Assembly: GCF_964204645.1 (NCBI RefSeq)
Contig: NC_134025.1
Span: 25,946,001 to 26,010,000 of the forward strand
DNA: 64,000 bases
Origin: Tubulanus polymorphus
Taxonomy: Eukaryota; Nemertea; Palaeonemertea; Tubulaniformes; Tubulanidae
Reading direction: 5' to 3'
Below, in pieces: positions 1 to 64,000 of the stretch. Numbering within the stretch: position 1 is the first letter of the stretch; every line of letters begins with the position of its first letter. Below the pieces are notes generated by a model. The model made no database searches and was not told the origin of the DNA. It saw only the letters and a list, made by a program, of their open reading frames with translations. Both the position numbers and the translations under genes were made by a program.

Positions 1-730
1 AAAACAGAACTATTATTAATCATGATTGTTCAACTCTCTCGACCTTGCATGAAAATTTCAAAATACACAATAGAATTTCATATCCATCAAAGATACATAA
101 TGTTTATTACTTCCGATTTGATGGATGTTTTGGCGTATGAGAGTGAAGTGGTCTCGTCTGTGGATGGTATTCAAGTGTCTCGTTAAGTGATTCAATCATT
201 TGGCTTAAGTGTGTAATCGCTCAGGTTGAATCATGTCACTGCAACGACACTGATTCTGTCAGCTAGGCTCGTACCCTCGGGCCTCGTACAACACCCCCTA
301 GCAATGTACACGACGTAACATGTGATTAGCGATACCAGTCTCTTTCACGTCGCTACGTGTTCCATAAAGGTGAAAAATATCCAACTCAATCGAATGGTTC
401 ATCGCGCCAATGGCAGTGTGCAATTATATTATCATGGTTCATAAGCCCATTAGTGACTCTTCCTGAGAATAAGCCTCTCTCGCTAATATTCTTACAGCGA
501 CTGATATTTTGGTTAGAGCTGACAAGATGATGGTTCGCATTGTTAATAGATTAAACTATGGATGTCGCATTGTATTTCCTTTGCACCAAATAATCACGTC
601 GAATATAGATTCAACAAGTCTTTACTATACCATATAAATGGTATGAATTAGAGGAGAAAACTGGTGATAAAAGCTGGTAGTCATCTTATCCCATTTGAAT
701 ATATTTTCATATGCTTCTTTCTAATTTCAG
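1..730. other. No recognisable exon; probable RTK intron or 5' flank
   Basis: AT-rich sequence without a convincing open frame. The first exon I can place begins at 731 after a good AG acceptor, so this stretch is probably intron of the receptor kinase gene. A signal-peptide exon was looked for and not found, so it probably lies outside the window. Confidence 0.5.
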
Positions 731-3700
731 GACGATGCTTGTTTCAAGAATTGTCGAAAAAATCTGGAAAAAGATTGGATGAAACGTTGTGTAAGTAATA
801 TAAAAGCGGACGAAATCGTTTTTAGTTGAGATCACTGCGGAGGGAACACCCTGATCTTATAAACTGGTGCAGGTCTGCATTCTCTTCAGGTTTACAGCTC
901 ACTTGAGACCTTTTGTTAGTTTCAACCAGGCAAACTCTACTTTCTAATTCTTGTTGTAACAACTTGATAGCGCAACACGATGTTAAAGTTGTAGAAGATG
1001 CCGCATTGCTGTTAAGATTAGTGATACTAACGTATGCCAAACCACGAAAACTGTCATGTTACCAGAGCTCTCTGAATTATCGTACTTATTCTGATAAGCC
1101 CTATACGTTCACTCATCATCATTGACCCTATCTTTAATTCCTTTTTCACATGACGCCATTTTATGCTCGCGTGTTTAATGCACATATATTTTTGCATTAT
1201 TCCTATAAAATTGGATGAAATCAGAAAATAAGAGAGAAGCCGTAAGAAGGTTTGAGAATCTTAAATCAGTGCCATCCTTTTTTCTTAAAGTATCTCTTTA
1301 AGAAACTCTTACGCTATTCTTCCTTTCACAGAGATTTACACTAATAAAAAAGCGACAAAAACTCGAAAACCGCTAATGCATATTGTATACTGCTTATTAT
1401 ACGTTTTTTTTCCATCTATTTGTTTTTCATGGAAATCTGACTGTTTTTCTTCTTGAAGTTGATGATAGCACATCCCCGCTGAGGAAGCCTTACCGCCATC
1501 TTACCTGTATAAATCTTACTCAGGAATTTGATGCATTTAACTGAATAAAAATCCCGCAATTGATAAGTCTAGGGAGATAAAACAGACAATATTAGTCTAT
1601 TTAAACATTCCACCTGGTATAATTATTTTCAAAAGGAATCATTTTAGATGGTAGAATCATAGAGAGATCGGGTTATGTCTCAGTGTAGAATTAACTTATC
1701 GAAAGTTTATCAGACGTTTGAACCTTTGTTAGCCGTTATTCAAATCCAAAGTGAATCTGTATGTTTGATTACAGCTCTGTTTCAAGTGAAGTTACGTTGA
1801 AGTTAAAATAAAAAATCGACAGCAGTATACAACTGATCAGCCACAGATGAACTAATGAGTGACAAGTATTTTCTTTCCTTGCCTCAGTCGACTTCAGAAT
1901 AAATGTAGAAGTCTGCGAAAGATATTATTGTTGTTAATCTATTTTGCCCAATTTTTCTGAACTAACTATAACCGTATCTATGATGGGGATTTCTAAAAAA
2001 ACGAACTACACGGAGATATTTTGAATTTCGGAGCCGGCCCGGTATTTCAATGAGCGTTTGAACGCATTGGGTTTCTAAAATTTAGATAGATACTTCTGGT
2101 TTGTACAACCATTTTTGTAAATCAAGGTAGACACTATGCTTAGAACATTTATGCAGAAATCATTTTTTGGTACAGGATAATTTTTCCGAATCATCGAATA
2201 TTTCTGTCAAAACGTATTATCCCAATCAGAATGTGACGTGGATTTTGGCTCAAAGTGTTCGCTGAGGAATGCCAATGTTCATCAGAATGAAATCAATCAA
2301 GTAGTGCACAACAAAATGATGATTAAATGTTGTGTGTGGAGTTTACCACTCCCGTAACTGTGGTAAACTAAGACAATTCTTTATGTAAATGAAGGCAGTG
2401 ACTGACACGAAGGCCATTCCAGGGTTATATTGCCAATACTGCCAAGTATCCCGGCTTCCTTGTGGCTATTCGGGTTAGAATAATATCCGGAAGTGTCCGT
2501 TATCCGTGCATGCTGGGTCGCAGAGAATATCTGCGAAGAATGATTTACAAAAAGCAAAGACTTTAAATCCCATTAATTATGTACCTTATGTATTACATTA
2601 ATACCAGCAGTTGAAAGTTATGTGTACTTAGAAAACCCGAAACCTTACCGGGATAAAACTCTGATACCTATGATATTCGAGATTTGTAAGCGTATATTCG
2701 GGGAGGGGGTTTATTTTGTACATACAACATTAACAAATGAAATTTCACTATTTTTCCGATTCCAAAAAGTAAGGATGCAATAGACCGTCGATGTGCCACG
2801 TGAGTGACGTATTCGTATGAGTATCTCAGTGAGTAATTAACCTAAAGGTTAATTTCTCATTAATTAGATCAGTGCGAACAGCTTTGGAGCTGATTGGATT
2901 AAAGTTATAGATTTTACGACGACGAGCCCATCCTTCCCACTACTAATGACATAAGACTAAAAGTCATTCTACTAATTAAATGCCAATTTCTTTAAATTTG
3001 GTCTGAGACAAGCAGCCGTTGTCTTCGTTTCTGTATCCAATATGCAGTTCTAAATGATATCTAAGTATTGAATATTTTTCATTTTCAGGAAACTAAAGAT
3101 TGCATTGAAAGCTGTAACTTTACAATAAAAGATCCAGGTACATATGTGATATCATACTTTACTTAATACTTTTTTATAAAACATTTTTGTGTCAAAGATA
3201 AATGTCGAAAAACCCGAATATATTCCTTATTATCAAAAATACATGAAGAGGTATTTTTGCTGTTATTGATATGGAATACAGCTGGAAGATTTGAGTGGAG
3301 ATAAATCTATCCAAAGTTTTTCGCGTATGGCTCCATGCTTTATCTCGCTTCTCCCTGCATGTCGTGTGAAATAATATCTACGTATTATGATCTTATCTCA
3401 CTCATTGATTAATGTTGCGATGATATTCTAGAACGTTGAGATTCTCAGTATCGGAGATTGCGTTGAAGTAAAAGAATATCAAACCGTCATCAAAATATAG
3501 ATTTAAATCTATTCTGAATACAACAATATATATACATATACATTGATTTTGAATATTCTCTTTCAAAGTTTACTCCGTTTGAATTCTCTTCTCGCATTTG
3601 GAAATGATTAATTTTCACATGCCTCACTTTGGCTTGGTTCCGAGTCAAACGCAGTAGGATATTATTTTAGTGTTTGATTTCGACGATACCTGAAAAGAGT

Positions 3701-6700
3701 AGTACGAGTTGTGAGTCACCTATATCGAGGGTGTCTAAAAATCTAAGTAGCTACTATTTATATTAGGCAACCCTCTTGCGGATAAAACAATACAAACAAC
3801 CCGGCAACGCTGATAATACGATTGTCTCAAGAGAACTCGGAGTTCATCGTGTGTTCATATGACCAGGTCACCTCGTCCTTTCTTTGGTTGTTTCGGATGC
3901 ATTTAACGTAACGATTAAAACGCCTGTAAAAACTTGTTTCAATGATTTATCTATCATTCCCACAGGGAGAGCTCCAAAATCCCCGTATGGCCTCAAAGTT
4001 ATAAAAGACGCACATGGAGATGCCGAACTGACTTTCAACGTCGATAATACGCACCAAGACTACATAATGTACATTATAGAGAAGTTACCATCACAGAAAA
4101 AGTTATATTATGCTTTTCATTTGGTAAGTTTTGTGTAAAAGTGTGAAATAGTAATCGTTTCATATCATGATGTACGCAGCGTGTTTGGCACGATGCAATG
4201 ATGACGTATTCTTGCACTCGTGCTTCGATCTGGTGGTAACTGATAACACTATTCCGCGGAAAAATTATCTCAAAATGTAAAAGATTTATTTTCTCAATTC
4301 TAGCCTATTGGTACGTACAAAATGAACTTCCCGATACACGGTTGTAAAGAGAGTAGTTTACGCTTAATGGCCGTCACTCGCTATGGTTATTCCAATTTTT
4401 CGGAAGCTTGGATAGGTAACAATAAAATCCAAATCAATGGCAAATTAATCTCTAATTTATCTATGATAACAACTATATATGCTATATATTGGTTTAAATC
4501 TAATTTAGGTCATTTTGATCCAGTGAGACCCGGTCCTATTACAAATGTTCAAATAAAACAACCGGAATATCTAGATTATGATTTTAAAGTAGAGGTGACT
4601 TGGGATCTACCAAAAGGTAATCATTCTAATATCGTTACATTAGGTGATGTCAATTCAATTGGTTGTAAATCTTTTGCTGACGTATTTCTAAATATTCTTG
4701 AATAACTTTAGGCTGGAAGTACAAGGACATATCAAAACCGCTTGTGAAGTTCAACACCGAATTTTGCTCGCTTTCTCCGTGGCTTCCAAACCCAATTGTC
4801 GAAATAAAAGAGGTTGGTACAATCTTACATATTTCCAAGTGAACAAACATTTCTAATCGTAGACATCATCTTTGAAGACTTTTGCCTCTATTTTCTTCTT
4901 TATCTCCCCTAATGATTACGAATGAGTTCTACTTTTCTTTCTATGATTTTTCAGCGAACTAGAAAGCCAATGATGGTTTTAAGTCTGAAGGGTCTTTACT
5001 GCTCTTACACCGGAGAGGTAAAGGTCAAACAAAACCCGATCTTCATTTCTTCCTCTACGATGAATGTCCATAAAATCTATCTTTTTTAGATTCGTCTTCT
5101 TTCGAAATGTGGAAAAGTCGGAGAACCATATAAGTTTGTCATCAATTTCACAGGTATTTGAAACTGAAATTTAGAAAAAAAACTATTCACAAGCTCTGTG
5201 GTGTTTTATTAGTTTCGCTTATTTTTGAAATCGCTACCTGATTAAATTCCAATTCTAGATTGTGAAGAAAAATACCCAAACTTGGGCTGCCCATCGAAAC
5301 CTCCTTGTAAGTACTCAAATTACAACAAAATATACTTTTATTTGATGTTCTTCAAAATGATTTCTTTCTTTCACATCTCTTATTGTTTGTCTATTAGTTA
5401 CCGCTGATGGCATAACGAGAGGAAAGGCCATTCCGTTGAATCACATAGAGTTTGGCCTATATGAGCTGAGGTGGGATCCTCCAGATAACCTTGGAAATAA
5501 TCAGCTTGCCTATTACGTCGTTGATTGGGGAAAAATAGAAGTATCAAACATCGTAAAAATAATTTCCATCGTTTCTCCGTCGGAAGGAAAGGTGAAATTA
5601 AGTGGGGTAAGTAACAATTAGCGAGGAACACTCAATGAAATTTAAACCTGAAATTTTTAGAAATTTCGAATATTCATTATTCATTGCATATATATTTATT
5701 TTTCAAATTCAGAATGTCACAAGTTTTAGAGTGAAGGTGAAAGAACCATGGGAAAAATATGGATTTAGAGTAAGTTTCAGCTTCTCTGCCAGTTTCAGTG
5801 AAATATAAGAGAAGTGCACATTTCTTTTTTTCTTTCCGCATCAAATCCTAATTTCATTGAAACAGAAAATACGCGGCTGAAAATTCTGTATATATACATA
5901 CACTGTAAAGACGTCATTTGAATGTGATACGTCTATCTAAAGATTTGCTTCTATCTTTCAAGGTTGGACCGATAGAAACTGAAAAAAGATATAATTCACT
6001 TACTGGCATGGGTCTGTTCATGTTACACCGGTTTCCACCTCCAGATGATGAAATAGGTATGGTATTACTGACTGGGGACACTCAAGTTTCAGTCAGAGCG
6101 ATGAACTTTAAATCGACACACTTTTGCACCGCGCTGAAATACTTATCATATCATATCATATCATATCATATCATATCATATCATATCATATCATTATCTA
6201 CCATCAAAGAAGGCCATAGGCCTATATACAGACTGTCTCTAAATTTTGTCATTTAATGCCCTTTGTGAAGAAGGTACTTGACGCACCTCTTTTAAATTGT
6301 TGTTCATCAGGGTGCTGTGCTGCCACAAAAGTCATATTCTGTCTGTTGTATATGTATGGTTTTGTCTAAAAGTATCTACAAGAAATTTTCCTCTCTTTGA
6401 AAAATATCAATGCTTTCTATATCCGTTTTTGCGCACTTCTAAGTTTCCCTGGTTGTTCTGTGGTGTGTGTGGCAGCGCCAGGGCTGCAGATTCAGACCCT
6501 TCGGCTGGGAGCCGCTCGATGTTCCACTTGTAATGAAGTCAATCCACTTATCATCTGATGTAACGTCTGGTGGATACCTGACATTTCTCAAAATTTACTT
6601 AATGTCTGGCATTTTAGTACCTATTCCCAGTCAATTGGCATTGATATTACCTTCAGCAGCTTACATAATTGTCATCAATCTTACTTTCGGGAAAGGGAAA

Positions 6701-9700
6701 AAGCAATGTTTTCGAAAATGTTGATAAAAGGTTCACCCATAATAATCAGTATATAATTATGTAGATTCATCTATCCAGGATATTTGTAAATTAAAATCAT
6801 AATAATATTTAATGCAGGCCATAGAATAATTGTTGTTGAACTTGTTTCACTTCTTCAGTTGAAGCCTGGAATTACGTGAATAGCACTGGGGTTGAAGAAG
6901 GCGTATCGGTTTTCAGAGCTACGAAAGATCGGTGGCTTAGTATACGTATGTCCGGTAATAAAACAATAAGTGGCCGTTTTCAAACTGGAAATCGCACTTA
7001 CTATTATAAACCGGATAATGGACGGCCACTGGGTAAGATACATTCATTTCATGTCCACTTTATTCGAGAACATTGAAAAATACAGAGCTTGGAGAATAAG
7101 AATGTTATATAAGATAACGTACTCGACAATGAGTGTCGTGTAACGTATCATTCAAAAACACACATACATAATTTTTCTCTGTTTCTTGTTTCTACTTGGA
7201 TTCTTCACGTAGGCTTAATCATATTTTAGATTATATACGATACATCTTTTCCAGCCCACCACATGTCGTTACCTCAAAATCTCGCCATTTACATAGCTGT
7301 ACCGGCAGTACTGTTGCTGTTGACACTATCCGCTGTGGTTTACGGCATTCGGCAGAGACAGAAATTTTCACATTTGGAACATCACCAAAGCATCGGAGAC
7401 GCGGAAAGTTATAATCTGTATAATTCAGTGAGACCACACGACGATAGGTATGATTCCCTATTAAAAATTCAGACCACATCTAGAAGTTGAATTACTTGAA
7501 ATAAATAATTCCCTTACTGTTTTAGCCCACCACCCACGCCGTCGAGGATTGTGGACAAATGGGAAATCCACCCACGTCATCTGTTTTTTGGTGATGTGCT
7601 GGGAACTGGAGCGTTTGGACAAGTTTATCAAGCGATGTTAAAACTGTATCCGGAAGTAGCTGAACGCAGTGATACCATACCATTATTTGCTCAGGAATGG
7701 GACCATGACACAATTGAAATGATCGTTGCCGTAAAACAGTTAAAAGGTACGCTTTTAACTAAACGTGGAAATTATTTGGTTGGATTATCTCATTCCTAAA
7801 TTCCCCGAATGAAAAATATATATTCCTGTCTGTATTCGTGGGGCAAACGGAGAGGCACTTTCACTGGCGAAGACTCCGCTCGAGTCGGATCTTTGAGGAC
7901 CATAAAATGTGTCCGACTTGTGTCGAGTGATATCCGAGCCAACGCTATGTATTTCTTAAATCGTGTCATAACGAATATTTCAAGAAATATCCGAGTTGGA
8001 CGGTTATTCGATTCGATTCGACTCGATTCGGGGTTTGTATCATAAACCATAATCCCCACAAAAAGTGTCGCAACTAAAAAATAGTTTACAACTGTGTATA
8101 ACTGTATAAGATTGGTATTGAATATATTTCAGAATATGCCGACAAGACGCAGAAACAAGAGTTTCTGAATGAAATCAAACTTATGAAAACTCTTGGTAGT
8201 CATTTGAATGTAGTAAGCATGGTTGGCTGTATAACAATTAACGAACCGTTGTGTTTGATCGTTGAACAACTTCCAAATGGAGACATGTTACATTATCTTC
8301 GGAAACACAGAGAATTTATACAACAGGTATAGCCTATGTGTAAATTTCATCGCAAAAATGCAGCTGAAAATTGGATATTTTTATTACATTTTCATTCATT
8401 TGATTTTAATTTTCAGGGCGCACACGAAGATTACTATGAGAATGCGTGTAAACTCACATATTTGGATCTGCTATCATTTGCCAGACAGATAGCTAGAGGA
8501 ATGGTAAGCTCGTAAGATGACTAACTCTTTTTTATCGATGCGATGATATCCATGAGCTCCAGGCAGTGCTGCCATCAGTCTGCACACTCAAGTACTAGAA
8601 AGAAAAACTTATTTACTTACCAATAATCGTAAATTGCCGAATATTTCATTTGAAAATCTTTTGAAACCAAAAGTAAATCTATGGAACGAAAAGGAAAATT
8701 AACAAAAATTAAGTTCAAAAAATATATTTGTAGTATGGAGTTTTTATATACTTTTATATACGAATTAACATTGTTTCAGGAATTCCTATCACAAAAGGGA
8801 TTCGTGCACCGAGATTTGGCGACCAGAAATATCTTGGTCGGAGAAGAGCGAACTGTGAAAATCGGGGATTTCGGTCTCACTCGTTATGTTTACGATGACA
8901 AGGTCTATGTGAACAGGAAAGGAGGCAAACTCCCTTTGAAATGGATGTCAATCGAAGCGATATTTGATCTCACATTTTCAACTGCGAGTGATGTGTAAGC
9001 ATTATATATCTATTTTGTTACAGTTAAAGGCCATAATTCTTATAATGGTGATGAATTAATGATTCTTATAAAAATAATAAGTTTTAGAAAAAATTATGGC
9101 TGTTCATATGCCTGACACACAATATGAGAAAGGTCTGTTGATTCTCAAAACTTACCAAAGATATTCTCCGAGGCATTTTCAGGGTATTCGTTCTTACTTG
9201 CACCACGTGAATGTATTTTTTCATAACTTCACGCAATTTCTAACATTTCCAGATGGGCGTTTGGTGTAGTATTGTTTGAGATAGTGACTTTAGGCGGTAC
9301 CCCATATCCGGCGATATCTAACCAGGATCTATTGAAGTTTCTCAAGCAAGGTTATCGCATGGAGAAACCTGATAACTGTGATGATGAATTGTAAGTGCAA
9401 TTATATTTCATATGCAAGCTTACGATCACCCAACCTATTGCAATTGTTGAATATGAAACCCATTTTCAACAACTTTTGTGGCCTAATTTTTTTTCCGAAT
9501 GGAAAGGTTTATTTTTCGGTTTTATTATTTTTCTGCTATTTCAAAAATAGAAACTACTTCTGACGATGGTACACGCGTGGTTTATTAAGTCGGGGATTTG
9601 TTGACAGATGGCGTTAGGATAGATGGGAAACCCGTTCAGTTGGATGATAATTCCTCCACTGGACCATATTACATTTTGCCGTAATATGAATTGAAATCTT

Positions 9701-12700
9701 CAAGGTTCTACATGATAAATTTTCTTTTTTTATAGTAAGCTATTTAAGAAATTTTTGACAAATAATTAGTTTTAGCGAAATTTAAAACAATGGATCTTAT
9801 TTGCCGAAGCATATGTAGATGATGGGCAATACAGGAACAGATTGGCAGAAACAAATGGCTCTGACTGTAACATAAATCTTAGTACCACAACTTAAGTGCT
9901 CTGCTAAGTAAACATTATCTTAATTATCGAACTGTTACGTTTAACTACATCCACTGATATGCCTTTTCTTTCCAAAGTAGCCTGGTGTTGCAGGTATATA
10001 AGGCAAATCTGAATACGAAAGCATTAATGTTAGCAGCTGTTATCGTGGTCTAAACACCTGATGGAAAATTTATCAGTTAATTGTATATACAACTTCACCA
10101 GAATGTATCGTTGTGAAACTATGTAGGAAAAGCTGTCTCGGGGATTGATATATAACTCAATTAAAAGGCTTGGTTAAGTCCTGTTAGTCATTTTGTCGAA
10201 TTGATTTTCATATCCCAAGATCTCACACCCGTACATGGTTATAGGAGCGACACACTCATCAAATGATTTAAACAAAATATTTTGGGCCGTGCCTAACAGT
10301 GCCGCCTAGTGGCCTTTAACCAAACCTATCAAATATCGCCGATATGGCGAGGTTTTATGTATTTTGTTCAAAATAAGTAGAAAATGTAATTAGAACATGA
10401 AAACCTCTGTTTATATATAATTCATAATTCCGCCAACGGATTTCTCGTGTGAATTCAAACGTTCGACATAAATTATATATTTCAACCGTGAAAATGAATT
10501 TACGATATTCTCAGTACAACTGAAATGTCTCATAAAGTAGATATATAATCGCTATTCGAAATAGCGCTATACAACGTCATCCCGCACGAAATAATCTAGA
10601 CGTCACTTTGATATCATTAAATGTATTTTGATGTCATTTTGATAGCGATCTCAAACGTCGCAAATTCATTCAATTCTGATATAGCACCATTTTGATGAAT
10701 GCGATCTCGTAGGTGGCCAGCGGTTGGTATATCATTGGATATGATTGTCTTTAAAATCAGATAATACACGGTGGTCCCTATTAACGACTTTCAGAACAAC
10801 CGTGGATTTCACCCAAAAGACATGTAAATACAAACATTATCATTCCAAATAATGAAGAATTATATTGAATTGTCGTGAATGGGTTGAAAAAAGCGACAAA
10901 TGTCTTATCATTTAGATCAGTAGTTTCGGCTATTGGTGGGTGGTGATCTGGCGTCTATCAAACGTGACACGGCAGATGGTCTTCGACAATCAAAACTTGA
11001 ATTCAAAAGTAGATTATTTCGTGCTAAAACGTGTTGTACATGCTATTAGGGCCACCATAATTTCTAACCAATCTCCACGAGATGGCTGGGTGTAGTGACG
11101 ATTAATCTAATTTTTCGAATGATTTCTTTTCTAATACAAATGAACGTCGAAAAATCTTCTATGATCACGATACCTTTCATTGTATACAAGACGTATCACG
11201 ATGGTAGATAATTCATGATACCGTAATCGCTAATGTTTGTATTTATGGATAAAATTTGATGGTTTGACAATGTTGAACGTGTAAATTGCTGGAAACCACC
11301 TCATGAGCTTATATCATCATTGGTATCTGTTAACGATTTCTGGTGCAGATGAAGGCATTGAAATCTTCCAGGTGATCAGATTGAAGAAACCACCTGTAAA
11401 CAGTTTATATGAAACAGGTTTACAAACTTTATCCTCTTGGCTTTTAGATATATGAACACACGTGGGAATAATAGCCGTATATTTGATTCTCGTAAAACAC
11501 GGGCTTTATTTCCATTGGCCAATGCGAATTAGTCATATCAAATACAAACGCATGGAAATCATCAAGCATTTTCTTACCTCGTAGATTTTGCGTCTAAGTT
11601 GAGTTTAATAACGTAAAAATTCATTCGGATAAAAGTCGATGTACTGATAATCTGACAAACACTCTTCTTTGAATTAACTATACAATATGTTAGAATTACC
11701 AAATGCCGTTGAAGCAGACTAATGTTTTGGAATATCTATGCTGTAGAGTTGGCTTCAATTGTCTGTATTGCTATGTCATAATAGCTATTAGCTAATTGGT
11801 AAGATATACCGGACTTGTCAAACGCCACTTAGTAAAGCATACTTAGTTTTACGAGTTTAAGCCAGGTGTGAATTTCCTATCTTCCAGTTGTTAAGTTCAA
11901 CCATATTGTGCGGCATGAAAAATAGAAATATTTGGCAGTTTCTCAATAATTGAGCGTTGTCTGAGAGAGAGGCGCAATACGCACGAGGATTCTCGACAGA
12001 CAAAACCCGTGTTAAAGGTTAATGTATACATACTGGTTGATTAGTCCAATTTCTCTTTTTTCATTTTTATTTTGTTTTGATTTTTAGGGGTCATTACGTC
12101 CATATTTCGCGTATCAGTCAACTTGTTGTTTTCATATTACATATCCCCTCCCGTTATGTGGATCATTCGGATTATACTCGTGTATTTTTTCAAGATTAAA
12201 TCTCGGTGTAAATATAGTAAAGGAATGCGCGGATATAAGCCAAGTAGCTGCTCATAATATACTGTCTAAAAATGAACTTCATCTGAACGAATTGTCATAA
12301 AATGTTAGTTTGGGTCAACGTGATCTTTGTCGAATTTGTGCCGCAAAGACACATATAACTACAGAATGTTGTTTTGCTTAAAGCTGCCATTTTCTTCTAA
12401 GTAGGCCTATCTAATCATCGTTCAAATATTTCAGGTATGGCATCATGTATGACTGTTGGGCTCATAACGCTGAAGATCGTCCGAACTTCACCGAGTTAAT
12501 CATTCGCTTAGATTCGATGTTAGAAAGGTACAGCACAAGCGACTACTTAGACATAACGTTAGACGAAGCTCGAGATTATTACAGATGTCAAAATAACAGC
12601 GATGATGAAGATGATGAGACTGATGGTGATGGCGAAGATCCCGACGACGAAGTTGCTCAACATCGAGATAATAATTCGCACATGTCGCGGTTGTCCGTTT

Positions 12701-13074
12701 GGTCCGGCTCGTCAACTCTGACGGGACGGTCGGTCGACAGTGATGATCATTGCTCGCCATCGAAGCGATTGTTAACGAAAGCGGAAAGCATTTCTCCCGG
12801 TAGTTCGGGACGCGAAAGTATGGAAGCTAAAGATGACGACGAAGACATGGATGTGGACGGATCGGAGAAACCGGGTATCGTTTATACGCAGGTCATAACG
12901 CGAGCGTCACGACCCAGCAGTAACACGCACGATTCGGGAAATGTCTCGTTTGAAATGGAAATGGATTTGAATTCGAATGGACCGGAAAGCACACAGTATT
13001 TGATCCCGAAAGCTGTTATCGATGAGGGTACCGGCGCGGCTAAATGCACAAATTGGGAAGATGCATTCGTGTAA
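731..13074 (+). CDS. Receptor tyrosine kinase, Torso-like (5' end missing)
   Basis: A single-pass receptor tyrosine kinase that would phosphorylate itself and substrates after binding an extracellular ligand. Exons: 731-790, 3089-3137, 3966-4123, 4304-4415, 4509-4616, 4712-4812, 4955-5017, 5090-5153, 5259-5306, 5398-5606, 5713-5769, 5963-6056, 6859-7032, 7255-7447, 7526-7746, 8133-8326, 8417-8503, 8780-8994, 9253-9390, 12435-13074. They join in frame to about 994 residues. The order is a short Cys-rich segment (CFKNC, CIESC), three fibronectin III-like regions (exons 3966-6056), a membrane helix (exon 7255, [16 protein letters not shown]), then a kinase with glycine loop GTGAFG, VAVK lysine, HRDLATRN and DFG. 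All catalytic residues are present. The roughly 200-residue tail is acidic and Ser-rich. The domain order and the activation-loop region resemble insect Torso, the PTTH/trunk receptor. Receptor kinase identity is near certain; the Torso assignment is moderate. Confidence 0.85.
6146..6194. repeat. (TCATA)n microsatellite
   Basis: About nine perfect TCATA pentamers plus a partial one, in the 800-bp intron between the exons ending at 6056 and starting at 6859 of the receptor kinase gene. Confidence 0.95.
9391..12434 (+). other. 3-kb intron inside the RTK kinase domain
   Basis: This is the longest intron but one of the gene. It separates the exon ending in the kinase C-lobe (residues DNCDDEL) from the exon starting YGIMYDCW. 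I see no exon, repeat array or transposon frame in it, only AT-rich sequence. Confidence 0.7.
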
Positions 13075-15660
13075 AATGTTAAAAAGGTCTCTACTACTCT
13101 ACTTCTTGTCCTGTTTCAAAGAACATCGAATAAGTGATTCAGAATATTTGAAATATCGAATCAAATAATCGTATTTTATTGGAAAATATACAATTTTTTT
13201 GCCTCGAATCTAAAAACCTAATTTCATTTCGGAATATCTTTTCAAAGAAAAAACCAAAATTTACATTTTCGTGAACTCTAGAACTTTTTTTTATCAAACA
13301 GAATCTCATTATCGATCATTTGTCCGCATATCTATATATCTAATAAATAATGTTGTTAGATTTTACAAGTAAAAGGTTTGTGATTGATAGCAAAAACTCT
13401 CTTGCTATAGTGTTAGTAGTATTTAAACATTATCAGGCAGCATTTCTGGAGATTTGCATTATATCTCATTTGGCTCTGTGAAGTTACATTTCAAATCTTT
13501 TTTCTGTGATTTCTGGAAATGGCGAAAACGCGTGCATCTTGAAATTAAGTTGTTGGAATGGATTTTGTTATTACTATAAGATTGGAAAGAAATATGGGTA
13601 TAAATACTATTGACGACGGAAAACCAGGGAATGTATTGTGATTTAATCTGATCACCCATGTTTGATATTGTAACCAGTAATATGTTTGTTATCATCAAGG
13701 TTGATATCCATTTTATCTTCAGTGTCAGCATCCATCCATGCATCCCTTGAACATCAATACTGGATTGTTTCTATCTGGGCAGGCGTACTCAGGTTTTTTT
13801 TGTAAGGCTATTGATGGATGTTGACTGGGATTTAAATGTAGCCTACACAGCCCCGTTGCTCAATATTGTAAATAGTTCAATCGTGTAAATATGTTAACGT
13901 ACAATCAAACATCATATTGTTGACTGATTTGAAATATCTAAAAGATGAAAGATTTGAAGGGAAAACCGAATACCCAGGTTTCGCGTATTGAATAGAGATA
14001 TAAGCTCTTTGAACTCGTTTCCTCGATTGTTCAATGCCGAATAAATGGATGTAGCTTCGTTGACAGAGAGAGAGAGAGTGTTGGTGGGAAAAGTCTTATG
14101 GCTGAGTAAACTGAATTTTTCATGTCCACTTTATGTTTCTTTCTATATCGAATGTTCTTAAAACTTATGGATGTTTTTATTATATGAAAATCCTAAAATC
14201 GACTGAATCCTGTACTTACTGGTTCGGGCTGTTCAGAGACAAATCTAATCTGGAGAACATGTGCAATACTAAAAATTTTCATAAAACAAAAAATTATTCG
14301 CATTTTAGAGAAACAATTGAATACGATTGATTTGTTGGACCTCAGGGGTTCTCGATTCAGTGTCAATGGTTTGCTTTTAGTTCTATTTGTACATAGTGCA
14401 AGCATATATTGTAAACTTTATATATTTATAACATCAGTGTTCAACTGAATTCTATTTTTGTTAATATTATGTATATAGTTTATTTGTACCTTTCTATCAT
14501 TGATTCTAGTATAGGAGTAAACCCAGTATTTTCCTTGACACATCGAAAATTTAGCTACGTTTATGTAACATTTGCTACAGGATAGATCGTTTTCGGGCTA
14601 AAAAAGTCATTTGTTGGCCTATTAGATTATTTGCTGTCTCCGTACTCATTGCGTATTTCAAATATCCTCATACGTTTTTGATTGAGTTTGCATTTGGATA
14701 CATAGAACAAAATTTGAACAAAACTTTCTATCAAATACGACTGTTAGTGTTTTTGTCAGACCATGTACATTGATTTGTATTCTGAGTTAGCATTGTTAAA
14801 CTCGAAAAACATTGTGATTTTCGCGACATCGTTTAGTTTTTGTATTTCGTTGCCAGTGAATTCCTGAATTTTGGTGCTAGATGAAAATAATTATATAAAT
14901 TGTATCAAATCGATAAACATATTGTTTGTAATGTAAAATTGTATTATAAACAGTCCTATTATGATTGTACATTGAAACCGTTCTTTTCCGTATGAAAATT
15001 TACTATTCTGTTGTGTTGTGTTTGAACCTATAAGCATTTGTCTTTAAGTAATTGATAAATAACTGAATGGGGTACGAATGTCTTAACACTATTTTCAAGC
15101 TGAACTATTTTCAGCAGGAAAAAAATTTTGTTCAATCCAATTCAATTTCTATTCCGTTCGGATCCACATCATAAGGGAATCGGGCAAATTCACATATTTT
15201 AAGAACGTATTCCGATTCTCATCTTAGAATATATTAAACTACTAAATTGCTAATATTATTCGAACGTTCTGATTTATATATTGGGTAATAAGATATTGGT
15301 TTATAAACATATTTGTATAAGATGAATGTATTTGTGTAGATTTTGTAAAAAAAAATCCCGCCTGATTGTGATTTTCAGTGTTATGAGGCTTGTGTAAAGA
15401 CGTATTAATGAAGATCGATCATAAAATCGGTTTTCAACAGAAAAATACGGCTTATATTTGTAGTACACGAATATCCCTGACTAGCCAGGGGATATGTATA
15501 ATGCTTGTTAGTAGTAGACCCCGGAAAGGTGGGGAATTCGTGCACTACAGTTGTTATTCCAAATGTTTGTTAAGAATATGTAAATTTCCTGAAAAAAAAA
15601 ATTTAAACTGTTGAGATGTGTGTATTCCATGACAAATAAAACCGCGATCTAGTAGAATTT
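13075..15660 (+). other. RTK 3' untranslated region with poly(A) signal
   Basis: About 2.6 kb of AT-rich non-coding sequence follows the receptor kinase stop. No acceptor-linked frame is seen. The first strong AATAAA that ends this stretch is at 15635-15640, followed by a T-rich segment, so the transcript plausibly ends near 15660. Shorter alternative ends are possible. Confidence 0.55.
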
Positions 15661-18600
15661 CATTCTTGTCTTTCATTCAGTATTTCGACAAACAGGGAGG
15701 TCATCGGTTATCCCATAAAGCCCTATGCAATAGTTACCGTATGCATCATCCAACTACGAAAAGCCTCTTATATCCATTGTTTGTGTGTAAGTCGAAGTCC
15801 CTGAACCTGGTTTCACAGCCAAGATTATGTCCAAAAATTGGTTCAACTTTTCAAATTGGTCATATGACCAAGACGCCTGATCTTGAAGTGCAAGGAAGCG
15901 TATAGTATGCGGCCAGGTAGCGATGTTATTGAGATCTGGACGCGAAGAGTAGAGCAGAATTTCTAGAAAGATTCTAATATAATGATATCCTTGTATGCAA
16001 TTGATGAGTGAAGCTGAACACGGCAATTTCTTATGCATAACATTTACCAACTTTTATTATGAGAATAGTTTGTCTTCGTGTATTTCTCCTCGGGAGTTTC
16101 TATCCAGTATTGTTGTGTTGAAAAACAAATCGTGTTGATGTTAATACCTGACTCGTTAAGTAGGTATATCGGATTGTATTTTGCAATGACAAGAATGTAA
16201 CAGAGGGAGAGAGAGGCGCCTCCTTCAACAGGTATATTCAATTTGTATCGCGGGATGGTCATGTTTGTTCTTTGAGATGAGACAGCGCTAGGATCCCTCG
16301 TCTGAATTAAGAAAATGCCTGGAATGTCATTCACAGTGAATCTATGACTTGTTGATTTTATCGATGTCATTTCATAGCTTATTTAGAACCAAGAAAGCAA
16401 TCACAAAAAACAATTTGATAAAGCGATAAGATACACAAATTTCGTGATTTTATCATATGATATACGTTACAACGATAATTACATGGCATTTGACTTAAGC
16501 TACCTTATTTTAGATACATTTTTTCTCACCGAAACAGGTGAGAAAATGTGCGAATACTATATTACAGCAAAAACAAGAATATCCTGTTATGCCTGGACGA
16601 GGTCCAAAAATATAATACCCGCCTACTGGAAATTAGACCGCCTTAATGTCTATCTTCTTATGTTTATCATATGAAGTAGATAATGAATTTTCGTTAATCA
16701 TAATGAAAGGATTTTTTTTATTAATTTTCAAGGACAAGTTCATGTAACATAAAAAATGTCTATTTGGTATGGGCAACCCAAACATGGCCGCTCGATGGTT
16801 CAGTAGATCATCCTGGGTTTTGTAAAACACATTTCATATATTTGGCCAATCACACTTGATGATTATTGTAAGTCACTAATGTCACTTGACACGCTAGATT
16901 CCGTGTGTGACAATACGTAGCCCAAAAGAGAAAATAAGCCTTGGATCTTTTTAATAAAACATAATCACTATAATGTCACTTTGATCTAACGATACAATGA
17001 TAATAGATTTTATTAAAGGCGTACCTTGGTATATGCAAATTCGCAAAGTAATTCGATGTAATGTAATGCATGAAATATTGATCTGACCATATGGTTTGTA
17101 TAATTCTGGGGCCATCGACGATTTTTGGGCTCGTTCTTGTTACTTAGAATATAGCGACCAACTGTTTAGGTATAGTGTTCGGATTCGGCGCACCTTTCAG
17201 ACACGGAAATGGATGCGTCAAAGCAATGAAACGGGTATAAAGTAAAACGTAGATGTTATCAGTAATTTCTAGTAGCCGGGGATTCTAAAGATGTGAATAG
17301 AATGGCCTTATTTCTTGTAAAGACCAGATCAAACTGATAACTGTGGCCTTTCACGAAATCTGGTGGTTAAAGGGGGATGAGCCAAAACAACCGGTGTCCA
17401 AATAGGCTCGTTTATAATAAGCGAATAAATGAGTGAATTGCACAAAATGATGGTTACTAATATGGGGGTCTGAAGCCACCGTGTTAGGCATGTATGCATG
17501 TACGTGGGATGTATGATTTTGGGATAGTGCCACCCAACGCGTGGTGATCCGAGGAATTTCGGTGCGACAACAATAAGTGAACGGGTGTAACTTTTTTCAT
17601 CTAGAAACTCAGAGTACTTCGTCAGGACTTCCGTGAATATATCATTGCATGGTTTTACGTTCTATTCAACTAATAATCGAAAAGAAAAATGAAAATGTTT
17701 CATTATTCGGCAAGCGCGACCATTCAAAACTTCTCACAATAATTTCTTCCAAGAACATGACAAATAACAAAACTATAAAATATCCATATACATATTTTCT
17801 ACTGTTTTGTGACATGTAACCTGGTTTTAAATTTACAAAAGTTCATACGCTGTACAACGTGGCTAGGACAAGATTTCAATATATCATAGTTCCATTTCAT
17901 ACGAGTGAAAAAGCAGCCATCTCGTTATATTTCTTTATATTATGTTCAAGTTACCTTGTCACTTATTGATGTTTCGATGTTTAGATCCAGTAGAATTGTG
18001 ACCGCAGAAAAAAACCACAGCACTTTTTTTTACGATACCCCCTCAACAAAAACGGGACATTTTTCTAACCACAAAATCAGAAAACCATGGAATCGTGGCT
18101 CCACGACTATCTAGATGTGAGACTGGTTGGCGGTGTTGGTCGGGAGTCTTACCAAAATCATGAACAAAATCTTTTTAAGCAGAGAATATTTTGTGCTACT
18201 TTTCTTGGTTAGTTTTGACGGTGAGGGAATCAAGGCGTCGAGGTTCGTTCCCTAAGACGGATCGGCATTCATTAATGAGACTTTCTGTAAGATACTTTTG
18301 AGACTATTAACAAACAGTTTGGGACGGGCGGAAAACGGAAATGATTTATCTTTTAACATGATTATAGTCTGTTGTTCACATATAAATTCAATGAATAAAA
18401 TACACTTAATTTCCGGGCGATATAACCCGAGTAAAACGCTTTAGGGAGGCGGTTGTTTGTCAATGAGTGTTTTGAAACTACCTCAGCGATAATTTTACAA
18501 TTCATTTCCAATTAATAGGCCTTGAAAGGACGCTTGTGAAATTTGATACGGGCCCAGCTGGAAGACTGTGAGTATCGGGGTCGTGTACGGGGACATTAGG

Positions 18601-19639
18601 CATCCCCGTGGTTCTCGGTCCAATACGTCATTCACATTTGTGGCCATTGGTTGAAAAATGAGCAGCCGCTTAGCCGCGATTTACTGCTTATAATAAAGTC
18701 AAGAGGTGCTTCATTCTGGTATATTAAACCCATATTATCTTCACGACAAGCATGCCGAGCATTGTTCAAGGATAAACGAAGAGCGTTCTTCGGTACTTTT
18801 GTGCGTTTAAGTTTTCGAAGACAAAATAACCACCTTTCATTTGCTACCTATAGAACTCTATTGAATACGGCCTTTCAGTGTTTTCTGAAGATCCGTTTAG
18901 AGTCTTTAACGGATCTATGTAGCCAGCGAGTTATTATAATTCTCTTCACTAACGCTTTAGATACCGAAAGAACCCGTAAAGCACCTAAATGATCCCCCGT
19001 GGCCAAAAGTGACAGGCCCGTTAATCTGGGTTGCCGATTTAAGGTCGGTGTATATACGTACAATTATGAAGATCACGCTTTCTTTAAACCAATATTACCA
19101 AGGTGGATGCTTGTCTAATGAAGCAGACATATGTAAGAAAGGTTGTTTGAATAACGGCTGTCCGTTGTAACCAAAAGTAATCGTTTTGACTCATCTTCAC
19201 TTTTGGTACTGTGGTCTCGTGGTGAGCCTTTTGTCGTGTTGGTATCTCAATAAACCAGTCGTTTACTTACCAAAAACACCACAATCCTAAATCGCATCGT
19301 TTGTATAGTTCGGTAGCCTTGCAGGTGCGACCTTTCATCTTAGAGATCGAGATGTTTGTAAATTGTATATAAATCTGTCAGAAGCTTAGAAAACAAAAGA
19401 CGGCGATGAAGGAATATTCCAAGAAACCTAGCTTTGATACCGAATTACCAATCACTTCGCTGATTAGTGTCTTTTCATTAATTTCAAAAGAAATTGCGCT
19501 CCAACTTTGGTAACGTCCATTCAGTCATGTCCGGTTGAAAATGTGATAATTTATTTTACTTGCGAATCGAATACATTTCCTCCTCTTTCGACTATCCTAT
19601 TACTCACGACAACAACATAGAGAGACAAAATAACCGCAG
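15661..19639. other. Intergenic spacer, no gene seen
   Basis: About 4 kb between the receptor kinase 3' end and the BMP2/4 3' end. Open frames here are short (113 codons at most, 18651-18992) and show no known domain, codon pattern or splice partners. I see no repeat array. Confidence 0.55.
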
Positions 19640-21062
19640 TTTAGAATGAATTTACATTACATTTATTTAATAAATACATATAATCAAACTTGAAATGTTT
19701 GTGTTTTCATCAACTGATAAGTATCAACCCTAATATCGCCCGTGTTAGTCTTATTCACACGACCGATAATTAACAAACATAACTCTGTACCATAGTACCA
19801 GATATTGACATCATGACGTACAATACTGTTGCGTAGTTTTAACTTTTTTTCTTCTTTATTTCTGATTAAATGCATCACGGAAAAGGGTTAAGATTTAACA
19901 ACAAAAAAACTTACAAGAGCGGGGGTGTTCACAATACGATTATAAACTCACAAAAAGAATTTTACATATATACTTATAGAATCTAAACCAACTTTTACTA
20001 AAAAATGCTAACTCAAATGTCACAAATCGTTACGTTTTAACTTGCTGTTTATTTCTATAGACGACCAAGCACTTTCGCATTAACAACGTCGTTTCATCAA
20101 CGACTTTTTCATAAACTACAGTTGATATTCGCCAAATTTATTATTATGCTCGGTTGTTCCAGACAGAAAGAGATGAAAATTCTCCCTGATATTTCATTCA
20201 AACATATCTTCGTATATACTATTTACACGCCTCTTATACTATGTACACAAATTTACATGACAAATTTACACGATCAAACATGGTTTCGCCACATATTTCC
20301 TAATTCTCGCAAATCATACCGAATCATTTGTTTCGTGTACGAAGAAAGATGACAATTAACACTGCCATTGTACTAAACGAGTATACGTATATAAGGAAAA
20401 ACGAATTTTATCTGCATCCATGGCTCAGAAGGTCAAGAAAAATATTTGAATACCGGAAGTTCTTTGTGGATATTGCTGCTTACTTTTTCAATTGTAAAGG
20501 AAATTCATGCCAGCAAGCCTGTAATTACTAGGCTTTCATGGTGACATATGACCATGGGCGTTGTAAGTGTCGCTGTATATTAAAACTAGGAATAATTTCA
20601 AAAACATCAAATCTTTCTCTACGTGTATAACAGATAGTCGACCTTCTGGCATTGACGCTATATTTCCATCTCCAGTCGGAATGGATGATATTTTGTTTAG
20701 AACTTTTTTTGTTTTAATTACTAAGAGCACCAAGTATGATGTATATCCTCGATTAAAAATAAATAATTCTACTAAAAACCGTTACTACACAAAAAAAAAG
20801 AATTATTTATCGAATCAGCCAAAATTGCTCACAAATAGAATATCTAGAGTAATTTGTACTCTGAAATATTCGAGAGCCAGATCGAATAATCTAAAACCAT
20901 TACTACGGGGTTTATCACATAAATCCACAAAATCACAGCTCATAACATATTTTATATGACAACCATGAATGAAATATTTCCAAATTGCACCACACTGAAA
21001 AATGTGGCGCGCACCTTATAATAGTTTCTTTTTTACATTAAAATATTGTTTATGTAGATATA
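19640..21062 (-). other. BMP2/4 3' untranslated region
   Basis: Very AT-rich sequence downstream of the BMP2/4 stop codon (minus strand). A minus-strand AATAAA, read as TTTATT on plus at 19662-19667, would end a 1.4-kb 3' UTR. Antisense open frames in it (for example 20567-20959, plus strand) look like chance openings. Confidence 0.55.
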
Positions 21063-22405
21063 TCATCGACAACCACATCCTTCTACGACCATGTCCTGGT
21101 AGTTTTTCAAAACGACCTTTTGGTATTCGTCCAAATACAACATGGAAATAGGACTTAGTTCAGTTGGCACACAGCACGCTTTCGGCACAACGTGGGGATA
21201 CGCAGAATTAACTAAATTTTGCACAATAGCATGATTTGTAGAATTTAAATGATCGGATAACGGAAAGGGACAGTCCCCGTGACAATAATAGGCGTGATAG
21301 CCAGGTGGCGCTACGATCCAATCGTCCCATCCTACGTCACTAAAATCTACTGCTAATGGGTGTCTTTTGCACTGATCTTTCATTTTTTTTCTACGCCGAT
21401 TGTGCGATTTTCGTTTATGATTTCGGCGACTACGACCATTTCTAGTCCGTCGACGAGACCTACTCTTATTTCTTTTCGAGTCTTTCATCGCTCGACCATC
21501 GTCGCTATAAGTCACTAAAACTGGTCGTTCTTTATTCCACTTTTTATCGTCGGTCTGTAACGACCGGCGCAGACGAACGTGCGGATTGTTTTTGACCGGT
21601 TGACCATCCAACGTCGTGAAATGCACTTCGACTCCGTGGTTAACGCGCGGATTTTTCGTCCACCTATGAACGGCTTCGCTCACGTCGAACGATTCCCACG
21701 AGGAATTGCGGACATCAACCGTTCGCGTGTCTATAAGTTGTGTTATAGCTTCCTCGTTGTGTTTTGAAACCGGCGATATCACTTCGTAAACGTCGATTCT
21801 ATGTCTAAATCCGTTATTTTTCACGTTTTCGTTATGTAATGATGGGACATCATTCGGATGCATGTGTGAACGATATACACGTAATTCAGCAGCAGTCAGA
21901 GTCTCCGACTGATCTATATTCGATACGTCGAATTTGAACAACTTTCTATGAGCCTCCTGAGGTTCTTCTTTATCATCTGAAAGAACAAAATAATGATACG
22001 TGAAATGTACGGTAAAGGAATAGGAAATTAGATTCTAATGGGCTATTTCTATGTATTAGATAGAATATAGATTTTTGGAAAGTGTAGCAACTTACCGTCG
22101 TGAAAATGACTGCGGACAGTATTAGCCGAACCGACGAGCTGATTTTCTTGATCGACATGAAGCGTTCCCCATTCCTCTGTCGATTTCCTCTGTTGCAAGT
22201 ATAGCTCCCACATGTAGTCTGGAACCTCGATATTTTTACGGCCTTTCGGTCTGGTTTTTAATCCGAACATTGTAAGCAATCCTTTCTCCAGATTTTTCAA
22301 CACTTCTGGCGATAACTTTTCTTTCTTCGAATCGGACATCGTTGAACCGACTAGGATTAAAGCACAACTGAGTAGCACCAAATTTACTGTGATCACTGAG
22401 GTCAT
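21063..22405 (-). CDS. BMP2/4: BMP2/4 (Dpp-type) TGF-beta ligand precursor
   Basis: A secreted dimeric ligand of the BMP2/4/Dpp subfamily that signals through BMP type I/II receptors and Smad1/5, typically in dorsoventral patterning. Two coding exons, 22405-22096 and 21976-21063, give about 407 residues, the usual family length. The first ATG in the exon (22405) is followed by a hydrophobic signal peptide ([17 protein letters not shown]). The prodomain follows, then a strongly basic stretch with furin-type sites (RSRR, then [10 protein letters not shown]), matching the heparin-binding N terminus of mature BMP2/4. The mature domain begins around [20 protein letters not shown]. It has the seven-cysteine pattern, including ACCVP and the CGCR end, and an NST glycosylation site. 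An acceptor lies just before the start codon (minus strand ...TTTTTAG), so a non-coding first exon is likely. Confidence 0.97.
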
Positions 22406-22557
22406 GGTGTAGCCTAAAAATACATAAAAAATGGACAACATTAAGACACTGTTCACAACAAAATATTCCAAGTGTTCTCTATTCTAGATATTCTCGTTAC
22501 ACATTTGACGCCATATTGGAAAATTCGTTTCGACACGTCTGTCACCAAATCCTTACC
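22406..22557 (-). promoter_or_regulatory. BMP2/4: Probable 5' UTR intron of BMP2/4
   Basis: On the minus strand a T-rich acceptor ending TTTTTAG lies about 10 bases before the BMP2/4 ATG. A good donor, GGCG followed by GTAAGG, lies near 22556. Together they would define an intron of about 140 bases between a non-coding exon and the first coding exon. This is inferred from splice signals only. Confidence 0.4.
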
Positions 22558-25500
22558 GCCAAAATCGTTGGCTCGGCGAAAGTAGTCAGTAAGCGATTAC
22601 CAAAATGTATCATCAATTCGTCAAAGTTTTTACTGTCAATTTTAACAAAAGCTTGATTATGATTAAATCCGAACATTTGGACGCCAGAAAACGCCGCCTT
22701 CTAGTCGTACACTCCACTCTACTCCACTATATGCGATCAATGATTTTTTTCTAAATAGGAATATCAATCGTGAGTTCGATAATTCTTCCAACTGATCTAC
22801 AGAAGACATCGCAAACCAGCAACCAGTCACCGAGAATAAGTTCGTGAATAGTTGTCGGTGGTTTAGCCATGTCGATTAAAACTACAGAATACTCCGGATA
22901 CGAAATTAAGTTGCATCACTTGATTTTTTTTCGGTAAAATCCACACAAGCATTAGACACTCATAGCCGTTAGAATGGTGTATAATAAACATACGCGGAGC
23001 AACATATAGCCTATTTGCACATTTTTATCCGTATAAATAAAAGTTATAAGTATAAGACCTCATGGTCTTATTTGATGAAGTTTAGAGATAAGACGCTCTA
23101 ACGTAAACCGATCTTATGCTTGCTTTCTATCCCGTATCATTTGCTTGCAATAATAAAATCATACGCAAGACGTATGAATTCTGGCGAGAATGTGCTCGCT
23201 TCGCTATTCGGTATTTATGTTGCAATGGGCGGTTCCAACCCAACGTCACTTGCCGAGGTTTTATTACTTTTGTATAGGGCCATTATGGCGCGGAGGTGGG
23301 CCGAATATAGACGTTCTTATTATTTCTTATTTATGCGCGTTCGAATCGAGCATAGCATAACAACCTGATTTTGACGGGTATAATTTCAAGAAAAGCTGAT
23401 TAATTTCGATATTTCATGCCAAACATGGGTATTTTAGTTATTATTTCATGAAGCCAGCAGACGCTTTCTATGGGAAAAAACCCATTGCCGTTTGCGCACG
23501 CACTAGTTGAATTTCATAGAAGTTGACAATTTCGACAAAAAATTTAATTAGAATTTATGGCGGTTAATTCGCGAAATTAAACTATGCGTGATGCGGAAAT
23601 GGACTCAAAGTCTCAATTTCATGGACACGATAGAAGCGACTCGAAGGAAGAGTATACATACACGTCGTGACAGGAAATTCTAATGAAGTGCACTCAATAA
23701 AAACCACATAAAAGTTAATCGAAGATAAACTTCCATTATACTCAACGAAAATGCGTTAATTACCCGAAAGAGGTTTTACCTCCCGAATATCAAAATGACC
23801 ATCATATGGCACCTATGCGCATACGACTTGGTGAATGAATAATGGTATTTCTCAGCCATTTAAAACATCATTAAGATAACCAACAACCCATAAGCCTTGA
23901 TTGATCAGTGAATATTTTGGCAGGTCGACGAAATCATGAATCCGATCTTGAAAACGAGTTCATGCAATTCTTTCATAGTTCGAAACATTTGGCGTAAATA
24001 ATTGTAGTCAATTCTCAATAAGATTTCAATAAAAGGGTAATTATCTGATCTATCCATCTATCACAATCATAATCATACCAGACGACTCTACACAAAACGA
24101 TAGATTTAACGACAATTTTCAAGAATGCGTCAACCCTCATTATCAAATTGATTTATGACTGATCTTTATTTTAGTTGATTTGATTAAGTTATTATAAAAC
24201 AAATTTAGATAGAAACTATTTGAAAGAAATATAGAACTATATTGATTCAAAAGCCCTAATTAATTTCAAGTTTTTAATAACAAAAAGAAAAATAATTCAA
24301 AGTACTCACTGCGTCATTGAAACGCCCGTCTAGTTTAGATTGCATATTTTCCGAAAATGATCGAAAATTATGCGAAGCGGTAATATTGAGGAGTTCTTCG
24401 GATGGCGCATGCGCATAATGTGAGAAGAACCACCCCGAAAACATATGCACGAGCGAGAGAGAGAGAGAAAAAAACATTTTTTGGTTTGACAATGGTTTGC
24501 TTATTGTGAACATCAATCATAGGGGCTAAAAGCTTTTCCGAGCCCACCTACGGAGAGTTTTGACGCTGCAAATTACAGCTTTTAACTTTTAAAGTTAGTT
24601 AATGTTGTTTACGTCGTATTCAAAATTATGGCGGGAAACATCGACGAAACCTCTACCTATGAAAGAAAATATCATTTTGGATCTATTTTGGTTTTAGATT
24701 TGATTGTAGAGTGTAGAGGATGTCAATTATCTTCTTGACTATGATATAACATTAACATTTCTATTACATTTAAGACAACTAGATCATTAATTGAAATAGG
24801 TTTTTGTGAATTTCTGTCACGTTTATTTTCTTATAATCGCTGGAAATCACGCAAGAATGGAGCAGGTGCTGGAATGAAGTCAATGTGACCGCATTTATGC
24901 CTCTCAATGAAATAATCAGTCACACTCAAACACGAAGATAATCACACATAAAAACAAAGGATTCTCTTCAAACTACTGAATCTTTATGGAGCACGCCTGA
25001 GATTTCTTTGTGATCGGACATATTTTTTGATATAAAAAAATTTGTTTTAGCGCCATGAATTCGAACATTTCGGTCGTTCTTAAGTGAATTTGCAAGAGAA
25101 TGTTTGCGGTTTTTTCCTATTCATTAAACGCGATATTTTTCTTAATAATCGAAATGATGGTTGCCACATGGAGTTGGGGAGGAACCACCTGTAACCAGGT
25201 GGCCACCATCGCTTCAGTCATCTTCTATCAATCGTGAAATTCTCAGCATTTACTGAGAATATCGAATGACTATTGATAGTGAACACCTGGATATATGAAT
25301 CCCATTCATCTGGAAACCATCATAAATTATATGAATACTAGATAATATTGGCCTGATATCAGCGGATTAAAAATCTTAAGAATGTTGCCGAACGCAAATA
25401 GTGAAATCTTGGTTTAGAAAAGAAAATTCATTCCTGTATAACTTTCGATGTTTACCAAATCGTAAAATCGAGTTCAGGGAAATGGCATCTACCCTAGATA

Positions 25501-28500
25501 TCTAAACTAGACTTGCACCGAAATCCTCTGTAATCTCGCTTTAGTGTAAATAATGATTCCGTTGGTTATTTAGTGCTGTCGTTAGAAATGCGCCAGGCAT
25601 TTTGACAAGCACGTAACTGTGTGAAGAGAGAAATCCCGATTTAAATGTTGTCTCAGTCATTATACGGTGATCATAATCTGTTTACTGTTGTATTATCTTC
25701 CTTCAAGACGGTGTCAGTGTTTATGTCAATTTTGTCAAGAGGTTCTTGATGTCACTCACTGTCGATAATTTGAGTCACGGCCCTAATTCCAGGTCGAAAT
25801 AAACAAACCACAACTATTCCGACCACGTTTGTAATTGAATTGCGGGTTTCAATAACTACAAATATTACAAAATCTTGTCTATCGGATATGATGTTGTAAC
25901 GGACCAAAATCTTATGAATTGATGGCTGCTTGTAAGATTCCTGAATGAAGCAACGTGTGTATCAAACAGAAGGTAATCGACTATAAACGACGTGAACTGT
26001 TCTGATTCGCAGGAAATTGTTCCGATGGTATCAGTCGTGGAAACGAATGCTTTTCTAGCCGGGGAAGAGAGAATTCCAGGCGATCGCATTACTGACTAGT
26101 GGCGACAGAATGACAAGTAGTTAAAACGATAGCATCTATACACGAAATATGTACGCCACATCCCTAACATCTATATCACATCCGTTTCATTATTTTTACT
26201 CGAAACTCGAATGTTCATATTATTTCGATTGAAAGTGGAATAGGATTCTTTCAGAAATACGAATACTGAGATTTATGCACGTGAAAATAAAGAATATCTC
26301 AAGGAATTGTATTTTTGAATTCTGGAATCCACGAACACATTTTACTATAATGTACAACGGAGTTAGTACCCATTGATGCTTTTAAGTGTAAAAAATAAGT
26401 ACTGAAATACGTTCTGCTTATCTGTGGTAAGGATATGAGGCCTGTTATCAAGTGTTATGTACCATTCGTCGGTTAGTCTAATAGTTGGTGTAGTAACCTT
26501 TCATTACCTGTAGGAATTTCTGGTCGTATATTAAATTTAGATAGATCTAAGACAAAGACAACTTTACTATTTTCTCAAAAATTCCGAAATTAGATCACAT
26601 CGAAACAACCGTAATAATAGATAATAACAGACCATACATGCTTTAGAAACATCAACGAAATTTTTTGGGAGACTAAAGGCTAAACGAAACGGAAATTGTT
26701 GCAAGGATAAATTGTTAAAATCTCAGAATATAAGCGTCATCGATAAATACCCTAATAAAACAGTCAGTTTATTACAATTTTAAGGAGATAAGTATAATAG
26801 CGATAGTACCGGTGTGTGCAAGAAAGGTGTTTAGTTGCTCGCAGATGGAGGCAATCTTAACCAGGTGAATTTGCCAGACTGTACATCACGATCTAAACGT
26901 TTCGAAAATCTGTTTATAATTGAGTCCGTCATTATAAAACACGACGGTAAATGATAGACCAATGTTCAGTATCTTCGGCAGAGCTTTACGTTTAGAATAA
27001 CATTTTCTTTTATCGGGTGTATGTTACTAAATTAACCGTGTAAATTACGAAATAGTTTACGGATTCGGTTTAAAAAGAGATGGTATTCATTTTGAGTTCA
27101 TAGACCACACAAAATCACCAGAATTCATAAACCTGATAATTATGAGACCTGTAACAGAATACACACCGGACCAACTCAACACCGTTTTAGAACCAAAATA
27201 AGCCAAGATTATGGTACGCGCTTGTTGGTTACCATTTTCAAAAGATGGATTTTACTGCATGGTCAAAAACTGCGGAAACGGGACCTACGTATAAACTATA
27301 TCTTAAATCCCGACTCTGGACTTTACGCATCAATGGTCTTACTATTACGAATGCTTAGTTTTGTTTATTCGTTTTATAGGTGAATTTAATTTGTTATTTT
27401 TTCAAGAGTCCGCCTTGCACGTGTGGTTAATCTGTTTCGTGTCAAAACTCAAACGATTTTTACTCACTAAATGCTTATTCAATACTGCTGAACAAACTGT
27501 GTTTTGCTTGTGCTACGGTATGTCTGTGCTCAAAGCTTTTGTACGTTTTGTTGATTTTTGGTATGAAACAGGCGCCATGTCTTATTTTGCTATGTATGTA
27601 TATTAAACAGAGCAAAATCCAGATCTATCCATTGGCATTTGCGAAGGAAGTTACCCAAGACCCATATGTTTTCACTTAAATGATATCTATAAATCTTATG
27701 ATCGAACAATTTTCAAACGTCTTCAGGAGTTTTCAATCATCATAATTCAAATTTCGCATGACACCCATGCATTTCTATCTTGTATATAATGTATAATATC
27801 ATAATTAGGAGTAAGACGAGTAACTATTGAATTGTAATCAGCTAATCGCCAGGTGTCCTGCGAATTAACTAATCGTTGTGTCGTATGAAAGATGACACGT
27901 CAGTTAGTTTTTGACGACATACTTCGTAATTATCTGATTATTATCTGATCTTGATTATTATTTGCGAACCGTGAACGGTAATCAGAAAACTAGACATGTA
28001 CTCACCGACTAAGCTATAACATTGTTTGGCAGCACCACGTTTCAATTCTATCCTTCCACTGTACAATTTTCACTTAAACGAATATTTTCTAAAGTTTTAA
28101 AACAATTTTCGGTATGTTGAATATCAATCCTAAATGTTTTGCACAAACGTCATTTGTGCACGCAAACTTCCAATAGTGTCAATAGTAACCAATAAAGTCG
28201 TATTTCATTGGATAACCAATCAAAGGCTATAATTTCTAATCAATCGTTTCTTTCTGACATCTATTCCTTGTGTTTTTCTTCTGTATATCGGCGAATAATC
28301 CATTGTGCGATAAACTAGTTAGTTAACGAATCCATTGAAATCCACTGATTCGCCCATGATGTTTTTTGCATTCCGCATACGGTCAATCGTATAACCTTTG
28401 AACTTGTGAATTTGTCAATCCCGGGTAATTCCGAACCGGCGTCAGCACGATTATGGGTTCATTGCGCCATTCCGACGCCACAAATAATTCCGACAGTTTT

Positions 28501-29610
28501 CGCTTGTTAACTTTTCAGAAGGGATCGCTATATTCGATTCGCTCCGTGATTGGTTGAGTTGAAGAAGACTGTACTATTGAGTTGAAGTCTACCTATGTAC
28601 CACACACCTCACACATGCGCAGACGAACTCCCTAATGAAGGGAAATCCATGAACATAAGCGCTAAAAGTGGCACGGTCATGCCGAGCAAGTGCTAATTTA
28701 CTCAAATAAACCCACGCGCAAACAGTTCATTTATCTCACAGTCCACTGCGTTTCATTGTTTGTCAATTTCAAACTAATTAAAAGATCTAACATCAACGCT
28801 GATAAATCACCTGACACCAACAAATTACAAACTGAGAAATCTAAAACAATTTCGAAAACAAAAAGACGTGAATGAAAATAGATGAGTTTGTTTGCTTTAC
28901 TGATTTATTGATAATTTTGATGATATCAATGGTCGAAATTGTTCTTAATTGAAAACATGTTTTTATAATATATATGATATATATATATATATATATATAT
29001 GCTATACATGCTTTCAATAAAGAAACAATCTATTTTTTTTTAGATTAATGAGAGGATATTGTGAATGTGAAGTATGATCTTATTTTGTGAAGTTTGATCT
29101 TATTTTTCTGTCGGAGCAATTTGACCGGAAATAAATCTGTGCGTATAGTATAGTTGATAATGACTAATGATATAAATTTAGATTAGATCTTTATTTGATT
29201 CATTTATCGTCTAATTATATGGGAAACTGCGCCTTGAATTCACGAGAAATGAGCGTAATTTGTTGTTGAGGGACAAAATTAATGGTTATTGGATTTCTTT
29301 TTCGTGCAGAGTCGAAGAATTGCCTTCGAGCAATAGGACAAAACGGTTTTGTCCTTGGTAGGTCTAAACCTGCCAAGTTGCTACATGAAAATCTCGGGGT
29401 CAAATTCGCTACACACCTGCGAATGTCTTTACTCGTCGGACGCGCCCGCTGAGTAAGAAACATCCCAAACCTTTTACGAGAACTCTAATTTAGAGACCAC
29501 ATGGACATTGCCTGGAAGCGTTGTACCAGTTCAACTATGAATTCGTCCATTTATAATAATATGAAGAGAACAATCGTCTGAATTCTGAGAAACTTGGCAT
29601 GATTTTTACA
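22558..29610. other. BMP2/4 upstream region and spacer to Univin
   Basis: About 7 kb of AT-rich DNA between the BMP2/4 5' end and the 3' end of the Univin/Vg1-type gene. I find no supported coding exon; the longest frames are 80-85 codons and lack domains. It must hold the BMP2/4 promoter and is the natural place for shared enhancers. The only repeat I note is the TA tract near 28.98 kb. Confidence 0.5.
28975..29000. repeat. (TA)n microsatellite
   Basis: A run of alternating T and A about 26 bases long, with an interrupted TA-rich lead-in from about 28967. It lies in the spacer between the two TGF-beta genes. Confidence 0.9.
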
Positions 29611-29762
29611 TTGATTTTATTTGTCTAAAACTAAATTTGAAGTACCGGTATATGCAACACATTTTAACACATATATACGTATGGGGCGTAATTGAGAAAC
29701 GGAAAAAATTATAGCAGAATAATGAAAATATATGGAAGATTGCAGTTTTTTATGAATCCGTT
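29611..29762 (-). other. Univin/Vg1-type gene 3' UTR with poly(A) signal
   Basis: A minus-strand AATAAA (plus-strand TTTATT at 29616-29621) lies about 140 bases past the stop codon and gives a short 3' UTR. Confidence 0.5.
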
Positions 29763-30837
29763 TTACCGACATCCACAGCTTGTAACTACCATATCGTCGT
29801 ACTTGCGAAGAACGACATTATCATAACCATCTAAGAACAACATCGATATAGGCGCCATATTGGTCGGAATACAGCACGTTTCTGGCGCACGATCATCATC
29901 TAAAGAATGGATCAAAGTTTGCAATACGGCGTGGTTGGTACCGTTGAGGTATTCGGTCAAGGGGTACGGGCATTCTCCTTGGCACTGGTTAGCGTAGTAT
30001 CTTTGAGGTGCTACAACCCAGTTACCCCAGCCAATTGTATTGAAATCTACTTTCATTTGTCTCACGTGACATATGCTGGGGTAGTTCAGACGACTTCGAT
30101 CAGTAACTGATCTCCTGACGCGGTTATGATGCTGATAATGACCGCTTGAGCAATGTTTCTTGTCGACCGACGTCACTACGAGATGTGAATCATTCCATAT
30201 ACGATTGACTCCGATATATTCTAGACTGAACGATAAAGACCCGCTCTTGATGTCTTTGAAGTGCTCCGATATATTGAATTCAAAAGCTTTGTCCAACTTA
30301 TTCGGTTGCCATCGCAGTTTTCTTTTTGATATGGTCGTTAGATAGAGTGGATAACTATCATCATCTAGCTGACCCTTTTCAATTCGGATTTTGGCATCTC
30401 TAAATTCCTCTCCTTTTGGCAATTGTATTGTCCTAAAATGCAACATCGTCATATTCGTGGATGATAGTTTGGTGCGAACTGAAAGAGACAGATGTATATA
30501 GTAATTGGACATATCATTAGAGATGTCTAAAAATTTGAATCTACAGAAATTGATGTTTTGGTTTACCTTGGACTTTGGTAGCTCTGACGACATTTCCTGG
30601 TACGTCATCTGAGAACACGCATCCATTACTGTGATGAGGGTGGTCAGTGACCCGAATGTGTAATTCCTTCATAAAATTCGGCGTCACGCCCGTGTGATGT
30701 TTCGGAATCGAAGGAGGTTTGCTGAGTCCAAGTTTCTTCAGGATAAAACGTTCATGGTTCCACTGGTGTTTTGATGCCAGAACGACTACTAGACAGTTTG
30801 TGAAACATAGAAGAGTTATATGTCTCAAACTCGTCAT
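29763..30837 (-). CDS. Vg1/Univin/GDF1-3-type TGF-beta ligand precursor
   Basis: A secreted TGF-beta ligand of the Vg1/Univin group. Family members act, often with Nodal, through activin-type receptors and Smad2/3 in early embryonic axis formation. Two coding exons, 30837-30567 and 30478-29763, give about 328 residues, shorter than usual because the prodomain is compact. The ATG at 30837 starts a signal peptide (RHITLLCFTNCLVVVLA). A furin site RVRR precedes the mature domain. Its CPYPLTEYLNGTNHA stretch, IGWGNWVVAP and ISMLF are close to the family's vertebrate Vg1 pattern and differ from BMP2/4. All seven cysteines are present, including ETCCIP and the CGCR end. The single intron after codon 90 (phase 1) is in the same phase as the BMP2/4 coding intron. 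The alternative readings, Nodal or ADMP, fit the mature domain less well. Confidence 0.88.
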
Positions 30838-31637
30838 ATTTCGTCCGAGAATCAGCTTTCGTGTGCGCAATGTTGTCGAGACAGTCTTGAACGTCTCCAA
30901 TTCCCACTAGCGAATGTTAAAATACGTATAACAACACTGGTTCTTAGTATCAGACGACAAAGCAAACCAAGTAAAAACTGTTAATGCGACGACAAAACAT
31001 ATTCGTCAACCTAATTCATCAGTTATTCAATATTAACATCGATGACAAAGCCAGATTAATCGCACCCATGGGCATATCCTAATCTTTCTCTAAACCATAA
31101 TTGTGCCAAACAATGTTGCCTACAAGTATTCGGAAGGGGTCAATGACTATTGATAGATACTGTTTGACTCGTCTTGCTATTCGCTTTAGCGCTTTTGGTT
31201 TATCTTTACCAAAGAGAAATTGGATATGAATATAGATTATTTTGATTCATCTTTTTCTTAGTTTTTCGTGATAATATGTGCAAGAACAATACATATTTCC
31301 GAGAACTGTGAAATGGCGAGTTAAACACGGTATGTTTTGTAAGTATCGTTCAGGGCAGATGCGCCTAATTAGTTCTGGAAATAAAACAACAAACACTCAT
31401 TAAAAAACAGTTGCCTCCCAGCGATCATATCCACGTGACTTCTATCGTTAAAATTCTCCGTATTTTCAACCTGATACACGGGAGTTAATGGAAGCGATGA
31501 CGACGGAAAGGCGAAGGAAGTGGTTGTAAGGAGGGCGGTCGCTCCTATTAGCACATCGAAAACCTATGCGCGGAACCTTACTTAAAGAAAAAGTACAGAA
31601 ACACCAACAGGGAATTTATTTCGAGATGAATAACATA
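30838..31637. other. 5' flank of the Univin/Vg1-type gene
   Basis: About 800 bases between the ligand's start codon and the end of the F-box/WD40 transcript. No supported exon. It should contain the ligand's promoter. A minus-strand frame at 31369-31554 opens with a hydrophobic segment but has no ATG and is not called. Confidence 0.45.
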
Positions 31638-32264
31638 TTTATTCGAAAAGAACAAAACAATCAATACAATTCACAATCAAAAGAGTTGATATTTTGGCAA
31701 ACAAGAAATACTCTCGAAAAAAATACATGAAAAGCCATGCATATAAAATTTGCCACGATATGATAAGAAGTTTTCCAATATACGCAAGTATATTTGTATA
31801 TCAACTGGTAGATATATTTGAGAACAAGTAAATATTAAAAATTCAATCCATCTAAAACTTTAAATGCATATGATAAATTTCAATACATTTCGTTTCTAAT
31901 CTCATTGAAAAATTTCAACCATGGAAGACTTCGATTTACAACAAAAAGCAAAAATTGCTATATTTTTTTTCACAGAGGGCATTCTCAAAAATTTTCATAA
32001 GTAGCAGTATTACCAAACTATCTTGTTAAACTCTTGACAACAGTATTACAAAATATGTATCAAATATATTGTCTAATGTTATATAAGTTTTGGTTAAAAT
32101 TGATACGAATTTAAGTAGTATACATGAAATATGGGAAAGGGAACTGCTGGGGAAACTATTCTTTCACTGTCACTATGTAATAAGCGAAGTGATTACGTAG
32201 AAAGTAGTTATTATCATTACTAATCCATATTAGCACAAAGCTTATTCCGTCTTATCACCTAATA
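31638..32264 (-). other. F-box/WD40 gene 3' UTR
   Basis: AT-rich sequence after the stop codon at 32265, ending at a minus-strand AATAAA (plus-strand TTTATT at 31638-31643). Confidence 0.5.
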
Positions 32265-35200
32265 TCACTTGTTTACTGAACTAAGAGGTGGTAAAGGCGT
32301 AGGGAACGGTTTTGAACTTCCAACTTTCTGTTTGTCAACGATAGTTGTAGGGATTGTGTCGTCTTGCGTAGTGTCAGCCGGGTCTAAAGGCGGTGCATCC
32401 GTATCCCAAATCCTTATAGTTCCATCTTCACTGCAACTTACTATATACCTATCTGTCACCTAAAATGAAAATATAATTCATTATCGATGACGTTTACGAA
32501 TGCTTTGATAATGCTCATTGCCTCAGCTGGATTCTCAAAATATTTTCACATAAGAAGATCGTTTTCAGTTTACATGTGCTGAATAACCCATTGAACCTTT
32601 TACTCTCAAGGGTGTTTCCTCCCCCCACACACACACACAGATCCCCATTTAATCTGTCAATCACCTGGAAAAACAGGAGAATTCAGTCAAATTGGAGACA
32701 CAAACACGATTGGCCTCATTCCTCATGTCTCGTGCTGACCTGACGAACAATACACGCTCAACATAAAATAACACACAACACTGAACTTTCAAATGATTAT
32801 CTGCAAGTTCTACCCAGTCCAGATGCATGTTTGATCAATATTCTTCTAAGCTGAGCGTTCAAATAATTTCTAGCATACAGGCAACTGTATGAATCTTAAA
32901 CATTTTAGTGGAAAAAAAAATTTCAGAGTTAATCCACGGCTGATCTGCGTCTACACAGGCGCTAGAAAACTCTCCGAGTGTAACTAGTTTAAACTATTAT
33001 AGCGGAGACTCTGCGAGGATTATCAGTTCTAATCCAGCTGTTGCGTTGGTAAAACCTAGCCGGATCTTATACTCAGGTGCTGAGCCACAAAACAAACTCT
33101 GTGTTGACTTAGGAAAACATAGCAGCTTTGATGTAGATAGGAACATGTGTCTGTTAGTTTAAACTAAAGGTATAGACGCTATGAGAGATCAATTTTCTGA
33201 ATGAAGTAGCACTACCTCACGCCACTACCACATATTTACTCATCACTTCAAATACAAATAAACTTCTCTCTCTCTCTCGTACAACATCTTGCTCTAAACT
33301 CTAATCAAAAAGTGGTCAAGAAAATAATGACATCAAGGATGTTTTATTCTAAATGTTCTTCAACCTGATTGAAAAAACGATGACTTAAATATGAACAGAT
33401 GAAAACCTTTTTTAAGCCATTTTGAAAAAATTGACACAAGTCTATGTTTATTGTATTATGCACATCAGTGTCTGCAACAAATGGGAAATGTTCATTACCA
33501 CTAGTGGTTTGATTCATTTCGACAAGTAAATATCTTTCAGTTTTTTCATATTATTGTTATTCTATCTAATGGGACTCAAAAAGAATTCCTGTCAAAACAC
33601 AAGCCTTCACATAATACATTATAATGCTCGGAATGTAAGCTAGCACTGTGCCAGTAAGCTGGCATAGGTATAGGCAATTCTCACCGTCAAAGGCTTCAAT
33701 AAATAAATTCATATACCCGTACCTCACAGCCCACACTATGCCTCATATAAATCAGATGTTTTAGCGCTTTTACTCAGAGATAAATTTCAGCTGAACAACT
33801 GAATAGTACCGAATATTCGAGCAAGGATGTTTTTCTTGATAATGGCTAATAGTCCTAAGCCAAAACGTTGCTCAAAATATATTCCGGTGCTCTTTTACTC
33901 AAAGACTTTACATATTTGGCTGAATAATTGTGGGTTTCTCTTCGATCTTTTTCTTACCTGTACATCTTTAACAGCTCCCTTGTGACCCTGTAGATATCGA
34001 ACACATGTCAAAGTGTTCAGATCCCATTCTTTGAGTGATGAATCTCTGAAAATCACAATTTTCAAACTAATGATCATCATGCGAAAGTGATAACGGCGTA
34101 CAAATTCGAAATACTTACGCTGAACCAGTTATAAAACGATTCTTGCTAAAAGACAATGAAGTAATAGCAGTTTTATGACATTCAATGGCTGCCTCTATCT
34201 CGCCGGACAACTTGTTCCAGAAATAAACCTGGCCCTGATTATTAGATGATATTATTAAATCTCCAATAGCCTGCAGAGTAGAAATAGCGAAAGTGTATCA
34301 GAAGATTGATATCAAGAAATAAAACTTTAGATGATTATTTGTATCTTTAGATGATTATTTGTAAACATTTTATTTACAACACCAGATTGAAGATGGCAGC
34401 ACTGCCATACTCAAACCTTTGTATAAACTTACTATCATCGCTAGTACTGGTTCCGGTGTTCCTGTGAACAATTTCAAACACTCTCCCGAAAACATATCTG
34501 TCAACCTCAGCGTTCTATATGAGAAAATATATTATTGAACGTCAGTAAAAAAGTTAAAAAATGATACCAAAGCAATCAAATATGATAACGTATAAATAAA
34601 TACCGATCAGAGGAACCGGTAAGGACACTACACCCATCAATCAGTTCCATACATGTGATAGCATCTTTGTGTCCGGACAGAACATTTATACATTCATATG
34701 ACTGCAAGCACCAAACGCGAACAGTTTTATCATGTGATCCAGATACTCTAGAAAACACATGAAAGAAAGTTGTTTGTATCAAACCCGATAAAAATCTACA
34801 TGTACCGGTATACGTTGTACTGTACTGTGGTACTACTTACAGATGATTAGAATTAAATCGAAGGCAAGATATAGCACCGCGATGACCGTGTAAAATCATC
34901 CGACGATTAAATTTTACTAAATCCCAAACCTAGAAGAACGATATCAGTAACTAAAAACATGCGCTCACTGTTTTAAAGATTGACATGCCACTTTGAGCGA
35001 AGCTTATCCGAGCAAAGCCAATCGTGACTGTATAACTTACCATTATTTGCATGTCCCACGAACCAGTGAACAAAACTTTTCCCTTGAATTCTAAACACCG
35101 AACTCCGCCCTGTGAAAATATTAACAAATCATGAATTACGAATAAATTTCCGCAAGCACTTAAAAGAATAGCCCTGCCAGTGATTGTTTGTGTACCATGT

Positions 35201-38200
35201 GTCCATATAGTTTGTGAATACTGCGTCCACTGCTGATGTCCCAAATACGAACGCTTCGATCCATACTCCCGCTGATTAAACGCTTTCTATCACAACGAAT
35301 ACAAAGAACTACATCCATGTGACCCTTAAATGAAAGAGAAAAGTAACCACTGTTAATATTCGTAATTTATGAAATTAAAACGAATTTGAATACAGCAATT
35401 TTTACTTGTAGTCGTCTAACTCGGTGGATGGGTTTAACTTCACCGGCGTACTGTATTTGAGGGGTTTTAGACTCCAATGGACCTTTCTTCCATACCAGAA
35501 AATGACCAGGTGCTGACTTTCCCTATAAATATTGATAATAAATACAATTAACACCACTTCTACAATTACCTAGGAATTCTTTTCCGATAGGTCGGAGCGG
35601 AGCTTACCAGTAAATCTTTAGCTTGACGCAGTTCGGGTCTGATATCCAAAGCGGTCTCCCCCTCTTCGTGCTTACGTCTTCTCAGTAATGGCTTATCTTC
35701 TCTGATTTAAACAAAAACAGAATGTCAATATCTACTGAAATAACGAAATTTACGATTAAGCATATACATGGAATATTACTTACCTTGATAGAGGACTTTC
35801 ATGACTTTCCGTCTCGTTCTTCATTTTGTCAAGTTTTCCTCTTACCGACATGCTACGCGACGATGCATTACCGTACGAGGTAGCCGTACCCGATGATCTG
35901 TACCTTCTTCTGTATCTGTACTGTCTTCTGGTGCTTCGTGTTGATTCCATTCCGGTATCTGCAACAATATGTACAAATAGGCAAATATTTTGAAGGTTTT
36001 TAGTGAAAATTAGAACTGCGTGATTCAACGTTTCATCCATACCTGTTCTCACTAATGAATATTCGTCCATGAACGTGCTTAAATCCTCATCGTCCTCATC
36101 TTCTTCATCCTCGCGTATCTCCATCGTGCTATGACGGTTTTGTTTTAATACCGTCGGTAGGTTTCGCGATGCTCTACCTTTACTCGCGCTCAGACTCCCT
36201 AGAAAACATTTAAATCTTACACATTTCGACGAATACTGAATTGAAATATGATCTAAAAACCCATCCAGAAAGTGAAAGAATTCAATGAATATGACGAATT
36301 GTGCCAAATATCTTACCTCCTGGTGTTGAAGCCTTTTTGCTCACACTGTCACCGCCTCCCAAGGACCTTCTATTGAATTGCATCTTACCATCAGGTGTTG
36401 TACCATCTACGGTGAGTATGTTTGGCTGATTATACGAGGTTTTTCTATCATCCGCTAGTTTATGTAATTCCGTGTACGCTAATCTCCAGTCAATACTATG
36501 GTCGGTATTTCGGCCGTATTTTTCTACCAGTTCATTCATATCTGGTATACCTTCTTCTTCCCCTACAATTGTATCAAAATATATATCCTTTTCAAAAAAG
36601 GCTATACGCAAAAAGGCAAACGCAACACAATTAAATGGACATTAATTAATCTTACCCAATTCTTCACATTTTACCATCCACAGTTCGTCTCTACTGCATA
36701 GATATTTCCAGCGTTTGCACACCTGAAGAAAATTCAGTCATCATGATTCATAAAGAACTAAATTCACTTACGTACAGTTGATGTACAAAAGATATACAAT
36801 TACCTGTGCCGCATTGTTCAAGTCACTGGAGTCTAGGTAGGTAAATATTTCCATCAATGTATGATCTTGTAGACGATTTATATCAGTTCTATCTTGTAAT
36901 CTAGAATATAAAGATATTGTAAATTTAAACAATGAAATTCAATGGTCCCCATCGACCCTTTCCCAAATGAGCAAGAGTCTAAAGTAATATCAGTACCTTT
37001 GACGAATACATTGAGCCATAAAGCTTATCAGTTCAGTCGAACAAATTTTCACAATTTCAACGAGAATGGACAACCGTTCATGACTTTGCCATCCAGACAT
37101 CCACTAAAATTATGAAAAAAAAAAAAACATGATGACAGGCCTGGTGAAAACGAACACATATAGAATAGAAAAACAGACCTCTGTTATCTGGTCCATTTGT
37201 CTTTGAAAATGATTGCGTAATTTGCTTTTTTGAGCCTTCTCAAATTTTTTCCCATCACGAGGGGCATTTCCAAACCATTTCGAGTGCTTGTAGCACTTTT
37301 GTATCGGAACCATAATATCCTGAAGAGCTGGTGGTTTCCGTACTGGTCCCGAACGTATTTCACGCTGCATGCCACCTGAAACAGAATATAAACCTTTCAA
37401 AAAGAATGTCACTGTGAAAATGTAAGACAGAGTTAGCGCAATAATACTTACCTAATTTATTCATCTTTTGATCCGCAAAGAAATCTGCTTTCGTTCCCGA
37501 TGAGCCTTGAGTCGGTCTGTGATAATGCGATGAATCAGCGAATGTTAAGGACGGTTTAAGTTTGGGGAGGGATGGACGAGGAGCAAACAGCAATATCTCT
37601 TCACTTCCAACATCGTTGTCCAATAAACCGGCAAGATTCAAATTCTCCATCTTGTCAACAACTTCATCCGTAGAATGAGTATTCTTTTCTTGTATAGATT
37701 GCCAATTAATTTTAGGATCATTAGAATTGCCAGCACTTTTTTCCATCAAATCGTTGCTGACCTCAGAATTTTCCTCATTTACACTGGTTTTTTCCGCAAG
37801 ATCTTTACAATGTCGGATTGCAGACACAATAATCCTCCCCGCAAACTCTCGGGCCAGCGACTTTATTTGATTGAGCTCATTATCACCGCCGGCATCGGTA
37901 GCATTTTCTTCTTCATCTTGTTCGGCGGGAATTGTGATTATTTCCTGTAAAAGGTTGTAATCTTCTTCGGCAATTTCAGGCAAGAAATCGACCTGGTTTT
38001 CAGCATTCTCCGAGCAATCGGCGCTTGATTCACTCAAGCTGCGAGCACCGGGCGGGTGAGATTTCTTCTTTTTCTTTTGTTTCTTCTTTAAAAACTTCAG
38101 CGAATCGCACGGATAACGTTTTTTCAGCGAGGTTATGAAATCTCGATGATTAATAGGTTCGATAGTCGTGCGAAGGGCTTCCAATTGCGAAACCGTACAT

Positions 38201-38436
38201 TTATCGGTCAATCCGCACAGTAAAATGCGGCGCTGCCACGGCTGCCAACTTTCAAACCATTCTTCGATCTTCTTTAATATATGTTTGTTGACCAAATCCG
38301 ATCGAGAAGATAACTGGATATCCTCCGTACTGATCTGGATCCCAGGCTGTAAAATGGACAGCGGCTGTAATAACCTTCTCGAGCCGTACGCTGGTCCCGG
38401 TCGTGCTGGCATGCTACTATTTACAGTAGAACACAT
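32265..38436 (-). CDS. F-box and WD40 repeat protein (FBXW10-like?)
   Basis: A likely substrate receptor of an SCF ubiquitin ligase: the F-box binds Skp1 and the WD40 propeller binds the target. Eighteen exons, minus strand: 38436-37452, 37375-37179, 37103-36997, 36900-36804, 36722-36656, 36562-36317, 36198-36043, 35958-35784, 35701-35608, 35522-35406, 35324-35196, 35109-35041, 34929-34841, 34747-34604, 34514-34433, 34270-34119, 34045-33958, 32459-32265. They join in frame to about 1062 residues. The F-box is near residues 430-485 (HTLMEIFTYLDSSDLNNAAQ, VCKRWKYL). Seven WD repeats fill roughly 735-1040 (GSMDRSVRIWD, GSHDKTVRVW, SCSEDGTIRIWD). The N-terminal 400 residues hold a Trp-rich module, a Lys run and an acidic segment. 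The donor after 37179 (GTCTGT) is weak but fits the phase. I cannot name the orthologue securely. Confidence 0.88.
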
Positions 38437-39327
38437 CTATATAGATCGTTTATTCCTTTTAATCTGAAAGATCAAATCAATAAAACGTTTGAATTGAACT
38501 TCGATTTGACATTTTCATGATTTTGTAGAAACAGATTATAAATCAAAGAAAATGTCCCTAAATTCCGAAAGTTTTTACTAATGGACATGTTTCAAATTAA
38601 ATTCTTCTTACGTTTTGTATCATAGCCAGGGCCTCCATGTGAAAATCTATTTTCATACAGGTTTGCATTTTTATTTATTTATCAAGTCAGTTTCTAATGA
38701 CAGCCAAGTGAAAGACCGTAAAGTGCTGCCATCTATGACTAATCGTATTTGTTTACTTCCTGGTTCTAAATTCTTTCGAGGAGTGGAGAGTGAAGTCAAT
38801 CTAAAGAATCAGCAGAACATGGCGTCACAGGCCCCGGGGTCTGTGATGCCATATCTGACATGGCGTCACAAGCCCCGAGTAAAATGCAGACTATATGTAC
38901 TTTACGCGGAACGAAGATGTATGTTCGCGTCGAACGGACCACGTTTTTAAGTCCGATACGGCGTGTAAAACCTGAATGATATAATTTCAAGTACCGGTAT
39001 GTTAATGTGAAATGAATTTCTATTTAATTCTAATTCTTTTAATTTATTGTCTAAATTTATACACAATACCGGCACAGTACCCACAAATTTACAGAATGAT
39101 ACGTTATTTTGAAGTATTCATCTCCGAGGGCAGTGCAACCAGTTTGAAAGAAAATTATATCCCGTTTTTACTTCATAACTATATTCATTTATGCATGTAT
39201 ATATATCGAAATATTTGTACGTATGTCAAATTCTTCGAATACATTTTTTACAGGTTTCCGTTACGATCAGGAGATCATCAGCTATAATTTACAAAAGCGA
39301 ATGGCAAGGCAGCCTGATTTTAAGAGC
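38437..39327. other. 5' flank of the F-box/WD40 gene
   Basis: Contains the promoter region of the minus-strand F-box/WD40 gene and the palindromic repeat cluster at 38819-38876. No coding exon is supported. A plus-strand frame at 39012-39287 is hydrophobic but matches no GPCR segment I recognise. Confidence 0.5.
38819..38876. repeat. 34-bp palindrome plus third copy of a 17-bp motif
   Basis: 38819-38835 reads ATGGCGTCACAGGCCCC. 38836-38852 is its reverse complement except for two positions, both G-T compatible in a hairpin. A third, forward copy (ATGGCGTCACAAGCCCC) follows at 38860-38876. The cluster lies about 380-440 bases upstream of the F-box/WD40 start codon. A matching cluster is at 51634-51687. 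Confidence 0.85.
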
Positions 39328-39435
39328 TTTTTTGTAAATGTATTTGCTTTTTTCTAAGACTAACTGATTGACAAACCATATAGAATGATTAATCTTTGAA
39401 CATTTAAGAATTTTACAGTTAGTTCTCATTTGCGT
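39328..39435 (+). repeat. Dispersed ~100-bp repeat, copy 1
   Basis: Shares long identical stretches with 50694-50793 in the same orientation, for example TATTTGCTTTTTTCTAAGAC followed by GATTGACAAACC and GATTAATCTTTGA. It directly precedes the GPCR remnant. Confidence 0.85.
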
Positions 39436-40100
39436 TAAAGATGGCCCTATATTCACGATGAATTCACTGATCAGTTGTCAAATATACGAATATGTAATGG
39501 GGCTTGCAGTCTGTAGTAGTTCGTGGTTAATAGTAGCGATATCTCTAGAACGCGCGGCAGTTGTGCTCTTACCGTTCACATCTCGTTTGCTTTGTACACC
39601 GAAATTAGCTAGATGTATTGTTTCGATAATCACTGCAGTGAATGTGCTGGTTTTATATCTCACACCCGGTTTGTCGATACATTTTCCCGACAAATATTTT
39701 GGATGTTACCACGAACTATTTCACCAAATAACATATTTTGCCATAACTGCCGTCCGCTTTAACTATACCGTTTTCTTTGATCATTGCGTCAAATTCTGTT
39801 ATAATAGTTCAGTTATTTAGAGTTTCAAAAATGGTTTGTCTGATCAGAAAACTACAAGATCAAAACGTACAACAATAATGCCAGTTTCACTCGCATTTGC
39901 AATATTCATACTTCCAACCACTATTACTACATATTTGCCAATATCATTGGAGCAGAGAAGTTTTATATATGATATTTTCATTCAATTTCAAATGCTTAAC
40001 TATGTCATGAATTTTTACAAATATATATCTTTTGTTGGGACGAGAAATTCGTGAATATTTCTGTATGAAAAGCATCGATTCAACTTTATCCGACGACATA
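39436..40100 (+). pseudogene. Rhodopsin-type GPCR remnant with several frameshifts
   Basis: Class A GPCR segments appear in order but in different frames. TM3 with its conserved Cys and an ER motif (SWLIVAISLERAAVVLLPF) starts near 39460. TM4 follows (CIVSIITAVNVLVLYL). TM5 (PFSLIIASNSVIIVQLF) begins near 39755 in another frame. TM6 (FAIFILPTTITTYLP) lies after 39880 in a third. A TM7/helix-8 end (GREIREYF) near 40040 needs one more shift. TM1 and TM2 were not found. The shifts are not in long homopolymers, so decay is more likely than sequencing error. The short SLERAA and helix-8 segments suggest a peptide-receptor-like family, but I cannot assign one. Confidence 0.75.
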
Positions 40101-40362
40101 TAAACTCAAGAAAATGGTTGATGAAGAATGTCAATGGATCTTTATACACCTGTTTTTAGAAGACGCGTTAAGAATGATGTTACACGAAATATTTTAGTTG
40201 TAGCTTTTTGTCCGTTGATGTCTTTAACTTCATGTAATGTGGTTAAGTTTAGGGAAACGACACTTCAATGGAAAATAATTAGAATTGTTGAGGGAATCAT
40301 GTGCAACAATAGATAATGATCTCTGATGTATATTAACATCTACATCCACTTCCAGTCAGGCC

Positions 40363-40410
40363 GGCAGGGTTCCGGCTGAGAGGGTTGGCAGGGTTCAGGC
40401 CGAGAGGGTT
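40363..40410. repeat. 24-bp tandem duplication
   Basis: Two adjacent 24-base units, GGCAGGGTTCCGGCTGAGAG and GGCAGGGTTCAGGCCGAGAG, each followed by GGTT. Confidence 0.9.
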
Positions 40411-43235
40411 GACAGGCTGTAGATTGATCTTGTATTAATCTCATCAATGTTAATCTCTTTTGAGGAGATTCAATTATAAAAGATTCTATCTAATACGTGG
40501 TCAGTGGGGAATGGACTCTTGCCCAAATTACTGGCCAAGTCAATTGGTCGATATGAAACAACTACAAGCACTTGAACAGGATTTTATTATCAAAAACATC
40601 AGATTTAAACCAATATCATGAGCAAAACTCGCTTTGAAGAAAACAAACAAACAGAGTCGGACACTCGATAAATCACTGTAATAAAATCAAGACACTAATC
40701 AAATTAATCAACAACAAATGATAAGATTAGATATACATGTATATTCAACTAACATAGTATTAGATCATTTAAATAATTATATTGATAATAAAATCCAAAA
40801 GACATTTGACACTCTTTATAAAAACATCAGACTTAAACAAATACTACTAAACACTGACTAAACTTTCATAACTTTAATTTATTTTCAATTTTACTTTAAG
40901 TGTTACATCATACAAAAAAGTATTGATACTAGACTCCACCCTAACATCCGACCCTCTTAGTGAAAACTACAGACTAAAAATATTTTTTCGATACAGATTT
41001 TTTTTTCTATAGAAAGATATTTTTTCACCATACAAATATATTTTTTTCAATTAACTTTAAGCGTACACCACACAAAAAAGTATTGATACTAGACTCCACC
41101 CAAACATCCGACCCTCTTAGTGAAAACTACAATTACAACTTTAAAAATGTTATATTAAACAAAGATATTTTCAACTTACTTTAATAACTTTAATTAAATG
41201 TTTCATTATACAAATTGTATCATTTGATACTATGATTCACAAATACTACTTAGAATATAGCGTAGTACGCTACAATACGAACAATGTCTCCGATTCAGGA
41301 AATACCACAAATCTGATGCGAGAAATTCAAGATCAAGAAATGACCCTCTTGATCTTTATTAACAATGACAGACTATCTTAATCAAATCATCAATCGAGCA
41401 TTCTATGATATCAATCATTCATTTTTGAAGTTGATGGATTTTTTTTAATTGTGTGTTTGATTTTATTTGGTTTAGTGTTTGTTAATCATTAATTGAGTCC
41501 ATAGAATGCTTCTAAGCGATTGACACAATGAGATCCAAGTCACTGCTTACCGTACGTACAGTCCTCAGTTGCCAGAGACTGCTCTTCCATTTCCAACAGA
41601 AAGCGGTATTTCATATATCGGAAAAACACTTTTAACTTACAATCAATTCAATAATTCTAATAAGATAATAATTCAATATAAGATAATCATACAGTGGAAT
41701 TTATTTTTCAGCATAATGTTTCAGGTAACAACAATTTTAATCGGCAAATTAGAAAGTATTGCAGCTACAAACACTAATTCCTTATTAACACGACTCATAA
41801 AATACCAAAAACACCGAAATACCCAACTTTGAAAACAGTATAAGAGGAAACTTGATTGTATTGAAGTCATTATTATCAAGTAAAACTTGATGAAACTTAA
41901 TTATATTCCATGAAGTATCCAGCATTCTATCATATCTTAAGTAGTTGTTTTTTGTTTAAGTATTTTTGTGTTTTCAGTGGTTTGTATTTCATTGTGTATT
42001 TAAGTTTTAAGTGTTTAATTGTTTATGTGTAGTTGAGCTCATAGAATGCTGAAATAACATCACGGTCAAGGTCCTCGACCGACTGGAGGCTCGTACACTG
42101 CAGACGACATCCTCAGTCAATAATAAACTGCTCCTCTCTATTTCCGGCAGGGTATTTACCGCATCGGTATTCTATGAATCGTCAAATATTACATTATCTA
42201 TTGAAAAAAGTTTAATTAAACCAAGGGCGCGAAAAACTAGATACAAGTCGTCCATTTAAAAAACACTGACTCCAACAACGAAGAGTGTATGGTATAACAC
42301 TAAGTTGAAGACAACCGCAAAGACAACCACTCAGTTTCCTGAATTCTGCGTGCCATCCTACTAAAATCCTCCGCACTAAAACCAGAGACAACCCTCAACG
42401 TTAAGTTCACTCTGGAAAGCGCAAGGTAAACAATCTATAACTAATTTAATTCATTTTTTTACATTATTATTATTACTACTTGAAAAACTAAGTTTTATAT
42501 ATTTTTTTTCCATTTTTTTCTACATTGATATTATTACTACTTAAGAAACTAAGTTTTACATAATTTTTCTTTTAATTAAAAATTATTACAAATTTTTTTT
42601 TGTTTGTTAATTTTCCATCATCCACAAAACAATGAATATTTCACACATTAAGTGAATGGGAGAGGGGGTTTAAAGGAAACTTGATCTTTAATCGTTTATT
42701 ACGCTCATCCTATCGTGCTACCAACACCGGGCTTGTTAGTTTAAAAAAATAAAAGGGTTTTTGTTAATACGCTTTGCGCTTTGTGCCTAGGATGCTTAAA
42801 ATAAACACTTAAAAGATCAAGCAAAATATTGATGAAAATGGATTGAATAGTTTAAGGGGAGACGTTTTATGAATGAAAGGAAAACTTATTTTGATTTCAC
42901 TAGGAAAAGATACCAGATGATGCTAATAGGACTCATACATAACACACAAATTCACACACAGATTTACACACAGATTCACACATGACCAACAAATACACGT
43001 ATTACAATCACACCTACCTTACACCACCTCCATTTGCATCATACTGCATCTTTTTCATCGTGAATTTTGGGGCCCCTTTTTAGAAATGCGCACTACACTA
43101 AACAATTGTTCACTGATCACTGCTGCTCCTTGGAAATATAGTTCATAACCTCTGCTGCTCCTTAGATATATTGTTTGTAAACTAGGCTAATCCCGCGATA
43201 TATTGTTTGTAAACTTTGCTGCTCCTTCGATTGTT
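40411..43235. other. Gene-free AT-rich DNA with local duplications
   Basis: No supported exon. It contains direct repeats at 40882-41131 and a diverged duplication, near 41484-41640 and 42036-42180, sharing CATAGAATGCT and a CCTCAGT...ACTGCTC...TATTTCCGGCAG-like segment. At 43119-43235 short units with CTCTGCTGCTCCTT and ATATTGTTTGTAAACT are also repeated. Confidence 0.55.
40882..41131. repeat. Pair of ~90-bp direct repeats
   Basis: 40882-40972 and 41043-41131 share a nearly identical core, including AAGTATTGATACTAGACTCC and CCGACCCTCTTAGTGAAAAC. The spacer is about 70 bases of T-rich sequence. Confidence 0.9.
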
Positions 43236-44160
43236 GCTGGTTAGTAGACTCTCGGCTGGTAGTAGACTCTCGGCTGGTGGCAGACTCTCGGCTGGTAGTA
43301 GACTCTCGACTGGTGGTAGACTCTCGGCTGGTAGTAGACTCTCGGCTGGTAGTAGACTCTCGACTGGTAGTAGACTCCTGGCTGGTAGTAGACTCTGGAC
43401 TGGTGGTAGACTCTCGGCTGGTGGCAGACTCTCGACTGGTGGTAGACTCTCGGCTGGTAGTAGACTCTCGGCTGGTAGTAGACTCTCGGCTGGTGGTAGA
43501 CTCTCGGCTGGTGGTAGACTCTCGGCTGGTGGTAGACTCTCGACTGGTGGTAGACTCTCGGCTGGTAGTAGACTCTCGGCTGGTGGTAGACTCTCGGCTG
43601 GTGGTAGACTCTCGGCTGGTGGTAGACTCTGGACTGGTGGTAGACTCTGGGCTGGTGGTAGACTGTCGGCTGGTGGTAGACTGTCGGCTGGTAGTAGACT
43701 CTCGGCTGGTAGTAGACTCTCGGCTGGTAGTAGACTCTCGGCTGGTAGTAGACTCTCGACTGGTGGTGGTAGACTCTCGGCTGGTAGTAGACTCTCGGCT
43801 GGTAGTAGACTCTCGACTGGTGGTAGACTCTCGGCTGGTGGCAGACTCTCGGCTGGTAGTAGACTCTCGGCTGGTGGCAGACTCTCGGCTGGTAGTAGAC
43901 TCTCGACTGGTGGTAGACTCTCGGCTGGTAGTAGACTCTCGGCTGGTAGAAGACTCTCGACTGGTAGTAGACTCTCGGCTGGTTAGTAGACTCTCGACTG
44001 GTGGTAGACTCTCGGCTGGTGGTAGACTCTCGGCTGGTGGTAGACTCTGGGCTGGTGGTAGACTCTGGGCTGGTGGTAGACTGTCGGCTGGTAGTAGACT
44101 CTCGGCTGGTAGTAGACTCTCGGCTGGTAGTAGACTCTCGGCTGGTAGTAGACTCTCAAC
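43236..44160. repeat. 18-bp minisatellite, about 50 copies
   Basis: A tandem array with consensus CTCGGCTGGTAGTAGACT and a few variable positions (GG/GA, TAGT/TGGT/TGGC). Most units are exactly 18 bases. Exceptions are a unit with three extra bases near 43760 and one with a single extra T near 43983. Because 18 is a multiple of three and the unit lacks stops in most frames, long frames open on both strands. On minus these read as (STTSRE)n. No ATG starts them, and the single-base slip breaks every frame, so I treat the array as non-coding. Confidence 0.95.
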
Positions 44161-44940
44161 TGTCAAACTCTAAAAATGATGATGCAAAATGACTCAATAA
44201 AATTGTTTGTAAAAGTACCGTATAATTTGATGAGATATCACTGCTTGGATAAAACATTTAATCTAATAATGAAATCGAAATTTCTTACCATAGAATTAAC
44301 TAGAAACCGATAACCTTCTTTCCATCTAATTGTGGATACACTATTGTCTCTGCTGCTCATAAACTCAATTCTGCCATTACTGAACATCACTGCAACTCTG
44401 CTTATCATCTGGAACTCTGCTGACTATCTGGAACTCTGCTGGTTACATTTTGGGATCTTCTGTCGTCATCACAGCTGCGACATTCGTCATCAGTTATTGT
44501 CTGGTCATCTCATCTCATGGCTTCATTTTGAAACATTCAGCTGGAAAGAAATGATATTTTTGAGGCGTACAATCCGTTCGAACATCTTATTATTTTACAT
44601 GGAGAAGTTAAAATCCGTCCTTGTCGTTTACAATTGCAATAATTGTATTATTTGATCAGTCATTGTCAATGAGCCCCCGATTGATTAGTATTAGTAGTGT
44701 TAGTTAATCACTATTTAAGACAGTGATCATCAGACAGTAGATTTCTCTGATACAAGATCAGTTAACGTTGATTTGGTACAAAGTCCACAGTGTCTTTAAA
44801 AAGACATTGAGATCCTACTGAACCTCATTGTCCGAGGAGTTTTGGATTTTCTTTTGACATTTTTTGGGGCTGTCTATTTTTAGACGATTTTCTTTGATTA
44901 GGCGGGAAAAAGACTTATGGAGTTTGTTAAGTTGGGAGCT
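44161..44940. other. AT-rich DNA, no gene seen
   Basis: Contains a 107-codon plus-strand frame (44332-44655) built partly on repeated CTGGAACTCTGCTG-like words. No domain or splice partner is evident. Confidence 0.45.
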
Positions 44941-44952
44941 AATAGCGAGACT

Positions 44953-45357
44953 GGTAACGCCACCTATTGCTCAGGCACTGTCTCTGCGCTCTGATAGGAA
45001 TAGATAGTACTAAAAGGTGGATGTGTGATTTACGAGTTCTAGGTGACTGGTAACGCCACCTATTGCTCTTCACCACCCTACCTTTAGCACCGAGAGTTGG
45101 GAGCTATAGGAAGGCTGGTAGCGCCACCTATTATTGCTCAGGCACCATAGTCTCTGTGCACTTACCCGATGCTCTGATCAAAGTTTAATGTATTTTTAGT
45201 TTTAGGGGAGTTTTTGAGATCTAAGAGCTATAAGAAGGCTGGTAGCGCCACCTATTGCTCGGACACCATCATCTCCGCACACTTACCCGAAGCTCTGATT
45301 GTAAGTTTTAAGTGATTTTGGGAGAGTTTGAGAGGATGGTAGCGCCACCTATTGCTC
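44953..45357 (+). repeat. Five spaced copies of a conserved 20-bp core
   Basis: The core GGTARCGCCACCTATTGCTC occurs at 44953, 45049, 45117 (with a 3-base insertion), 45241 and 45338. The flanks are related but looser (GGGAGCTATAGGAAGGCT before; CACTTACCCGATGCTCTGAT after copies 3 and 4). Spacing is about 70-125 bases, so this is a degenerate tandem repeat with one strongly kept segment. Confidence 0.85.
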
Positions 45358-45925
45358 AGGAATGGTCTACTCTTAGTCTCTGATAAGGCTGAATGCGTGG
45401 CTACCACAAGTGGCCAAGTGTCAAGTTATTAAGTCATGCACAACTATTGTGATTAGTGATTACAGTCTCACGGATGAAACCAACTTCTTATTAATGCATT
45501 TCAAGAGGCACAAAATGTGACAGAACACTTTTACTAGAAATCCAGAACTTTTAAACCACTGGACTAAATATCAGTAAATCTTGAGAAAATATCAACTTGT
45601 CATCAAAAAGTGAAGCTTAGACTGAAAGAGATCTTGAAATGACTCTTTTTGAAATTGAGATTCTACAAACAAAGATTGAGCCTTCAGTAAGAAGACATTT
45701 CAAGTATTGTCAAAACTCTTGATATTGAGGTTCTAGTAACAAAGATTCACTGACTACACTTGGTATATCAATATCTGCTAATTGATGATGTATCAAAATA
45801 CTGATAGAAGTGACACAGTAATTAGCAACAAACATTTAGAATTTCATATCAAAAGTCTCTCTGAAAGTTCATTTTCATGGATGATATTATCAGAGGACTG
45901 GCTCTGAAATTCTCGATATGCTACG

Positions 45926-46025
45926 GTGTTTTTCAGTCAATAAGAAAAACACAATAATTCTTATGATTTTTTTCCGTCGAATAGAAAAACATAATTGAAG
46001 TTTTCCCGTCAAAATGAAAAACTCA
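45926..46025. repeat. Three consecutive related hairpins
   Basis: The first hairpin has perfect 9-base arms, GTGTTTTTC (45926-45934) and GAAAAACAC (45944-45952), around loop AGTCAATAA. Two diverged copies follow about 40 bases apart, with loops CGTCGAATA and CGTCAAAAT and arms of the same TTTTTC/GAAAAA type. Confidence 0.75.
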
Positions 46026-46151
46026 TTTTAAAGTGATACAGTAATTTTTTATCTCAAGTTTCAGATGAAATAGCGACAACCATTATTCATGCAAGTTTCA
46101 TCTCTCAAATATCATTAGTCTGGTTTTCTGAATTCAAACTTAAGGAGTAGC

Positions 46152-46152
<1 letters not shown>

Positions 46153-46215
<63 letters not shown>
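46153..46215. repeat. (CAG)21 microsatellite
   Basis: Twenty-one uninterrupted CAG units. On minus this opens a poly-alanine frame (46115-46381), but there is no sign of a gene around it. Confidence 0.95.
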
Positions 46216-46218
<3 letters not shown>

Positions 46219-46370
46219 CACCAAACAAACATAGAAACCACCAAACAATATCGAGAAACTCTTTAGCATCTGAACTGATGACATTCAGATACATGTGAAT
46301 TGAATACATGTGATTAAAACAAATATAATGATTATGCAAATGAGAGTGGAGAGAGTGCCACAAATGAATC

Positions 46371-46542
46371 GGGACTTTCATCTAATACGAGCACGCTGAA
46401 ACATGTGTTAAATTGAATGAGGCAAACCATTATGTATAAGACATGAATGAGTCCGCGGTGGTCCTTTTTGACCGGTTAAACTGACTTAACAAGTAAAGAA
46501 TGGTGAAATATTGAATTGTAAATTTGTACTCGGAGAAGTCCC
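46371..46542. mobile_element. MITE-like element, copy 1
   Basis: About 172 bases bounded by imperfect inverted ends: GGGACTT...TACGAG on the left and CTCGGAGAAGTCCC on the right. A related copy starts at 46700. No coding capacity. The assignment rests on the inverted ends only; I saw no clear target-site duplication. Confidence 0.45.
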
Positions 46543-46699
46543 AAAACGACACCTCACCACTCATGTATTTCATTTCTAAACCGGTGTCAATATCGAACTC
46601 AACAGAACTTCACATAGAATTATATTGAATCATTAAGATGAAATTTGAAATATACCTCAAAATTACGATATTTTGAAAAATTGCCATTGAGTGTATAAA

Positions 46700-46901
46700 G
46701 GACTTCAGTCTAATACGAGTACAAACAAATTAATGGTAAAGATATATTCAAAATTTGAATGAAGGTAAATTGAATGAAATCGAACCATTTATGCAGAGCA
46801 TTACATAAAATAACTACTACATAAATAAGTTCACACTAGTGGCCTTGAATTAGACCAGATTGAAACTGATAAATCATTAGAATTGTACTCGGACAAGTCC
46901 C
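46700..46901. mobile_element. MITE-like element, copy 2
   Basis: About 202 bases beginning GGACTTCAGTCTAATACGAG and ending TGTACTCGGACAAGTCCC, so the ends are partly inverted (GACTT...CGAGTACAA). It is homologous to 46371-46542. The sequence downstream of both copies is also related (GACACCTCA/GGCACTTCA, GGTGTCAATATC/GACACTGGTATC), so the pair may reflect a tandem duplication of about 330-350 bases rather than two insertions. Confidence 0.45.
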
Positions 46902-49008
46902 GTATTTATTTCAAAAAAGGCACTTCATTTTTTCTAGTTCCTAATCATTTTTATTGACACTGGTATCACTGATCATTTATTATCAGCAAAAATATATTAA
47001 ACTAAATTTGAAGTGAAGTTTCAAAGCGTAAAAAAGCTTTTACTCACAATCATTTTATTTCAAGGGATTTCTATTTTTGATTGTTTGGTGCAAATTTAAT
47101 CAATTAGAATATTTTAAATAACCAGACATTTTTTCATTTTGACTGAAACCTGCTCCAAGAAGGTTGCGCAGATTTGTATTAAATTGATAATAACCGGATT
47201 CAATTTCTACTTAATGTCAATTATTCTATTAGATATTTATATCTATATAAATATCAATATTCAATATCAAAATTTTTTTTTACGACTGTAATTCAAATTG
47301 AATTGATTTAGGAAAATTCATTTCAAAACAATGAATTCGAACGTAAGAACTTCGCTTGATTTTCTGAGAAACAATTGTTTTGTATCGGAATAATATTTCA
47401 TGACCAAAGAAAGTGAGGAGGAAATTCAATTGATTCCTTTCAAAATTAAGATATAACTAACAAAGATGGAATGACGATTCTTTTACGATAAATTTTCACA
47501 ACATTCAGACAATTGACTTAGATTGTATTTACATTCAAAATTACATGAACAAAATGAGAAACTTCAATTGATTCAATTCAACTTTTTCACTTCACTTCTA
47601 AAAGCATTTGATCATCATCGATATTGAAATATTGATGTGTAAAAATATTGGATTTATTGTGAACCTTTTGCAAAATAGAGATTTCAGTAACTAAGATGGA
47701 ATGATGAGTCTTCTTTAGAAGATCAAGATTCCACTATAATTTCACTTAAAGATATATGACAAATTGACCATAATATGCCATAAAACTTACTGGAAATGCA
47801 GAACTTTCAAACAAGTAAAACTAAATATCAACTCCACATCAAAATATGAGGCTTCATTAAAAGAGGTCTTGATGATTCTTTTTTAAATTGAGAAATCAGT
47901 AAGAAATTATTTGAAATATTTCAAATACTTACATTTTTCAAATTAATTAAAAGAATTTAATATTAAGAAATTATTTCCAAATTAAGGAATTATGATAGGA
48001 ACTTAGATATAGTGATTAAAACAGAGCTCGCGTGGATGATCTTATTATACGTAAAGGCACAAGACAAGCGTGCTCACCACTGAACCAATAGAACTTAAGT
48101 CTAATTAGTCAGTGATTAAACAGCGCTTGATTTCGTTATACAAAATACTATGAGAAACTAGTAACTGTTTTAAACAGTTTCTAGTTTCTATAATACACCT
48201 TTAACAGAGCTCACAGAGACAATTTGAACTTTGTTAGTAGGATTTAGGGGGGCTAGCGATCAAACTAATGGTTATAAACCTTCATATAATCTTTTCAGTC
48301 AAACAAACTGTAACAACTAATATTCTATAGTATATTCTATCCTATATTGAGTCACATTATTTCTCTATCACAGAGCTTTATGAAGATAAACGTCAAAACT
48401 TTTGGGGCTAGTGAGACTACTATTAGTTAGTACACGTAGCCAAGTGAACTAGCGTCCACTCGACTAGTGACTAAACAGCTTATAAAATACTATAGTGAGA
48501 CAACAACTTATTTTCAGACGCTGCAAGCGTGCTCAGCGTTAGACCTAGAGAACAAGTCAACTAGGCTAAGATATACACCTTTTAAAAGTTACACATTTTA
48601 TAGATACTGAATTCATAACAACTTAAAATGATTGAAGGCAAGCTCATTAAACCACTCAACATTTACAAGATTATTACTGATTAAAAACTATATTAAATTA
48701 CTGCTTGGCAGATGTAATTAGAATTTATCTTTACACATGAGTAAAGCTAAAATATGCTATATTAATTCCAACACAGAGCTAACAGAGACAAGATCTTTGA
48801 ACGTATTTTGTTAGCAAGATTTCGGCCCAATAGAAGTTTTGTTATGAGGCGGATAAAGAGAAAAGTCATTTTACGATCTTTTCCTTTAAGTTTTTTTGAA
48901 GTAGTGATTGTGAACTCGTGCGGTGCAGACACAGAACATCGTTTAACGATTTTGTGTCATTTGGATGATTATTTTCTTTTCACTTTCAGTTAGATATTAA
49001 GCGTTAGA
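46902..49008. other. AT-rich duplicated DNA, no gene
   Basis: No supported exon. 47765-47930 is a diverged copy of 45520-45720 (shared words include CAGAACTTT, ACTAAATATCA, TTGAGAAATCAGTAAGAA-like text). 48010-48190 and 48410-48560 also resemble each other (AAGCGTGCTCA, GTGAYTAAACAGC, AAAATACTAT). A near-perfect palindrome sits at 48154-48188. Confidence 0.5.
48154..48188. repeat. 35-bp palindrome
   Basis: Arms of 17 bases, GAAACTAGTAACTGTTT and AAACAGTTTCTAGTTTC, are reverse complements with one mismatch. The spacer is one to two bases. Confidence 0.85.
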
Positions 49009-49267
49009 AATCTAAGTTTTTTGAGATGAGCTTTTAAAAAAGCTTTTCGACACCTCATTCTTAGTGTATTTTCACACGTTCTATTTTTGGGTTTTGAAAA
49101 CCCTCAACACTCCACTCAACTCTCTCTCACCCCTCACCCAAGAATAAAGAATCTAAGTTTTTTTAGATGAGCTTTTAAAAAAGCTTTTCGACACCTCATT
49201 TATGTGTATTTTTACACAATCTATTTTTGGGTTTTGTAAACCCTGTAGCGCTCCACTCTCTCTCCCA
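49009..49267. repeat. Tandem pair of ~120-bp units, each with two hairpins
   Basis: Units 49009-49130 and 49150-49267 (period about 141) share AATCTAAGTTTTTT, GATGAGCTTTTAAAAAAGCT, TTCGACACCTCATT and CTATTTTTGGGTTTTG. Each unit holds an AGCTTTT..AAAAGCT hairpin and a GGGTTT...AAACCC hairpin (49089-49103; 49229-49243). CT-rich tails follow both. Confidence 0.85.
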
Positions 49268-49317
49268 CAATAGAAAAATAAATCAAACTTAGCTTTTTTA
49301 TATTGCGACAATCATCA

Positions 49318-49460
49318 CTGGGAGGTAGGCCTAGTGCTCTCAGTAGTTCTAGTAGTAGTTCATTTTCTAGGAGTTCATCTTCTAGTTATATTAGTTCATT
49401 GGACCCTAGTAGTGCCGTAGTTTCTAGTAGTAGTTCATCTTCTACTAGTTCTAATGATTA
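49318..49460 (+). repeat. Serine-codon-like AGT/TCT low-complexity tract
   Basis: Degenerate repeats of TCTAGTAGTAGTTCATCT. One plus-strand frame reads as a Ser-rich stretch of about 45 codons ending at a TAG, with no start codon or splice context that would support a gene. Confidence 0.6.
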
Positions 49461-49819
49461 GTTCATCTTCTCGAAGTTCTACTTCTAGGTCATGATGGGT
49501 CGACTGCTCGGTTCATCTTGCATTCAATGGAAAAATATAGTTCAATCTCTGCAAGTAGAAACATGGATTATTACAACAAAATGAAAATAAATTGGGAATA
49601 CAAAAAATTTCGATTTATGAAAATGATTCTATGAAATTGTTTGCAAAGTGTTCACTACAACTTAAGATGCGATGTTACTGGATATAAGACAATTACAATC
49701 AATCTATATATTCTTGAAATCAAACTTTCTCACCATGGAAAAGGTTAGAAACGAATGTTCTTGTTCTTGTTTAATTTAATTCAGCCCAGCATACATCAGA
49801 ACAGCATACAGGCAACACG

Positions 49820-50090
49820 GTGGATCAGACATGAGCGCGGCGATTTTTAGACAGGGCGCCAAATGCTCTCAAACCTATTGACGCGTTACCGGATTAGGTT
49901 GGGAGACTATAGGCAACGGGCCGGCATTCCTAGAGTGACCAATCAGAGAGAGCATCGTCCTTGAATAGATTCGCCGCGCGAGGTCGAGTTTGACTCGTTC
50001 CGCTCTGGTCGACTCGAAACCCTTCACTGCCGCCACCGGTACCCGTTCTGCTAACAAACACCGGACTCGAATAAACCCTTCCTCGTTCAT
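49820..50090. promoter_or_regulatory. CpG-rich patch with a CCAAT box
   Basis: This stretch is clearly richer in GC and CpG than the surrounding 10 kb (CGCCGCGCGAGG, CTGCCGCCACCGG). It carries GACCAATCAG near 49937, a CCAAT-box match. It could be a promoter of an unrecognised transcript or an unrelated insertion. No coding exon nearby is convincing. Confidence 0.3.
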
Positions 50091-50693
50091 ACTGTATTTC
50101 ATTATTTCGATAGAAAGAATAAATCAAATCTTAGAGATCTTAAAATCTAATTCTCAAAGTGACCCTTGTCTCAACCGTGGCAAAAGCATTTTGTATCATG
50201 GCCTTCAAGGTTCAACTGGAGGCTTAAGACATTTTAAAACCATTTTTAATTAACCCAGATTTAAGACCGCGCTTGGAATCAAGCCTCCATCGGCTCCGAG
50301 GCAATATCTATTAGACATAGCATAGAACTATAACGGAATAGTTCTATGGACATAGAGAGTCTGACAAATATGTAGGCCTACACCGTATCACCGTATGTCA
50401 TTTCGAATTCAAATTTAGACTGGTTGCCGGTCACTACCTTCACTATTCTGCTGACTGCGAATGCAGGTATCGCAGAATTGAACAGGTGACCATTCAAATT
50501 CAAATTCTTGTGTCATCTTTGAATACTCCTCAAAGTCCCTGACTCGTTGAATCGGGATCCTAACGTAGATTCATCTCTTTGAGGTTGTAGGCCTCTTGGG
50601 CTGGAGCCCGCGCCTCAAAATTGAGAACATTTTTGAACATTTGCCTGCGATACCGGACCAATTCGAAACTAGAAAATATGGAAATTCAGACGA

Positions 50694-50793
50694 TTTTTGT
50701 AACAGTATTTGCTTTTTTCTAAGACTAAATGATTGACAAACCACGAAAATGATTAATCTTTGACATTTAAGATAGTTAGTGACAATTATTCAT
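50694..50793 (+). repeat. Dispersed ~100-bp repeat, copy 2
   Basis: Second copy of the repeat at 39328-39435, same orientation, about 11.4 kb away. No GPCR-like sequence follows this copy. Confidence 0.85.
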
Positions 50794-51040
50794 TTAAGGT
50801 CAGGCTTGACAGACATTGGAGTACGCACCCGAAGCTGTATTCCTATAAGGATTAAACTCTGAATATATGTTACGTGTGTCTATATGAAACTTTTAGAATT
50901 GTGTTATAAAAAACGCAAGGGGAAACGGAATAGTAAGCGGATAGCATCGATTTACGAATATACAAAACTACGCACCAACCAAAGCTGCAGTATTTTACGC
51001 TAAAAGAGGTCAAGGTCTAGAGACCAGAGTACCAAACGGA

Positions 51041-51076
<36 letters not shown>

Positions 51077-51153
51077 CGCTACCGCTACCGCTACCGCTAC
51101 CGCTACCGCTACCGCTACCGCTACCGCTACCGCTACCGCTACCGCTACCGCTA
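51041..51153. repeat. Compound microsatellite (TAC)n-(CGCTAC)n
   Basis: About eleven TAC units pass into about thirteen CGCTAC hexamers. The minus-strand frame across it reads Gly-Ser repeats then Ser runs and is not a supported gene. Confidence 0.95.
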
Positions 51154-51633
51154 AAGTGTGTACACTGCATTAGATCAACAAACAACTATCAATTTCTATT
51201 CTGTAAAACTCGTTTTGTAAATTATAATGTTTTTGTATTTTTCGTATGCCAGTGAAGTAGGATATGATAAGTTTTTAATTGTGTTTTAAGTGTAAATGTT
51301 TTCAATCTATCAATACATTCCGTAAATAGATATGTTATGTTATACCTACCCTGGTATTTTCCTGTTCCATCAGATTCTTACAAAATAAGAAATCGATATA
51401 AAATAAAGTTTGATTCAAACATTACTCGTTTTGTTGATTTTAAGTAATCTTCTGAATCAAATCATTTTAATATATGCGATGTAATATGTAGTTCTTATTA
51501 TGTATATATAGTACGTTGTAAATCATCTATGACAAATAAATATCCAATCGAATAACTTCGGAAGTAAAGCCGCGAGACGTAGTCGACGTTTCATCTCCTG
51601 CATAGGATTTGATTTTCATTTTATGTTTACCAC

Positions 51634-51687
51634 ATGGCGTGTCAGGCCCCAATATGGCATGACAAGCCTCCGGGCTTGTGACGCCAT
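51634..51687. repeat. Second cluster of the 17-bp motif with 34-bp palindrome
   Basis: A forward copy ATGGCGTGTCAGGCCCC (51634-51650) is followed by a 34-base near-palindrome, 51654-51670 against 51671-51687 (CGGGCTTGTGACGCCAT). It lies 84-137 bases upstream of the IFT43 start codon. The motif is the same as at 38819-38876. Confidence 0.85.
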
Positions 51688-51770
51688 ATGTAGCAGGTCT
51701 TAAGATTGTCCTAGATGATTCTTTCGGCCCTTTCAAATTTTGACGTTTAAAGTTATTTTTCCCGGTCAAG

Positions 51771-54700
51771 ATGGAACCAGGTGACGATTTAGACTTCGGA
51801 GTCTCAAAAGCACGGGTAATCATCACTTAAAATTCCAGTTTACATTAATTTGATACCTGTCGTAAGTCAGATGTAGGAACGAAAAAGAACTCTTAGTCTT
51901 ACCTTACCCTAAAACATAGGCCTAATTCAAATTAGATTTTATTGATATAATTTATTAAGACAACTTTAATCTAGTATTCAGCTGTGTGTCCGTATCGAGG
52001 AATGTAAGTGGTACTGTGTTTATCATTTCTTTAATTTGAAGTCCCTTGTTACCTCGATTTATGTCTGACTGGTCAAATCGGAATGGCCGAGCGAGTACGA
52101 GGAGGGCCGATGAATGGTGGAAAACCATAGGACATACGTTGATAAATGCTATAGTATAATTGTTTATTTCTATCATCCAACTGTAAAGGATATTAAGGTA
52201 AACGTTGGTACTCTGTGCTTTAAATGGTTTTTTGACTGATTATAGATGTCTAGTCTGAATACCAGTCGTTGTTACGGTTCCCTACAACTTGTTTGAGGAA
52301 CAACGGCTAGGTACTAGACTAGGCCTATACGTGCTAGTTAGTGCAATATTCATCGTAGTTAAAACAAGCTGTATGTTAAATATAGATATATCTTATTCTC
52401 CGGAAGTGAAAAGAAATCTTCCATCCATGAAAATACTGATGTGTTTGTAATTTTTTGGCTTATGTCAACATAAACATTTTATCTTTGCTTACGTTCTTTT
52501 TCAAACCAGTCAGATGTCATTGAACTAAGATATTTTAGTGTTAAAAAACATACTTTGTAATATTGATATAGAGCGCTAAGAAAGGTCGCCGAGCAAAAGC
52601 CGATGATGAAAATCCCGAAGCCGATCGACAAAAAACTGCATTCTTCGATGAAGATGACCTTGAAATAGATATTGCGACAGTAAATTCTGTAAGATGACTC
52701 AGTGAATTGTGTAACCTCTCGATCGCACTAGAGTGATAACCTCTAACACAGTTTTTTTGTTCAATTTCATAGAGATTTTGTACTCTCTATGTCTCCTTTT
52801 TACCTGTAACCGTTACATAGTCTTGCAGTTTCACATATTTACAAAAGCTTCTGAGGGCAAATGTCAAGTGATCGGTTTAGGGTCTGTAGGGTAATGGAAT
52901 ATTATCAAGAATATCAAGAAAGCTAGGGAGATTATTTTGAGCTACTTGAATTTACCAGTTGATAAAAATGAAAAAAAATTGAATTAAATCATCAGAAAAT
53001 TGATAGTTAATAGAAAAAGAAGGTAAATTGTGTCTGCAATACTATAAATATGATTACAATTTGTTTTGATGAGAATTCTTAACCTTTCTAACATTTAAAT
53101 ACACCATAATTTTGTAACTACTCAAAGAAGGATATTCTTGTTTTGTCGCTATGTCGTATATTGTATTATAAATTTGTAACTTTCGTCTCCTTTACCAGTT
53201 GTTTTTGTTGAAAGTTTCTTTCAGAATATATTTAAAGTCCATGATTTCAGTTTCAGTCTGAATTCACTCCCAACTGTTCACACAATTTTAGCCTTGCTTA
53301 AGTTAACCTCTGTTAAAATATCATAACTAGCTTTTATTTTCTCCAAATCTGTAAGCCCTGCCGGTATGTGACTAAGTAACGCCAAATCAGATCGAAATAT
53401 CATTCACATTGTGCCTTAAAAACGGTGCAAAAACTATAGACTTGTATTGATTGGTTTGATGATTGTGTTTCAGAGCGCAAAGAAAGGACGTCGAGCTGGT
53501 GGAGGAAGAAGAGACAGAGATGGTGATGACGAACCTGAAGCTTTAAGAGATGTTCGTAATCGAAATTTTTCATCAGTCGATTTATCAGTGCCTTGGATGT
53601 ATATTGATATGTACTTCTATTTTTGTCAGGATGATGCACCACCTAAACCATCAAAAAGAATGGGAGGATGGGGTGAAGATACGAAATCTGCCGGGTATGC
53701 GAATTTGTTGTTCTACGATATACTAAAGCATTAACGCAAAGCATCTTAAATTATGGAAAACCATAATTTATTTTCAAGGCAATGAGTGCAATATTATCTA
53801 TGCATAAGAACTAGGTCTAAATGCCCTGAATATTTGTGTGGATGCAGTTATTTGAAGATGCTTTTTTGAATATTTGCAGGCGAAGGAGAACTGGTATGGA
53901 AGAGCTCGAAGAGTAAGTTGCATAAATATCAGGGAAACTAAAATAACTGTAGACATTCGATACAGTATTAGTTGATACCATTTCCATTACTTACGTTTTA
54001 TGTTTCTGTCTTATTTTAGTTATGAAACTGGGTAAATAAGTTCATACGTATCGTATGAAATATGTGGCTTTCATATTTATATATGTAACTTTATAGCCAA
54101 GGCTTTACATATGGCTGAAACCTTTCATTGTCAGCCATCAAACAGATTTCTTCAGTGTTTGATCATTAGGTGGTGGTTAAGTGTATAAATCTTTTCATTC
54201 ATTGTAAAAAATTTGTCAGAAATTTTTAAATGCTGTAATTGCCTCCAAAAATCTGGATCTACTTCAATGTGTACCTGTATGATTTTCCCTTTTGTAAGAA
54301 TTTTTTTGGGAAATCTGAAAAGTTTGTACTTGCATTTCAATCATTGAATCTGCCATTTTCTCTTTTCTAGTCATTTATGAATATCTAGATATCGCTCACA
54401 TTCGGTGTATAAATGAGCACATTAAAAATTCAGAAATTCATTGCTTTTATGAGTATATCTTCAGCTTCATGTTTTCGGAATGAACGCTTGCATTTTTCAC
54501 TTATACAAAATAAATGTCAATTTATGTCGAGTAATTCGTAAAACGAGGAGCTTGGGTTATCTAAAGATTATACCGGTATCTATAATTCTGTTGCAGTGAC
54601 CGGTTAAGGCCTAGAAGTCCTTCAGCTTCAGAGGATTCAGATAATGGTAATATAAATTGTTTCATCATGAAATTCTTGTTATTTCATACGCTCTGATAAA

Positions 54701-55441
54701 TACAAATGCTGCATATGGAATAATTCTTTACAGATATTCCTGTTATTCCGGATTTGGAGGAGTATCAAGAGGATGACTTGACAACACAAATTGCCCAAGC
54801 CCCTAAGTATGTACCACCTAAATTACAGAAATCACCCAAAAACTGCCAGAGTTTGATAATAGAATTTCCTTGTTTTGTCCCGATGAAAAAATGAATGATA
54901 CGATCATCTTCATTGATCAGTTAACAGTCCTTGCTTGTTAAAGAGATTGTAAATCGATTGCACGACCTGTCTTGCTCTGTGATGATTTTAAAAATGCTAA
55001 TAGTGCATTTGTGTATTTATAGTATTGCTGTGAACCGTGTAGCTACCTACAGAGAATTAGATAACGATCTTTTACGGCATGCTGCATTTCTCACATTGGT
55101 AAGGTTCGGGCTGTAACTGAAAGTTCGTTATGAATCAATATTTGTGGATTTTTTTATATTTCGAATGATACTATGCGATGATACTTTGTGTTATAGGATA
55201 ATGAAATAGATCTGAAGGCATTATCGAAATACTTATCGGCTGAGGCTGAAGTAGTGGAGGTTAGTTGAAGTTTGATGAATAAATAGCTACGAATAATTTC
55301 TTTTATCTATAATTAAGATGAGATCGTATTGATAAATTTTAGGAAGATGTTGCATGGGATTGGGATCGATTGTTTACTGAAGTGACATCTGAACTGACCA
55401 CAGAATGGGAAAAATCACAACAGGTCGAACAAGAAACTTAA
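51771..55441 (+). CDS. IFT43: Intraflagellar transport protein 43
   Basis: A subunit of IFT complex A, which drives retrograde transport in cilia. Exons: 51771-51815, 52572-52688, 53474-53551, 53630-53694, 53880-53912, 54597-54646, 54734-54806, 55023-55098, 55197-55259, 55343-55441, giving about 232 residues against roughly 210 in vertebrates. The start MEPGDDLDFGVSKAR corresponds to the acidic family N terminus. SAKKGRRA matches the conserved Arg-rich box, GGWGEDTK and RLRPRSPS follow, then IPVIPDLEE, TYRELDNDL and the diagnostic VAWDWDRLFTEVTSELTTEW at the C terminus. Two successive exons both begin with SAKKGRRA. The 78-base segment 53552-53629 has a weak donor (GTTCGT) and no stop in frame, so it may be retained. 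Poly(A) signals are at 55509-55514 and 55658-55663. Confidence 0.95.
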
Positions 55442-56480
55442 AAGACGTCTCCATCCATTATGATATCAGTTAGTTATTAAAGACCTTTTCATGTGTACTA
55501 CCGGTATCAATAAACATACATGTACATTGAAGGAAGGCTGGGATAGAAAAAGATTAACGCTGCAAATGATGCGTTTGAAGTAATTACACACTACATGTTG
55601 ATCAAATGTATAATGTATTTCCATCCATACATTGGCTCTTTTTCATGTTTTAGTTTAAATAAACTTGGTATTTATAGTGTATAAACTTTGTTATCCATCT
55701 ACCGTATGTCCAATCTACAGGATTGATAAGGACGACTTTCAAGGACTATGAAGTCCTTGAAATCAGAGCATGTGCAGGAGCGGACTAAAGCCTAACTCTG
55801 GTCAATCGCACTTATCATGAGATCAGCGATGTTTTTCTCAGAACAGGACATACATACCGAAACAATTAGGTGTGGACAAGAACTACTTTTGACTATTGCT
55901 GGGTGGCTTATGGTATGAGTTCACCGTCATCCATAAAATTTCATGCGCATTGAAATGATAACTGCAAACCTATTCAAGAATTTTTATCCAACTACCACCT
56001 TCATTCATTAAAAGCATGGAAAAAAGAAGCAAATTATGGTAAAGACATTTTCTATATTTTAGCTTTGACAGAAGTAAATATAACATTTTGTATATACAAA
56101 AACAAACGTACTGGTTTTGAAGCAAAATAAAATCAAGCAGTTTTTGATTGGACGGAATATTAACAACTTGCAAAAGAGTTAAATCATTACTTACAGAATT
56201 TCACACATTTTGATTCAGAGATGAGGAGACTATCTAGAATCAGTTAATATTTTCATTACAAAATAGAAAACAACAGTATACATAATATATCTATCATGAA
56301 AACATGAATAAATTTAGCAACAGGTTAAATTGGTTACATTGCGGAAATGTTGCTGAAGAATTACTTGTGTACATGTATAATGATTTGGTGTCTAATACAC
56401 GATGCACAGAAAATATTCGTCATGAATAACGGCAAATAATAATCAGTTATCACAGTTCATATAATTGTAAATCAATTTTT
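55442..56480. other. Convergent 3' UTRs of IFT43 and SPATA17
   Basis: About 1 kb between two stop codons facing each other. IFT43 poly(A) signals lie at 55509 and 55658. The rest is AT-rich, presumably SPATA17 3' UTR, without other features. Confidence 0.55.
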
Positions 56481-59051
56481 TCACACTTGTCCTTGAGAGT
56501 ATGTGTCATTCAGTTTATCAAACAAAGGAATAGGTGGTACCAACGTCCTGAAAGGCTGAAACAATTTTTCTGATAAGAAACTTCATAATATGCAAAAAGA
56601 GCACTGAATGCTGAATTCTGTTAGCTATTTACCTTTGTAACAACAGGATCAATTGTCTCTCGGAAATAGTTAGTCCCATACGGCAAATGTCCGTATTGGG
56701 ATGAAGTGTGTAGAAGTGGGTCGTATGGAATTTTCTGCTTTGAGAAAGGAAGAAATCTGAAATAAGTATGAGTCAATTGATAAAGAAACTAAATCAAAGC
56801 TGTGTCCATCTGAAAAAAAAAATTTCACTGACGACATCAAAAGCTAACACATGTAAAGTGTAAATTTTACTAAAGTGCTTTTACAAAACGGGTTTCAACG
56901 AGATATATATGGGTATAACAACATGATATATCTACGGTCAGAGGATATAGTGCATTAAAGGATGTACACGTAGCTTGTGGATTAACAGGAAAAGCAATTG
57001 TTTTAAAACATACTGAAACTCTTCTTCTTTTGTCATAATGAGTTCGACCATTCTGTCAGGTGTAAATTCAAACAGAGAATGATTAAATAACGTAACGACC
57101 AGTCTGCACCTAGTAACAGTTATCTCAAATACCGGTAAGTCAAATTCGGTTATTAACTTTCATTGTTATCAGTAAAATATTAATCCATGGAACTAGTTCC
57201 TACTTTAAATGAAGCAATATTCGGATAATTGATACGTACTGATTATCATTGAGTCTATCGACCCATTCTTGTTGCTTTAATTTCTCGCGAGCTTCTTCAA
57301 CGCTCGTATAATTAGTAGCAACTCGTAACGATGGCTGGAACGGTTTATATCGTTGATCCTGTACGTCTTTTGGATCGCGGAACGGTCCCTAGAAAACATC
57401 ACAAATTTTTTGTGAATCAACTTGTCCAAATTTTCGTACTACTGGGTAACTGAAGACAGTTTACCTGTTTCTTATCAGGAATAGGAGGAAGTACTTTTGG
57501 TTTGGGTAAGTCGTAACTTTTGCATGTGGGGTCAAATGGCTCAGCGCTAGAAACTTCCTTCGGATGATCCAATGGCTTTGAGTTATGCAATCGTATTTCC
57601 AATTCAGACGGGTACCTAAGGTGATAAGATTAAAATGGGATGACTTTAGAATACAGATTTCCTATCCCATTGTGAAAATACAAGAAATGAATTCTTAATT
57701 CTGAACTTACATGAGGAATGGTGAATTGTAAATACCAGGGATGACTACAGTGCTCTTGAGGTGGTGATTCTTGCGAGCCCAATTATCTTCTTTTTCTCTT
57801 TGCTTAAGAATCATCTTCTTCTGCAGTTCAGCATTCTGTATATCAGCAAACTCTTGCAACTCAGCTCTGAAAATTTCATAAATTTCAGATTTACTATGCA
57901 ATTTTCAGCCTACTCTTTTTGCAATATACTGACTTAGTTTTTCATGTTTTGATTACCTGATGATTTCATTTTTGACTTGTAGACCTTCTAAATAACGCTT
58001 TCTGCTGTAATAGTTGAACATGTATTTCCGTGTATAGAATCCTCTCCAGATTTTTTGAATCTGAAAATTATCATCACAACTATCAATTCATCCATCAAAT
58101 AAAGACTTGAATCAGTTCAGAAATTTCAGTACCCAGCACTTACAATAGTGGCCTGGCTGTTGTAGAAATTGAGTTTCATAATATAGACACTATTCTGCAA
58201 GTTAAAATACAACAAAGAAATAAACAATGCACCAAATATCTCTACGTATTAAACTTGCATCGAATAAATTAGTGTAGTATTGGGTAGTTTATGTATTATC
58301 AGAGTAATATAGGCCTAGGTCAATAATGTCCATTTCAATTTGACTAGCTCAGTCAGTTTTTGGGGTACATACCACTTGATACCATCTCATTAGAATGGAT
58401 CAAAATATGAAATAGACATTGATTAGGGTGGAGACTTACTCTTAGTAAAATACGGAAGAACCTTCGTCCCAAGAAACCGCGCCATCTTTTTTGAATGGTT
58501 GTTGCACAATTATTCAAGTACCTAAGAAAGATAGATAGCTTATTATTATCTGGAAAAGTAGAGCTATCTATTTCACGCCTCCTCATTGCAGGGCCTCCGG
58601 TAGGCCTCTAAATCTGACTAAAATATAATTGACTGACACTCATTATTGACACTGCACTGGCCACTGCAACTTACTTAAGGTAACATCGGCTTTTAGTTGC
58701 TCTGAACCACGACTGGATTTTTAATGCTGCCCTGAATTCATCATCTCGTTGTGCTTCAGCGTTTCTGTTAAATAAAGACAAAGTAGAGAAACGATGAAAT
58801 CCTATCTGTATTGTAGTAAGTGTAGGCCCTTAGTTTTTGCCATGAAAATAAAATAAAATTGAATTGAAGTTTCAGCTTTCTATGTTTTTACACTGCATCT
58901 CGAAACAACTCTTATGTTTGATGCGACTGATCTAGAAGCAATTGCTGCAACACAACATATCAATCCCTAATCAGAATTCTTACTTTTTCCTGTCGTAAGA
59001 TTCCTGCACAATTCCATCGACGTTTTGTAAAAGTTGAACCATCGTCGCCAT
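56481..59051 (-). CDS. SPATA17: Spermatogenesis-associated protein 17
   Basis: An IQ-motif protein of sperm and motile cilia; its IQ motifs are expected to bind calmodulin. Exons on minus: 59051-58984, 58764-58675, 58521-58440, 58194-58144, 58060-57957, 57866-57711, 57615-57465, 57388-57240, 56756-56633, 56555-56481. They join to about 349 residues, near the roughly 360 of mammals. Three IQ motifs are visible: KIQSWFRATKSRCYL, TIQKRWRGFLGRRFF and IQKIWRGFYTRKYMFNYY. A charged helix follows (QKKMILKQREKEDNWARK), then the family marks IPGIYNSPF, LPPI, GPFRD, QRYKPFQPSLRVA, LNDNQFLPFS and LVPPIPLFDKL. The second exon and the TIQKR exon may differ by a base in my coordinates. The gene is head-to-head with the plus-strand gene at 59404. 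Confidence 0.95.
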
Positions 59052-59403
59052 CTTGTTACTTTATCACCAAGGTTTTAATCTCCTAAAAACATCTACTGAA
59101 TGCATCAAATATGTAGAAGCCCCTACTTTTGAATTACAGTTATTTAGAAAATTTAGAAAATACGATTCATCCGATAATAATTCGAGGCTATTCTTTTTAT
59201 CAAACGTATATTGTTTATAGACACAACACAGTGCGCTTAGCAACATGTAAACAACATGGCTGACACCATTTGACAGGTCTAGACGCACCAGTCAGACATT
59301 TCTTTTTAGAATGATTGTTTATTGCACGATTTCTTTAAGTTAAAATCTCAACGTAAACGTTTTTATTTTATTTTCTACACTTGAGATTCACATATTGTAA
59401 ATT
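59052..59403. promoter_or_regulatory. Short bidirectional promoter region
   Basis: 352 bases separate the divergent start codons of SPATA17 (minus) and the unnamed gene (plus), so both promoters must lie here or overlap the first exons. A possible RFX X-box half-site AGCAAC is at 59239-59244. A full X-box is not evident. Confidence 0.55.
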
Positions 59404-60399
59404 ATGACAACCTTAAATTACCCCGGAGTTTCGAGAAAGAAAGAGGTTCTTCAAAAATATGCGTAAGTTTTTGTTGAGTTTTGAAAAAATCTACTGAGTA
59501 CAATGCATTGTTCCTGCACTGTGTTTCAGCTGTTTGCATTTTCAGCCCAAACACATTCCGTGTGATCAGCGGAGATGCAGAACAAATGAATGGTATTTTT
59601 ACATCAAGGTTTCCTGCACAAGCCGCTCGTCTTCCTAACCTGCCATATGGACCAGTCGAAAAAAAGCCAGTCCCTTCTGATGATCGTTGGAACAATCCGC
59701 ACCCATTTCACTGCAAATTTTTACGGCAAAATGTTCGTCTAATAAATGAGCCAATATGCACAGTATACACGCATCCAGTTAGACAAGAACAGAATCTATG
59801 GTGGCCTTCAAGGACATCAAACGAACCATTAAAAGCTCCTCCAGTAACATCCGATTCCACTTATCGAAAAGATTATCATCAATCAAAGAATCTGATCTCT
59901 AATGGGAATGGACGACATGCAGCAAATACTCAGAAACACCCAGCATTAGGAATAGGTAAGTAGAAGATCTTTTATCATTCTATATTCTTGATTAAACTAA
60001 TTTTCAAGCACAATATGTTTTTAATTTCAGTTCCAGTCAATAGTTTAATGAAGCCAAACGGTGATGTTCGAGTTCATAAAGAGAAGATTTCTTATGAGCA
60101 TAAGTATAACTGTAGACTGGATCCAAACTACCCAATTAGAGCTAAGGTACGTAGGCTCATTAATCTATTCCGTATCTTGGTATTTGTATCGTATTATCAT
60201 AGCCAATTTAACCCTTTTATTATTGCAGAGACATGGTGCATTTGTGTGGAACCAACTGAAACCAGAGTCAGCGAAAAAATACCTCGAAAGTATCAACCAT
60301 CCGACTAACTTAAAAAACACTATAGAATCTGCCCCGGTTGATTCAAAACACTCAGAACCTCTGGCACCGATATCACCTAAACAAGAAACAAGTGAATAA
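59404..60399 (+). CDS. Unidentified 251-residue protein, candidate ciliary/sperm protein
   Basis: I do not recognise this protein with confidence. Four exons, 59404-59462, 59546-59955, 60031-60146 and 60229-60399, splice in frame with standard GT/AG signals to 251 residues. The ATG at 59404 opens MTTLNYPGVSRKKEVLQKYA. The body is basic and rich in Pro, Asn and Trp, without membrane segment, coiled coil or known domain. Distinct stretches are RLPNLPYGPVEKKPVPSDD, RWNNPHPFHCKF, EQNLWWPSRTSNEP, DSTYRKDYHQ and RHGAFVWNQLKPESAKKYLE. Repeated short Pro/Trp/Tyr motifs of this style are common in microtubule-associated axoneme proteins. The head-to-head position with SPATA17 and the nearness of IFT43 support a ciliary role, but that is inference. 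A resemblance to the vertebrate C2orf73 family is possible and unverified. Confidence 0.85.
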
Positions 60400-62585
60400 G
60401 AATTAACAAATCACGCTGATGCCAAAATTCATGAATATTGGGCCTTAGTCGAAGTGGAGAGGGCTGTCTGCAATGTTGGTCTTGATCAAAGTATTTTACA
60501 TATGTGTGACTGCTAAAAAAGGCGCTTATTTTAATGTTTTATAGTTTAACCTATAAATACTCTTCCAATATTTTAACTGTGATAGGACATAATTGTAAAT
60601 TGATACAATTAGTTTTTTTAGTGATTTTTTACATGTTTCATGTATTAATGAGTATGAAATGCATTTACATGCAATTTCTCAAAAAATAAGGGATAAGTTT
60701 TTTTGTACAGTTCTTTCTGTAATTTCAAAGGTTAAGCATTTCTATTAAGATTTCTGTTTAATCTGAGTGTATGTCTTTAGATTTACCTAATTGATAAAAA
60801 CCATATTTCTTGCTCATTGCTGAATATTTTGTGCCTACGAATATAATTTCTTGTGCCTCCTGGTAGTTTGTCGTATAAATCTGTACACTGTACATGTATC
60901 TTATGAGAAATACCAAAAACTAATCATGAGTAAAATACAAATTCTATACATCTTATATTTGAGTTGTATTCTTCACGGTGCTGTATCCATATTTCAAGGA
61001 GAATAGATTGCAGAGGATCATCATTTTCAACTGGCTTAACCTTGGCTGTTCATAATCCTACGAATTCCCAAAAACTCAAAAAATACAAAAATGCTAATTT
61101 GCAAATGTTATACTATATTTGAAGTTGAACTATATACTAAGGTATTACAATCTGCACCATCTGTTGAAAAGTCTCTAGACAGGATTTCTGATTTTGTATT
61201 ATATTAGTATTATTGACTTCTGCGTCGAAAAATAACTCAAAAAATGTTTCTAGTTTTTTTCCCTGTTAAACAAGCTTTCTTTTGGCAACTTTTGGCACTA
61301 AAAACGTATTTGCAAGCCTTCCCAATCTTTCTTAAACTGGTAAACCAATATTTAACAAGGAATATATGTACATTTGTATCCTTAGTAATTTAACAATTAT
61401 CTATATCTACCGGTACATAATATTCTGTGTTCATTGGATACTTAGTACACACATCTAGAAAGTAATTAATAAAACAAATGCTTTTTTAAAGGTTTGACCT
61501 AATGGCTCTTTCATTACGACCAGATATCACATCAGATTAGAAAATATAACACTGCAAACCCTAGTAATTAATACCTACATGATTTCAGTCAATTAATACA
61601 TGCATGAAAAAAATCGAAAACACATTTAATCTAGAATATAATCATTTAGAATGATGTTGTGCATCAAGAGGTTTTTTCCAGTTAAACAGACATTCTCATA
61701 TAATATAAAGCACATGATGTGATTTCTTTCATTCTATTCAAAGTCATAAGCTCAGAATGTACAAAATATACAGGTGTATGTTTCATGCAAGCTACAATAA
61801 CGCACATCAATATTATTGTTTCGAAGTCTTTTCATATATTTCTTCTGGTTAACATTGTCATGGTTATTTTTGCAATAATAATGAGGGTATGGTGAAGTAA
61901 TTTAGCCTCTTCTAAACCTTATAAAATAATAAATGAAGTTGTATAAGGAAACCCGTTTTCGTCGTGAAATATTGAGAATATGGGAATGTTTAATTCCATT
62001 CCTGAAGATGCAATATTGATGCCTAGATATAAACACACCATAGCGTCCTGAAAATAAGACCACAAAGAGATTGGAAATAATCAGCCTAACCAAGTTTACT
62101 AATAACAATACTAATATTTGACAAGCACATTATGTGATGATACTGTTATGAATTACGAGCACAGAATATTTTCATAAAATATACATGATGTTCTAAATGA
62201 ATAACTGATAGAATGACTAGCTAGTATTACCACTGACGACACATACCGACAGCTTTACTACAATGACATATGGCTTTATAATGTATGATATGTGCTTATC
62301 ATAATTTGTACACATGGTGTGTTTAATGTAGTGCAGAGTATTCTCGAAATTCATAAATTCTACAACTGATTATTCATAATCATTATCATAATTTAATATT
62401 GTTTTATATACATTTCTGCTTATAGATTTTAGGTGACAGACACCGCACATTATATATTCATGATTAGATCATACAAGAACATTGATTTGTCTATCTACAT
62501 AAGTATGTGTAATTTCAGTAAATACATTTTTCTCACAATATCAAACTATCGCTTGAATCTAACATTCTAATAGGAAACAGTTTGA
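60400..62585. other. Convergent 3' region of unnamed gene and pyruvate carboxylase
   Basis: About 2.2 kb of AT-rich sequence between two stop codons. It should hold both 3' UTRs. A plus-strand AATAAA occurs near 61468. I see no exon or repeat in it. Confidence 0.5.
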
Positions 62586-63972
62586 TTAAGTGGATGGCTC
62601 TATGTTCATGAGTAAATCGTCTCCTTCCACTTTCGAGCCTGGGGAAACATCTAATGATTTGATTACACCAGATACAGGAGCGTTGACTAACATTTCCATT
62701 TTCATAGCACTCAGCACGAGTAATGGATCTCCTTGTTCAACTGTATCTCCAAGCTTAACCTGAAATTCACGAATTAGATTATTAATAGAACATTACTTCA
62801 TTAACATGACTTAATTTATGGGAATGAAAATAAATTTTGGATATCTTACCTTCAATTCAACAATATTACCAGGCATTGGAGAGCCAACAGATCCTTTCAC
62901 ACCTACTAATGCTTTCGGGTGGAAATGCATCTCCTATGATTAGAACATTACAGAATGAGAATTCTGGTACTTAAGAAATATTGAAGGAACAAGAAAATAC
63001 AATATTAAAGGCAAATACCTTCATAGCTTCCTTATCATTGATCAACACAGAGCGAACTTGTCCATTCAGTTCGAAAAACACTTCCCTCTGACCCAAAGCG
63101 TTCAATTCTTCAGCTACAGCCAATGTCTTAATATGCAGAATTTTTCCCTTCTCAATTTCAACCTAACGCAGTAGTTCAAGAATCACACACTTTAAATCTA
63201 TTTCATTCACTTAGATAAAGTTAAATGCATCATGAGTTTTGTTTACCGTGAATGATTCAGCAATTTTGGGACCGACCAGGAAGTGACGAGTTGTCAACTT
63301 ATCGACTGGTCCATATGTATTTCTGAATGTTCTGTAGTCATCGAAAACCTTCGGATAAAGAGCAGAACTAATGACATCCACATCCCTGATGTATCGACCA
63401 TGCGTTTCAATCAAATCAGATTTGCGTTTTTCTAGATCCAATGGTGGCATGGATTCTCCAGGACGCCCAGACACAGTTGGGGCTCCTTTTAGGATCTGAA
63501 AAATATACAAATCATTAAAACGACGATATAACCAAAAGACTATCCCCGATCATCCCTATGATATGAGAAATATGTGTAATGTACTGACCTTTGTTCGTAG
63601 TGGTTCTGGATAGCCGCCGTACGGTTCACCGAGCTGACCTTGCATCAGTTCAACTACAGACATGGGAAATGAAAGCTCTTCTGCACGATCTTCCACCATC
63701 TGTCCAGTGAGCTTATTCTGGACCATAAATTGTGCCAAATCGCCAACAACTTTAGAAGAAGGAGTCACCTACAAAATGTATACGCAGTTGTCCTACAATT
63801 CTATTCACAAATTTTCAAAGAACCAACCCCCCAAGAAACTTGTAATCGTATTTTACCTTAATCAAATCACCAAGTAATGCGTTGGCTTCTTTGTACATTT
63901 TCTTCACTTCTTCAAACTGATCAGCAAGCCCAAGACTATGTGCTTGGAACTGAAGATTTGTGTACTGACCAC
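62586..63972 (-). CDS. PC: Pyruvate carboxylase, C-terminal exons (partial)
   Basis: A mitochondrial biotin enzyme that carboxylates pyruvate to oxaloacetate, feeding the citric acid cycle and gluconeogenesis. The window holds the last six coding exons on minus: 63972-63857, 63768-63589, 63495-63247, 63162-63019, 62933-62850, 62759-62586, about 315 residues; the rest lies beyond 64000. In order they encode the end of the carboxyltransferase region ([36 protein letters not shown]), the allosteric/linker part ([42 protein letters not shown]), and the biotin carrier domain ([11 protein letters not shown], then the biotin-accepting SAMKMEM and [13 protein letters not shown] at the C terminus). 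Exon phases agree throughout. The biotinyl lysine motif AMKM is intact, so the enzyme looks functional. Confidence 0.96.
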
Positions 63973-64000
63973 CTAGAAACAAACAGGGGAACGTTAAGAC

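Follow-up and report, generated by a model that had tools for sequence, protein, structure and literature searches.

A predicted Vg1/Univin/GDF1/3-type ligand gene in tandem with BMP2/4 in a lophotrochozoan genome

We describe a pair of neighbouring TGF-beta ligand genes, one predicted to be of the Vg1/Univin/GDF1/3 type and the other a BMP2/4 gene. Both genes are intact, they are adjacent, the genome that carries them is lophotrochozoan and the first of the two bears Vg1-type sequence characters. We consider it highly probable that the pair corresponds to the Gdf1/3-Bmp2/4 tandem that deuterostomes are known to carry, present in this case in a lophotrochozoan, that it would descend from a duplication preceding the split of protostomes and deuterostomes, and that the Vg1-like product would act as a partner ligand of Nodal.

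Results

Two complete ligand genes lie head to tail

The window, by which we mean the whole stretch of 64,000 nucleotides that was analysed, comprises bases 25,946,001-26,010,000 of contig C1 (32.06 Mb). On its minus strand lie two intact and complete TGF-beta ligand precursors in tandem, head to tail, at 21063-22405 and 29763-30837 (Table 1), which places the pair at ~25.97 Mb of the contig. The former gene encodes a protein of 407 aa in two coding exons and the latter a protein of 328 aa with an RVRR cleavage site and one terminal stop, and 7,357 bp separate the start codon of the BMP2/4 gene from the stop codon of the Vg1-like gene. Each gene has one phase-1 intron, at an equivalent position in the prodomain. 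The coordinates, strand, exon count and intron phase given in a preliminary description of this DNA were all borne out by our gene models, and its statement that no gene lies between the two ligands agrees with our searches: a TGF-beta profile run against all six frames of the window matched the two genes only, with no third ligand or TGF-beta remnant, and the longest open reading frames of the spacer (69-99 aa) had no significant Pfam match.

Table 1. Positions of the two ligand genes and their parts in the window
Feature	Position	Strand	Details
Vg1/Univin/GDF1/3-like coding exon 1	30567..30837	-	start codon 30837; signal peptide and beginning of prodomain, which includes C73 and the VPGNVVR motif
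Vg1-like intron	30479..30566	-	88 bp, GT-AG, phase 1
Vg1-like coding exon 2, including stop	29763..30478	-	remaining prodomain with C200, RVRR furin-type site, mature cystine-knot domain
Vg1-like cystine-knot domain	29766..30071	-	102 aa, seven canonical cysteines; Pfam TGF_beta 112.9 bits
Spacer	22406..29762	.	7,357 bp; no recognisable gene or TGF-beta remnant; all but two small pieces single copy
BMP2/4 coding exon 1	22096..22405	-	start codon 22405
BMP2/4 intron	21977..22095	-	119 bp, GT-AG, phase 1; prodomain site identical to that of the Vg1-like gene
BMP2/4 coding exon 2, including stop	21063..21976	-	prodomain and mature domain; Pfam TGF_beta 128.7 bits, TGFb_propeptide 102.2 bits

The two small pieces of the spacer that are not single copy (23439-23557 and 26625-26784) are non-coding and lie 3.07 kb apart, and their counterparts, which match at 85% and 77%, adjoin each other on the minus strand of C2 (C2:30833480-30833746); a genome search found these two places only. 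Either the spacer has gained an insertion or the copy on C2 has been shortened. A transposon between the two pieces was considered and rejected, as by eye the flanks carry no terminal inverted repeat.

Elsewhere in the window, we note a receptor tyrosine kinase gene in pieces at about 7500-13071 (+), whose more N-terminal pieces (from about 3860) look fibronectin type III-like by eye, with no Pfam confirmation; an F-box/WD40-type gene at 32268-38436 (-), with WD40 repeats and an N-terminal part that is FBXW10/FBXO16-like by eye; and a minisatellite at 43236-44157 (18-bp unit, about 51 copies), which is open in several frames and therefore gives false long open reading frames. Further, the interval 56941-63768 holds a SPATA17-like IQ-motif gene (minus) and a gene for a biotin-dependent carboxylase, probably pyruvate carboxylase (minus). 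Vertebrate SPATA17 adjoins TGFB2, to which we attach no meaning for the window.

Sequence identity of the two ligands

To judge from both its mature domain and its prodomain, the gene at 21063-22405 is a canonical member of the BMP2/4 (Dpp) subfamily. Its cystine-knot domain is 86% identical to that of human BMP2, and the mature-domain tree places it in a clade with BMP2, BMP4 and Dpp at 97/94.

The cystine-knot domain of the gene at 29763-30837 has its best pairwise match in Xenopus Vg1 (62%) and is 51% identical to that of the neighbouring BMP2/4; there was no Vg1, GDF1 or GDF3 chain among its PDB matches, and its match to the Pfam TGFb_propeptide profile fell below the cut-off. The vertebrate tree references (marked r_) were provisional sequences rather than database records, and the Vg1/Univin group was represented by its vertebrate members. 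The preliminary description, which had named the genes Vg1/Univin-type and BMP2/4, proposed a phylogeny as the check, and on these provisional references the identities were upheld: the full-length tree groups 29763-30837 with Vg1, GDF1 and GDF3 at 97/96 (100/98 when Nodal was left out, 99/99 when Nodal and GDF1 were), and the mature-domain tree gives a modest 83/85 for a grouping with Xenopus Vg1 only. In approximately unbiased (AU) tests on the full length, pairing with the neighbouring BMP2/4 was rejected (p=0.0008; 0.002 and 0.0004 with the reduced sets), as was BMP2/4 membership (p=0.007), so that we discarded a second BMP2/4 as an identity for this gene; on the mature domain alone neither pairing (p=0.05) nor membership (p=0.16) was cleanly rejected. 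A tree of the prodomain only agrees with the full-length tree (93/95), its AU test being not significant (p=0.066). Among 29 diagnostic columns of the mature domain, 11 are Vg1-type, 5 are BMP2/4-type and 13 are neither, and the ratio of 11:5 is by itself not significant (p=0.21). We note that 29763-30837 forms a long branch in the tree. The gene also contains YANQC, PYPLTE, LNGTNHAVLQTLIHS, APISMLF and DNVVLR, which we take to be Vg1-type wording.

The mature prodomain of the Vg1-like protein has exactly two cysteines, C73, which lies in C-x5-VPGNVVR directly before the intron, and C200, which lies in LVVTSVDKKHC directly before the RVRR site. In the provisional references, these are the positions of the first and last prodomain cysteines of Vg1, GDF1 and GDF3; the prodomains of BMP2, BMP4, BMP7 and the BMP2/4 of the window contain none. 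The prodomain cysteines together with the C...VxGN.VR motif thus argue, separately from the trees, for membership of the Vg1/Univin/GDF1/3 group. Overall, an assignment of 29763-30837 as a Vg1/Univin/GDF1/3-type ligand appears well supported, the mature domain alone not being decisive.

The genome and its ligand complement

With an Antp homeodomain as query, a single Hox cluster was located (C6:5318228-5634747); it is compact and intact, and its ten genes span 316 kb, all on the same strand. From homeodomains and flanking peptides, we take these genes to be Post2, Lox2, Lox4, Antp, Lox5, Scr, Dfd, Hox3, pb and lab; a Post1-like gene lies outside the cluster, on C7. Lox5 contains KLNGPN, and IKELN follows the homeodomain in Lox2 and Lox4, which are lophotrochozoan and protostome marks. 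Going by Lox5, Lox2, Lox4 and Post2, the genome is that of a lophotrochozoan.

The genome comprises 267.8 Mb in 77 contigs, and its 16 exon-level TGF_beta matches correspond to about 13 ligand genes, which include ADMP, Nodal (C4, 8.445 Mb), BMP3, BMP5-8, activin, GDF8/11, a GDF15/Maverick-like gene and two Lefty-like genes, with no TGFB1/2/3 gene among the matches. This set fits a lophotrochozoan origin. Viral and prokaryote collections yielded no relatives, as expected, and a search of the genome for an EGF-CFC co-receptor, run without a positive control, gave no match. The assembly likewise gave no mitochondrial cox1 match by which to check the genetic code, and no match to the annelid linker family in a search that also lacked a positive control. 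We also observed that the BMP3/GDF10, ADMP and Nodal genes lie inside 2.4 Mb of C4 (6.04-8.45 Mb), and that the two Lefty-like genes form a tandem of their own (C2:9859530-9861702, about 1.5 kb apart) and both, like Lefty, are without the CC pair of the cystine knot. Lefty was reported in lophotrochozoans only in 2020 (PMC7535936).

By simple arithmetic, the chance of finding this named pair of ligands so close together on one strand is ~3e-5, and that for any pair among 13 ligands is near 0.5%; we therefore do not ascribe the adjacency to chance, and a tandem origin is its natural cause.

Discussion

Origin of the pair

Shi et al. 2024 report Gdf1/3 from deuterostomes only, many of which have it linked to Bmp2/4, and trace it to a tandem duplication of Bmp2/4 in the ancestral deuterostome (PMC10794066). 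Our literature search, whose coverage lacked Kenny et al. 2014 and Lapraz et al. 2006, found no report of a spiralian Vg1/Univin, and the available portions of a Capitella study (PMC7522025) name no such gene. The preliminary description had called the linkage one discussed as ancestral in bilaterians, which is at odds with that account. We propose that an ancestral BMP2/4-type gene would have duplicated in tandem before the protostome-deuterostome split, that one duplicate would have become Vg1/Univin/GDF1/3, and that the present lineage would have kept both copies adjacent, head to tail and 7.4 kb apart. The tandem duplication put forward in the preliminary description holds to the extent that an old duplication fits the common intron position and orientation; the age of the duplication, like strict orthology and all function, is something that we infer. 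It is likely, in our estimation, that a tandem of Gdf1/3 and Bmp2/4 existed in the protostome-deuterostome ancestor and survives intact here; a ligand set of Nodal, Vg1 and Lefty would therefore be ancestral to bilaterians and would have disappeared from the protostomes examined to date or been missed in them.

The same layout could also have arisen if BMP2/4 had duplicated within this lophotrochozoan lineage and the new copy had diverged fast, becoming Vg1-like through convergence. The two genes are indeed adjacent, on the same strand and alike in intron phase and position, and the mature-domain AU test stands at p=0.05. In addition, the gene is unnamed in the available portions of the published ligand accounts of Owenia (PMC13275895), Lingula (PMC13121700) and scallops (PMC10763453). 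We nevertheless regard convergence after a recent duplication as improbable, given the full-length AU values (p=0.0008, 0.002 and 0.0004) and the two prodomain cysteines at Vg1/GDF1/GDF3 positions, of which BMP2/4 has neither; the diagnostic columns (11 Vg1-type against 5) point the same way, though not significantly by themselves. An ancient duplication is thus more likely than a local one. TGF-beta genes do translocate, as tetrapod GDF1/3 and amphioxus Gdf1/3-like did (PMC10794066, PMC6134012), and a Vg1-type gene might have moved secondarily beside BMP2/4 in this lineage; such a history would require an independent move to the very neighbour seen in deuterostomes, for which the chance is about 3e-5 per named pair, and we hold it to be very improbable. 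The published Gdf1/3-Bmp2/4 linkages that we found are all from deuterostomes (PMC10794066), which would be accommodated if the genome itself were that of a deuterostome, such as a small hemichordate or tunicate, and the pair simply the linkage already known. This is contradicted by Lox5, Lox2, Lox4 and Post2, by the protostome peptide that follows the homeodomains of Lox2 and Lox4 and by the lack of TGFB1/2/3 among the ligand matches, and we give it almost no credence.

A tentative proposal, compatible with descent from an ancient tandem, is that regulatory elements common to both genes within the 7.4-kb spacer maintain the linkage. The distance is very short and the spacer is geneless and almost single copy, and BMP pathway genes retain their linkage groups more than average genes do (PMC13121700). 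Against this, the Gdf1/3-Bmp2/4 linkage is gone in mice, chickens and frogs (PMC10794066), which shows that some lineages can do without it.

Proposed function and implications

With its signal peptide, prodomain, furin-type site and cystine knot, the product of the Vg1-like gene is most likely a secreted ligand precursor. In zebrafish, Vg1 is kept in monomeric form and gains activity by forming a heterodimer with Nodal (PMC5745085), and in the sea urchin high Nodal signalling requires Univin/Vg1 (PMC4600745). By analogy with Vg1, GDF1 and Univin, the ligand described here would probably dimerise with Nodal and raise Smad2/3 signalling where both are present, and BMP2/4 would signal separately via Smad1/5. 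With Nodal and two Lefty-like genes present in the genome, a putative role as Nodal partner is the most economical reading.

Should the orthology be borne out, the tandem pair would be older than the split of protostomes and deuterostomes and the duplication would move back to the bilaterian ancestor. A lophotrochozoan Gdf1/3 would contradict the current published statement that the gene is confined to deuterostomes, and an orthologue in this group would make the cooperation of Vg1 and Nodal testable in a spiralian embryo. Further, so short and intact a locus would suit a hunt for conserved regulatory DNA.

Comparison with known systems

In the deuterostome tandem (sea urchin univin-bmp2/4, amphioxus Gdf1/3-Bmp2/4, fish and elephant shark), the same ligand subfamilies are adjacent (PMC10794066, PMC6134012); the present pair differs in sitting in a lophotrochozoan, where Gdf1/3 was said to be absent. 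In non-tetrapod vertebrates, GDF1/3 lies amid BMP2, HAO1, TMX4, PLCB1, FERMT1, LRRN4 and CRLS1, with FERMT1 and HAO1 flanking GDF1/3-BMP2 (PMC6134012). Here too, a kindlin (FERMT) gene (22.6 Mb) and an FMN_dh/HAO gene (20.07 Mb) share contig C1 with the pair; further FMN_dh genes lie on C2, and an uninformative search of the genome for a PLCB (PLC-beta) neighbour gave no match. At 3-6 Mb from the pair, this co-location gives support at the chromosome scale only.

The Vg1-like gene resembles Vg1, GDF1, GDF3 and Univin in its cystine knot, which is closest to that of Vg1, in the C-VPGN-VR motif, in the LxVT....C before the cleavage site and in its position in the full-length tree, and it differs from the vertebrate members in its long branch, in having no middle prodomain cysteines and in a mature terminus that reads TSCGCR rather than DECGCR. 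With BMP2/4 (Dpp), it has intron position and phase in common, whereas its cystine knot is only 51% identical and full-length analysis rejects it as a BMP2/4. Overall, because of the taxonomic position of the host, we regard the pair as a notable range extension for two genes already known as neighbours, and not as a new kind of system.
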